Source: Anodontia alba
Lineage: Eukaryota; Mollusca; Bivalvia; Lucinida; Lucinidae
Reading direction: 5' to 3'
Length of the DNA stretch: 64,000 bases
Assembly (NCBI GenBank): GCA_964016985.1
Contig: OZ024831.1
Location: 78,718,263-78,782,262, forward strand
Of this stretch, positions 1-64,000 are shown piece by piece. The notes beneath the pieces were generated by a model. That model saw only the letters and a list, made by a program, of their open reading frames with translations. It was not told where the DNA came from and did no database searches. The translations under genes were made by a program, and so were the position numbers. How positions within the stretch are numbered: the first letter of the stretch is position 1; each line of letters begins with the position of its first letter.

Positions 1-1152
1 TGCGTCAAAGATTTCTCAAGAACTACTATACCTAGAATCTTGAAATTTTGTACATATGACAAGTATGACTAGTTATATTGTGGGAAAGAAACTAGGGGCT
101 GTGGGGCCAGGTCCCTTAGAGTTATTTCCCTTTGTTGTTCTGGCTATTTGTGTGTGAGTTAACATTTATTTTGTGTCAAATAGGTCTCAAAAACTACTCT
201 ACCTAGAATCTTGAAATTTAGTACACATGACAAGTATGACTTATTATATTGTGGGAAAGAAAATAGGGGCTGTGGGGTCAGGTCAGAGTTATTTCCCTTT
301 GTTGTTCTGGCTATTTGTGTGTGAGTAAACATTTGATTTGTGTCAAAAAAATTCTCAAGAACTACTGTACCTAGAATCTTGAAATTTTGTACACATGACA
401 AGTATGACTAGTTGTATTGTGGGAAAGAAAATAGGGGTCATGGGATTAGGTCCTTAGAGTTATTTCCCTTTGTTGTTCTGCCTATTTGTGAGTTAACATT
501 TATTTTGTGTCAAAGATTTCTCAAGAACTACTGTACCTAGAAACTTGAAATTAAGTACACATGACAAGTATAACTAGTTGTATTGTGGGAAAGAAAATAG
601 GGGCCATGGGACCGGGTCCCTTAGAGTTATTTCCCTTTGTTGTTCTGGCTATTTGTGTGTGAGTTAACATTTATTTTGTGTCAAAGATTTCTCAAGAACT
701 ACTACACCTAGAAACTTGAAATTAAGTACACATGACAAGTATGACTAGTTGTATTGTAGGAAAGGAAATAGGAGCCATGGGGCCAAGTCCCTCAGAGTAA
801 TTTCCCTTTGTTGTTCTGGCTATTTAATTATGTATTTTTGTTTATAACTTCTATACCTGTTTCCAGATTTTGTTGGAACTTATTTTACACATGGACATTT
901 ATATACTGCAGGTGACAAGTATGACTAATTGTACTGTGGAGAGAAAGTAGGGACCATAGGGCCAGGTCTCTTAGAGTTATTTCCCTTTGTAATTCATGCT
1001 ATTGAAGTATGTATTTTTCTTAATAACATTTTTTATGTGTCAAAGATTTTTGGTACCAATGACAAGAATGAATAGTTGTATTGTGAGAAAGAAAATAGAG
1101 GCCATGGGGCCAGTTCTCTAAGAGTTATTTCCCTTTGTAATTCTGACTATTT
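1..1152 (+). repeat. ~168-bp tandem array, family F core (5' end off window)
   Basis: Successive units each run through TGTGTCAAAGATTTCTCAAG, a block near ACATGACAAGTATGACTAG, and GTTATTTCCCTTTGTTGTTC. Spacing is about 160-175 bp and later units are more diverged. The array is the core of the same family seen complete at 1832-2795. Short ORFs across it on both strands are repeat translations with no sign of being genes. Confidence 0.85.
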
Positions 1153-1441
1153 ATACCCCCGGCATACGAAGTATGCTAAGGGGGTATATAGTTTTTGTAT
1201 TTTCTGTCTGTCTGTGTGTTTGTCTGTCTGTGACTTAACATTTATTTTGTGTCAAAGATTTCTCAAGAACTATAGCTAGAATCTTGAAATTTTGTACACC
1301 TGACAAGTATGACTAGTTGTATTGTGGGAAAGAAAATAGGGGCTGTGGGGCCAGGTCCCTTATAGTTATTTCCCTTTGTTGTTCTGGCTATACTGATGGC
1401 CATGGGGGGAGGGGGGTAGTAGTGCTCATTTCATGGTCTAG
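1153..1441 (+). mobile_element. Short Helitron-like element F1 (one core unit)
   Basis: Starts with the hairpin-forming ATACCCCCGGCATACG / CGAAGTATGCTAAGGGGG sequence, followed by a (CTGT)n stretch, one core unit, and the 3' terminus CATGGTCTAG followed by T. The 3' hairpin seen in F2 is mostly lost here. It abuts the preceding array, so it may be nested in it or be its own duplicated end. Confidence 0.6.
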
Positions 1442-1831
1442 TATTGCGGTTTCTGTTGCATCACTCCCTACTTGATTAGAAACTGCATGATGCCACCCTA
1501 AGCATTGCCATGATGGGGAATTTGAAATATTGAAGATGGCATCCAAGTATGTCCTTACAAACCATTATCTAGCCATATTTGTATTTAAGAGTTCCCACTG
1601 CCCAAGACTTTTGCCCCAGTCACTGGAATTTCAGTGTCAGTGTGTTAGTAAGAATGATAGTGGGATTTCCATAGGTTGATTTGGGTACAAATCCAAGATG
1701 GGTGCCAAAATGACAGTCAGTAGTCCATATTTGGCAGGAGAAACAACTTTACTGTGCATGAACAAAAGGTTTGATGGAATTTTATAGAATAGTTGGCAAA
1801 TGAATAAACTAAAGATAGTAAAACTATGTTT
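1442..1831. other. No recognisable feature
   Basis: About 390 bp of non-repetitive, non-coding-looking sequence between two family F elements. It includes phrases of the AAGATGG / AATCCAAGATGG type that may be remnants of older tandem elements. I see no open frame or splice-site pair worth calling. Confidence 0.5.
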
Positions 1832-2795
1832 ATAACCCCGGCATACGAAGTATGCAATGGGAGTATATAGTTTTTGTCTTTTCTGTGTGTCTGTCAGTCT
1901 GTCAGTCTGTTAACATTTATTTTGTGTCAAATAAACTCAGGAACTACTTTACCTAGAAACTTGAAATTTTGTACACATGACAAGTATGACTACTTGTATT
2001 GTGGGAAAGAAAATAAGGGCCATGGGGCCATGTCCCTTAGAGTTATTTCCCTTTGTTGTTCTGGCTATACTGATGGCCATGGCATTTATTGTGTCAAAGA
2101 TATCTTAGGAACTACTTTACCTAGAAATTTGAAATTTTGTACACATGACAAGTATGACTAGTTGTATTGTGGGAAAGAAAATAAGGGCCATGGGGCCAGG
2201 TCCCTTAGAGGTATTTCCCTTTGTTGTTCTGGCTATACTGATGGCCATGGCATTTATTTGTGTCCAAGATATCTCAGGAACTACTTTACCTAGAAACTTG
2301 AAATTTTGTACACATAACAAATATGACTAGTTGTATTGTGGGAAAGAAAATAAGGGCCATGGGGCCAGGTCCCTTAGAGTTATTTCCCTTTGTTGTTCTG
2401 GCTATACTGATGGCCATGGCATTTATTTGTGTCAAAGATATCTTAGGAACTACTTTACCTAGAAACTTGAAATTTTGTACACATGACAAGTATGACTAGT
2501 TGTATTGTGGGAATGAAAATAAGGGCCATGGGGCCAGGTCCCTTAGAGTTATTTTTCTTTGTTGTTCTGGCTATACTGATGGCCATGGCATTTATTTGTG
2601 TCAAAGATATCTCAGGAACTACTTTACCTAGAAACTTGAAATTTTGTACACATGACAAGTATGACTAGTTGTATTGTGGGAAAGAAAATAAGGGCCATGG
2701 GGCCAGGTCCCAGATTTATTTCCCTTTGTTGTTCTGGCTATACTGATGGCCATGGCTGGGGGTATTAGTGAGCATATGCTCACTTCATGGTCTAG
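1832..2795 (+). mobile_element. Helitron-like non-autonomous element F2, complete
   Basis: The 5' end ATAACCCCGGCATACGAAG can fold on itself and is followed by a (CTGT/CAGT)n tract. The core is about five units of ~168 bp. The 3' end has a perfect palindrome GTGAGCATATGCTCAC (2769-2784), eight bases, then CTAG (2792-2795) followed by T. A hairpin just upstream of terminal CTAG with no target duplication is the hallmark of Helitron-type 3' ends. The left flank is also T, which suits the T|T target of Helentron/Helitron2 elements. It encodes nothing, so it would need replication protein from elsewhere. Confidence 0.75.
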
Positions 2796-3467
2796 TCAGT
2801 TATGTCTAAGATGACATCCAAGAGGGTTGCTGCAGACCATAATCAGACCATTGTCATATATCCAAACCCAAAGTGACCACAATCTTTGTCTCAATTACCA
2901 CAATGTCAGTGCCAGTATGGTCATTAAGTGATCTCAGATATAGAGCTGTCACAGGACAGCATAGCTCACCTGACTCGTGCCTTGCCTAGCTATGATATGG
3001 CTTGGTGGTTAACTTTAAAGTGAGTGTGACCTAATTTTTGACCCCTACTTTAAAGTGAGTGTAACCTAATTTTTGACCCCTAAGACCCACTCCTGGGTCA
3101 AACTCTGGGGTATGGTTTTACAGAATGTAAGGTTATGCTGTGATATATACTTTTCTTCAGTTATCGTCCCCATAAGATCTGGCTGACATTGAGTGCTGTG
3201 AGATATAATTATAAATCTATGTAATTTCTCAAACTTAAAAAACCCAACTTGTCATGGAACATTTGTGCATTGCACATTAGAATACCATGCTGTTTTTCAG
3301 AAACAAACACAAGTTAATATGGCTTACCTTGACCTTAAATGATGTTTGGATTTTTTCTCATGTTATCATCCACCCTCATCAATTTGATATGATGTCATAT
3401 GTTAGGCATAAAACATGGAAATAATCCTTTCAAATGAATATCTGATCATTTAATACTTATTCATGCT
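2796..3467. other. Non-coding stretch with a small tandem duplication
   Basis: No gene is visible. A ~35-bp segment containing CTAATTTTTGACCCCT is duplicated in tandem at about 3013-3080. The rest looks unique. Confidence 0.55.
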
Positions 3468-3469
3468 TA

Positions 3470-4709
3470 CGACTAGTTGAGACCTTCAAAGTACTCTTCA
3501 TTGACATGGACACATTTCTCTAGACGGGAAATCCATTCGGAAAAAGCATTTTTGAATTGTTCTTTAGGGATACAGTTTATACACTGGTACAGCACACTGC
3601 CCACAACACTGCGCATCTCAAATTTATGTCCTCATAGGCAAGATCTGATATATGGGTTAAGCCAGAAATCACAGGGAGAGAGGTCAGGGCTGTAGGGTGG
3701 GTGTGGCAAGACCTGAATATGAAATTTCTCCAAATAAGACTTCACCACTGCAGAACGGTGAGCGGGTGCATTATCATGGAGTAATTTGATCCCTCGGATC
3801 CCCACCCTTGGGCACTTTGCCTGATAGTGGTTAACAACGGCAGAAAGAACAAAGTCACGGTAAAATGTCCTGTTACACTACAGTTTTCTGGCACAGCCAC
3901 AAAGAACAGGGCGTACATTATCCTTCTGACACTCCTACTTCGACAAGCTACCATGGGGCATTCATTGTTTTCACCCACCCACCCACATCTTGTTGTTCAG
4001 CTTATTGTCAGGCTCAAAAAAATAGAGCCAAGTTTCATCACCAGTCACAACTTCCCTCAAGCGGCGGGAGTCCCGGTTCTTGAATCTAGATACCAAAACA
4101 AAGGCCTTTTCCACACGATCCTTCTTTTGTTCACGGGTCAGCAGATGGGGTATCCAACTTGCACAAATCTTCTGTAGCTTTAATTTTTCTTTGAGAATAG
4201 TAAAGACATATGATGAACTCAAGCCCGATAAATCACTTATCTCCTCCACTGTATATCGTGAATCTTGCTGAACAATAGATTGGACAGTGGCAACATCATT
4301 TTCAGAGGTGTCCGAAACTGGTCTACCCGGACCGGCCTCGTCTTTAACACTAGATCTACTCTCTTTAAAATAAGATACCCATCTGGCAACTGTTCTGTAT
4401 GGAAGAGTATTCTCTACGTACACTGTATCCAATTCAGACTTAATTTCTGATGCGCTTTTACCAGCAATCCGTGAATTTTGCAATACGCTCTTTGCTCTTC
4501 TCTAAAGTCACCCTGATTTCCGTCCATTTTTCTACCAGTATAAATTTTTCAAATACGTGTATTTTCATTTTGGCATTCAATAATCGTGCAAAAATCATAC
4601 AACCGTGATGGCAAAGCTTTACCCTTTCCAATGATACATAACACATGTACATGCACAAGCTAACCAGGATTTTATCGGGTTGTTGCCACTAGTTAAAAAA
4701 TGCCCCTCG
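3470..4709 (-). mobile_element. Mariner DNA transposon (degraded)
   Basis: A 1.24-kb element bounded by TA (3468-3469 and 4710-4711). The right end, read inward on the minus strand, begins CGAGGGGCATTTTTTAACTA. The left end keeps only CGA then CTAGTTGAG, so part of the left inverted repeat is deleted. It contains a broken mariner transposase on the minus strand. Length and TA duplication fit mariner; the damaged left end suggests it can no longer move. Confidence 0.85.
3473..4568 (-). pseudogene. Mariner transposase, frameshifted
   Basis: Translated pieces follow the mariner order. First comes an N-terminal HTH region containing KSASEIKSELDTVY and a linker GPGRPVSD. Then comes the first catalytic Asp in VTGDETW (~4020), the second in LLHDNA (~3770), and the third in YSPDLSPCDF (~3690). 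The protein ends in EEYFEGLN at 3473. The 170-residue middle frame (4483-3971) is intact, but the frame changes near 4480, near 3980 and near 3860, so no complete protein can be made. The enzyme would cut and paste DNA at TA sites in the nucleus. It is closely related to the C-terminal relic at 35948-36298. Confidence 0.85.
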
Positions 4710-4945
4710 TAACATATAATTAGAGAACCTTTAGTTTGGAAAATGTAACACAAAATTTCCATTGAATAAATGATTGATTGTTTAAGTTCAAATATTGAAG
4801 CATTGGATAATAGTTAATACCAAACAACAACCAAATTGGATCAACATTTGGCAGGGCTGTTGTTTTGTATGAAATAGTATACACAGTTCTGTTCAGGCTT
4901 CACAGTGAGGACAGAAGAACTCTTTGTATCTCCTAACACAACTTA
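4710..4945. other. Unannotated spacer
   Basis: Short AT-rich, non-coding sequence between the mariner and the first SINE. Nothing is recognised in it. Confidence 0.4.
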
Positions 4946-4957
4946 CAACAAGAGAAG

Positions 4958-5260
4958 CCGGCCTGGGTGGCTCAGTTGGATGCGCAGTCCGACTGGAGAC
5001 CAGGAGGTCGCGGGTTCAAGCCCCGCCGAGGTCGGCAACATTCTTTCGTGGAGATTGATCATGAAATATTTTCTACGGTCATTCTCTCCCTTCCGCTGAT
5101 TCAAGAAGGGCAGTTGTCAGTTTCTGGCGAAAGAATGTGCACAATACTGGTTAACCGCTTAGAGGATTAAGCCTGCCCAGTAAACGTGTGGTTAGGTAAA
5201 CTGACTGCGCCCGACATGACCCACTGGGTTGACTGGGCCGTAAAACCTCAACACAAACAA
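4958..5260 (+). mobile_element. tRNA-derived SINE, full length
   Basis: The head carries RNA polymerase III A-box-like TGGCTCAGTTGG and B-box-like GGTTCAAGCCCC. The body runs through ATTCTTTCGTGGAGATTGAT and ends TAAAACCTCAACACAAACAA. Flanked by a perfect 12-bp target duplication, ACAACAAGAGAA, at 4946-4957 and 5261-5272. This is the master form for the other copies in the window. The head resembles a tRNA-Arg-like gene, but the anticodon stem does not pair properly, so it is not a tRNA gene. Confidence 0.92.
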
Positions 5261-5272
5261 ACAACAAGAGAA

Positions 5273-5559
5273 CAAAAGTTTAGAGGCACCCAGTGATTGC
5301 ACTTCACCACGTAAATACATTTTTTTGTTCCTTTGGCTGAAACAGGCCACTTTCACAGTTAAAAAAGCTGTGTCTTATTTCTTTGACCATTTCATGTTTT
5401 GAAATTTCATATATAGATTCCTCATGAAAATATAGGTGACCGGTATTTTTTTCTTATCCGAATTATCACCCATTTTAGAGTTATTTCCCTTTTAATAAAA
5501 TAACACTGAAGTCTTGTATATTTGTACTGTTATTACCGCCATGGGCAAGCAGTGTTGGA
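5273..5559. other. Non-coding spacer
   Basis: No gene or clear repeat boundary. The 3' half contains phrases (GAGTTATTTCCCTTT) shared with the ~150-bp array that follows. Confidence 0.45.
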
Positions 5560-5572
5560 GTCAAGCAGTGTT

Positions 5573-5742
5573 TGTTTGTTTGTGTTGAGGTTTTACGGCC
5601 CAGTCAACCCAATGGGGTCATGTCGAGCGCGGTCAGTTTACCTAACCACACGTTTACTGGGCAGGCTTAGTCCTCTAAGCGGTTAACCAGTACTGTGCAC
5701 ATTCTTTCGCCAGAAACTGACAACTGAGCCACTGAGGCCGGC
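5573..5742 (-). mobile_element. SINE with large internal deletion
   Basis: On the minus strand the first ~14 bases of the tRNA head (GGCCTCAGTGGCTC) are joined directly to the body at CAGTTGTCAGTTTCTGG; about 130 bp is missing. A perfect 13-bp target duplication GTCAAGCAGTGTT flanks it (5560-5572, 5743-5755). The intact duplication leaves two readings: deletion after insertion, or insertion of an already shortened copy. Confidence 0.9.
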
Positions 5743-5759
5743 GTCAAGCAGTGTTACAT

Positions 5760-6902
5760 TCAGGCAGTGTTGGGGGCATAGTGTTTTACAAACACCAGCT
5801 CCTTGTGTGTGCCATAACTAGGTAACCAAATGGAATGTCCTGATGAAACTCTATAGCATTGTGTATAAGGTTAAGACAGTGTGTCCCGTACAAAAAGAAT
5901 GCTCTCCCTTTCTTAGTTTCTGAGTTACTTCCCTTTGATAAATTTAGTCTTACCTTGTGCATATCATCAGTAGCTAACCATATGGAATATCTTGATGAAA
6001 CTTTATAGCAATGTGTGTGAGGTTAAGTTGGTGTGTCGCATACGAAAAGATTGCTCTCCCTTTCTCAATTTCTGAGTTACTTTCCTTTGTTGAAATTTTA
6101 GCTTGACCTTGTGCATATCATAAGTAGGTAACTGTATGGAATATCTCAATGAAACTTTATAGCAATGTGTATGAGGTAAAGACAGTGTGTCATGTACAAA
6201 AAAGGTTGCTCTCCCTTTCTTACTTTCTGAATTACTTCCCTTTGATAAGGTTTTTTTTTTTCACACGCTCCATACGCATGCCATAACTAGGTAACCATAT
6301 GGATCATTATAGCCTTATCAGGTTAAGAGGGAGTGTCACCTGCAAAAAAGATTGCTCTCCCTTTCTCAGTTTCTGAGTTATTTCCCTTTGAGCCTGCCTC
6401 GGTGGCTCACTTGGATACGCCGTCCGACTAGAGACCAGGAGGTCGCGGGGGTTCAGCCCCCGCCGAGGTCGGCAACATTCTTTCGTGGAGATTGATCGTG
6501 AAATATTTTCTATGGTCATTCTCTCCCTTCCGCTGATTCAAGAAGGGCAGTTGTCAGTTTCTGGCAAAAGAATGTGCACAATACTGGGTAACCGCTTAGA
6601 GGACTAAGCCTGCCCAGTAAACGTGTGGTTAGGTAAACTGACCGCGCTTGACATGACCCCATTGGGTTGACTGGGCCGTAAAACCTCAACACAAACAAAT
6701 ACTTCCCTTTGATGAAATTTTTTACTGGCCTCTCCCTTTGATGAAATTTTTTTACTGGCCTTGTGCATACTATAAGTAGCTAACTGTACAGAATATCTTG
6801 ATGAAACTTTAAAGCAATGTGTATGAGGTTAAAACCGTGTGTCACATACAAAAATGATTGCTCTCCCTTTCTTAGTTTCTGAGTAACTTCCCTTTGATTA
6901 GT
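5760..6902 (+). repeat. ~150-bp tandem array P, left part
   Basis: Units contain CCATAACTAGGTAACCATATGG-like and ATGAAACTTTATAGCAATGTG-like blocks, then CTCTCCCTTTCTTAGTTTCTGA and TTACTTCCCTTTGAT. Spacing is about 145-160 bp. The array is interrupted by a SINE (6392-6699) and continues after element E1 at 8774-9420. Confidence 0.8.
6392..6699 (+). mobile_element. tRNA-derived SINE, full length
   Basis: Complete head and body of the same family, ending AAAACCTCAACACAAACAAA. Flanked by an imperfect 13-bp duplication, TATTTCCCTTTGA (6379-6391) and TACTTCCCTTTGA (6700-6712). It landed in a unit of the ~150-bp array. Confidence 0.88.
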
Positions 6903-8773
6903 TTTTAGCTCATCTGAGCACGGTTCAGGATGAGCTATTATGATAGTCCATCTGTTGTCCATCTGTCCACACCTTTGAACGACTTCTCTGTAACCCCTGG
7001 GCCAATTTTCTTCAAACTTCATGTGGAGCTTTTTGTTAAAGGGGGATTGAAAATTTGTACAAATGGTCACGGTCCATTAATCAAGATGGCCACCATGCCC
7101 ATATATGGTAAAAACACTTAAAAATCTTCTTCTCCAGAACCAAGAAAGCTTCAGGGCCAAATCTTGATATATAGCATCATGGAATCAAGGTCTACCAAGA
7201 TTGTTCAAATGAAGACTGTAAGTTGATCTTTGATGTTTTTATGGCAAGGTCAAATTTGCTTGCCCATGCATTTGTATGGGGAAAATGTTTAAAAGTCATT
7301 TTCTCAAAATGTATCAAAGACTTTTGGCTGAAACTTGCAATGTGTGATAAAAGTAATAAAATATTTTAGTTATAATCAAATGTTTTCCCCTGGGGGTTAT
7401 CTGCCCTTGCCCCTGGGTAATATACATATATAAAATTGTGTAATTTTTAAATGTCTTATTCTTGTAAACCACTCAAGCAATTTTCAACAGATTTCACATG
7501 GGGCCTTTCGTCAAAAGGGTATTGCCAATTTGTTAAAATGGTTATGCACCATCAAACAAGATGGCAGCCATGCCCATATATGGTAAAAAACACTTAAAAA
7601 TTTTCTTCTCCAGAACCATGAAAGCTTTTGGGCTGAATCTTGGTATTTAGGATCAAGGTCTCTAGGTCTTACCAAGTTGGTTCAAATGATGACTGTAAGT
7701 TGACCTTTGACCTTTTTATGGCAAGGTCAAATTTGTGTCCCTATTCATTTATATGGGGAAAATGGTGAAAAGTCATTTTCTCAAGATGTATTAAAGACTA
7801 ATGGCTGAAACTTACCATGTGTGATTAAAGTAGTAAAATATTGTAGTTATAATCACAGTTTTGTCCCATGAGGGTTGCCACTGGGATATACATGTATAAA
7901 ATTGTGTAATTTTTAAATGTCTTCTCTGAAACTGCATGAGCAATTTTTCACCTGATCTCACATGGGCCTTCTGATGAAAGAGTATTGCTAATTTGTTCAA
8001 ATGGTTCTGTATCATTGAACAAGATGGCCGCCATGTCCACAAATGGTAAAAGCTTGAAAATCTTCTCCAGAACCAAGAAAGCTTTGAGGCTGAATCTTAG
8101 TATATAGCATCAAGGACTCAAGCTTTACCAAGTTTGTTCAAATGATGATCATAGGTTGACTTTTGACCTTTATACAGCAAGGTCAAATTTGCATCTCTAT
8201 AGATTTGTATTGGGAGAAAAGTTGAAAAATCATTTTTTTTCAATATGTATTTAAGACTAGTATTTAAGACTAGTATTCAATATATATTTAAACTTACCAT
8301 GTATGATTAAAGTAGTGAATTGTTTTAGTTAGGATTAAAATTTTGCCTCTTGGGCTTATCTGCCCTTGCCCCTATGCTATATACAGGTATAAAACCATGG
8401 ACTCTTTATACGTCTTCTCTAAAACACTTGACCAATTTTTACCAGATTTCACATGGGGCATTCTGTTGAAGGAATGTTGACACTTTGTTCAAATGGTTCT
8501 GCATCATTGAACAAGATGGCTGCCATGCCCATATATGGTAAAAACACTCAAAATCTTCTTTTCCAGAACTAAGAAAGCTTTGAGGCTGAATCTTGGTATA
8601 CAGCATCAGGGTCAATGTCTGCCAAGTTTGTTAAAATGATGAGACTAGATGGCCTTTGGCCTTTTTATGGTATGGTCAAATTTGTGTCCCAGTTGCTGTG
8701 GCAATACTGGAAGACTGTTGCATGGCATTTGCAAATATGCAGGTGAGCAAATTGTGGCCCATGGCGTCTCGTT
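6902..8773 (+). mobile_element. Hairpin-ended tandem element E1 (HINE/pearl-like)
   Basis: The 5' end TAGCTCATCTGAGCACGGTT forms a hairpin with AGGATGAGCT. The core has about 3.5 units of ~480 bp, each with an AAGATGGCCACCATGCCCAT-type block and a CTTCTTCTCCAGAACCAAG block. The 3' end is AGGTGAGC, the hairpin-like TGGCCCATGG, then CGTCTCGT. Flanks are T-rich (GATTAGTTTT on the left, TTCAGACTATCC on the right), matching the uninterrupted array sequence at 9071-9098. Same family as E4. No protein coded. Confidence 0.75.
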
Positions 8774-9420
8774 TCAGACTATCCTTGTGCACACCATAAC
8801 TCGGTAATGGTATGAAATATCTTGATGAAACTTTATAGCAATGAATACGAGGTCAAGATGGCATGTGCATACAAAATTAATTGCTCTTCCTTTCTTACTT
8901 TCTAAGTTACTTCCCTTTGATTTAAATTTGACAGACCTTGTGGATACCATAAGTAGGTAACTGTATGGAATATCTTGATGAAATTATAGCATTGTGTATG
9001 AGGTTACCATGATGTGTCACGTACAAAAAAGACTGGTCTCCCTTTCTTTGTTTTTGAGTTACTTCCCTTTGATTAGTTTTTTTTCACAGTATCCTTATGC
9101 TTACCATAAGTAGGTTACCATATGGAATATCTCAATGAAACTTTATAACAAAGTGTATGAAGTCAAGACAGTGTGCCACATATAGAAAAGATTGCTCACT
9201 CTTTCTTATTTCTGAGTTACTTCCCTTTGGTTAGTTTTTAAACCATACTGCCTATGCTAGAACTAGGTAACTATATAGAATAGCTTGATGAAACTATAGC
9301 AATGTGTAGGAGGTTCAGAAATCTATCACATACTAAAAGATTACTCTCCCTTTCTCAGTTTTGAGTTAGTTCCCTTTGACAAATTTTTTCAGATCATCCT
9401 TCTTCATGCCATAACAATGA
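8774..9420 (+). repeat. ~150-bp tandem array P, right part
   Basis: Continuation of the array at 5760-6902, beginning CAGACTATCCTTGTGC exactly where E1 ends. Four further units end with CAGATCATCCTTCTTCATGC. Confidence 0.8.
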
Positions 9421-11035
9421 CAGTATAACAAGCATACAGTTGTTAAAGTCTGCATATTTTACGCCTTTGTTAAACAATATGGCAAACGGGTGTTTATTAC
9501 CTGGTGTAACAGTCCTGTCCATTTCTTCCCTAGTCCGTTTCTTCACCCCTGCCCCCCCACCCCACAAAGGACTTTATTCAGCATAACTTTGAACTAGTTA
9601 TATATGTGCAATAAATGGCAGTAAATCATTAAATAAGATAATTTAGATTAACTACAACAATTTATCATTATAGCAAAGCACATTGACTGGGTGGGGGAAG
9701 AAAAACTGACTACATGTAGTTGGTTTCTTCACCCCCCCACCCCCCCTCTCTGAGATTTTTTCAATATAAGGCTGAACTAGTAGTATATGTGAAATAAATG
9801 GTGGTAAATCATAAAATAAGTTAATGTATAAGCTAGAATGTTTTATCATTACGGCAAGTTTTATCATTACGGCAAAGAACCCTGACCGTTTGGGGAAGAA
9901 ACTGACTAGTTGGTTTCTCCCCACCCCGCTCCCCCCACACCCCCACCCCACCCGATCATCAACCTCACCTGACGTTTTTCAGCATAAGGGTGAACTAGTA
10001 AAATATGTGCAGTAAATGGTGGTTAATTGTTACATATGATAATTTAAATAGCTAGATTAATTTATCATTCACTGCAAAGCACCTTGACTAGGATGGAAGT
10101 GGTGGGGGGTGGGGGAAGAAACTGATTAGTTGGTTTCCCCCCACCCACCCACCGACCCACCCACCCCCATCCCATCCACCCTCCCCCGACTTTTTTCAGC
10201 ATAAGGGTGAACTAGATAAATATGTGCAATAAATGGTGGTTAATTGTTACTTATGATAATTTAGGAAGAAACTGATTAGTTGGTTTCTTCCCCCCATCCC
10301 CTCCCCTCACTTCCTCCACCTCTGGGAAGAACTAGTTCAATTACATGAAATAAATGGTGGTAAATCATAAAATAAGTTAATGTTAATAAGGTAGGTTTTA
10401 TTGTCACTGCAAAGAAACAGACTAGGGTGGGGGAAGAAACTGACTAGTTGGTTTCTTCCCCCTCCCTCCTGTCTCCCCCCCCCCCCCCCCACACACACAC
10501 ACACACACACACCCCACATCATCCATCATCCTCAACCACCACACCCCTCCCTCTTGGACTTTTTTAGCATAAGGGTGAACTAGTTATATATGTGCAAATG
10601 TGCAATAAATGGCAGTAACTTATTAAATATAATAATTTAGATAAGCTAGAACAACTGACTAGTTGGTTTCTTCACTCCCCACCCCACCCCTCTGAGATTT
10701 TTTTTCAACATAAGGCTGAACTAGTTGTATATGTGAAATAAATTGTAGTAAATCATAAAATAAGTTAATGTTAATGAGCTAGAAGGTTTTATCATTAGGT
10801 AAAGAACCCTGACTGTTTGAAGAAGCTACTGACTAGCATGGGGTAAGCAACTGACTAGTTGGTTTCTTCCCACCCCACCCCCCTGACTTTTTTCAGCATA
10901 AGGGTGAACTAGTTGAACTAGTTAAATATGTGCACTAAATGGTGGTTAATTGTTACATATTATAATTTAAATAGCTAGAACAATTTATCATTACTGCAAA
11001 GCACCTTTACTGGAGGGGATGAGGTGGGGGCAGTG

Positions 11036-11067
<32 letters not shown>

Positions 11068-11689
11068 ACCAACTAGCCCATTTCTTCTCCCACCCCTAGC
11101 TTTTAAGAGTGCTTCTTGATTCCACAACCAGTTTACCCCCTGAGCTTACTTTGCCTAGTAAAGTTCAGCATACATGTATATAGCTAGGTGAATGAAGAGA
11201 AGAAAATGCAAGGGAGATTGTTTGTGTGTGTGTGGGGGGGGGTGGGGGGGTGGGGGGTGGGGGTGGGGGACCAACTATTTAGTTTCTTCCCCCCCTTCTA
11301 GTTTTTAAGTGATTGTTGATTTCCTAACCAAAGTTTACCACCAACCTTTCAGTGCTTCAACACGCATGCAAATAGGTAGGAGAGACTGTCATACAGACGA
11401 AAGAAAAATCCATGATGCAGGGGTGGGGTGGGGGTGGATGGAAGGAGTATACAATGTCGTACTCATACCACCTCTTGCTAGTTCAGAAGGCTATTTTATT
11501 TGATTTACCGCCATATTTGACACATATATAATCCATTGAGCCTGTGCTGAAAAAATCTCAAGTGGGGGAAGAAACGGACTGGGTGGGGGTGGGTGGTTGG
11601 GGGGGGGGGGGGGGGAGGGGGGAGAAACCAACCAGTCCATTTCTTCTCATTTGAAGTAACTGACCATTACACCGGCCCGTGGTGCTCTT
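9421..11689. repeat. Minisatellite with poly-G/poly-C palindromes
   Basis: Roughly 150-280-bp units combine an AT-rich block (AATAAATGGTGGTAAATCAT, GCATAAGGGTGAACTAGTTA) with a palindromic block GGGGAAGAAACTGACTAG / TTGGTTTCTTCCCC. Palindromes recur near 9691, 9889, 10113, 10263, 10429, 10647 and 10838. Pure G runs occur at ~11037-11066 and ~11597-11614, C runs near 10476-10490, plus a (CA)n at ~10491-10512. The short reading frames here are low-complexity translations. Confidence 0.85.
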
Positions 11690-12565
11690 GTTATAGTAAA
11701 GTAAAGTAAAGTAAAGTAAACTTTATTCAGCATTCAGTCCTAAACATAGAACTATAACTGAAGACATATAAGTAAACAAACACAATTATTTACAAAACAA
11801 CACCTCAACTGCACTACAGACATTTAGGACATTAAATGTAGATATATTCAAAACACAATAGATATGTCAAAGAGTCATTAAATCTTATTGTGTTAACAGG
11901 TTATTTCGCTGAGGACTGGCGGATGTTCAAACAATTGTCAATAAACACAAGAAGAAGAGAAAGGATCTCTGTATCTTCCGAGCTCATAAGAAATACAAAC
12001 TGATCCCAAGATGTTAATTTATCGAAATCTATTATGAAAGAATTAATTGCATTGAAAAACCTGTGCCTTAATTCAGAACAAGCAGTACACTTCATAACAA
12101 AATGAAATTCATCTTCAACTGAGATATTATCATTACATATTTTACAAAACCGTTCGTCAGCTGGTAGATTTTTATAACGACCTCTTTCAATCTCTAGTCT
12201 ATGATTAGAAATGCGTAGCTTTGAAAAATTGAAAACAACATGTTTATCTAAATTCAGATTGAGGTATTTTTTTGATTTATAAGATGATTTAAAGTTCTTA
12301 AACATTTGTAATTTTTCAAGCTTCCTTCCATTATTGACTACTATCTCACCAGATATGGCTTTCATAAAATAGTCACTATATCTATATGTAAGTTTGCTTT
12401 TAACTGCTTTTAGAAGTTTCTTTATAGAAAATGTGCCTCTGTTGTCCCAAACTTGTCCAAAACCCAATAACTTTAAAAAACACTTAATTTGTTCATTATA
12501 AGTAGACATGTTATATGATTTCTCAAGAATCTGACTTGGGCGACCTTCTTCCAAAATTTCTCAAA
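11690..12565 (-). mobile_element. Non-LTR retrotransposon, 3' fragment
   Basis: The end of a LINE on the minus strand: the C-terminal part of ORF2, a short 3' UTR, and a (TTTAC)n tail (seen as GTAAA repeats at 11696-11720). The 5' part is missing, which is the usual outcome of incomplete reverse transcription. A microsatellite tail rather than poly-A points to the CR1/L2/RTE side of LINE diversity; the clade is not certain. Confidence 0.8.
11901..12554 (-). pseudogene. LINE ORF2 C-terminus with CCHC zinc motif
   Basis: An open frame of 217 residues with no reverse-transcriptase catalytic motif left. It carries the downstream block LRISNHRLEIERGRY (about residues 113-127). A Cys-x2-Cys-x10-His-x4-Cys motif follows (C137, C140, H151, C156), with ELRHRFF after it. 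This C-terminal zinc region is typical of endonuclease-type LINE proteins and may bind template RNA. The first Met is not a real start, as the protein would have continued upstream. The open frame suggests a fairly young insertion. Confidence 0.8.
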
Positions 12566-13340
12566 CTGTTGCACTCTGCTTTACAAAGTGGCCTTTAAAT
12601 GACTTCTCTTCCTAAATGGGTGGATTTATTTTAAAATGATTTCAGAGGAATGTTCTTTTGGGTATTCATCTATCAGAATTGCTCAGATCATTCTGTTCTG
12701 CTGAACTAGATGGCAGCAATTTAAAACAGAAAAATGTTTAAATGACTTCTTCCTCTAAAAACTTAAGATATACGGGGAGACTTTTTACGGCCACCACATG
12801 GCACAACACCAGCTACATTAGAGTAAAATAAAAGTCAAAACTTTGGAAACAAAGAACACACAAATTCATGAAAATCAGAGACTTGGTATGATTGAGTCTC
12901 TTCAAAGGCTGTACATACCCCCTAGTGCCGGCTTAAACGGTATTTGATTTTCAAAATAGCCAGGATGGGCTCAATAATCCCAAAGAAAGTAAAACATAAC
13001 CTGCACTATGATGATGTACAGGGAGACTTTTATGGCAGACACACGGCACAATACCAGCTACAGTACAGTAAAATATAAGTCAAAAAGGATTGCCTTTGGA
13101 AACAAAGAACACATAAATTCATGAAAATCGGAGACTCGGTTTGATTGAATCTTATGCAACACTTTAGTTTGCAAGGCTGCATATGCCCCTTAACGCCGGC
13201 TTTAGTGGTATTCGATGTTCAAAACACCAGGATGAGCTCAGTGATCCTAAAGGAAACAATATATAACCTGCACTATGATGATGTACAGGGAGACTTTTTA
13301 CGGCCACCACATGGCACAACACTAGATAAAGTAGAGTAAA
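12566..13340 (+). repeat. ~250-bp tandem repeat, about 2.5 copies
   Basis: ACAGGGAGACTTTTTACGGC-like starts recur at about 12774, 13018 and 13282, followed by CACATGGCACAACACCAGC and AATTCATGAAAATCRGAGAC. The segment 12566-12770 before it has no recognised feature. A small frame at 13145-13339 lies in the repeat and is not a gene. Confidence 0.7.
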
Positions 13341-13837
13341 ATAAAAGATCAAAAATAGCTAAAATAGTTCTGATTGGAAAAAATAAGATGGCCGCCATCT
13401 TGAAAATCTATTTTTTGCTTCTTCTCCTCAACCCAAAGACCAACTGACTCGATAGAGAGCATCAGGGTGACTTATAGATAGAAAATTGCTAAAATCGTTC
13501 CGCTTGGAAATCCAAGATAAAGCGACAATCTGGGATATCTGTTTTTCACTTCTTCTCCTGAATCCAAAGGCCAATTAACTCAAAACTTAGTAGGAAGCAT
13601 TAGGAAGACTGGTAGATCAAAAATAGCTAAAATTGTTCCGATCAGAAATTCAAGATGGCTGCCATCTTGAAAATCAATTTTTTGCTTCTTCTGAACGCAA
13701 AGGCCAATTGACTTGAAACTTGGTAGGAAGCATTGGGTGATTTGTAGATCAAAAAATAGCTAGAATCCTTCCGATTGGAAATCCAAGTTGGCTGCCTTGG
13801 TGGCCAATTTGAAAATCTATTTTTCGTTTCTTCTCCC
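13341..13837 (+). repeat. ~144-bp AAGATGGCCGCC tandem core fragment, left half
   Basis: Units of the E5/E7 type (AACTTGGTAGGAAGCATC, GTAGATCAAAAATAGCTAAA, AAGATGGCCGCCATCTTGAA). Neither the 5' hairpin nor the 3' end of the parent element is present. The array is cut at TTCTCCC by the LTR-like insertion and resumes at 16173. Confidence 0.8.
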
Positions 13838-16172
13838 TGTTACGCCCTAGGGCGGTCAGGACGGAACCGATGGTGATTTCCTGTTTAATGAGACTCCGGT
13901 TTGGGCTTTGCCTATACGTACCACTACACAGAAACTCTAACAATGTTAGATTTTATAACTTTTTTCTTACATATATATATACAACATATAATAACATGAA
14001 TTGACACTAATTAACTATTACACACACACACACACACACAAAAATAACAGTCTTGACATACCCCAGCTATACTCTTCGCGTCGGCTACGGTAGCCCAACA
14101 CAGGTGGTGACTGATATGTTTTACAATTTGACTAACTTGATAGATTAGCCAAATTGTTTAACAATATCAATACGATTCCACCCAAGTGTGCTGAACCCTG
14201 GACCGATGCGAAGAGAATATGCTGGGTTATCTTCCCGAATTCTTTATGTTACTACGGGCCCTTTAGTTATATTTTCACTTTTATAATAAGTTTTCTCCTT
14301 TAAGGATTCTGTTTATTTTTATAGATTTATTCTATATTCTTCATATTTTTGTTGATGGTTGAATAACCATTTAACCATTAATTTCTAGGTGAACTGGTGC
14401 CTTTGCTGCCGTACATTTCACACAAATTGGTTAATTTTTCCTCGCCTCTATGGGCGTCACATCTTTCAGCCTCTAAGGGCCTGTGTGAAGTGATCTGAAG
14501 GGCTATAATAAAAAAAAAAGACATAACAATTACTAGATAGAATTACACCACCATATGATGAAGCTTGCCGTATGACTACATATATATTCAATCAACAATG
14601 ACGCTATACGTCGCTGGATAGTGTGACGTCATTGGCGTCGCAGCTGAATCCTCGACGTCTATTATCGACGTCGCCGTGAGTCATCCGCGGCTTCAATCCA
14701 ATTGTCGACGTAGGCGCAGTCGACAGCTAGTTATTACCAGCTCTCGGCAGCGTCGCTTCTCGACGTCATATGCAGAACTCCATATTATTACATATTATTA
14801 CATAACAGTAATAAATAAAATTAGGGACAAGACATTTGAAATGCACACAGATAGCAACCAGAGCAAAGACATTTTATCCGCTCTACCTGGGATCAGGACA
14901 TTTCACATCAGGGTCATGACACATCAAATACCCATGGCTAAACTGACATTTCGATTGTCAACCCATTATTATGACATTTCAACCTTCTAGTATTTGGGAC
15001 CCGACATTTGTACTGTTGACCCAAATGTCATTCACTAATAAATGTCAACCCCTAACATATCATATAGTACATACAGCTTTACGGTATATTTTGTCTGCTG
15101 CATCAGGGCAAAAAATTTGAGCAGACGAAAAAATATTTACAAATTAATGATTTTAACTTTACTAAATTATGTTGCCCGGTCCTATGTAACCGCGAATGCT
15201 TGCAATTTTTCTGTTTTTAAAATTTAACAATAAAGGTTATTTTAGACTGCACGTACACTGGGCAGGCTTGGTCCTCTAAGCGTCTATTTGCCCATATTCT
15301 GTGCCGTCTTTCGCGAAGAGGGCATAAATTACCTATATGCGTGTCTGTCATGCGTGTATGCCTTCATGTCGCGAATTTGATGATAATCGCAATGCTCCTA
15401 TGTGCTCATCGGTAAGTCTGGCTCTGCTCTGTTCACAAGTCCCCCTATATTTTGTGTCTGCCATAAAGCACTGATCAGACTGAATATACTGTAGTCTGAT
15501 CAGCGTCCTTTATAGCCACATCATTCCCGCAAAATGAAGACACCGACTAGACCGAATTTGCGCTTGATAGGAAAGACCCCGATAAGACTGATTATACTGC
15601 TCAGCCTGCTCAGTGCCTTTCCCATACACCTCCTGTGCTGGGAAAAACCGCACCAGCCTGTAACATTTTTGCGCAACTGGTAAGCATACGTGAACAAATC
15701 TAAACAATAAAATGCAGAACCGTACTACCATGCGTCTGTTATATAGACTGTGTAATCAACAATTCGCAGGTTTTAAATCAGACAGTAATTCATTTCTGGC
15801 CCTTCAGACCTTGCAAATAAAACCTACAAACTGATGACTAACACTAAAATTATCAAAAGTAATAAATATTCACTCACCAAAATGAATCCCATATAACCGA
15901 GAACTGGTGTCCTATGACACTCCTGTGTACAATTTCGCCCTTATGGGAATCATTTACAGTGGAGTTTATATAGGGCCGGTATTACGCCACCACGTGGATT
16001 ATATGCGTGTTACACGGGCAACCTGTGTACTTAAGTTATTTATGGTAACATCGCATGATGTTTTACTAGCTACGTAGGGTTAAGGCGAAAATGGCCTTAT
16101 GTAGGTGAAAAGGTACCCTACGCAAGAAAAAAGAAACTGTCCCCTTCGGTGTTCCCTTTCTGTGTCGTCACA
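13838..16172. mobile_element. LTR-like insertion (probable solo LTR), 2.3 kb
   Basis: Starts TGTTACGCCCTAGGGCGGTC and ends GTGTCGTCACA, with the 5-bp duplication CTCCC on both sides (13833-13837, 16173-16177). TG...CA ends with a 5-bp target duplication are the signature of an integrase-inserted LTR element. I find no internal second copy of the ends and no gag or pol, so a solo LTR left by recombination is the best reading; a non-autonomous element is the alternative. A TATA-like TTTATATAGGG lies at ~15967. A hairpin with arms CTGATCAGACT/AGTCTGATCAG is at 15471-15503. Orientation cannot be decided. Confidence 0.65.
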
Positions 16173-16390
16173 CTCCCGAAAGGAAAGGCTAATGGACTTA
16201 GAACTTGGTAGGAAGCATCAGGGTGACTTGTAGATCAAAAATTGCTAAAATTCTTCTGATCTGAAATCCAAGATGGCCACATATATAGAGGCCTTCTTGA
16301 AAATCTATTTTTCGTTTCTTCTCCTGAACCTAAAGGTCAGTTGACTAGAAACTTAGTAGGAAGCATCGGGATGACTAGTTGATAAAAAAA
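16173..16390 (+). repeat. ~144-bp AAGATGGCC tandem core fragment, right half
   Basis: Resumes with the CTCCC duplication and GAAAGGAAAGGCTAATGGAC, in register with the interrupted unit at 13837. About 1.5 units remain before an A-rich run at ~16384. Confidence 0.8.
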
Positions 16391-17144
16391 AAAAAGAAAA
16401 GTGTAAATACACCGCATCCAACTGTAATTCTGGATAATCGGTCTTATGACGCCGGATTACAGTATTTTTCATAGGATTCGCTGCCATTTGAAGAACCGCA
16501 TTAGACAATGGGTAGAAAAACTCATTAATTTAAAATACGAGGATAGATTGATCAGACATGAAAAGTAGCCTATCCGGATCTACATACATTCGTCTACTGT
16601 GCTTTCGACGTCTTTCAGAAAGTCGTTTTTTGCTTGACGCTTTACACAGAAGAAGTAAATTTGCAAATTTTTGTCATGATTTAATGCAAAACCGTTTGTC
16701 AAAACTACCTGTGTACAAAAAGTTTTATTCTAGTTATTGGTTTTTAACAAATCAAATATTTTCACTTTTTCCCATTGTAAAAATGAAGCCAAATCATGCA
16801 GAAATCTGTAGGGTAGGTAACTTGGAGACAAATTTTCAACAAGTTCCACTTGTTAAATTTTTCTGAAATTTTCACAATATTGTTGTTAAATGTCATTAAT
16901 TCAAATTCAGCAAAGAAAAGTAAAAACTATTTTTTTAGACAAAAATTCCAAAAAATCACTTTACTATAGAAATTGCATAGGTCAGACCAGCTTTTGGCAG
17001 TAACTTTTATTTTTGTGTAAATATTTGAGAACAAAACACAGAAACATAAAAGACAAATGGTTTCTGACAAGATATGGTCAACCAGTACAAAATATTTTTA
17101 TTTAAAATAAAACGCCAAGCAAAAAACGTCTTTTCAAAAAAAAA
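16391..17144. other. No recognisable feature
   Basis: AT-rich sequence with a 102-codon open frame (16558-16866, +) that I do not recognise. It has no family motif, flanking splice sites or low-complexity origin that I can point to. I regard it as chance. Confidence 0.4.
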
Positions 17145-17270
17145 AGGAATGTGCACAATACTGGTTAACCACTTAGAGGACTAAGCCTGCCCAGTAAACG
17201 TGTGGTTAGGTAAACTGACCGTGTTTGACATGACCCCATTGGGTTGACTGGGCCGTAAAACCTCAACACA
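17145..17270 (+). mobile_element. SINE, 5'-truncated
   Basis: Only the last ~125 bp of the family is present, from GGAATGTGCACAATACTGG to GTAAAACCTCAACACA, directly after a poly-A-like run. No clear target duplication. Confidence 0.85.
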
Positions 17271-17362
17271 ATCAACAATCTTTCCAAGAGATGTTGAAAG
17301 GACAGTGAACTGCCAAATCTTCAATTGATACATATACTTTGCTGAAATGGTCAAACACTCAA

Positions 17363-17671
17363 GCCAGCCTCGGTGGCTCAGTTGGGATGCTCCGTCCGAC
17401 TGGAGACAGGAGGTCGCAGGTTCAACCCCTGCCGAGGTCGGCAACATTCTTTCGTGGAGATTGATCATGAAATATTTTCTACGGTCATTCTCTGCCTTCC
17501 GCTGATTCAAGAAGGGCAGTTGTCAGTTTCTGGAGAAAGAATGTGCACAATACTGGTTAACCGCTTAGAGGACTAAGCCTGCCCAGTAAACGTGTGGTTA
17601 GGTAAACTGACCACGCTCGACATGACCCCATTGGGTTGACTGGGCCGTAAAACCTCAACACAAACAAAAAA
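17363..17671 (+). mobile_element. tRNA-derived SINE, full length
   Basis: Complete copy. The head has TGGCTCAGTTGGGATGC and the body ends AAAACCTCAACACAAACAAA. A perfect 12-bp duplication TCAAACACTCAA flanks it (17351-17362, 17672-17683). Confidence 0.92.
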
Positions 17672-17683
17672 TCAAACACTCAA

Positions 17684-18347
17684 AGAAAACATTGTTGTGC
17701 AGGCTGGGCCATACAAAAAGAAAGCATTCTTACCAGAAGGGGTCTACTTTTTCATTTTCTTAAAATTCATGACCAACTGGTGGATGAAAATGCATTTGAA
17801 AATGACCTTGGACCATAAACTGGCCGTTGCTGAGAACTTTTCACCAAGGAAACAAAGATAATGCACAATACACGAAATTTAAGGTAATGCCAGATAAAAC
17901 GGTAGCTTCTTGATTTACAACTGGCCAGTATTCTCGCAGACAAACACATTTGAAATGGTAAAACTTTACCTACACAGTCCAAAACCAAGTTATCAATACT
18001 ATAAATTGTCTTAGTTTTAATATATGAAGTATCTGAATGTATCGATCTCGTACAAGATCAAGCACTTCTGTATACTTGAAAGAATTCTTTAAATCTATGT
18101 ACTTTTAGCCACAGGTTTGATGTGCTTACCATTTGTTGCGGTGGTCGGTCGACATAAAGTGCACAAGGCTGTGACCTAATGTTTCTGCATCTACTTTATT
18201 GTGTTACTTGATTCATGTCTCCTATTTCACACCTGCTCTTCAATGTTACATACTTCCCTTAAACAGGTCCATGTGCAAATAAACAGGTATCATCACATGG
18301 CACCAACTTCTGCCTCAGTGTACATTATATATTTCCTTCATGCAGAT
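17684..18347. other. No recognisable feature
   Basis: About 660 bp of unique-looking intergenic or intronic sequence. Small frames exist on both strands, but none has conserved motifs or convincing exon borders. Confidence 0.45.
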
Positions 18348-18528
18348 TTGATCATGAAATACTTTCTAGGGTCATTCTCTCCCTTCCACCGATGCAAGAA
18401 GGGCAGTTGTCAGTTTCTGGCTAAAGAATGTGCACAATACTGGTTAACCACTAAGAGGACTATGCCTCAGAGTAAAAGTGTGGTTAGTCATTGGGTTGAC
18501 TGGGTGGTAAAATCTCAACACAAACAAA
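18348..18528 (+). mobile_element. SINE, headless and diverged
   Basis: Begins in the body at GATCATGAAATACTTTCTAG and ends AAATCTCAACACAAACAAA. The tRNA head is absent, and ~25 bp before the end is deleted (GTGGTTAGTCATTGGG). Older than the other copies by its divergence. Confidence 0.85.
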
Positions 18529-18539
18529 TTTTCATTTGG

Positions 18540-18850
18540 AGACAAATAGGTAGTCATGCGTAGCTGATTCCAAACCAGCGGAGTATCGGGACATTTTCTA
18601 CAAACCTTTACGCAAGATATAAAGGTAAGCGTGCATAAGCATGAGGAGCTAGTAATGAACAACTACGCAGTCATGTGGAGCTGAATACAAACCAGCGGAG
18701 TATTGGGACATTTGCTACGAACCTTTACAGAAGATACGAATGGTAAGTATGCGGCAATTTCATCCCAATACTCCGCTTTTTACAAAAGTGTGTAGCTCAT
18801 TCCAAATGTGATAGTAATTGTAGTGGTTTACTCACTCTCCACTTTGTTTT
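18540..18850. repeat. Fold-back repeat, left part
   Basis: Two direct copies of CAGCGGAGTATTGGGACATT-like sequence (about 18578 and 18697) and one inverted copy, CCCAATACTCCGC (about 18767). A further inverted copy AAATGTCCCAATACTCC lies at ~21112, beyond the inserted element E2. The parts look like one fold-back element split by E2. Confidence 0.55.
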
Positions 18851-19290
18851 CCATTTTTATACCCCGCCACACAATAGTGGCGGGGTATTATGGTTTCACG
18901 TTGGTCGTCCGTGAGTCCGTCCGTCATACGTCCGTCCGTCATACGTCCATCCGTCTGTTTTTCATTTCTGGATGATAACTTGAGTAAACATCAATGGATT
19001 TTCACCAAACTTGGTATGTGCATTGATATTGTGGAGATCTGGTATGGGATTGGTAATGGGCAAATTTCGTCAATTTTTGACGGTTATCTGCCTGAGACAC
19101 GCCCATATTTTTGTTTCCGGACTATAACTTGAATAAATAACAAGGGATTTTCACCAAACTTGCTATATGCATTGACATTAAGGAGATCTGGTTTGGGATT
19201 GCAAATGGGCAAATTTCGTCAAATATTTACGGAGTTATCTGCCCGAGACATGCCCATATTTTCGTTTCTGGATGATAACTTGAGTAAATA

Positions 19291-20573
19291 CGAGGGCGAG
19301 TCAATAAAAAATCAGCCTAACTTATTTCTGGGTGAGATTGATCTCTTCTTTTTCGGTGTAATTGCCCTCTAGAATGATGCACTTGGACCAACGGTGTTCC
19401 AGTGCCATCAGCCCAGAACTGTAAAGCCAGGGTCCTTGTCTCTGACCCACTCCTCAACTGCTGCCACGACTTCTTCATTGGATGGGAAATGACGTCCACG
19501 GATATCCTTTTTCAAGTTTGGGAATAGGAAATAGTCACTAGGAGCTAAGTCCGGAGAATAGGTGGGGTGCGGTATTAGCTTGTACCCATTCAGCTCAACA
19601 GCATCCATTGCAATTTTGCAAGTGTGGACTCACGCATTGTCCTGTTGGAGCAGAATCCCTTTGGAGAGTTTACCTCGGCGTTTTTCACGGATCATAGTTC
19701 TCAGTTGGTCGAGCATATTTGCATAATACGCAACTGTTATTGTACTTTTCTTTGCTAGAAAGTCCAACATAATAACGCCTTGTGCATCCCAAAATACAGT
19801 TGCCATCACCTTGCCAGCAGAGGGTTGCGTTTTGAACTTCTTTGGCCTCGGGGACCCCGGCCCTCCACTCTGGTGACTTTGAGCTTTATTCTCTGGCTCA
19901 TAATAATGGACCCAGGTCTCATCTACAGTCACCAGCCATGAAAGGGAATCATCTTCCTTTCACCTAAACCGCTTCAACAATGCGCTGTATACTGATGCAC
20001 TGGTTGCCATTTGCTCATTGCTAAGGGATTTTGGGACCCAATGGGCTGTTAGCTTGTGCATACCCAAGCGCTCATGTAAAGTTATTGAAATGCTACCATG
20101 TGAAATGTGTAATGCATTCGCTATTTCTTCCACCTTAATTCGCCTATCAGAGTACACCAGATCCCGTACTTTGTTACACATTTCTTCATCGGTGGCATCT
20201 GATGGGCGTCCAGACCTGGTTTTGTCTTCTAAAGAAGTTCTGCTGCGTTTGGATTCCCCAACCCAGAATTTAACTTGTGCATACGATGGTGCAGAAGACC
20301 CATAAACATTGGTCAACTCACAATGTATTTCCTGACCTGTTTTCCCTTTCAAATACAAGTACCGAATTACAGCATGGTACTCAACTTTTGACGAAAAGCT
20401 TACTTTTGCGTCGCTAGCCATGTTTGACATTCAATATCTTATGAGTGAATGACACGATAAGGGTGCAATTTTGCCCTCAGGCCTAAAACATGTATTGAAA
20501 CAAGGCATGAAAATCTTGGGTGTCTCAGTCAGTTGGAAATGGGATAGGCTGGTTACTTATTGACTTGCCCTCG
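19291..20573 (-). mobile_element. Mariner DNA transposon, copy 1
   Basis: A 1283-bp element with ~29-bp inverted ends starting CGAGGGCGAGTCAATAA (left) and CGAGGGCAAGTCAATAA (right, minus strand). TA is duplicated at 19289-19290 and 20574-20575. Removing it rebuilds the host unit GAGTAAATAACAAGG, seen uninterrupted at 19131-19145 and 20871-20883. A broken transposase on the minus strand fills most of it. Confidence 0.95.
19322..20430 (-). pseudogene. Mariner (DD34D) transposase, copy 1, inactivated
   Basis: Starts MASDAKVSFSSKVEYHAVIR near 20420. An HTH region follows, then the linker SGRPSDATDEEM and a second HTH containing NALHISHGSIS. The mariner motif WVPKSLSNEQ comes next. Catalytic Asp residues sit in TVDETW (~19920), LLQQDNA (~19640) and YSPDLAPSDY (~19560), the DD34D pattern of mariners. 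At least three lesions are visible: a TGA after KRFR (~19960), a TGA right after QQDNA (~19633), and a one-base loss after DPGF (~19430). Very similar to the copy at 51443-52784, which shows different lesions. Confidence 0.92.
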
Positions 20574-21139
20574 TAACAAGGCATTTTCATCAAACTTGCT
20601 ATATGCATTGACATTAAGGAGATCTGGTTTGGGATTGCTAATGGGCAAATTTCGTCAAATTTTTACGGAGTTATCTGCCCGAGACAGGCCCATATTTTCG
20701 TTTCCGGATGATAACTTTAGTAAATAACAAGGGATTTTAACCAAACTTGCTGTATATATTGACAGTAAGGAGATCTGGTTTGGAATTGCTAATGGGCAAA
20801 TTTCGGCAAATTTTTGCGGAGTTATCTGCCCGAGACACGTCCATATTTTTATTTCGGGATGATAACTTGAGTAAATAACAAGGCCTTTTAACCAAACTTG
20901 CTATATGCATTGATATTATCAAGATCTGCTTTAGGATTGTTATCTGTCCATTGATATTATCAAGATCTGGTTTAGGATTGTTATCTGTCCCTCCGTCATT
21001 TTCTTTCCAGACATTTTTGCAACGATAACTTTAATACATAAACAAATAATTGCTATGGCAGGGTATTATGCTTGCGGTGCTTTTATTCAGTCAACAATTG
21101 CTTTGTAGTAAATGTCCCAATACTCCACTTAATATTTTG

Positions 21140-21480
21140 TTCGTAGATATTCATAGTTGTAAGGGAATCCTTTGAAAATTTGAGGTAAGAGTGAGGATCT
21201 GGACCTCATTCTGAAGGAGAGAAGGTTCTGCTGGTATGGACGTGGAACGCTCCAATGGTGCAGTCAAGACAGCCTATGACATACAGGTTGATGGAAAGTG
21301 TGGGCCTGGAAGGCCATGGAAGCATCTGACAGAGAGGTATTGCAGAGAGTGAGAGCTATCTAATCTAATGATAGACACACCTGGAGATCTGGTGTGAGAT
21401 CTGCTATGCATACCTGGAAGGGGCCCACTGATGTAGATGTTGCCCCTGTATCTGCACATTGATGATGACCATGATGATAT
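21140..21480 (+). mobile_element. LINE-type retroelement tail fragment
   Basis: Translated in pieces it reads VERSNGAVKTAYDIQVDG, KCGPGRPWKHLTER, then TPGDLV and GRGPTDVDVAPVSAH. I associate this string with the C-terminal end of endonuclease/reverse-transcriptase retroelements common in invertebrate genomes. A two-base deletion (before VERSN) and stop codons break it. The upstream polymerase part is absent. Identification is from recall of the family only. Confidence 0.5.
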
Positions 21481-21582
21481 AGTGCATGCATTATGAAATC
21501 AACTTGACTCGAAGAATTTGTTGACAAATTCTGATTCTTTACAGATTCATTAAAGATATATTGAACATGTGCATGAAGAGGT

Positions 21583-21838
21583 TTGCTACTGGAAAAAATC
21601 ATTTTTGACAAAATGACTGCCACTTTAACTTTGCCTTTATGTATATCCATACATCTGTCTGTCTGTCTGTCTGTATTGGTTTTCCTAATCACGTACAACC
21701 TGAAGCAAATGTGCATTTTAATACATTGCTTTTCAGTACCCACAAGGCAGTCATTTCCTTGTGAGGGTGGGAGGGGGGTGGGGGGGGGGGTGGTGTGGGG
21801 GTGAGGATCTGATAAACACTGCTCATTTACATTTCTTG
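21583..21838. repeat. Low-complexity tract
   Basis: A (CTGT)4 microsatellite near 21655-21674 and a G-rich run at 21766-21806. No gene. Confidence 0.6.
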
Positions 21839-22021
21839 TTACCATAAATATTTGGACACTCATGCCTGAGCAAATAGGGTAGACCCAGATCAGACACTGC
21901 AGAATGTGGCAGGTGATCAAGGCCTGCATAGCCACTTGGCCAGTACTGTTTTTGTTTGATGACCAGAAATGTATCAATCTTTACATGTTATAGTGTCTGA
22001 ATATTTAAGGTAAATACAATA
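21839..22021. mobile_element. Small inverted-repeat element, diverged copy
   Basis: Shares end sequences (ATATTTGGACACTCATGCC on the left, TGTCTGAATATTTAAGG on the right) and a centre (GTAGACCCAGATCAGACACTG) with the better copy at 36921-37140. It sits about 40 bp upstream of an AAR2 exon. Confidence 0.55.
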
Positions 22022-22061
22022 GAAAAAAAAGTCTAATATTGTTTTTTGTTGGTAGTTGCAG

Positions 22062-22156
22062 GAGTGAATCAGGGGTACCTGATCCAAGAACAGGCTTCTT
22101 CTATGACTTCAAACAGAGAGAACTGCTCATCAGAAAGTGGGACAAATATAATGAAG
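22062..22156 (+). CDS. AAR2: AAR2 splicing factor, internal exon (first seen here)
   Basis: AAR2 is the chaperone that binds PRPF8 in the cytoplasm and hands over U5 snRNP for nuclear maturation. This 95-nt exon encodes about 31 residues of its N-terminal domain. It reads GVPDPRTGFFYDF then KQRELLIRKWDKYNE, matching the PRxGFF...RW stretch of animal AAR2 as I remember it. The acceptor is TTGCAG|G (an alternative AG lies six bases upstream, same phase) and the donor is AAG|GTTTGT. The exon starts with one base of a split codon and ends with G, which joins AT of the next exon to give Asp. The donor sits only 5-9 bases before the DIRS insertion. Confidence 0.9.
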
Positions 22157-22161
22157 GTTTG

Positions 22162-23010
22162 TTTTAACTGCACAATACATTAACCTATAGATAATGTGCT
22201 ATTCTGTTCTGTATTTCAAACTTTTCACACAAAAAAAAAAAACAAAAAAAAAAAAAACAAAAAAAAAAACTGACAGTTCAGTCATCTTAAAGGAGAACGC
22301 AATATAAGTTGTAAGTATATCTTGGAGTAAAGTGCTTAACACGCCATTTATTTTGATGCAAGACTTTTCGAAATTGGCCTAGAAATAAGGAAGTTATGGT
22401 GGTTTGAATATATTTAAAATGGCTGTCATGAATGCCACCATATTGTAAGCTTCGTGACGTCACAGAGCCCAAATTAAATATGCAAAACCAAATTATAAAG
22501 GGTTTTTAAGAATAATTTTGCTACAGATTTTTTATGATCTTTTAATTCTAGTGACAAGCAATCATTTCCCCCAAAATAAACCAAGAATAACAACCTTTAT
22601 GAAACAAATTTTCATTTTTATGAAACCTCATTAAATATTCAAAATGGCGGCGCCAATACAACAATGTTAAAATATTCAGTTGTCTGTAACTTACTTGATT
22701 TTCCACTGATTTTGATCAAATTTGTGTCAAAATTCATTCTTTGTGAAGTTCTTTACTTTAAAGCATACAACAATGTTAAGATATTCAATTGTCTATAACT
22801 TACTTAATCTTACTTAATTTTCCACTGATTTTGATCAAATTTGTGTCAAAATTCATTGTTTGTGAAGTTCTTTACTTTAAAGCATAGTACATTTCAAGGT
22901 TGATTTCCCCTTTAAAGTCTTAATCCAGACGGTCCCTTCGGCAGTTACCTGTGTGATGTCACTCTTCCCGCTCTTTTGATCAAGTGCCAGTTTCTTTCTG
23001 TGGAACAAAG
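22162..23010 (+). repeat. DIRS left inverted terminal repeat (interrupted)
   Basis: Starts TTTTAACTGCACAATACATT. 22166-22200 is an exact reverse complement of 34525-34559. After the MITE at 22291-22911, the segment 22916-23003 (CTTAATCCAGACGGTCCC, CTCTTTTGATCAAG, CAGTTTCTTTC) is complementary to about 34675-34745 in the right repeat. An A-rich stretch at 22231-22269 is a local expansion. Confidence 0.85.
22291..22911. mobile_element. TTAA-flanked MITE (piggyBac-like)
   Basis: Flanked by TTAA at 22287-22290 and 22912-22915. The left end AGGAGAACGCAA and right end GTTGATTTCCCCT are imperfect inverted repeats (AGGrGAA). Inside, a ~120-bp segment with CACTGATTTTGATCAAATTT is tandemly duplicated (about 22664-22785 and 22786-22890). 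No protein coded. Assignment to piggyBac rests on the TTAA duplication only. Confidence 0.6.
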
Positions 23011-23087
23011 AAAATAAACAGGATTTTTTTACCGGGTGATAAAAAATCTAAATTTCTTTTCTCCGGTCTATTTTCTTAGTTCCTGTT

Positions 23088-24617
23088 TTTAGCTCACCTG
23101 AGCAAAAGGCTCAGGATGAGCTATTGTGATCACTCTCCATCTGTCGTCCGACCTCCGTCTGTCCGTCAGTGACTGTCTGTCCGTCTGTCCATCTTTTTAC
23201 ACCTTTGAACGACTTCTCCTCTGAAACCCCTGGGCCAAATTTCTTCAAACTTCATTTGGGGCCTTGTGTTAAAGCGGGATTGAAAATATGTACAAATGGT
23301 CGTCGTCCATAAATCAAGATGGCCGCCATGCCCATATATAGCTCCCATAGACTTATAATGGGAAAAACTTAAAAAAAATCTTCTTCTCCGAAACCATGAG
23401 GCCCACAGCTTATATATTTTATATGTAGCAATGTTTAGTGGTCCCCTACACAAATTCTGTCAATCAAGCCCCTGGGGTCCAAACTGGCCATGCCCCAGGG
23501 GGTTGTGATCTCCCATAGACTTATAATGGGAAAAACTTAAAAAATCTTCTTCTCTGAAACCATGAAGCCCACCGCTTACATATTTATTATGTAGCAATGT
23601 TTAGTGGTCCCCTACATAAATCCTGCCAATCAAGCCCCCGGGGGCCAAAACTGGCCACGCTCCGAGGGTCATTATCTCCAATAGACTTATAATGGGAAAA
23701 ACGTAAAAAATCTTCTTCTCTGAAACCATGAGACCCACAGCTTACATATTTAGTATGTAGCAATGTCTAGTGGTCCCCTACATAAATCCTGCCAGTCATG
23801 CCCCTTGGGCCCAAACTGGCCAGGCTCGGGGGGTGGGGGGTCATTAACTCCCATAGACTTATAATGGGAAAAACTTAAAATATCTTCTTCTCTGAAACCA
23901 TGAGGCCCACAGCTTATATATTTAGTACATAGCAATGTTTAGTGGTTCCCTACATAAATCCTGCCAATTAAGCCCCTGGGGTCCAAACTGGCCAGGCTCT
24001 GGGAGTCATTAGCTACCATAGACTTGGGAAAAATTTAAAAAATCTTCTTCTCTGAAACCATGAGGCCCACAGCTTATATATTTAGTATGTAGCAATGCTT
24101 TGTGGTGTCCTACATAAATCCTGCCAATCAAGCCCCTGGGGTCTAAACTGGCCATGCCCCGGGGGTCATTAGTTCCCATAGACTTATAATGGGAAAAACT
24201 TAAAAAATCTTCTTCTCTGAAACCTTGAAGCCCACAGCTTATATATTTAGTATGTAGCAATGTTTAATGGTCCCCTACATAAATCCTGCCAGTCAAGCCC
24301 CTGGCAAATAATGGGAAAAACTTAAAAGATCTCCTTCTGAAACCATCAGGCCCACAGCTTATGTATTTAGTACGTAGCAATGTTTAGTGGTCCCCTACAT
24401 AAATCTTGCTGATCAAACCCCTGGGGTTTTAACTGGTTTTACTTATGGCCTTTTGAAAATTTCAGCATTTTAACTTTGTAAGCAAGATATCTCAAAAACT
24501 GTTTAAGCCATTGCCTTGAAACTTGACCTGCTAATAGGGAATGATGAGAAACTGACCTGATTAACTTACAGCAGTTAACTCAGGCGAGCATTGTGGCCCA
24601 TTGGCCTCTTGTCTTAT
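23088..24617 (+). mobile_element. Hairpin-ended tandem element E3
   Basis: The 5' hairpin is TAGCTCACCTGAGC / GCTCAGGATGAGCT, followed by (GTCCGTC)n. The core is about seven units of ~165-175 bp, each with CCCATAGACTTATAATGGG, CTTCTTCTCTGAAACCATGA and TAGTGGTCCCCTACATAAAT. The 3' end is ACTCAGGCGAGC, then TGGCCCATTGGCC, then TCTTGT followed by CTT. Nested in the DIRS element between left repeat and body. Confidence 0.82.
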
Positions 24618-24829
24618 GTTCCTTCCTCATTCCTTCCACTGAAGATTCTATTATTTTCATTAAATCGATTTTAAATATCTTGTTATTTTTTATCGTTGAT
24701 TTGCGTCATACGTTTTTGCGACTCTCATATTTATTGGCACAATGCTCATGTTCAGTTTGAAAGGCATGCACAATATTCAAATGTTTAACTTGTTCTTTTC
24801 ATTCCAGGTTATTTGTTGACTTGATCTGT
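24618..24829 (+). other. DIRS interior, non-coding
   Basis: AT-rich sequence inside the retrotransposon between the inserted E3 and the ORF1 relic. Nothing specific recognised. Confidence 0.4.
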
Positions 24830-25410
24830 TATAACTGGACTAGTATTGGGATCTTGCAGACAACGGTGACTACTCTGCTAGAAAATATGCTATGGTGGAG
24901 AAGCTGATTGGTAAAGAAGTTGTTAACCCTTTGGGGTTATAGGACAACTCTTTACTGATGGGAGCACCACCCCACAGGGTTATACTACCAGGCCTAGGAC
25001 CCATCTGGGTGGTGTCTTTATGGTTGCTATAGGCATCCAAAAAAGTCTGTCCACCAGTCACTGGTCACCAGGCACCAGTCAACAAGTCACCGGTCAACCA
25101 GTCATTGGTCATTCTTCATCAGCTTCACCGGGCACCAGTTAACCAGGCACGGGCGACCAGGCACCAGTAAAGTCCGGGAAATTTATCTCCGGTCAGCCAG
25201 GCACTGTACTACCAGGCACCAGTCAACCAGGCATTGGGCAACCAGTCACCGGGCAACCAGTCACCGATAATCTGATACCAGGCACCACACTGGTCATCCA
25301 GGCACCAGTCATTATGCAGGATTACCAGGGACTGGATACCAATCACCAGGCAACCAGGCACCAGGCACCAGTCAATTCAGCGGCCACTGGTCATTAAATA
25401 ACAGCAATTA
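24830..25410 (+). pseudogene. Possible DIRS ORF1 (gag-like) relic, Pro/Gln/Thr-rich
   Basis: In the position expected for ORF1. A first stretch reads NGDYSARKYAMVEKLIGK in one frame (~24860). From 25030 the DNA becomes an imperfect minisatellite of ACCAGKCACCRGTCAACC-like words. In one frame (about 25177-25396) it stays open for ~70 codons as a Gly-Gln-Pro-Val-Thr-rich string, e.g. GIGQPVTGQPVTDN. Stops separate the parts. Either a decayed low-complexity ORF1 or a non-coding minisatellite; position favours the former. Confidence 0.4.
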
Positions 25411-26426
25411 TTTGAACACCGGGTAGCTGTTTGAACACTGGGTAACTAATTATATCAAGGAATTCTGTGCAATCATTATCGAATGAGCCTCAGAATCCTA
25501 GATATTCTTAATTATTATTGAATCAGAACTGTTAGTTACAAACAACTTCTGAAATCAATGAATATAAGAGGGTAATGTTTTATGAAGTTGTCAATATTTA
25601 TTATTGTCATTGAACATCAGACAATACTTTAAATATTGTAAATATGTTCCTCTTAAATTTGTATCAAAAAAGATCAGCTTTTTATGGATTCTCACCGAAT
25701 TAGGCTTTACTGCAGAGGGTGAGCTCCATAAATTTGTTTTATATTATATGAAGAAGGGAAGATATAGTTAGGCATTTGTCTTCATCTTCTTCTTCAGTCT
25801 CTTTGTTCTCTGTCGGCAACAGCACAGACACAGAAATCAGTATAGGTATAAGAAAAGAAGTATCAGATCATCTCTTCTTTTCTTTAAAATTTTATTACCA
25901 TGAATGGTATCATAGATCCAAACAAAGGACAGTCTGCGAATTAGATAACTAATCCTTCGATAATCAGACTATGAAATTTTATAAAATTCCAAGCATGTTT
26001 CTGAGAAAATGTTTGGGAGATCATACTTTCTATTAATTCTATCAGGAATTGAACTATTATGGGTCGCATTAATTTCCTTATTAGTTCTTTCCTGTTTAAT
26101 AGATAGAAATAATTCCAAGTATATCCAGAATTATAAGGGATAGACTTGGTTAAACATACTCATCAATAGTTAAAAATTTGACTCGAGTATATATTATGTA
26201 AATAATCAAATGTCCTCTCTAGATTCTAATGATGCGCATAGAAAGTCTAGTAGAGGTAGATATTCTGTTTCATAGAATATGGGAAATAGCCAGTAATTTA
26301 GGCTACTAGTCCCATATTAATTTATTTGTTGACAATTATTAATATCTGTAAAAAGAGTCCATGTCAGTCATGCCCTGTCCAGACTTGGAAAAAGTAAATC
26401 GTTAATAAGATATGTATATATATATA
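25411..26426 (+). other. DIRS interior, decayed
   Basis: AT-rich with no long frame. A short Arg-rich string (RQQHRHRNQYRYKKR, ~25815) may be the basic tail of a decayed ORF1. A phrase AGAGTCCATGTCAGTCATGC near 26355 recurs in altered form near 27995. Confidence 0.4.
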
Positions 26427-27654
26427 CAGTCAAACCTCAGTAATTCGAAGTGCAAGGGACTGCAGGAATTTCTTCGAATTATCGGTAGTTCGAATTTCCG
26501 AAATCGGTAGTTTTCGGATATGTTCGGATTTTTTTTATTCAATATCGTTGAAGTAATGGGAACATCTGCCTAAGCATTAAAAATAATGAGTTGCTTGAAG
26601 GTTGAGCTAATCGCTTGACAGGCCTACGTACGGAACCATAAAAAAAGAAAACATGAACTTACAGTTTTATTTACAGCTATTTACAATAACGAAAATGAAG
26701 GTTAAATGTAAAGTAACGAACCAATTTACTGACGAAATATTTAACTTTGCAAAACCGGTGCAAAAAAGACAAACGTTGACAGATAGCGTAGTTTTGTATC
26801 AGTCTGCAAAAAACTGGCTGATACAGATCTGAAAGGGCAAACTCCACGTTTCTAGCCAATTTTGTTTCGCCTTTTTGCCCCTACTTTCACTTTAAAAAAC
26901 GTCCATAAATATTCAGGAAATTCGTCTCAGAATTGTTATTTTTGCTGTAACCGTACTATTACAGATCATTCGTATTTACACGTTACATGAATCACTGATC
27001 TTTAAAATCATTAAAGTTCATTAATGACCCATACTTAAAAAAACATCAAATAAGACATCATTGCTAACGATCTCAAATAAAGACACCCTTTACTCAATCA
27101 AGGATCATCACTCAATAGTGTGACCGTTAATCCGGTGTCAGTTACCTGTAGCGAATAAACCTGTGAAGTCACTCGGGTGTGTAACAATCAAACTCGCCGC
27201 ACAAAGAAATCATGATCGTCGTGTGTGACCTTGATTGGCAGTTTGGAGTTTCGAATTTGGCAGGGGATTTCAAAAGGAATTTCTTTGATTGGGTCCGACG
27301 AATCTGTTCGGAATATTCACCTTTAATCCAGTGTCAATTACCTGTAGCGAATAAACCCGTGAAATCACTCGGGAGTGTAACAATCGAACTAGCCGCACAA
27401 AGAAATCATGATCATCATGCGTGACCTTGATTGGCAGTTTGGAATTTCGAATTTAGCAGGGGATTTTAATATGAATTTCTTTGCTTGGGACCGATGAATC
27501 TGTTCGAAAAATTGATTTTTTCGAAAAATTGAAATTCGAAAAATCGGTGATATTTTTGCAATAAATATTAGTGAAAAAATTCCGGACCATCAGTCATCTT
27601 CGAAAAATCCGGTAGTTTCGAAAAATTGGCGTTCGAATTACCGAGGTTCCACTG
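26427..27654. mobile_element. Pogo/Tigger-like non-autonomous element 1
   Basis: Ends CAGTCAAACCTCAGTAATTC and (inverted) CAGTGGAACCTCGGTAATTC, with TA on both sides (26425-26426, 27655-27656). CAGT-starting inverted repeats with AACCTCGGTAATTCG are typical of the pogo branch of Tc1/mariner. A ~196-bp segment around GTTACCTGTAGCGAATAAAC is duplicated (starts ~27124 and ~27320). No transposase recognisable. Confidence 0.8.
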
Positions 27655-27656
27655 TA

Positions 27657-30229
27657 TATATTAAGGCATAATTTAATTCAATACATTCTTATATTTGCCT
27701 TACTTAAGTTTCTGGATCATTTCAGTCTACACGAGAAATGTTCCAGTTAATTCAATTCTCAGATTAAAATGTTACAAACCTAAAAGTTTACTTCTTTTGA
27801 GAATAATAAGTTAACAGATTTGGCTATGGTAAAGTTAGAAAACCATACAGCCAATAAAAATTCAGACCTAATCAAGGGTATAATATAGGTCTAAATTAAT
27901 CATAATCCTTAAGTCTAATATAAAAGCAAATTTCTATGAGGAGTATTATGCTATGAGTAGTTCTACTTCCTCAATTATTTACACCTGTAACAAGAGTCCA
28001 TGTCAAGCATGTCTTGTTCAGACTCTTGGAGTAAGTAAATAATCAGTAAAGGCATTAATAAATTCAATACGTTCTTATTATTGCCTTAACCTATTAGTTT
28101 AGTTCAGGAAGTTACAAATCTAATTGTGAAATATAGAGTTTGGCTTCTTCCGAAATATAAAACATATTTGGCTGCGGGACCACTTAGAAACCTATGCAGC
28201 CAATGATTATTTCAGATCTAAGCAGATGTATGGTATAAGTCTAATATTTATCCCTTAAAGTCTGTTACAAGAGAAATTTCTAAGAGGAGAATATACGCAA
28301 TGAGTAGTTTTACCTCCTCTAAACATCAACGGGAATTATAAGTCATAAATCAATTATTCCATTGTCTGTCTTCGTATGTCAGTAGATATGACAATGTGAG
28401 AAAGTATATTTACAAAACAGTGAGGAAAAAAAGTCCTTTACATTATTCTATAATATTTTAGGACCAAATACAATTACATTCCTCATCTATTGTGCATCTA
28501 TAATAGGAACCAGTTTCTCTTCTCGTTGTTAAGAGAATACAAGGTTCCATTAACAAGTAATGGAAAGGGTACAAATACGGAAAACCTTGATTTCTCCTCG
28601 ATATGTTGTCCCCTAAATATAACATTGCAATATCCAATGACGGATATTTCTAATTAAATATAAAAAGACAACCAAGACTGGACTGTCTAAAAAATTATAA
28701 TGGATTTCTTATATGATTAAGTTTTCCATTTAAGGAAGTTCTGCACTTACGCTTTACTGTCAGATCTTCCTATTGTTTTGTTACAACAATTAGGAATGTA
28801 CCATAAGTCCTACATTTATATATATTGTAAATAGATTTTGTCATTATGAATTTACTTTAACGGGCCATTAAAAAATTACTTGATGATAATTGGAGATATT
28901 ATATACGATTTGATATATACCTGTCTTCATATTGTCATCAATTATACTAAGTTTAGACTTGATTTAATAGTTCGATTGACTTTTTACAGTTCGTTTATAG
29001 GTTTAAAATCTTATTGATACATTTTTGAACATACAGTTGACTCAGAGTTCAGTTTCAAAACGACTGTGTCTGATTACTCACTAGGGAACCTTCATTTGTT
29101 ACAGCGATTGTTAAGTCAAGCTAGTGACAATCTTTCAGTTTATATCATGGAATCACTCCTATTGCTCAGTTTATGGAGAATACATCCATTAGGTTCCAAT
29201 TACTGTCTTATTTCATCGATACAATCATTATCGATAAAGAACTCATTTTCTATCTTCGAAGAGAAATAATGAGTTTCTATCCTTTACATTTCTGATTGAA
29301 GATGAATTTACATCTATCTATAACTAATATGGCATAGAATTTTAACGAGAGCCATACAATGCATCTTTCATTCTTGTGTTAAGAATTATCTCTAACACAA
29401 TTGTGATGTAATTAACTCACGCTATCTACACATAGATCTTGAGAGTCTCTCCTTCCTTCCTGAAATCTGATATAAGTATCGAAAATTGTTATATTTCAGG
29501 AGGTTTCAATTATTAAGAAATTTGTCTTTAAACTATTTAAATGTTCAGGACTAAATTATTTATATATAACAAATGAATTGTTTATCATTATATACAATCC
29601 TTAGAGTTATATCTAGTTTCTTTGGATAATCTAACCTTCACGATGAATGAATCATCCATAAAATGGAACATCTTATAGATTATTATAAACCAAATTATTT
29701 TTCTACTTGAATAAATTATTTACGATAAACAATTTGTTCATACAGGAATATCCTATTATCGTATACATATTATTGATGATAAGATAATCTATTCTCACTA
29801 TTCCAGTTATATTCATGCAGAATAGTTAACTGTGTCTCTGAACCTCTAGGTATTGGGTTATCAGAGATATTAAAAATTAGTATTATTTTGACTTGACATG
29901 TATACTTATAAACTATACTATGAACTCCCCTATTCTCGTCTCAGGGGGAAAGTTTAAAGCATTTATGGAGTGAGAATTTCCTATATTATACTATCTCATA
30001 GAAGAGGGTCATATTGATAATGACTTCTCTTTCTGTCATACTCAAATTATTAATATTGCGTCAGATTTTGACTAATAATGTTAATAAGAATTATCTAGGA
30101 AGTAGATCCATGATATGTAATACTTAGACCTGGTAATAGAAATGATTCTAGCCAGTTCTTTCTGAGTTAATTAGATCTTCATATATGTTGTAAGATCTTC
30201 CTCTTAATTTAGGAGGCTGTTTTATAGTA
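27657..30229 (+). other. DIRS interior, repetitive AT-rich, non-coding
   Basis: About 2.5 kb without an acceptable frame. The segments from ~27662 and ~28065 are diverged tandem copies of ~400 bp sharing TTCAATACRTTCTTAT, CAGCCAATRA and ATGAGTAGTTYTACYTCCTC. This makes the element longer than typical DIRS elements and looks like internal duplication plus decay of ORF1. Confidence 0.55.
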
Positions 30230-30230
30230 C

Positions 30231-31200
30231 GCTATGTTACCAGCCGGTCATACTCATCAAATAAGAAGGAATATGCTAAGAGAAGTGGGAATCAGTTCCC
30301 CTCCTCTAAGCAAGCCTCATCTTCCATGAAATATTGATGTCCAACCCTTTCCACGTCCAGACATTCCAGTGGGAGGAAGGTTGACACATTTTTTGGAACA
30401 ATGGGAAGAATTGACAGATTACAAGTGGGTCCTCTCTATCATCCAAAATGGGTTCAAGATCCCACTCAAGTCAGTTCCTCCCCTATTGGTTGTTCCGATA
30501 AAACTGAGGCAGTGAAAAGAGTTCGGAATCCGAGAACTCCCGATTTTTATTCCCGGCTATTCCTAGTACCTAAAAAGAACGGAAAGTTAGGACCATAGAC
30601 CTTTCCTTACTAAATCAGTACATAAACAAACATCAATTCAAGATAGAGACAGTCAAGTCAGTAAGACAATTGATAATGGCCAATGACTGGGCTCAGTCTC
30701 ATAGATTTGATGGATGCATATCTTCATGTTCCGATACATCCAATATCCAGAAAGTACCTTCGGTTCGTCTTCGAACCTCAGGTCTTTCAGTTCATGGCCT
30801 TACCATTCGGAATGTCCCTAAGTCCGTGGATTTTCACACAATTAATGAATGTAATAGCAGCACACTTAAGACTACATGCCATACCTCTCTTCCCATACCT
30901 AGACGATTGGCTAATAAGAGGTCTGATTCGCAATCGACATCTCTCACACAAAATACACTCTTCAAACGGTACAAAATCTGGGTTTCATACCAAATCTAAA
31001 GACGTCAGATTTGATACCAACACAGCAATTCACATTTATAGGTATGGAATTTCTAACTCAGCAGGAAATAGTCAGAGTACCAGCGGACCGAGTAAAAGCT
31101 CTTATTCTGACCATCAAAACAATTCTCTCTCAGACTCAAGTTTCGGCACGAACTTTCCTTTCTCTTTTGGGCAAACTTAGTGCAGCAGCAGATTTAATTC
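30231..31200 (+). pseudogene. DIRS reverse transcriptase, frameshifted
   Basis: Reads in order: VGGRLTHFLEQWEELTDYKW (from ~30369), SRLFLVPKKNGK (~30551), and LSLIDLMDAYLHVPIH (~30692) with the first catalytic Asp. PFGMSLSPWIFTQ follows (~30803), then the active site YLDDW (30896-30910). LSLLGKLSAA comes downstream (~31155). YLDDW and the VGGRL start are characteristic of DIRS rather than Ty3/Ty1 enzymes. Frames change after KLRQ (~30510, a stop), near 30590, near 30680 and near 30920. The protein would have copied element RNA to DNA in the cell. Confidence 0.9.
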
Positions 31201-31990
31201 TTCTAGGCAGATTGCATTTACAACCTCTGCAAATGTGCCTATTATTGGTCTGGAAACCTCACATTCTTCCATTAGATCATCAAGTTACGATCAACATTAT
31301 GATCAAATTCCATTTGAAATGGTGGATGAACACCAATCGCTTCGTTCAAGGAGTACCCATTCACCCTCCAGACCCCAAAATATTCCTTTATATGGATGCC
31401 AGTCATTACAGTTGGGGAGCTCATCTGGAACCTATGTCTATCCTTTCATGGTCGCTGGTCGGAAGGCCAATCCCAACTCCATATCAACATGTTGGAAATA
31501 ATGGCCATTCGTTTCGCATTGATAAGAGCCTTGAAATATATTCACCATTCTTGTGTCATGATTTCTACCGACAACATAACAGTGGTCTCATATATCAACA
31601 AGCAAGGAGGAACACATTCTCCCAACCTATGCGTGGAGGTATCAAAGATCCTCCAATGCTGCCTAAAACATCATATTGTCGTCAGGATTCGACATATCCC
31701 AGGCAAATTCAATGTTTTGGCAGACAGGTTATCGAAAATCAACAAAATAATCAAAACGGAATGGGCATTGGATCAATCAATAGCGAATTCAATTTTCCAA
31801 ATGTTCAACTATCCCAATCTGGATCTGTTTGCGACACGTTTCAGTCACAAACTTCCACTTTATGTATCCTCAGTTCTGGACAATCAAGCCTTTGCAATAG
31901 ACGCATTCTCCATGAACTGGAAAAATCTTCATGCTTATGCATTTCCTCCAACAATGCTGATTTCTCCTGTCCTGAACAAGACAAGTCAGT
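31201..31990 (+). pseudogene. DIRS RNase H domain
   Basis: Follows directly from the polymerase. FLYMDASHYSWGAHLEP (~31384) gives the first Asp and MLEIMAIRFAL (~31490) the Glu. ISTDNITVVSYINKQGG (~31561) gives the second Asp. The last comes within ADRLSKI (~31721). A frameshift lies between YMDAS and MLEI (~31430). After it, LDLFATRFSHKLP (~31816) marks the linker usual in DIRS polyproteins, DLFATR being a conserved phrase. Would remove RNA from the RNA-DNA hybrid. Confidence 0.88.
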
Positions 31991-32029
31991 CTCAGTGCAG
32001 AATAATTCATATAGCTTCATATAGCCCCT

Positions 32030-33250
32030 CTTTGGCCGCAACAAGCATGGTTCTCAGAGGTACTACAGCTGCTTGTCTCAGTTCCAGTTCGTCTTCCACT
32101 TTTTCCAAAACTATTAACACAAGCAAAAGGAAAGTTTCAACATCAAAACCTCCCAGCTCACAACCTTCATGCCTGGAAGTTATCAAGCAATCAGTTAGAG
32201 ATTTTCGCAAAACATTGCAGATTTTGTCACCAAATCAAGAAGAACATCAACTCAGAAATTCTATGACGCGAAAAGGACCGTGTATACCCATTGGTGTCTT
32301 AGAAAGGTTAATCCAGTCTCGGCCCCTCTTACTGTTATAGCCGACTTCCTCATTTACCTTTTCTCTGAGAAAAAGTATCAAATTAGCACTATTAAAGGCT
32401 GCAGGTCTGTGATATCTAATACTCTTAAATTTAAGACTGGTAATAGAATCGGATCTAACCCTGTCTTATCAGAATTAATAAGATCTTTTGAGTTGCAATG
32501 CCCTGTACAAAGATATCTTACTCCTAAATGGGATTTATCTTGGGTCTTAATCTGTCTGCAGAAAGCCCCATATGAACCTTTACATAAGGCTTCTAAACTT
32601 CATGTAGCATTAAAAACAGCCTTTCTCCTAGCTCTTGCCACTGCCAAAAGATGTAGCGAGATTCATGCCCTGGCAATGGATTCAAATCATTTAAGATTCA
32701 ATCAATCTGATGGATCAGTATCTCTGATAGTTCAAACTGGCTTTCTGGCTAAGAATCAGCTTCCGTCCATTTGCCCAGATCCTATTGTGATCCCTAATCT
32801 AGCCCATATATGTAAAAGGAAAACACTCAGATAGACTTTTATGCCCAATAAGAGCTTTAAATTCTATTTTAAGATGACTGAACCTTACCGTCAAAATAGA
32901 ACTAGACTATTTCTACCAATTAAAGGCAAATAAGATATTTCTAAATCCTCTGTCTCGAGATGGATTTCTTATACTATTAAACTTGCCTACAGGAAACTCA
33001 CCAGTAAAGACTTTCCCTTCTTAAAGATTAAAGCCCATGAAGTTAGGGCTCTATCTTCCTCTTGGGCCTTTTTCGATAAAGTTCCGCTCAATGAGATTCT
33101 TAAAGCAGCAGTATGGAATCAATCCTCTACTTTTGCTAAGTTCTATCTAAGGGATATGTCTCAGCAACTACAAAATTTACATCATTTGGGCCCAGTTGTT
33201 GTGGCCCAAAAGGTGGTGGGGGGCCAAGTTAACAGTGCCTTGGATGCCTA
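32030..33250 (+). pseudogene. DIRS tyrosine recombinase, frameshifted
   Basis: The N-terminal SAM-like part, with VYTHWCLRKVNP and ISTIKGCRSVISN, spans 32280-32500. The first catalytic Arg is in TAKRCSEIHAL (codon 32649-32651). The HxxR box reads AHEVRAL (His at 33035, Arg at 33044). The nucleophile Tyr is in FAKFYLRDM (codon 33144-33146). These R-H-R-Y residues match the phage-type recombinases that DIRS elements use instead of integrase. A stop or frameshift after KRKTLR (32832) and a stop in IKGK-DISK (~32931) disable it. No methyltransferase domain is seen. Confidence 0.9.
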
Positions 33251-33287
33251 AGAAGACTAACAGCCTCCAAACCTGAAGATACATATA

Positions 33288-34353
33288 CAGTGTAGCTCCA
33301 ATATATCACGGTCCTCGGGGTCCAGAGTCCGCTATCGTGATATAAATGGAGCGCGATATAGGTCCCGACATGTACCATGCATGTATAACGGCGTGCAGAA
33401 CACTCGCTCAGTTTGTCGCTGTGGTAGTTTGCTGAGACATCACGGATAAATGGCATTCAGTTATGTTGTCACCATGTTTCCTAATTAAAATTGGATTAGA
33501 ATTGCTCAATGGAATAATTTACAATGGTGCGCTATGTCTAACAAGTAATTCCAATCGAAACCAGCTGATAAACTATGTTTGAAAACAAGAAATCATCGGA
33601 TTGACAATTTAGGATGCCATTTTGGATACTCTGGTTCCCTGGAACGGCGAAGGGAAGTTACTCAATTGTGCTAAGATAACTTGAGTTGCTTCCCTTCGCT
33701 TATATTGCGGGCACAAAAAAAACCAAAAACTGTCGTTTATCAAAGTAAATGTCTTTTTATTTATTTTTTTATTGTTAGTTTTTGTTTTGTTTTGTTTTTG
33801 ACGCAGTTGTTTTCTTCTGAAATATTTATATTTACAGAAGTGTAAAATAAGCGGACTACGATCTGTGTATGATGGACAGAAACATCGTAAGACTACTGTC
33901 TTGTAAAATTTGCTGGTATTGAAAAGGAGGTGGACCGTTTTCCCCTGCTGAGCAAAATTAGTTTGTGGGCATCATTGACTGATTGAGCATTGAGTAGATC
34001 TATGTACTAAATGATGATAATGATTACGACAATTATCGCGATATAATTTATTGTTTGCCAATTATAAACAACGTGTGCGCTGACTGACACTAAGTGGATT
34101 GTTTGTCATATAATACCTGACACGACTTAGCATCGGGATAGGCTCGAAAAATCAATTACCGGAGACGGAACACGTTTTTTTGTGTTTTTTTTTTCTGAAG
34201 TTAAATAAAACAACAAACATTTTATGTTTTTAAATTTTTTTTATTTTTTTATTTTTTTTTTTTTTTTGCTTATGGAAAATTTGGGGACATGGCCTATTCG
34301 CGATATACTGGATTTCACGAAATAACGGACCGCGATGTATTGGAGCTACACTG
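33288..34353. mobile_element. Pogo/Tigger-like non-autonomous element 2
   Basis: Ends CAGTGTAGCTCCAATATATC and (inverted) CAGTGTAGCTCCAATACATC, with TA at 33286-33287 and 34354-34355. The interior has no transposase and shows CGCGATATA-type words and T-rich runs. Inserted just 3' of the DIRS recombinase. Confidence 0.82.
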
Positions 34354-34524
34354 TATTAAGGTAATTAATATCTTATATATATGTTGGAATGAGCTTTCTC
34401 TTAGGATTTATATCAAAACTGAGCTTATTCTAAGAGTTTCCTAAGCCTTAATCCAGAAGTGAAGGGATCTACATGTTTTTTGTGTTAGAATTGGGAGCTC
34501 CTTCCCACCTTATTGGCAAATTCT

Positions 34525-34621
34525 AGCACATTATCTATAGGTTAATGTATTGTGCAGTTAAAATGAAGTTTTTAAAAGTAAAACATATTTTAACAAACAA
34601 TACTTAACCTATAGATAAGAT
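34525..34621 (+). repeat. DIRS internal complementary region
   Basis: 34525-34559 is the exact reverse complement of the element's left start (22166-22200). The next ~60 bases, from AAAATGAAGTTTTTAAAAGT, are a near-exact reverse complement of its right end (34801-34857). The two join as GCAGTT|AAAATGAAG, mirroring the circle junction CTTCATTTT|AACTGC. In DIRS-1 this region templates completion of the ends. Confidence 0.92.
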
Positions 34622-34649
34622 AATCCCACCTCCCTATCCCCACTTTGCT

Positions 34650-34857
34650 CTACCCTTTAGGGCTTTACATGAAAGAAACTGACATGTGATCAAAAGAGTG
34701 GGAATACGTCATACAGGTGACTGCCTAAGGGACTTTTGGATTAAGATTGGACGACGTTTCTGTCGTTTTTTCTGTGGAAGGTATGGGCAGAATAGAATGT
34801 AGCACATTATCTATAGGTGCTTGTTAAACTATGTTTTACTTTTAAAAACTTCATTTT
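34650..34857 (+). repeat. DIRS right inverted terminal repeat
   Basis: Complementary to the left repeat through AAACTGACATGTGATCAAAA, TGACTGCCTAAGGGAC and GCACATTATCTATAGGT, ending AACTTCATTTT. Sequence after 34857 is outside the element. Confidence 0.85.
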
Positions 34858-34905
34858 ACTTATAAAAATTTCATCTTTGGCCGTAAGGGCCTCTAGTTAT
34901 TTTTT

Positions 34906-35945
34906 GTCCCCTGGCATTAGTAGAAGGGGACTATTAAACTGGGTTTGTTCGTCCAACCATCCATCATTCCTTCAGTCCGTAGACATAGTGAGATGGATAG
35001 TTTGTGGACGCAACTCTTCTGTCATTTTTTAAGCGATCTTTTTGAAACTTTGTAGATATTTTTGTCATGGTCTAAAGATGTGCATCTGATTTTGGTGTTA
35101 TCCTTCTATTATTTTTTTATCAACTTTTTCGACTAAATGTTTTTCAGGTCAGATTAATATTAGAATAGATACCTTGTAGGCGCAACTCCTCCTAGAGTTT
35201 TCCACTGATCATTTTGAAACTATGCATACTCGTTCTGCATGGTCTGTAGGTGTGCATGTGGTTTTAGGGTAATTCTCCCATTACTTTTTATCAGTTTTTT
35301 CTACTTTTTCGACTTTTGTTTTTTTCCAGGTTCAATTACTGTTGGAATAGATACCTTGTGGGCTCAACTCTTCCTAGAGTTTTCCACTGATCATTTTGAA
35401 ACTAAGCATACTCATTCTACATCATCTGTAAATGTGCACGTGTTTTTTGGGTTATCCTCCCTTTATTTTTATGTCCCCGCCTGCCTTTGGCAGAAGTGGG
35501 GCATATAGCGTTTCGCTGTGATGCTACGTCCTTATGTGCATATGTACGACATGTTCTTAACCAGGTTCAAGTTTACCTGCAAGTTTAGGCGCAAATTTAC
35601 CTCCGCGTTTCTCTTGCAGCTAATAACTTTTATACCTTCTGGGCTAGAAAGTTGAAACATTGTATGACTCTTACCTACATCAAGACCTTTTAATGTATGG
35701 TACCATTGCCCCAGGGTCATACCCCTGGGTGGGGCTAGGGGTCAGGGCGGGGGCATCCTTGTACTATGGACACATTTCTAGTTTATCAATTTTTTCTACT
35801 TTTTTTACTTAGTTTTTTCCAGGTTCGATTAGTTTTATAATAGATACCTTGTGGGTGCAACTCCTCTTAGAGTTTTCCACAGATCATTTTGAAACTATGC
35901 ATACTTGTTCTACATAGTCTGAAGATGTGCATGTGGTTTTGGGGT
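34906..35945 (+). mobile_element. GTCCCC-type hairpin tandem element E10
   Basis: The 5' hairpin is GTCCCC ... GGGGAC (34906-34931). The ~180-bp units contain ATACCTTGTAGGCGCAACTC, GTTTTCCACTGATCATTTTG and TTTTTTCTACTTTTTCGAC (starts ~34990, 35165, 35347, 35838). Split by E11. The 3' end is lost at the mariner relic. Confidence 0.6.
35471..35781 (+). mobile_element. Short GTCCCC-type element E11 ending CTAG
   Basis: Starts with a hairpin, ATGTCCCCGCCTGCC / GGCAGAAGTGGGGCAT, and ends CACATTTCTAG followed by T (35776-35781). Its right flank TTTATCAATTTTTTCTAC matches the interrupted core unit of E10. A CTAG-T terminus is Helitron-like. No tandem core, about 310 bp. Confidence 0.6.
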
Positions 35946-35947
35946 TA

Positions 35948-36298
35948 TGAGGGTCCTGCAAAAAGTTTTGTCACTGGGTTCGAATTACTTCAGTGCCACG
36001 TTTTATCAAACATATTTTACAAACCTTCAAAGTATTCCCCCTTTACTGAAACACATTTTTGTAACCTTTCTACCCAGTTGCAAAAAGCAGATAAATAGTC
36101 TTCTTTTGGTATCTGTTGGAGACACCCATAAATAGCGCTGCCAAGAGAACTTATAGACATGTACTTATTTCCAGAAAGCATTTTCTTAAGCCTTGGAAAT
36201 AAAAAGAAGTCACAGGGACTCGGGTCAGGTGAATAAGGTGGATGGTTTAAAACTTTCACCTTATCAGAAGCCAAAAAAGACTTAACAACCTCACACTT
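35948..36298 (-). mobile_element. Mariner remnant (3' third only)
   Basis: Left end begins TGAGGGTCCTGCAAAAAGTT after a TA (35946-35947). On the minus strand an 86-residue frame (36274-36017) carries the third catalytic motif YSPDPSPCDFFLFPRLKK and ends ERLQKCVSVKGEYFEGL. The first two-thirds of the element is missing, replaced at 36299 by F3. Related to the mariner at 3470-4709, not to the CGAGGGCGAG copies. Confidence 0.85.
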
Positions 36299-36507
36299 AT
36301 TATACCCCTGGCATACGAAGTATGCTAAGGGGGTATATAGTTTTTGTTTTTTCTGTCTGTCTGTGAGTTAACATTTATTTTGTGTCAAAGATTTCTCAAG
36401 AACTACTATACCTAGAAACTTGAAATTTTGTACACATGACAACTATGACTAGTTGTATTGTGGGAAAGAAAATAGGGGCTGTGGGGTCAGGTCACTTAGA
36501 GTTATTT
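36299..36507 (+). mobile_element. Helitron-like element F3, 3'-truncated
   Basis: Starts ATACCCCTGGCATACG with its pairing arm AAGTATGCTAAGGGG, then (CTGT)n and one core unit. It stops within GTTATTT where SINE sequence takes over. Confidence 0.75.
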
Positions 36508-36700
36508 TGATCATGAAATATTTTCTATGGTCATTCTCTCCCTTCCGCTGATTCAAGAAGGGCAGTTGTCAGTTTCTGGCGAAAGAATGTGCACAATACT
36601 GGTTAACCGCTTAGAGGACTAAGCCTGCCCAGTAAACGTGTGGTTAGGTAAACTGACCGCGCTCGACATGACCCCATTGAGTTGACTCAACACAAACAAA
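36508..36700 (+). mobile_element. SINE, headless
   Basis: Body only, from TGATCATGAAATATTTTC to ACACAAACAAA, with a short deletion (GTTGACTCAACAC) near the end. Confidence 0.88.
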
Positions 36701-36702
36701 CA

Positions 36703-36885
36703 AATGAACTGTCTGATATCTGAACTGTGTTATAATGAACTGTCTTATATCGGAACTGTCTTATAATGAGCTGTCTTATATCAGAACTGTCTTATAATGA
36801 ACTGTCTTATATCCAAACTGTCTTATAATGAACTGTCTTATATCCAAACTGTCTTAAAATTAACTGACTTATAAAGAAGATCCAG
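36703..36885. repeat. 31-bp tandem repeat
   Basis: About six copies built of two half-units, AACTGTCTTATATCGG and AACTGTCTTATAATG. Confidence 0.85.
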
Positions 36886-36920
36886 TGTATGTACTAGTTA
36901 TTGGCCATTTCAGACAAGAA

Positions 36921-37140
36921 TACCGTATTTACCCTAAGTATTCGGACACCTCAACTCATTACCATATAGGTTCTAAAATTTGAACCAGTACAATTCACTT
37001 CCAGATGTTGTGTCTAAAAATTGCTGGATGAGTGACAAACAGTGTAGACCCAGATGAGACGCTGCATTCTGCGGCGTCTCATCTGGGTCTAAACTGTTTG
37101 CTCAGGCCTGTCTGTCTGAATACATATGGTAAATACCGTA
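36921..37140. mobile_element. Small inverted-repeat element with long hairpin
   Basis: Outer ends TACCGTATTTACC and its inverse GGTAAATACCGTA. The inner arms at 37036-37062 and 37074-37100 pair over 27 bp with one mismatch, around an 11-bp loop. Non-coding. A diverged copy lies at 21839-22021. It ends about 150 bp before an AAR2 exon. Confidence 0.75.
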
Positions 37141-37293
37141 GACAGATTAGTGTGAATGGGTAGCTATTGATGGCCAGTAAAGAAATGAAAAGATGTGCTA
37201 AAATCATGCATAGTTGGTGTAGCAGGTTTAAATATAAATTTTCAAGATTGATCCTCTTTGATTTTAAGATTGATCTGCCTTTTTTTCTTCCAG

Positions 37294-37390
37294 ATGTGAC
37301 AGCAGAAGAAGTGAGTGATGAAGAAAGGGAAAGGTACATTTCTAACCTGAAAGAACTTGATCAGTTCCTAGGACCATATCCTTATGATAA
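37294..37390 (+). CDS. AAR2: AAR2 splicing factor, internal exon (second seen here)
   Basis: A 97-nt exon with acceptor TTTTTTCTTCCAG|AT and donor GATAA|GTAAGT, both near consensus. It begins with the last two bases of the split Asp codon and encodes 31 whole codons, VTAEEVSDEERERYIS then NLKELDQFLGPYPYD. The ELDQFLGPYPY stretch is the most conserved block of AAR2 and makes the gene assignment firm. It ends with AA, completed by C of the next exon to give Asn. The ORF that runs past the donor ends at once in TAA, which confirms the splice. The preceding intron is 15,137 bp. Confidence 0.96.
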
Positions 37391-38338
37391 GTAAGTCAAG
37401 ATGTCCTTTTATTTTTTATGACTTTTTATTTTGTTTCCACAGTTCTTTCTACATAACTTGTAAAAATGTTTTTGTTTGGCTTTTGTTATTCTGATGAAAC
37501 CAACCAGCTGTAGCAGACAAAAATATCAGATACAGTTTGAATTTGCATATCTTGCATTTTTTTAGCTCACCTGAGCTATGCTTAGGATGAGCTATAGTGA
37601 TCACTTTTTGTCAGTTGTCCGTGCGTTTGTCCATTTTCAAACGGCTTCTCCTCTGAAGCCGCTGAGCCAATTTTGCTCAAATTTCATATGGAGCCTCCTT
37701 AGGTTGAGGGAATGAAAGATTGCTAAAATGGTCGCCGTCTGTTGACCAAGATGGCCGCCATGCCAACATATGGTAAAAACCTTTAAAAATCTTCTTCTCC
37801 AGAACCGAGGATGCCTTGTGGCTAAATCCTTGCATATATCATCGGGGACGGGAGGTCTACCAAAGTTGCCCTTGGCCAATTTTCTTCAAACTTCATGTGG
37901 AGCCATCTGTTAAAGGGGGATTGAAAATTTGTACAAATGGTTATGGTCAAGATGTCCTCCGTGCCCATATAGCGTAAAAACATTAAAAATCTTCTTCTTC
38001 AGAACCATGAAAGCTTTGTGGCTAAATCTTAGTATATAGCATCAGGGACTCAAGGTCTACCAAGTTTGTTCAAATGGTGATCCTAGGCTGACCTTTGACC
38101 AAGGTCAAATTTTCATTTCTATGCATTTGTATGGGGAAAATATTGAAAAGTCAGTTTCTCAAAATGTATTAAAGACTATTGACTGAAACTTACAATGTAT
38201 GATCAAAGTAGCAAACCCTTTCAGTTACAATCAATATTTTGTCCCTCCGGGTTATCTGCCCATGTGACTGGGATACATACATGTATAAAATCTTGTAATC
38301 TTATAACAGCTTATACTCTGAAACAGCTTGACCAAAGT

Positions 38339-38609
38339 CCGGCCTCGGTGGCGCAGTTGGATGCGCGTCCGACTGGAGACCAGGAGGTCGCGGGTTCGAC
38401 CCCCGCCGAGGTCGGCAACATTCTTTCGTGGAGATTGATCATGAAATATTTTCTACGGTCATTCTCTCCCTTCCGCTGATTCAAGAAGGGCAGTTGTCAG
38501 TTTCTGGCGAAAGAATGTGCACAATACTGGTTAACCGCTTGGAGGACTGACCGCGCTCGACATGACCCCATTGGGTTGACTGGGCCGTAAAACCTCAACA
38601 CAACAACAA
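38339..38609 (+). mobile_element. tRNA-derived SINE with small 3' deletion
   Basis: Best-preserved tRNA head in the window: A-box-like TGGCGCAGTTGG, B-box-like GGTTCGACCCC. About 35 bp is missing after GCTTGGAGGACT. A perfect 14-bp duplication AGCTTGACCAAAGT flanks it (38325-38338, 38610-38623). Confidence 0.93.
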
Positions 38610-39179
38610 AGCTTGACCAAAGTTTACCACATTTCAAATTGGGATTTCTAACAAAGGGGTATTATCAATTTGTTCAAACAGTTTTGAATCATTAAACTAG
38701 ATGGCTGCCATATATGGTAAAAACACTTAAAAATCTTCTTCTGCAGAACCGAGAAAGCCTCAAGGCTTGGTATAAAGCATTGGGGACTTAAGGTCTACCA
38801 TGTTTGTTCAAACAATGACCCTAGGTTGACATTTGACCTTCTAATGGCAAGGTCAAATTTACATCCCTATGCATTAGTATGGGGAAAATATTGAAAATTC
38901 AGTTTCTTAAAATGTATTAAAGACTAATGGCTGAAACTTACAGTGTATATTCAAAGTAACAAACCCTTTTAGTTACAATCAAGTTATTGTCCCCCTGGGC
39001 TATATACCTGTACAAAATCTGTTATCTGTAAATGTCTTCTCTGAAACAGCTGGCCCAATGTTCACCAGATTTCACATTAGGCCTTCTGTTAAAGGGGAAT
39101 TATCAGTTTGTTTGAATGACTCCATTTCATCAAACAAGATGGCTGCCATGCCCATATATGGTAAAAAAACACTTATTTT

Positions 39180-42100
39180 TAGCTCACCTGAGCACGAAGT
39201 GCTCATGGTGAGCTATTGTGGTCAGTCAATGTCCGTCGTCCAGCGTCAAGAATTGCTTTAAAAGCCTACTCCTCCTACACCCCTGGGCCATTTGACTTGA
39301 GACTTAGTAGGAATCATCGGGGTGACTTGTAGATCAAAAATAGCTAAAATCGTTCCGATCGGAAATCCAAGATGGCCGCCATGGCCGCCATCTTGAAAAT
39401 CTATTTTTCGCTTCTTCTCCTGAACCGAAAGGCCAATTGACTCCAAACTTGCTAGGAAGCATCGGGGTGACTTGTAGATCAAAAATAGCTAAAATCATGC
39501 CGATCGGAAACCTAAGATGGCTGCCTTGGCCGCCATCTTGAAAATCTATTTTTCGCTTCTTCTCCTGAACCGAAAGGCCAATTTACTCCAAACTTGCTAG
39601 GAAGCATCAGGGTGACTTGTAGATCAAAAATAGTTAAAATCATGCCGATCGGAAATCCAAGATGGCCGCATTGGCAGCCATCTTGAAAATCTATTTTTCG
39701 CTTCTTCTAACCCCAAATGCCAATTGACTAGAAACTTGGTAGGAAGTATCGGGGTGACTTATAGGTCAAAAGTCACTAAAATCATTCCAGTCAGAAATCC
39801 AAGATGGCCGCCATGGCCGCCATCTTGAAAATCTATTTTTCACTTCTTCTCCTGAGCTGAAAGGCCAATTGACTCCAAACTTGGTAGGAAGCATCAGGGT
39901 GACTTGTAGAATAAAAATAGCTAAAACCATGCTGATCGGAAATCCAAGATGGCCGCCCTGGTGGCCATCTTGAAAATCTTTTTTTCGCTTCTTCTCCTAA
40001 ACCCAAAAGCCAATTGACTTGAAACTTGGTAGGAAGCATCGGGGTGACTTATAGATTAAAAATGGCTAAAATCGTTCCGATTGGAAATCCAAGATGTCCG
40101 CCATGGCGGCCATTTTGAAAATCTATTTTTCACTTCTTCTCCTGAACCGAAAGGCTTATTGGCTTTTAACAGGTAGGAAGCATCAGGGTGACCTGTAGAT
40201 CAAAAATAGATAAAATTATCCCTATCAGAAATCCAAGATGGCTGCCATGACAGCCATCTTTAAAATCTATTTTTCGCTTCTTCTCCTGAACTGAAAGGCC
40301 ATTTGACTCGAAACTTGGTAGGAAGCATTCGGGTGACTTGTAGATCTAAAATAGCTTAAATTGTTTGGATCGGAAATCCAAGATGGCTGTCATGGTGGCC
40401 ATCTTGAAACTCTTTTTTTCACTTATTTTCCTGAACCAAAGGGCCAGTTGATTTGAAAATTGGTAGGAAGCATCGGGATGACTTGTTGATATAAAAATAG
40501 CTAAAATCATTCCAATCGGAAATCCAAGATGGCGGCCATCTTGAAAATCTATTTTTCTTTTCTTCTTCTGAACTGAAAGGCCAATTGACTCGAAACTTGG
40601 TAGGAAGCTTCGTGGTGACTTGTAGATAAAAAATAGCTCAAATTGTTGCGATAGGAAATCTCAAATTGCGGCTATGGTGGCCATCTTGAAAATCTGTTTT
40701 GAACTTTTTCTCCTGAACCGAAAGGCCAATTGACTCCAAACTTGCTAGGAAGCATCGGGGTGACTTGTAGATCAAAAATAGCTAAAATCATGCCGATCGG
40801 AAACCTAAGATGGCTGCCTTGGCCGCCATCTTGAAAATCTATTTTTCGCTTCTTCTCCTGAACCGAAAGGCCAATTGACTCCAAACTTGCTAGGAAGCAT
40901 CAGGGTGACTTGTAGATCAAAAATAGTTAAAATCATGCCGATCGGAAATCCAAGATGGCCGCATTGGCAGCCATCTTGAAAATCTATTTTTCCCTTCTTC
41001 TAACCCCAAATGCCAATTGACTAGAAACTTGGTAGGAAGCATCGGGGTGACTTATAGGTCAAAAGTCACTAAAATCATTCCAGTCAGAAATCCAAAATGG
41101 CAGCCATGGCCGCCATCTTGAAAATCTATTTTTCACTTCTTCTCTTGAGCTGAAAGGCCAATTGACTCCAAACTTGGTAGGAAGCATCAGGGTGACTTGT
41201 AGAATAAAAATAGCTAAAACCATGCTGATCGGAAATCCAAGATGGCCGCCCTGGTGGCCATCTTGAAAATCTTTTTTTCGCTTCTTCTCCTAAACCCAAA
41301 AGCCAATTGACTTGAAACTTGGTAGGAAGCATCGGGGTGACTTATAGATTAAAAATGGCTAAAATCGTTCTGATTGGAAATCCAAGATGTCCGCCATGGC
41401 GGCCATTTTGAAAATCTATTTTTCACTTCTTCTCCTGAACCGAAAGGCTTATTGGCTTTTAACAGGTAGGAAGCATCAGGGTGACCTGTAGATCAAAAAT
41501 AGATAAAATTATCCCTATCAGAAATCCAAGATGGCTGCCATGACAGCCATCTTTAAAATCTATTTTTCGCTTCTTCTCCTGAACTGAAAGGCCATTTGAC
41601 TCGAAACTTGGTAGGAAGCATCAGGGTGACTTGTAGATCAAAAATAGTTAAAATCATGCCGATCGGAAATCCAAGATGGCCGCATTGGCAGCCATCTTGA
41701 AAATCTATTTTTCGCTTCTTCTAACCCCAAATGCCAATTGACTAGAAACTTGGTAGGAAGCATCGGGGTGACTTATAGGTCAAAAGTCACTAAAATCATT
41801 CCAGTCAGAAAACCAAGATGGCCGCCATGGTCGCCATCTTGAAAATCTATTTTTCACTTCTTCTCCTGAGCTGAAAGGCCAATTGACTCCAAACTTGGTA
41901 GGAAGCATCAGGGTGACTTGTAGAATAAAAATAGCTAAAACCATGCTGATCGGAAATCCAAGATGGCCGCCCTGGTGGCCATCTTGAAAATCTTTTTTTC
42001 GCTTCTTCTCCTAAACCCAAAAGCCAATTGACTTGAAACTTGGTAGGAAGCATCGGGGTGACTTATAGATTAAAAATGGCTAAAATCGTTCCGATTGGAA

Positions 42101-43171
42101 ATCCAAGATGTCCGCCATGGCGGCCATTTTGAAAATCTATTTTTCACTTCTTCTCCTGAACCGAAAGGCTTATTGGCTTTTAACAGGTAGGAAGCATCAG
42201 GGTGACCTGTAGATCAAAAATAGATAAAATTATCCCTATCAGAAATCCAAGATGGCTGCCATGACAGCCATCTTTAAAATCTATTTTTCGCTTCTTCTCC
42301 TGAACTGAAAGGCCATTTGACTCGAAACTTGGTAGGAAGCATTCGGGTGACTTGTAGATCTAAAATAGCTTAAATTGTTTGGATCGGAAATCCAAGATGG
42401 CTGTCATGGTGGCCATCTTGAAACTCTTTTTTTCACTTATTTTCCTGAACCAAAGGGCCAGTTGATTTGAAAATTGGTAGGAAGCATCGGGATGACTTGT
42501 TGATATAAAAATAGCTAAAATCATTCCAATCGGAAATCCAAGATGGCGGCCATCTTGAAAATCTATTTTTCTTTTCTTCTTCTGAACTGAAAGGCCAATT
42601 GACTCGAAACTTGGTAGGAAGCTTCGGGGTGACTTGTAGATAAAAAATAGCTCAAATTGTTGCAATAGGAAATCTCAAATTGCGGCTATGGTGGCCATCT
42701 TGAAAATCTGTTTTGAACTTTTTCTCCTGAACCGAAAGGGCAATTGACCTAAAGTTCATTGGAAGTATCAAGGTGACTTGTAGATCAACAGTAGCTAAAA
42801 TCATTCTGATTGGAAATCCAAGATGGCTACCATCTTGTTTATGTTTATTATATTTCATTGCTTATTATATTTCATTGCCACTGTGCTGTTTACATGTATA
42901 AAATCATGATTCTTCAGAAACCACTTAGGTAATTGAAACCAAATTTCACATTGATCCTACTGTTGAAATGTGATTGAGAGTTTGTTCAAATGATCACGCT
43001 CCATTGACTGTCATACCATATATAATATTCTTCTTCAAAATTAAGAACTGCTCAAAGGATGATCTTTTCATTAGTTGCGATGACAGGATTGGAAAAATGT
43101 TACATAACATCTGCATATCTGCACTCGCTATGCCACTTAGGTGAGCAACCCGTGGCCCGTGGGCTTCTTGT
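39180..43171 (+). mobile_element. Hairpin-ended tandem element E5, ~144-bp core
   Basis: The 5' hairpin is TAGCTCACCTGAGCACGAAG / TGCTCATGGTGAGCTA, then (GTCCGTCGT). The core has about 24 units of ~144 bp holding CTTGGTAGGAAGCATCGGGG, GTAGATCAAAAATAGCTAAA and a palindrome AAGATGGCCGCCATGG / CGGCCATCTTG. The unique 3' tail (42840-43171) includes GATGACAGGATTGGAAAAAT. It ends GGCCCGTGGGCTTCTTGT. Nested in E4. The many 60-100-residue minus frames are translations of the unit. Confidence 0.85.
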
Positions 43172-44321
43172 TTTTTTCTCCAGAAACAAGAAAACTTCAA
43201 GGATGCCTATTGACATAAAGTATTGGGGACTCAAAATCTACCAATTTTGTTCAAATGATGATCCTAGGATGACTGACCTTTCCATGGCAAGGTCAAATTT
43301 GCATACCCATATTCTGATACGGGGAAAATGTTGAAAAATCATTTTCTGAAAATGTACTAAAGACTAAAGGCTGAAATTTGCAAGGTAAAGTAATAAAACT
43401 TATTAGTGACAATCAAATTTTTGTCCCTTTACAGTTATACGCCCTTGCCCTTCAGTTATATACATGTTTAAAATTATGTAATCTTTAAACATCTTTCTGG
43501 AATTACTTGACCAATTTTCAGATTTCATATGGAGTCTTCTGTCGAAGGGATATTGACAGTTTGTTCAAATGGTTCACACCTTTAAACAAGATGGCCCCGA
43601 TGCCCATATAATGTAAACAAAAAAAAAAAAAAAAAAAAAAAAAAACACTTAAAAATCTTCTTCTCCAGAACCAAGAAAACTTTGAGACTGAACCTTGATG
43701 TATATCACATTGGGGACTCAAGTTCTACCATGTTTGTTCAGATGATCCTAGGATGACCTTTGACCTTTTTATGACAAGGTCAGATTTGCGTCCCCATACA
43801 AAATGTTGAAAAATCATTTTCTAAAAATGTATTAAAGACTAATGGCTGAAACTTTCAGTGTATGATACAAGTAGTAAAAATAGTAAAACTTATATTTTCA
43901 ATCAAAATTTTATCCCCTACAGTATCTGCCCTTGCCTCAGGGCTTTGTGTGTGTATAAAATTGTATAAATCTTTAAATTTCTTCTTCTCTGAAACCACTT
44001 TAAACCAGATTTCACATGTCACCTTCTGTTGAAGTAGTACTAACAATTTGTTCAAATGGTTTTTCACTATTGAACAAGATGGCTGCCATGCCCATATATG
44101 GTAAAAAAACTTTAAAATCTTCTCCAGAACAAAGAATGCTTTGAGGCTAATTCTTGGTATATAGCATTGCGGGTGCAAGGTCTACCAACTTTGTTCAAAT
44201 GTAGATCCTAGGATGACCTTTGACCTTTCTATGGCACTGTCAAATTTCTGTCCTAGTTGCTGTGGCAATGTTACATGACATCTGCATGTTTTACTCAGGC
44301 TGAGCAAATGGGCCTCTTCTT

Positions 44322-45763
44322 TAGAAACTATTCCAGCCTGTGATCTGAAAATTGTAGATGCAGGTAGCTAAATAAATAAATGAAACTGCATGAGTATTCA
44401 AGGTCAAGGTCATTTCTTGAAAATTAAAACTTGTTTTTCTCAGAAATCACTGGGCCATTTGTAACCAGATTTCATAGGAAAGCTTTTAGGAACAAGGAAA
44501 TGAAAATGAATACATATGTGTTTGGTCACATGACAAATATGGCTGCCATGCCCGTATATGGTAAAATCATTTACAGTTTCAAACATCTTCTCCTATGAAA
44601 CCACTGGGCCGATCGAAGTCAAATTTCATGTGGAGCAGCCATGTGATAGGGGAACCAAAATTTTGTCCGCCAAGTCCAGGTCACATGACCAAGATGACCG
44701 CCACTCCCATATAGTGTAAAACCCCTTCAAAAATCTTGTTCTCTTGGACCAGTAGGCCGATTGTAATGAAACTTGTTATGTAGCATTTGGGACTCAAGCC
44801 AATCATAGTTTGTTCAAATGATGACACCTGGATGACCTTGACTTATTTTAGGCCCAGGTCTGTTCGCATAGACTTTTGTATGGGAAACAGTCAAAACCTT
44901 GTATTTTTCAGAAACAATTAAGACTGTGGTTTGAAAATTGGTAGATGCAGTGCCCTAAATGTGTGTAAATGAAACTACATGAGTATTCAAGGTCAAGGTC
45001 ATTCCTTGACCTTGGCCCAAGGTCAGTCAGATATGAAAATTAAAACTTGTTTTTCTCAGAAACTACTGGGCCATTTGTAACCAAATTTCATATGAAAATA
45101 TTAAGCAACAAGAAAATGAAAATTAATACGAGTTTGGTCATATGACTAATCTGGCTGCCATGCCCATATAAGGCCAAAACCTTTAAAAATCTTTTTCTAT
45201 GAACTAGTGGGCTGATTATCATGAAACTTGGTATGTAGCATTGGGGACTCAAGCCAATCATAGTTTATTCAAATGATGGCCTCTGGATAGTCTTGACCTA
45301 TTTTAGGCCAAGGTTAACTTTGGTCCCATAGGCTTTTGTATAGGAAAAACTGTGTATTTTCAGAAACTACATGAGTATTCAAGGTCAAGGTCATTCCTTA
45401 ACCTTGGCCCAAAGTCATTCAGATATGAAAATTAAAACTTGTTTTACTCAAAAATCATTGGACCATTTGTAACTTTGTAACCAAATTTCATAGGAACGCT
45501 TTTAGGAACAAGGAAATGAAAATTGATAAATATGAGTTTGGTCACTTGACAAATATGGCTGCCATATGGTAAAATCATTTAAAAAACTTCTTCTCCGGAA
45601 CCAATGGACTAATTGCCTTGAAACTTGGTATCTAGTATTGGGGTCTCAGGGCCAAACATAGTTTATTCATATGATGACTGGCTTGACCTTGACCAAATTT
45701 ACATCAAGGTCAAATTTGGTCACATATGCTTTTGCATGGTAAAAAGTGGAAATTGTTAATTTT
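44322..45763 (+). repeat. TCAAGGTCA-rich repeat H, left part
   Basis: Irregular units of ~0.4-0.6 kb sharing GAGTATTCAAGGTCAAGGTC, TTAAAACTTGTTTTTCTCAG and GAAACTTGGTATGTAGCAT. No 5' hairpin end seen, so this may be a separate element whose start is lost, or an extension of E4. Interrupted by E6. Confidence 0.65.
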
Positions 45764-48428
45764 TAGCTCACCTGAGCATAAGCTCAGGGTGAGCTATTGT
45801 CATCACCCTATGTCCGTCGTCCGTCGTCGTCTGTCATCAACAATTAGTTTGTTAACACTCAAGAGGTCACAGTTTTGACCCAATCTTGATGAAACTTGGT
45901 CAGAATGTTTGCCTCTATGAAATCTAGGTCAAGTTCGATACTGGGTTACTTGGGGTCAAAAACAAGGTCACCAGGTCAAATCAAAGGAAAAACTTGTTAA
46001 CACTCTACAGGTCATAATTTTGACCCAATCTTGATGAAACTTGCTCAAAATGTTTACCTCTATTAAATCTAGGTCAAGTTCGAAACTGGCTCACTTGGGG
46101 TCAAAAACTAGGTCACCAGGCCAGATCAGCAGAAAACCTTGTTAACACTCTAGCGGTCACATTTTTGAAGCAATCATCATGAATCTTGCTCAATATATTT
46201 GTCTTGATGATTTCTAGGTCAAGTTTGAAACTGGGTCACCTGGGGTCAAAAACTAGGTCACCTGGCCAGATCAGCAGAAAACCTTTTTAACACTCTAGCA
46301 GTCACATTTTTGAAGCAATCATCATGAATCTTGCTCAATATCTTTGTCCTGATGATTTCTAGGTCAAGTTCGAAACTGGGTCACTTGGGGTCAAAAACTA
46401 GGTCACCGGGCCAGACCAGCAGAAAACCTTGTTAACACTCTAGCGGTCACATTTTTGAAGCAATCATCATGAATCTTGCTCATTATGTTTGTCTTGATGA
46501 ATTCTAGGTCAAGTTCGAAACTGGGTCACCTGGGGTCAAAAACTAGTTCACCTGGCCAGATCAGCAGAAAACCTTGTTAACACTCTAGCAGTCACATTTT
46601 TGAAGCAATCATCATGAATCTTGCTCAATATGTTTGTCTTGATGATTTCTAGGTCAAGTTTGAAACTGGGTCACTTGGGTCAAAAACTAGGTCACTGGGC
46701 CAGATCAGCAGAAAACCTTGTTAACACTCTAGCGGTCACATTTTTGAAGCAATCATCATGAATCTTGCTCAATATATTTGTCTTGATGATTTCTAGGTCA
46801 AATCTGAAACTGGGTCACCTGGGGTCAAAAACTAGGTCACCTGACCAGATCAGCAGAAAACCTTGTTAACACTCTAGCAGTCACATTTTTGAAGCAATCA
46901 TCATGAATCTTGCTCAATATGTTTGTCTTGATGATTTCTAGGTCAAGTTCGAAACTGGGTCACTTGGGGTCAAAAACTAGGTCACCGGGCCAGACCAGCA
47001 GAAAACCTTGTTAACACTCTAGCGGTCACATTTTTGAAGCAATCATCATGAATCTTGCTCATTATGTTTGTCTTGATGAATTCTAGGTCAAGTTCGAAAC
47101 TGGGTCACCTGGGGTCAAAAACTAGGTCACCTGGCCAGATCAGCAGAAAACCTTGTTAACACTCTAGCAGTCACATTTTTGAAGCAATCATCATGAATCT
47201 TGCTCAATATATTTGTCTTGATGATTTCTAGGTCAAATCTGAAACTGGGTCACCTGGGGTCAAAAACTAGGTCACCTAACCAGATCAGCAGAAAACCTTG
47301 TTAACACTCTAGCAGTCACATTTTTGAAGCAATCATCATGAATCTTGCTCAATATGTTTGTCTTGATGATTTCTAGGTCAAGTTCGAAACTGGGTCACTT
47401 GGGGTCAAAAACTAGGTCACTGGGCCAGATCAGTAGAAAACCTTGTTAACACTCTAGCGGTCACATTTTTTAAGCAATCATCATGAATCTTGCTCAATAT
47501 GTTTGTCTTGATGATTTCTAGGTCAAGTTTGAAACTGGGTCACTTGGGGTCAAAAACTAGGTCACCTGGCCAGATCAGCAGAAAACCTTTTTAACACTCT
47601 AGCAGTCACATTTTTGAAGCAATCATCATGAATCTTGCTCAAAATGTTTGTCTTGATGATTTATAGGTCGAGGTCGAAACTGGGTCACTTGGAGTCAAAA
47701 ACTAGGTCACCGGGCCAAATCAGCAGAAAACCTTGTTAACACTCTAGCGGTCACATTTTTGAAGCAATAATCATGAATCTTGCTCAAAATGTTTGTCTTG
47801 ATGATTTCTAGGTCAGGTTCGAAACTGGGTCACGTGGTATCAAAAACTAGGTCACCAGGCCAAACCTGCAGAAAACCTTGTTAACACTCTAGCGGTCACA
47901 TTTTTGAAGCAATTATCATGAATCTTGCTCAAAATGTTTGTCTTGATGAGTTCTAGGATATGTTTGAAACTGGGTCACTTGGGGTCAAAAACTAGGTCAC
48001 CGGGCCAAATCAGCAGAAAACCTTGTTAACACTCTAGCGGTCACATTTTTGAAACAATCATCATGAATCTGGCTCAAAATGTTTGTCTTGATGATTTCTA
48101 GGTCAAGTTCGAAACTGGAACACCTGGGGTCAAAAACTAGGTCACCTGGCCAAATAAGCGTAAAATCTTGTTATCACTCTAGCGGTCACATTTTTCAAGC
48201 AATCATCATGAATCTTGCACAAAATGTTTGTCTTGATGAGTTCTAGGTCAAGTTCGAAACTGGATCGCTTGGTATCAAAAACTAGGTCACCGGGCCAAAT
48301 CAGCAGAAAACTTTGTTATAATCATTTTGAACTTTGATCAGAATGTTTGCCTTGATCAGTTCTAGATCAGGCTCTCAAAGTGCTATGTTGCTCAGGTGAG
48401 CGTTACAGGGCCATCATGGCCCTCTTTA
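45764..48428 (+). mobile_element. Hairpin-ended tandem element E6, ~145-bp core
   Basis: The 5' hairpin is TAGCTCACCTGAGC / GCTCAGGGTGAGCTA, then (GTCCGTCGTC). About 17 units of ~145 bp contain TTAACACTCTAGCGGTCACA, GAAGCAATCATCATGAATCT and GAAACTGGGTCACTTGGGGT. The 3' end is GCTCAGGTGAGC, the hairpin AGGGCCATCATGGCCCT, then CTTTAT. No ORF of note. Nested in H. Confidence 0.85.
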
Positions 48429-48739
48429 TTGGAAATTATTGTTGCCTGTGAATTTCAATTTTGTATTTGCAACAGCTAAATGAGTAAATAAAGCTACATG
48501 AGTAGCAAAGGTCAAGGTCACTCCTTGACCTTTGATCTTAGCACAGAATTTAACATAATTAGCAAACAAACTCATGATACAGACATGGGTTCATAATCCT
48601 AAGGAGGGACATAAAGCCCCTTAACATGAGCCTGGCTTCCAATAAGCACATTAATGGTCCATGGGACAGTCTTCTATAATGATCTTCAAATTCATTTCAA
48701 AACACTCAAATGAGCAGTTTAGTACTATTGGTCCGCGTG
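48429..48739 (+). repeat. Repeat H, right part, and short spacer
   Basis: Resumes with GGAAATTATTGTTGCCTGTG and GCAAAGGTCAAGGTCACTCC, matching the H unit at 44328. From ~48560 it is unique with no recognised feature. Confidence 0.55.
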
Positions 48740-50568
48740 TTAGCTCACCTGAGCACAAAGTGCTCATGGTGAGCTATTGTGGTCAGTCAATGTCCGTCGT
48801 CCGTCGTGCGGCGTCAACAATTGCTTTAAAAGCCTACTCCTCCTACACCCCTGGGCCAATTGACTTGATACTTGGTAGGAAGCATCGGGGTGACTTGTAG
48901 ATCAAAAAAAACAAAAATCGTTTGGATCGGAAATCCAAGATGGCCGCCATGGCCGCCATTTTGAAAATCTATTTTTCGCTTCTTCTCCTGAACCGAAAGG
49001 CCAATTGACTCCAAACTTGCTAGGAACCATCAGGGTGACTTGTAGATCAAAAATAGCTAAAATCTTGCCGATCGGAAATCCAAGATGGCCGCCATCTTGA
49101 AAATCTATTTTTCGCTTCTTCTCCTGAACCGAAAAGCCATTTGACTCCAAACTTGCTAAGAAACATCAGGGTGACTTGTAGATCAAAAATAGCTAAAATC
49201 GTGCCGATCGGAAATCCAAGATGGCCGCCATGGCCGCCATCTTGAAAATCTATTTTTCGCTTCTTCTCCTGAACCGAAAGGCCAATTGACTCTAAACTTG
49301 CTAGGAAGCATCAGGGTGACTTGTAGATCAAAAGTAGCTAAAATCGTGCCGATCGGAAATCCAAGATGGCCGCCATGGCCATCTTGAAAATCTATTTTTT
49401 GCTCCTTCTCCTGAACCGAAAGGCCAATTGACTCCAAACTTGCTAGGAAGCATCAGGATGACTTGTAGATCAAAAATAGCTAAAATCGTGCCGATGGGAA
49501 ATCCAAGATGGCCACCATGGCTGCCATCTTGAAAATCTATTTTTCGCTTCTACTCCTAAACTTAAAAGCCTATTTGACTCCAAACTTGGTAGGAGGCATT
49601 TGGGTGACTTAGAGATCAAAAATAGCTAAAATCGTGCCTATCGGAAATCCAAGATGGCCGCCATGGCGGCCATCTTGAAAATCTATTTTTCTCTTCTTCT
49701 TCTGAACCGAAAGGCCAGTTGACTATAAACTTGGTAGGAAGCATCGGGGTGACTTGTAGATCAAAAATAGCTAAAATCATGCCGATCGTAAAACCAGGAT
49801 GGGTGCCATGGCAGCCATCTTGAAAATCTATTTTTCGCTTCTTCTCCTGAACCGAAAGGCCAGTTGACTCGAAACTTGGTAGGAAGCATTTGGGTGACTT
49901 GTAGATCAAAAATAGCTAAAATCATGCCGATCGGAAATCCAAGATGGCCGCCATGGCTGCTATCTTGAAAATCTATTTTTCGCTTCTTCTCCTAAACCCA
50001 AAAGTCACTTGACTCAAAACTTAGTAGGAAGCATCAGGGTGACTTGGTAGATCAAATATAGCTAAAATCGTTCTGATCAGAAATCCCAGATGGCCACCAT
50101 GGCCGCCATCTTGAAAATCTATATTTAGCTTCTTCTGCACCGAAAGGCCAATTGACTCCAAACTTCGTAGGAGACATTGGGGTGACTTGTAGATCAAAAA
50201 TAGCTAAAATTGTGCCAATCGGATATCCAAGATGGCCGCATCTTGCAAATCTATTTTTCACCTCTTCTCCTGAACTGAAAGGCCAGTTGACTCGAAACTT
50301 GGTAGGAAGCATTGGGGTGACTTGTAGATCAAAAATAGCTAAAATTGTGCCGATCGTAAATCCAAGCTGGCTGCCAGTTAGAGTTTGTTCAAATGATCAC
50401 GCTCAATTGACTGGCATGCAATATATCTTCTTCAAAATAAAGAACTGCTTAAATGATGATCTTTTCATTAGTTGCGATGACAGGATTGGAAAAATGTTGC
50501 ATAACATCTGCATATCTGCAGTGGCTATGTCACTCAGGTGAGCGACCCGTGGCCCGTGGGCCTCTTGT
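48740..50568 (+). mobile_element. Hairpin-ended tandem element E7, ~144-bp core
   Basis: Same family as E5. 5' TAGCTCACCTGAGCAC with pairing arm, about 11 core units, the unique tail with GATGACAGGATTGGAAAAAT, and 3' TCACTCAGGTGAGCGACC, GGCCCGTGGGCC, TCTTGT. It is the cleanest complete copy of this family in the window, uninterrupted from end to end. Confidence 0.9.
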
Positions 50569-50897
50569 TTATCTGTCTGGTAGACTGAGCTGGAGTGGTG
50601 TAGTTCCAACAAAATCATGTGAGTCCAGCATTAGGAGTCAGGTCAGCCTGCTCATCCAGGCAGACTGATTTGAGTCTTTGTGGGAAGTGGGGTGCTCTGG
50701 CTTAGTGGTTTAAAGTTGTAAGTCAGTAGAATTAGTTTGTCAGTTGGTGTAAAAACATGACGGCAGGAAAATTGATGACGTTGTGACGTCACGTCATGTT
50801 GTTTGGTAACTATCAATAAGATTGATCAGTAGAAAGTAAAAGCATTTTAAGAAATCTAGTCTTTGCCGTACTTTTAATATGTATTTAAGTACTTTAT
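50569..50897. other. Unique intron sequence
   Basis: About 330 bp between two tandem elements. It contains a short GACGTTGTGACGTCACGTCA (50776-50795), a CRE-like palindrome, but no gene. Confidence 0.5.
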
Positions 50898-51442
50898 TAG
50901 CTCACCTGAGCACGAAATGCTCATGGTGAGCTATTGTGGTCAGTCAATATCCGTCGTCCATCATGCGTCGTCCCTTGTCTGCCGTGCATCGTCAGCAACT
51001 GCTTTAAAAGCCTACTCCTCCTACACCCCTGGGCCAGTTGACTAGAAACTTGGTAGGAAGCATCAGGGTGACTTGTAGATCAAAAGTAGCTAAAATCATT
51101 AAAATCGGAATTCCAAGATGGCCACCATCTTGAAAATCTATTTTTCGCTTCTTCTCCTGAATAGAAAGGCCAATTGACTAGAAACTTGATAGGAAGCATC
51201 AGGGTGACTTGTAGATAAAAATAGCTGAAATCGTTCCAATCGGAAATCCAAGATGGTCACCATGGTGGCCATCTTGAAAGTCTATTTTTCGCTTCTCCTA
51301 AACCGAAAGGCCAGTTGACTAGAAACTTGGTAGGAAGCATTGGGGTGATTTGTAGATCTGTTTTTCGCTTCTTCTCCTGAACCAAAAGGCCAATTGACTT
51401 GAAACTCGGTACGAGGGCGAGTCAATAAAAAACCAGCCTAAC

Positions 51443-52784
51443 TTATTTCTGGGTGAGATCAATCTCTTCTTTTTCGATGTACTTGCCCTCTAGAATGATG
51501 CACTTGGACCAACGGTGTTCCAGTGCCATCAGCCCAGAACTGAAGAAGCCAGGGTCCTTGTCTCTGACACACTCCTCAACTGCCGCCATGACTTCTTCGT
51601 TGGACCAGACATAAGGTCCACGGATATCCTTTTTCAAGTTTGGGAATAGGAAATAGTCACTATGAGCTAAGTCCGGAGAATAGGCGGGGTGCGGTATTAG
51701 CTCGTACCCATTCTGCTCAACAGCATCCATTGCAATTTTGCATTTGCGGACTCGCATTGTCCTGTTGGAGCAGAATCCCTTTGGAGAGTTTACCTCAGCT
51801 TTTTTCACGGATCACAATTCTCAGTTAGTCGAGCAAATTTGCATAATACGCACCTTTTATTGTACTTTTCTTTGCTAGAAAGTCCAACATGATAACGCCT
51901 TGTGCATCCCAAAATACAGTTGCCATCACCTTGCCAGCAGAGGGTTGCGTTTTGAACTTTTTGGCCTCGGAGACCCCGGCCCTACACTCTGGCGACTTTT
52001 AGCTTTATTCTCTGGCTCATAATAATGGACCCAGGTCTCATCTACAGTCACCAGACGTGAAAGGAAATCATCTTCCTTTGACCTAAACCGCTTCAACAAT
52101 GCACTGTATACTGATGCTCTGGTCGCCATTTGCTCATTGCTAAGGGATTTTGGGACCCAACGGGCTGTTAGCTTGTGCATACCCAAGCGATCATGTAAAG
52201 TTGTTGAAACGCTACCATGTGAAATGTGTAATGCATTAGCTATTTCATCCACCTTAATTCGCCTTTCAGAGTACACCAGATCCCGTACTTTGTTACACAT
52301 TTCTTCATCGGTGGCATCTGATGGGCTTCAACAATGCGCTGTATACTGATGCTCTGGTCGCCATTTGCTCATTGCTAAGGGATTTTGGGACCCAACGGGC
52401 TGTTAGCTTGTGCATACCCAAGCGATCATGTAAAGTTGTTGAAACGCTACCATGTGAAATGTGTAATGCATTAGCTATTTCATCCACCTTAATTCGCCTT
52501 TCAGAGTACACCAGATCCCGTACTTTGTTACACATTTCTTCATCGGTGGCATCTGATGGGCGTCCAGACCTGGTTTCATCTTCTAAAGACGTTCTACTGT
52601 GTTTGAATTCCCCAACCCAGAATTTAATTTGTGCATACGATGGTGCAGAAGACCCATAAACATTGGTCAACTCGTAATGTATTTCCTGACCTGTTTTCCC
52701 TTTCAAATACAAGTACCGAATCACAGCACGGTACTCAACTTTTGACGAAAAGCTTACTTTTGCATCGCTAGCCATGTTATACAT
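51443..52784 (-). pseudogene. Mariner (DD34D) transposase, copy 2, inactivated
   Basis: Begins MASDAKVSFSSKVEYRAVIR and is open through both HTH regions to WVPKSLSNEQ. The 235-bp duplication (not a multiple of three) then shifts the frame. The second copy of the HTH region continues to VTVDETW (first Asp, ~52030), after which a one-base loss near PRPK (~51958) shifts it again. The C-terminal part has YSPDLAHSDY (third Asp, with Pro-to-His beside it) and ends KEEIDLTQK at 51443. Unlike copy 1, its KRFRSKEDDF and DPGFFSSGL stretches are intact. Confidence 0.92.
52092..52561 (-). repeat. 235-bp tandem duplication inside mariner copy 2
   Basis: 52092-52326 and 52327-52561 differ at a single base near the start (GCACTG versus GCGCTG). 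It covers the second HTH region. Absent from copy 1. Confidence 0.95.
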
Positions 52785-53452
52785 TATCTTATGAGTGAAT
52801 GACACGATAAGGGTGCAATTTTGCTCTCAGGCCTAAAACATGTATTGAAACAAGGCATGAAAATCGTGGGTGTCTCGGTCAATTGGAAATGGGATAGGCT
52901 GGTTACTTATTGACTTGCCCTCGTAGGAAGCATCGGGGTGAATTGTAGAGCAAAAATAGCTAAAATTGTTCTGATCGGAAATCCAAGATGGCGCCATGTC
53001 CGCTATCTTGAAAATCTCATTTTTGCTTCTTCTCCTGAACCAAAAAGCCAATTGACTTGAAACTTGATAGGAAGTATCGGGATGACTTGTAGATCAAAAG
53101 TAGGTAAAATCGTTCTGATCAGAAATCCAATATGGTGGCCAGCTTGAAAAGCTAATTTTCGCTTATTCTCCAGAACCAAAAGACCATTTGACTTGAAACT
53201 TGGTAGAAAGCATCAGGGTAACTTGCAGATCTAAAATAGCTAAATTTGTTTCGATGGGAAATCCAAGATGGCAGCCATGGTGACCACCTTGAAAATCTAT
53301 TTGTCGCTTCTTCTCTTATAACAGAAAGGCCAATTGACTCGAAACTTGGTAGGAAGCATTGGGGTGACTTGCAGATCTAAAACAGCTAAAATTGTTTCGA
53401 TGGGAAATCCAAGATGGCCATCATGGTAGCCATCTTGAAAATCATTTTTTTT

Positions 53453-54755
53453 GTCCCCTGCCTTTTCGAAGAAAAGCGGAGGGACACTGTTTTTGGCTTT
53501 CCGTGGTGCGTGGCACGTGGCACGTGGTGCGTGGTTCCGAATTTTTAGTAGGTACCTTGTCCCCTTAACTCCTCCCACAGTTTTTGTCCGATCCTTTTGA
53601 AACTTTACAGGTGCTTTAAGGATGGTCTGAAGATATGCATGTGGTTTTTTCAGAATCCTGAAATTATTTTTTATCACTTTTTTCACATTTTGAACTTAGA
53701 CACTTTTTGAGTTCTAATATTACAGAAGTCTATAGGGAGTAGGTACCTTGTCCCCTTAACTCCTCCCATAGTTTTTGGCCAATCCTTTTGAAACTTTACA
53801 TGGGCTTTTAGGATGGCTTGAAGATATGCATGTGGATTTTCAGAATCCTGAAATAATTTTTTATCACTTTCTCCGCATTTTTAACTTAGACATTTTTTGA
53901 GTTCTAATATTACAGAAGTGTATAGGGAGCAGGTACCTTGTCCCCTTAATTCCTCCCACAGTTTTTGGCCGATCCTTTTGAAACTTTACATGGGCTTTTA
54001 GGATGGCCTGAAGATATGCATATGGTTTTTTCGGAATCCTGAAATAATTTTTTATTACTTTTTCCGCATTTTTAACTTAGACATTTTTTGAGTTCTAATA
54101 CTACAGAAGCATATAGGGTGTAGGTACCTTGTCCCCGTAACTCCTACCACAGTTTTAAGCCAATCCTTTTGAAACTTTACAGGTGCTTTTAGGATGGTCT
54201 GAAGATATGCATGTGGTTTTTTCAGAATCCTGAAATTATTTTTTATTACTTTTTACACATTTTGAACTTAGACATTTTTTCAGTTCTAATATTACAGGAG
54301 TCTATAGGGAGCAGGTACCTTGTCCCCTTAACTCCCCCACAGTTTTTGGCCGATCCTTTTGAAACTTTTCATGGGCTTTTAGGATGGCCTTAAGATATGC
54401 ATGTGGTTTTTTCAGAATCCTGAAATAATTTTTTTTCCCTTTTTCCACATTTTTAACTTAGACATTTTTTGAGTTCTAATACTACAGAAGCGTATAGGGA
54501 GTAGGTATCTTGTCCCCTTAACTCCTACCACAGTTTTAAGCCGATCTTTTTGAAACTTTACACGTGCTTTAAGGATGGTCTGAAGATATGCATGTGGTTT
54601 TTTCAGAATCCTGAAATTATTTTTTATCACTGGTTTCCTGCTTCAATACTTAGGTCGGTGATACAGGACCAATGGTCCTCTGGTTAACTTACCCATTTTT
54701 AACACCTCAAATAAAAATAAGGCGGGGGACATAAATTCCCCATGGAATTTGCTTG
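53453..54755 (+). mobile_element. GTCCCC-type hairpin tandem element E9
   Basis: The 5' hairpin is GTCCCCTGCC ... GCGGAGGGAC, followed by a (CGTGGCACGTGG)-like stretch. Six units of ~190 bp start AGGTACCTTGTCCCCTTAAC (about 53551, 53740, 53931, 54123, 54315, 54505). The 3' end is GGCGGGGGACATAAATTCCC, then CATGGAATTTGCTTGT. Inserted in a T-run of an E8 unit; that unit resumes TTGCTTCTTCACCTGAAC. Confidence 0.8.
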
Positions 54756-55508
54756 TTTGCTTCTTCACCTGAACAGACAGGCCAGTAGACTCGAAACTTG
54801 TTAGGAAGCATTGGGGTGACTTGTAGCTCTAAAATAGCTTTAAATTGTTTGGATCGGAAATCCAAGATGGTGGCCATCTTGAAAATCTATTTTTCGCTTC
54901 TTCTCCTGAACTGAAGGGCCCATTGACTCGAAACTTGGTAGGAAGCATCGGGGTGGCTTGTACATCAAAAATAGCTCAATCATTCCGATAGGAAATCCCA
55001 AATGGCTGCCATGGCAGCTATCTTGAAAGTCTATTTTGAACTTTTTCTCCTGAACCAAAAAGGCAACTGACTCAAAGTTCATTGGAAGTATCGAGGTGAC
55101 TTGTAGATTAACAAAGCTAAAATCATTCTGATTGGAAATCCAAGATGGCCGCCATCTTGTTTATGTTTATTATATTTCCCTGCCACTGTGCTGTTTACAT
55201 GTACAAAATCACGATTCTTCAGAAATCACTTAGCCAAGTTCCACCAAATTTCCACCAAATTTCAAATTGATCCTACTGTTGAAATGTGATTGAGAGTTTG
55301 TTCAAATGATCATGCTCCATTGACTGTCATGCCCATATATTCTTCAAAATTAAGAACTGCTTAAATGATGATCTTTTCATTAGTTGCGATGACAGGATTG
55401 GAAAAATGTTGCATAACATCTGCATATCTGCAGTGGCTATGTCACACAGGTGAGCGACACGTGGCCCATGGGCCTCTTGTTTCAAATGTAGATATCAGAT
55501 TGAATTGG

Positions 55509-55548
55509 TCTTCTTGAGAAAGGCCACTTGATGGCCAAAACGTCATGT
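55509..55548 (+). ncRNA. Degenerate hammerhead-ribozyme-like motif (tentative)
   Basis: CTTCTTGAGAAAGGCC, loop ACTTGAT, GGCC, then AAAACGTC. The GGCC/GGCC stem followed by AAACGTC resembles the stem II and GAAAC core of retroelement-linked hammerhead ribozymes (CTGATGA-stem-GAAAC). The CTGATGA box is altered to CTTGAGA, so it should not cleave. It may mark an old Penelope-type or similar remnant. Confidence 0.25.
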
Positions 55549-55688
55549 TCATTGGCAAATTAAGTGATTTTTAAAAACTCTATTTGGATCCCTTATTCAT
55601 TCACCAGTGTCATGAAGATAATATGTTGGAAAGGTATCATTCAAGCCTGGAATGGGAAAAAAAAACTTCTTTATATTTTTGTTTACAG

Positions 55689-55854
55689 CTACAAAAAGTG
55701 GGTTTCCATGACAACATATCTGAGTAGTGAGCTTTTACATGAGTTGCAGCCATTATGTGGTACAATAGCATCAAGGACACGCTTTGAGACAAAGAGTAGC
55801 AACACTAAGTCAAGGAGAGAAGAAGCTGAGGCACATAAACACACATGCAGTAAG
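55689..55854 (+). CDS. AAR2: AAR2 splicing factor, internal exon (third seen here)
   Basis: A 166-nt exon with acceptor TTTTTGTTTACAG|C. The C completes the Asn codon begun in the previous exon. It encodes YKKWVSMTTYLSSELLHELQ and then PLCGTIASRTRFE, aligning with the KKWxSLT...LQP...I stretch after GPYPY in animal AAR2. A polar, basic tail follows (TKSRREEAEAHKHTCSK), where the family is variable. The donor is AAG|GTAAAA at 55855; CA|GTAAGG five bases earlier is a stronger-looking alternative and would change the phase. The preceding intron is 18,298 bp. The C-terminal helical domain is not in the window. Confidence 0.92.
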
Positions 55855-55890
55855 GTAAAAAGGACTCCAGAAGTATTAGAACAGTATAAT

Positions 55891-56197
55891 TGTTTGTTTG
55901 TGTTGAGGTTTTACGGCCCAGTCATCCCAGTGGGGTCATGTCGAGCACGGTCAGTTTACCTAACCACACGTTTACTGGACAGGCTTAGTCCTCTAAGTGG
56001 TTAACCAGTATTGTGCACATTCTTTCGCCAGAAACTGACAACTGCCCTTCTTTAATCAGCGGAAGGGAGAGAATGACCGTAGAAAATATTTCATGATCAA
56101 TCTCCACGAAAGAATGTTGCCGACCTCGGCGGGGGTTGAACCTGCGACCTCCTGGTCTCCAGTCGGACGGCGCATCCAACTGAGCCACCGAGGCCGG
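55891..56197 (-). mobile_element. tRNA-derived SINE, full length, minus
   Basis: Complete copy on the minus strand, head at the right (TGGCTCAGTTGGATGCGCC, B-box GGTTCAACCCC). Flanks AGAACAGTATAAT and AGAACAGGATAAAAT are an imperfect target duplication. Lies 37 bp after AAR2 exon sequence, inside the next intron. Confidence 0.9.
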
Positions 56198-56272
56198 TAA
56201 GAACAGGATAAAATAAGACATGTAATAAACTTGAAATGGCATGTTGCAGTATCAATGTTGATATTACCTATT

Positions 56273-57459
56273 TAGCTCACCTGAGGCAAAGGCTCGAGGG
56301 GAGCTTTTGTGATCACTCACCATTGATGGTCATCTGTCTGTCAACAATTTCTTTAAACAACATCTCCTCCTAAACCACTGTGCCAATTTACATCATAATC
56401 ACAGGAATGATCCTTGGGGGATACTGATTGAAAATTGTTCAAAGATTTGGAATCCATGCAGGATTCTGGTTGCCATAGCAACCCAAAGAAAAAAAACAAC
56501 AAAACATTAAACATCTTCTTGTCATAAACCACTGGAGCGATTTCAATATATTTTGGCAGAAATGTTCCTTTGGTGACCCTCTACAAAGATTGTTCAAGCC
56601 ATCATTATTCGTCATAAAACATGGTCTCCAGAGAGCAGGGCTTATTTTCCCCGATATAATTATATATGAAACTTTAAGAAATCTTCTTGTCAGAAACCAC
56701 TGTACTGATTTCAATATAATTTGGCAGAAATGTTCCTTTGGTGACCTTCTACATTGATTATTCAAGCAATCATGATTGGTCAAAAAACATTGCCACCAGT
56801 GGGCAGAGTTTAATTTCCCTATATGTCTATATAGAAAACTTTAAAAATCCTCTTGTCAGAAACCATTGAACGGATGTCAGTAAGATTTAGCAGAAATGTT
56901 TCTTTGGTGCCCTCTACAGATTGTTCAGGTCATCATGATTGTTCTAAAAACATGGCCGCTAGGGGTGAGGCTTATTTTCTCTGTATATCTATGTCGAAAA
57001 CTTTAAAAATTTTCTGGTCAGAAAATACAGGACCGATTTCAATATACTACAGCAGAAATATTCTTTTTGTAACCCTCTATCAAGATTGTTCAGGACATCA
57101 TGATTTCATCAAAAACATGGCTGCCAGGGGTGGGAGGGGGGAGGGGGGGGGGGTGCTGAGGGTGAGGGGTGTGTGGTTTCTCTATACATGTAAAATGTAT
57201 ATAGAAAATTCTAAAAATTTTCTTGTAAAACACCGGACTAATTTCAATATATCAGAAATATTGGATCATCATGTTTCTCTTGATCATAAAATTTATACAA
57301 AAATCTTAAAGCACTGAACTTGGGTTAGTATGCAAATCTTCTTGTCTCTATTGGTATACCTGTGATTTTAAGGTATTTTGTCCAGTTCTCAGATACTAAG
57401 AGCCTCTCATTAACCTTTACAATCTTCTCACCAGTTTAGCAGATGATATGCTATATCTA
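56273..57459 (+). mobile_element. Hairpin-ended tandem element E12, 3' end missing
   Basis: Starts TAGCTCACCTGAGGCAAAGG with imperfect pairing arm. The core has ~165-bp units with GATTTCAATATATTTTGGCA, AGAAATGTTCCTTTGGTGAC and ATCTTCTTGTCAGAAACCAC. A G-run lies at 57133-57152. No 3' hairpin; it stops where F4 begins. Confidence 0.7.
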
Positions 57460-57581
57460 TACCCCCGGCATACGAAGTATGAAGCGGTTTATAGTTTTCC
57501 TCTTTTCCAAAACAATGTTTGTGTGTGTGTGTGTGTTTGAGTGTGTGTGAGTGTGTGTCTATCTGCTTGTAAATTTTTTTT
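57460..57581 (+). mobile_element. Helitron-like element F4, 5' end only
   Basis: ATACCCCCGGCATACGAAGT with pairing arm, then a (GT)n stretch. Cut off by E13 at TTTTTTT. Confidence 0.7.
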
Positions 57582-59090
57582 TAGCTCACCTGGAGCTTTG
57601 CTCCAGGTCAGCTTATGCCGTGGCGTGTTGTCCGTTGTCTGTCCATCGTCCGTCGTTGACCTTTCACGTTTTTGACATCTCCTCCTGAATGGTAAGTGAC
57701 ATTGAGGTGAAACTTAGTGGGAGGCATTGTGGCAACATGGAGATTCAGAATTGCTAAAATTGTTCAGTTCCGATATCCAAGATGGCCGCCATGGCGGCCA
57801 TCTTGAAATTCTTCAAACGACATCTCCTCCCAAACCATAAGTCCGATTGAGCTGAAACTTGATGGGAGGCATCACAGTGACACAGAGATTCAGAATTGCT
57901 AAAATTGTTCAGTTCCGATGTCCAAGATGGCCGCCATGGTGGCCATATTGAAATTCTTCAAACGACATCTCCTCCCAAACCGTAAGTCGGATTGGGTCAA
58001 AACTTGATGGGAGACATCACAGTGACATAAATATTCAGAATTGCTAAAATCATTCCGTTCCTGTATTCAAGATGGCCGCCATCTTGAAATTCTTTCAACG
58101 ACATCTCCTCCCAAACCATAAGTCCGATTGAGCTGAAACTTGATGGAAGGCATCACAGTGAGACAGAGATTCAAAATTGCTAAAATCATTCCGTTCCGAT
58201 GTCCAAGATGGCCGCCATGGTGGCCATCTTGAAATTCTTCAAAGGACATCTCCTCCCAAACTGTAAGTCCGATTGAGCCAAAACTTGATGGGAGGCATCA
58301 CAGTGACACAAAGATTCAGAATTGCTCAAATCGTTCCGTTCCAATATCCAAGATGGCCAACACGGCGGCCATCTTGAAATTCTTCAAATGACATCTCCTC
58401 CCAAACCGTAAGTAGGATTGAGCCAAAACTTGATGGGAGGCATCACAGTGACATGGAGATTTAGAATTGCTGAAATAGTTCCGTTCCGATATCCAAGATG
58501 GCTGCCATGGTGGCCATCTTGAAATTCTTCAAACCACATCTCCTCCCAAACCATAAGTCCGAATGAGCCAAAACTTCATGGGAGACATCACAGTGACACA
58601 GAGATTCAAAATTGCTAAAATCGTTCTGTTCTGATATCCAAGATGACCGCCACACGGCGGTCATCTTTAAATTCTTCAAACGACATCTCCTCCCAAACCA
58701 TAAGTCCGATTGAGCTGAAACTTGATGGGAGGCATCACAGAGACACAAAGATTCAAAATTGCTAAAATCATTTCATTCCGATATCCAAGATGGCCACCAT
58801 GGCGGCCATCTTGAAATTCTTCAAATGACATCTCCCAAACCATAAGTCGAATTGAGCCAAAACTTGATCATGGAGGCATCACAGTGACACAAAGATTCAG
58901 AATTGCTAAAGTCGTTCCATTCCAATATCCAAGATGGCCACAACAGCGGCCATCTTGAAATTCTTCAAACAACATCTCCTCCCAAATCATAAGTTTGATT
59001 GAGCAGAAACTTGATGGGAGGCTTCACAGTGACACACAGATTCAGAATTGCTGCATCGTTCAGTTCCAGTATCCAAGACCTGCATCCAGG
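57582..59090 (+). mobile_element. Hairpin-ended tandem element E13, ~142-bp core, 3' end missing
   Basis: The 5' hairpin TAGCTCACCTGGAGC / GCTCCAGGTCAGCT pairs well. About nine units of ~142 bp hold CGACATCTCCTCCCAAACC, GAAACTTGATGGGAGGCATC and TCCAAGATGGCCGCCATGG. The unit is a distant relative of the E5/E7 unit. It ends at TCCAGTATCCAAGACC with no recognisable 3' terminus. Confidence 0.78.
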
Positions 59091-59345
59091 GGGTGGGCTT
59101 AGGGGCCACAGCCCCGCCAGTTTGACTCCATTTTGAATATAGTAATGTAACTGCAAACCTCTAGCCCCACCACTTGCCCAGAAACCCACTAGATACAGGG
59201 TCTCTGGATCCAGACCTGTATCATTTTTTTTCTAAAAATACACACCCTCTGAATCAGTCGGTGTGATAACCTTTGGGAAAGAGCATCTTTACCGGTGTAC
59301 CGTTGTACTGCTCAACTATATGGAGTACCTATATAGAGTATCTCC
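59091..59345. other. Unique spacer
   Basis: About 250 bp with C/G-rich phrases (GGGGGTGGGCTTAGGGGCC). Nothing recognised. Confidence 0.4.
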
Positions 59346-59748
59346 GCCGTTGTTCTGTTTAACATATATAAAAGTAAGAATGAAAAGTTCAGGGAACGCC
59401 ATAATCAGAAGATGAGGCTTGAACAATCTTGGTAGAGGGTCACCAAAGGGACATTTCTGCAAAATTATATGGAAATCGGTCCAGTGGTTTCTGACAAGAA
59501 AATTTTTTAAGTTTTTAACTTAAAAATCTATTTTTAGCTCCTGTGACCTAGATATGCAATGGACCAGAACCATTTGAACAACTTTGAAAGAGGACCAACC
59601 AAGGATCATTCCTGTGAAGTTTGGTCAAATTCCAATCAGTGGTTTAGGAGGAGATGTTGTTTAAAGATTGTGGACGGACGGACGACGATGACGACGGACG
59701 GTGAGTGATCACAATACCTCACCTTGAGCCTTCGGCTCAGGTGAGCTA
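59346..59748 (-). mobile_element. Tandem element of E12 type, minus, truncated
   Basis: On the minus strand: 5' hairpin TAGCTCACCTGAGCCGAAGG at 59748 going down, then (GTCCGTC)n, and about 1.5 core units with AGAAATGTCCCTTTGGTGAC. The 3' part is missing. Confidence 0.75.
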
Positions 59749-60287
59749 AAAATAGATTTTCAAGATGGCTGACATGGCGGCCATCTTGGATTTCCGATTG
59801 GCACAATTTTAGCTATTTTTGATCTATAAATCACCCCAATGCTTCCTACCAAGTTTGGAGTCAACTGGCTTTCCGGTTAAGGAGTAGAAGCGAAAAATAG
59901 ATTTTCAAGATGGCTGCCATGGCAGCCATCTTGGATTTCCAATCAGCACGATCTTAGCTATTTTTGATCTACAAGTCACCCTGATGCTTCCTAGCAAGTT
60001 TGAAGTCAATTGGCCTTTCGGTTCAGGAGAAGAACAAAAAATAGATTTTCAAGATGGCAGCCATGGCGGCCTTCTTGGATTTCCGATCAGAATGATTTTA
60101 GCTATTTTTGATCTACAAGTCACCCCGATGCTTCCTACCAAGTATCGAGTCAATTGGCCCAGGGACGTAGGAGGAGTAGGCTTTTAAAACAATTGTTGAC
60201 ACCGCATGATGCACAACAGACGGCGGATGATGGACATTGACTGACCACAATAGCTCCTCAAGAGCACTTCGTGCTCAGGTGAGCTAA
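59749..60287 (-). mobile_element. Tandem element of E5/E7 type, minus, truncated
   Basis: 5' hairpin (minus) TAGCTCACCTGAGCACGAAG at 60286 downward, about three core units with the AAGATGGCC/GGCCATCTTG palindrome, ending directly against the hairpin of the preceding element. Confidence 0.8.
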
Positions 60288-61973
60288 AAATTTGAGCAAA
60301 TTTGGCTCAGTGGCTTCAGAGGAGAAGTCATCTGAAATTCTAAACAATTTTCCTATACAAATGTTATGGGGCTCATACAAATGCACAGGGAAGCAAACTT
60401 GACCTTGCCGTAAAAAGGTCAAATGTCAACGTACGACAATCTTTTTAGCAACTTTGGTAGATCTCCTGTCCCCGATGAATTGTGCACAGATTCAGCCCCA
60501 AGGCATCCTCGGTTCTGGAGAAGAAGATTTTTAAAGGGTTTTATAATATATGGGCATGGCGGTCATCTTGGTCAATGAACTGCGACCATTTTAGCAATCT
60601 TTCGTTCCCCCGACCTAAGAAGGCTCAGTATGAAATTTGAGCAAATTTGGCTCAGTGGCTTCAGAGGAGAAGTCCTTTGAAGTTCTCAACAATTTTCCTA
60701 TTCAAATGTATGGGGCTCATACAAATGCATAGGGAAGCAAACTTGATCTTGCCGTAAAAAGGTCAAATGTCAACGTACAACAATTCTTCTAGCAACTTTG
60801 GTAGACCTCCCATCCCCGATGATTCGTGTAAAGATTCAGCTCCAAGGCATTCTCGGTTCTGGAGGAGAAGATTTTTAAAGGTTTTTACCATATATGGGCA
60901 TGGTGGCCATCTTGGTCAATGGATGGCAACAATTTTAGCAATCTTCTGTTTCCCCATCCTAAGGTGGCTCCATATGAAATCTGAGCAAAATTGGCTCAGA
61001 GGCTTCAGAGGAGAAGTTGTTTGAAATTCTCAACAATTTTTCCATTCAAATGTATGGGGCTCATACAAATGCATAGGGAAGCGAACTTGACCTTGCTGTA
61101 AAAAGGTAAAACGTCAATGTACGACAATTCTTTTAGCAACTTTGGTAGACCTCTCGTCCCTAATGATTCGTGCAAAGATTCAGCCCCAAGGCATCCTCAG
61201 TTCTGGAGAAGAAGATTTTTAAAGGTTTTTACAATATATGGGCTTGGCGGCCATCTTGGTCAACAGACCGCAACCATTTTTGCAATCTTTCGTTCCTCCA
61301 CCCTAAGGAGGCTCCATATGAAAATTGACAGGCCTCCTAGCAAAACCTATAAAACCTATAATAACCTATAATTTTGTGTCAAACCTATAAAACCTTTATT
61401 TTGTTCATAAAACTTATGAAAAGCCTGTATTTTCATGAAAAAACCTATATTTTTCACATTTTGAACCTTCTCGCGACTCAACCCTAACTTTTCTTCAAAA
61501 TACCCTACTATTTTTACATTTTAGTCCCAAAAAAGTGATGAAAACTGTCAAGAAATTGTAATTTTTTTCCTCGCTCGCTTTGCTCGCTCGGACTTTGTAA
61601 AATTCAGATCAACCTTATCAGAATAATTTTGGCCCAAAAATTCATCAAATATTTTTTCTTCAGTTTTAAATCTAATTGTGAGTTTGGAAGAACCTTTCTT
61701 TAACCTATATTTTTTATTGAAAAACCTGTAAATAATCTATATTTTGAGGAAGAAGAACCTGTATAAAAACCTATATTTTCAAAGTGGGCCACTAGGAGGC
61801 CTGAATTATTTGAGCAAAATTGGCTCAGCGGCTTCAGAGGAGAAGTCGTTTGAAAATGTTAACAGACGGACGGATGCACGGATGGACGCAAGGACGTCCG
61901 GACGCATGGACGGACGGACGATGGACGAAAAGTGATCACAATAGCTCATCCTTAGCATAGCTCAAGTGAGCTA
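60288..61973 (-). mobile_element. Tandem element of ~340-bp core, minus, truncated
   Basis: 5' hairpin (minus) TAGCTCACTTGAGC / GCTAAGGATGAGCTA at 61942-61973, then (GTCCGTCC)n at ~61860-61925. About 3.5 units of ~340 bp contain (as read on +) GCAAATTTGGCTCAGTGGCT, ATGGGGCTCATACAAATGCA and GGCGGCCATCTTGGTCAA. Interrupted by a 475-bp inverted-repeat element. Confidence 0.78.
61329..61803. mobile_element. 475-bp element with CAGGCCTCCTAG inverted ends
   Basis: Perfect 12-bp terminal inverted repeats, CAGGCCTCCTAG (61329-61340) and CTAGGAGGCCTG (61792-61803). The inside is rich in AACCTATA words and has no transposase. CAG...CTG ends suggest hAT, but the flanks (AAAATTGA, AATTATTT) do not give a clean 8-bp duplication. 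Confidence 0.7.
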
Positions 61974-62291
61974 ATAACAAAAAGGAGAGAACAATTGATG
62001 AGAAGAGATTTGACATGTAAACAATTACATGTTATTACATGTTTTTCTGCAAAGTGACATGTAATTACAAGTAAATTTTTTGATGCATTAATACATGTAG
62101 TCAAGATCACAATTTTTTAGATTTACACATCAAATTCTACATGTAAATCTAGGAATACTCTTTGGTGATTAAAGTTTACACATAGAATTCTACACATAAA
62201 ATTTTATGCGTAAAATTCTACATATAAAACTCTACATGTAAATGGGAAATTCAAGGTTATGTCAGATGTACATTTGTAGGTGTGATACCTT
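61974..62291. repeat. AT-rich stretch of short inverted words
   Basis: Repeated TACATGTAA / TTACATGT and AATTCTACACATAAAATT words; could fold locally. No gene. Confidence 0.5.
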
Positions 62292-63185
62292 TAGGTCACC
62301 TGAGCAAGAAGTGCTTATGGTGAGCTTTTGGGATACCATGATGTATGTCCTACATTGGGACATCCATCCATCAGTCTGTCCCTCTGTCTGTCAACTTTTG
62401 CTTGCATACACTCTAAAGGGCATAGTTTTGATCCAATCTAAATGAAACTTTGTCAGAATGTTTATCAGGGCACAGTTTTAATCCAGTCTAAATGCAATTT
62501 TCTCAGAATGTTTATCTGCATAAAATCTAGGCCAAGTTTGAAACTAGATTACATCAGGTCAGAAACTAGGTCACAGAGTCAAACCTTAGAAAAACCTTAT
62601 GTACAAAATTGAGGTTTCATTTTCCACTGAATCTTTGTGAAACTTTTTTTGAATGTTTGCTTGAAGAATATATACGTTAAGTTCAAATATGGGTCATGTG
62701 GGTTTGAAAACTAGGTTATTTGATCAAATAATTGAAAAAATCTTGTGTACAAAATAGAGGCTTCATTTTTCAAGAAATGCTTGCAAAAGTTTGTCAGAGT
62801 GTTTATTTTGACAGTGATTAGGCCAAGTTCCAATACGGGCCACTTCAGATAAAAGAACTAGGTCAGTAGGTCAAATATAAGAAAAACTTGTGAACATTAT
62901 AGAGGCTTCATTTTCCATTGAATATTTTTGAAACTTCATTCAAATGTTTTTATGAACAATATCTAGGACAAGGTCTAATATGGGTAAAGTTGGTTCAAAG
63001 CTAGGTCACTAGGTCAAATCACTGAAAAACTTTGTGTACACAATAAAGACTTCATTTTTCAATGGATCTTTACGAAACTGTAATAAAGTTTGTTTTGACA
63101 ATATCTAGGTCAAGTACCAAACTGAATCATGTCAGGCCAAAGACTAGATCACTAGGTCAAATCTTTGAAAAACCATATATGCACA
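62292..63185 (+). mobile_element. Hairpin-ended tandem element E14, E6-like
   Basis: 5' hairpin TAGGTCACCTGAGCAAGAAG / TGCTTATGGTGAGC, then (CTGTC)n. Five or six diverged ~150-bp units contain GGTCACTAGGTCAAATC, GAAAAACCTTATGTACAAAA and CTAGGCCAAGTT. Related in layout to E6 but much more diverged. No clear 3' end. Confidence 0.65.
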
Positions 63186-63539
63186 ATAGAGCACCCTCAT
63201 CCAGATCTACATTATTTCCTCAAACCTATTTTGTTAACTTTTTGATGTCCAATTTTTAAGAGTAAATTAAAATAAATTAACTTCAAGCCATAAACCTGGA
63301 ATAAATTATCATTTTTGTTTTTCAAACAAACAATAAGCAGTATTAAAAAAAATGTTAATATTTTCAACTGAAATCATAACATATATCAGACACTGAGGAG
63401 CAGAATAGTTTTGGATGAAATTCAAAGGAAAACTGATCTACCCCACCCACTACATGTACATAAGAAACTACCAAAAGAGATAAGCTGCCTTTAGTGTCAG
63501 TTTATAATGCATCAAAATGGAATACTGAGAAAGTATTAA
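63186..63539. other. No recognisable feature
   Basis: AT-rich sequence between two elements in opposite orientation. No frame or repeat boundary of note. Confidence 0.45.
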
Positions 63540-64000
63540 AACAAGAGGCCCATGGGCCACGGCTTGCTCACCTGAGTGACATAGCCACTGCAGATATGCA
63601 GATGTTATGCAACATTTTTCCAATCCTATCATTGAAACTAATGAAAAGATCATCATTTGAGCAGTTCTTAGTTGTGAAGAAGAGTATATGGGCCTGACAG
63701 TCAAGCAAGTGTAATCACTTGAACAAACTATCAATCATATTTCAACAGTAGGATCAATGTGAAATTTGGTGGAAATTGGCTAAGTGGTTTCTGAAGAATT
63801 ATGATTTTATACATGTAAACAGCACAGTGGCAGGGAAATATAATAAACATAAACAAGATGGTGGCCATCTTAGATTTCCAATCAGAACAATTTTAGCTAT
63901 TGTTGCTCTACTAGTCACCTTGATACTTCCAATATAAATGTATATGGCCCATACAAATGCATGGGGAAGCAAATCTGACCTTGCTGTAAAAAGGTCTAAT
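63540..64000 (-). mobile_element. E5/E7/E8-type element, minus, runs off window
   Basis: Read on + it begins with the family's 3' terminus in reverse: ACAAGAGGCCCATGGGCC, GCTCACCTGAGTGACATAGC, then the unique tail with CCAATCCTATCATTG, and enters the first core unit (AAGATGGTGGCCATCTT at ~63856) before the window ends. Confidence 0.85.

Follow-up and report, generated by a model that had tools for sequence, protein, structure and literature searches.

Among described systems, the closest to the elements reported here are the Cg_HINE elements of the oyster Crassostrea gigas (PMC7492417; this and the other accession-cited papers are represented by parts of their text). Like the present elements, compared with them by description, Cg_HINE elements have a 5' subTIR with an inverted repeat, a GTCY-type microsatellite, central repeats of 140-180 bp in fixed orientation, a 3' subTIR plus palindrome, TT targets without target duplication, and insertions in non-coding gene parts. 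In Cg_HINE group 2, related flanks occur on unrelated repeats, and a filler model (captured satellites) has been proposed for some oyster HINEs. One difference is that the shared segments described in the cited parts of PMC7492417 concern group 1 repeats and CL4; they are not reported for elements whose ends are unrelated. Similarly, eight C. gigas Helitrons share 5' and 3' boxes (Boxes 4 and 5) yet carry different satellites, while a 156-bp Box 3 between microsatellite and repeats is given in those passages for one pair only, Helitron-N2 and N2C (PMC8268682). The pearl family and the BIV160/Cg170 satellites, both from bivalves, also have tandem cores of ~160 bp in a modular element; the two conserved motifs of BIV160/Cg170 are reported, in the text cited, within one satellite family only (PMC5139131). 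The HINE/DINE-1 elements of mites and Drosophila, for which autonomous partners were identified, share with the present elements the subTIRs, the 3' palindrome and T-rich targets without target modification, with microsatellites or tandem repeats in some copies (PMC4067079). The end and target features found here are those given for HINEs in the cited parts of Thomas et al. 2014 and Vojvoda Zeljko et al. 2020.

The window analysed is a 64,000-bp stretch of the Anodontia alba genome. In this 64-kb window, 13 5' ends of AGCTCACCTGAGC type (e1-e13) and eight 3' ends of the same type were found, both ends being present in seven elements (e1-e7); the elements were numbered e1-e14 and their limits drawn by eye. 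In order, the anatomy runs from a 5' hairpin that directly follows a T run, through a GTCY-like microsatellite and the tandem core, to a 3' block, a palindrome and a CTTG-like end before T. The joint reading of the evidence, which we hold to be probable, is that these are non-autonomous Helentron-type (HINE) rolling-circle elements whose cores are mostly variants of one modular unit of ~131-199 bp that keeps an oriented box of ~52 bp. The elements with this end type (lineage 1), and one array associated with them, are as follows.

6907-8771, plus strand: e1, family B element within a family I array, both ends present
23091-24611, plus strand: e2, family E with a B-like first unit, switching near 247 bp, both ends present
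37564-44319, plus strand: e3, family B, split by a tRNA-Ser-like SINE and by e4, 3' end CTTC/TTT
39181-43170, plus strand: e4, family C, 145-bp units, nested in e3, both ends present
44320-45764, resuming after e5 at ~48427-48640, plus strand: family F array, about three boxes per unit
45765-48426, plus strand: e5, family D, 145-bp units, lineage 1 ends, core unrelated by the whole-unit test
48742-50567, plus strand: e6, family C, the most regular ends
50899-55479, plus strand: e7, family C, broken by a mariner-like element (~51411-52925) and by g2 (see below)
56274-57440 (end approximate), plus strand: e8, family J, 3' end not found
57583-59080 (end approximate), plus strand: e9, family C', diverged hairpin, 3' end not found
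59200-59747 (end approximate), minus strand: e10, family J, left flank is e11 sequence
59748-60285, minus strand: e11, family C, cut by e10, left flank is e12 sequence
60286-61972, minus strand: e12, family B, box spacing 198/146
62293-63200 (end approximate), plus strand: e13, family D', 3' end not found
63542-64000, minus strand: e14, 3' end only, the element running off the window

In e3, the tRNA part of the inserted SINE occupies 38340-38416, and B units were found on either side of e4. The minus-strand region 59200-61972 appears to be nested on three levels, with e10 in e11 and e11 in e12, each inserted element beginning after TTTTT in the core of the next; no right-hand remainder of e11 or e12 was seen there. 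Ends belonging to the family F array itself were looked for and not found. A family F unit directly follows the 3' end of e3 (44316-44325), at about the same T-run point where e5 entered F (45764/48427), and the matching left part of F was not found before e3.

The 5' end has the form AGCTCACC.TGAGCAC-loop-GTGCTCA.GGTGAGCT. With at most two mismatches, TAGCTCACCTGAGC had 19 matches in the window against 0.20 expected, and it was exact in 8 of the 13 listed 5' ends; GTCCGTCGTCCGTCG-like or GTCCGTCG-type microsatellite stretches had 13 matches where 0.10 were expected. When the 13 5' hairpins were folded as single-stranded DNA, 12 gave z < -2 against shuffles (range -1.7 in e12 to -7.4 in e7). 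The inner stem varies by family yet still pairs (GAGCAC/GTGCTC, GAGCC/GGCTC, GGAGC/GCTCC, as read by eye, without a covariation count). Subterminal inverted repeats were found as 5' GCTCACCTGAG and 3' CTCAGGTGAGC, the 3' block being complementary to the 5' arm. The 3' end is more variable: the 11-mer CTCAGGTGAGC is exact in three of eight 3' ends (e5, e6, e14) and varied in five, the palindrome GGCCCRTGGGCC is exact in three (e6, e7, e14), replaced by a different one, GGGCCATCATGGCCC, in e5 and degenerate in the remaining four, e3 having lost part of it, and CTTG before T is exact in five. Two 3' ends were folded: e5 gave z -2.1, and e6, at z +0.2, has a palindrome no stabler than shuffles. 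The 5' hairpin, microsatellite and tandem core architecture recognised in a first-pass annotation of this locus is real, in 13 5' ends; the 3' terminus of block, palindrome and CTTG, for which that annotation already noted variants, is present in the best copies, with variants in the others.

At least two T residues precede all 13 5' ends, and after the eight 3' ends there is at least one T in all and at least two in six. In none of the seven complete elements is the flanking sequence duplicated past the T run. The empty site of e1, seen in uninterrupted units of the surrounding family I array, is a T run; for e4, in family B, the site is likewise a T run, and an uninterrupted B unit aligns with the two joined flanks through the junction. 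The same comparison did not succeed for e5. These sites bear on whether the elements might be cut-and-paste MITEs with terminal inverted repeats, an identity suggested by the complementarity of the two ends and by the history of the related pearl elements, which were first named MITEs (PMC7492417). The 3'-side inverted repeat lies ~35 bp inside the end, as measured in e6, and the targets are T runs; on the target sites, with no fixed-length duplication in the seven complete elements, the MITE identity was ruled out, and we give it hardly any credence. The identity as Helentron-derived HINE/pearl elements proposed in the first-pass annotation fared better: the HINE anatomy is present, and neither observation named there as a refutation was made, the ends being conserved across copies and target duplications absent from all seven complete elements. 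The first-pass interpretation as a whole is partly supported, its assignment of the elements to HINEs/Helentrons having passed the anatomical tests run.

For such elements, knowledge of the family suggests that a Rep/helicase from an autonomous element elsewhere would nick at the T/5' end, that replication would then run through the core and stop at the 3' block and palindrome, and that the copy would be joined into another T run. No Rep/helicase was found among the 17 of 23 window ORFs of at least 120 aa that were scanned, and searches for further copies in a viral collection and a prokaryote genome collection returned 0 matches in each.

The single replication system that had been proposed proved too narrow, since the window also contains elements (lineages 2-5) whose ends differ from those of lineage 1 but follow its left-end layout.

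1154-2795, plus strand: a1 and a2, lineage 2, TATACCCCCGGCATACGAAGTATG hairpin, family A 169-bp units, with a further copy, a3, at 36302
18857-21080, plus strand: h1, lineage 3, ATACCCCGCCAC hairpin, family H 149-151-bp units, broken by a mariner-like element
53447-54755, plus strand: g2, lineage 4, GTCCCCTG hairpin, 191-bp units of family G, box present, 3' block identified by eye
34906-35950, plus strand: g1, lineage 4, family G', holding a one-unit lineage 5 piece, x1, from ~35472

The lineage 5 (L5) end type is TATGTCCCCGCC, with a single unit and no array. Three of the lineage 2-5 hairpin types were folded (z -4.6, -6.0 and -3.0), and visual inspection gave a 3' block plus palindrome for the A and G types. 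A CCCC arm common to lineages 2-5 suggests that these may be related to each other, lineage 1 being different. Another lineage 2-type 5' end (ACCCCCGGCATACGAAGTATG) was seen at 57468-57520, with no family A array behind it.

Core families were compared as whole monomers, with 60 dinucleotide shuffles each. Families B, C, C', E, F and J formed one connected set, with linking pairs at z 4.9 to 21 (C-C' 21, B-F 14, E-F 13, B-C 10, C-F 10, E-J 9.5, B-E 7.5, B-J 4.9), and D paired with D' only (z 10.5). Reverse-strand controls were sometimes high too (C-C' z 6.3, C'-H 5.0, B-C' 4.9), in part because family C units contain an inverted repeat. The unit of ~340 bp contains two boxes (198+146 in e12), so that the 344-bp unit is a dimer, and the '~480' unit, cut here as 593 bp, contains three. 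Alongside divergence, exchange of cores does occur: e2 is 85-87% identical to e1 over 120-240 bp and then runs into a different array (50, 77, 55 and 60% identity per 40-bp bin past the switch), and e5 has the same ends on a core related only via the box. Earlier, the cores had been taken as unrelated or distantly related, interchangeable and perhaps swapped in a way not yet described. Six of the families are detectably homologous and D alone stands apart; to call the cores interchangeable overstates the case, because most of them are related or retain one box; and C. gigas already provides published examples of related ends on unrelated cores, so that core swapping is not new, as well as of two-array elements, T targets and insertions in non-coding gene parts (PMC7492417, PMC8268682, in the parts cited).

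The cores repeatedly contain a box of ~52 bp, with TTCTTGAAACTTNGTA at its centre, that points the same way as the element and occurs also in elements with unrelated ends; the first box begins 73-149 bp from the 5' end. An example is the following.

48834-48885, plus strand: 52-bp box in the first unit of e6

Box spacing tracks unit length in regular arrays, with e1, e3 and F less regular. The underlying motif search, with one occurrence per unit, was run on seven units (A, C, D, G, H, I and L5), one per group, out of 13 core units or consensuses. The shared 24-mer scored 161.6 against 135.6 +- 2.5 in 25 shuffles (largest 141.5), the score fell to 136.3 when A, G and I were reversed, and the motif score was reached in 0 of 60 draws of real non-element window sequence (largest 148.1). 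At 32 and 40 bp the motif remains significant, with a different H site. The motif survives omission of A, D, G, H or I (0/60 each), and significance is lost without C (10/60) or without L5 (7/60). The loss in two of seven leave-one-out runs favours the explanation offered by the filler model, by which the cores would be independently captured, unrelated satellites and the box a product of chance or alignment choice, as does the absence of whole-unit similarity between D and the other cores.

Held-out tests of the box consisted of a lineage 1 model and of models with single families omitted; e8, doubtfully placed by the motif run, was left out of the box models and of the identity and first-unit comparisons, its array being scanned. 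The lineage 1 model, extended to 52 bp and built from 12 first units of lineage 1 alone, gave 117 plus- and 13 minus-strand matches across the window: 127 lay on the element strand and 1 against it, 1 fell in an array whose direction is unknown, and the last lay outside. What looks like a degraded J-type fragment at 12560-12760 held the only match to this model outside the elements then listed. Held-out lineage 4 elements scored 12.9 and 16.6, against a null maximum of 8.1 from 20 shuffled windows, and held-out lineage 5 scored 3.6 (p ~0.001). Lineages 2 and 3 were not significant under this model, which had no match in the A and H arrays; the best place in these lineages was the expected one in three of four elements. 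With each family omitted in turn, the best place was as expected in 18 of 19 first units, the sole exception being e9, with its best match in its own second unit, and models without D, A or H had their best match at the expected base in 6 of 6 of those families' first units. An all-families model, trained on one unit from each of 19 elements, so that matches in those arrays are not independent, gave 154 box matches (151 concordant with the element strand, 2 discordant, 1 of unknown direction) and 0 outside the listed elements (35,009 of 64,000 bases), against 1.0 per strand in shuffles. Family I, without a known 5' end, was entered as a consensus, and its arrays gave one match in this model.

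Judged by these scores, presence of the box is strongly indicated for B, C, C', E, F, J, G and L5, moderately for I (p 0.002), and weakly for D (p 0.011, 0.017), A (0.016, 0.033, 0.18) and H (0.046); the D' consensus had no box match. The weak p-values for A, D and H are again what independent capture of satellites would lead one to expect. Detection of held-out lineages 4 and 5 by the lineage 1 model, the hits at the expected base without D, A or H, and a box orientation that follows the element all speak against such capture, which we consider improbable as an account of these cores. A modular unit retaining an oriented box could, if the box is indeed shared, allow satellites described as unrelated to be joined in one superfamily.

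Across lineages, the ten central columns were 70% identical and the other box columns 35-42%, against a background of 26%, figures flattered by an anchor chosen for similarity. Within arrays, the box was not more conserved than other stretches, ranking among circular windows 118/145 (C), 39/145 (C'), 40/145 (D), 30/165 (E), 105/191 (G) and 80/169 (A), ranks that leave constraint within arrays unsupported. As a specially conserved copy the first unit was rejected, being unbeaten in just 5 of 13 elements, and a hairpin was likewise rejected, six folded boxes giving z -0.7 to +2.1 and no stable fold. Since the box is not extra-conserved within arrays and the first unit is not consistently better, constraint is not demonstrated. 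The data fit nearly equally well constraint acting on source elements only and a relic of common descent. As a relic, the box would be the slowest part, without present function, of one ancestral tandem HINE whose ends and spacers diverged fast, a quite possible history, though one that we hold somewhat less likely than not; whole-unit homology across six core families, the lack of excess conservation of the box inside arrays and the lack of a fold agree with it. Between lineages, however, the remainder of the unit has diverged past detection while the box is ~35-70% identical (the anchor being similarity-chosen), and box identity amid an undetectable remainder is not predicted by neutral descent alone.

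A stronger functional version, which seems to us unlikely, would have the tandem cores be iteron-like arrays of one conserved, orientation-locked site (the ~50-bp box centred on TTCTTGAAACTTNGTA) and not neutral captured satellites, a putative binding site multiplied beside the 5' hairpin origin and recognised by a protein common to Helentron lineages with different ends. Specificity would then lie in the ends, while recruitment or replication would be increased by the box. As regards the preferred reading, HINE elements with a mostly modular core, the core unit would keep the ~52-bp box in fixed orientation while its remainder drifts, gets replaced, or is rebuilt into dimers or longer units. 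With less confidence, we infer that the box may be kept since source elements need it, perhaps as a protein site near the replication start. Were it kept through otherwise complete core turnover, the arrays may be a working part of the element, not cargo. This bears on why HINEs so often carry tandem cores of 140-190 bp and on the origin of dispersed bivalve satellites. In the literature covered (titles, listed abstracts and main-text passages of open-licence papers), no box common to the cores of HINE families with unrelated ends was found, and three strings from the box had no match in the text of the papers covered.

When joined by eye, two exons give a match to the AAR2 N-terminal domain (Pfam PF20981, E 3e-10), and e3-e7 sit in the intron between them (~37391-55688); this intron of the AAR2 homologue is ~18 kb long and consists mostly of nested elements. 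An Rfam scan at gathering scores gave a single tRNA, at 38342, and ARAGORN gave three tRNA-Ser-like heads, at 4959, 38340 and 56119 (minus strand), with a common downstream body, that is, a tRNA-derived SINE. Two related mariner-like elements are present, at 51411-52925 and 19291-20575, the former with an internal 235-bp tandem duplication (99%) in the transposase region. Retroelement ORFs with reverse transcriptase (RVT_1) and RNase H-like (RVT_3) domains occur at 30574-32834.
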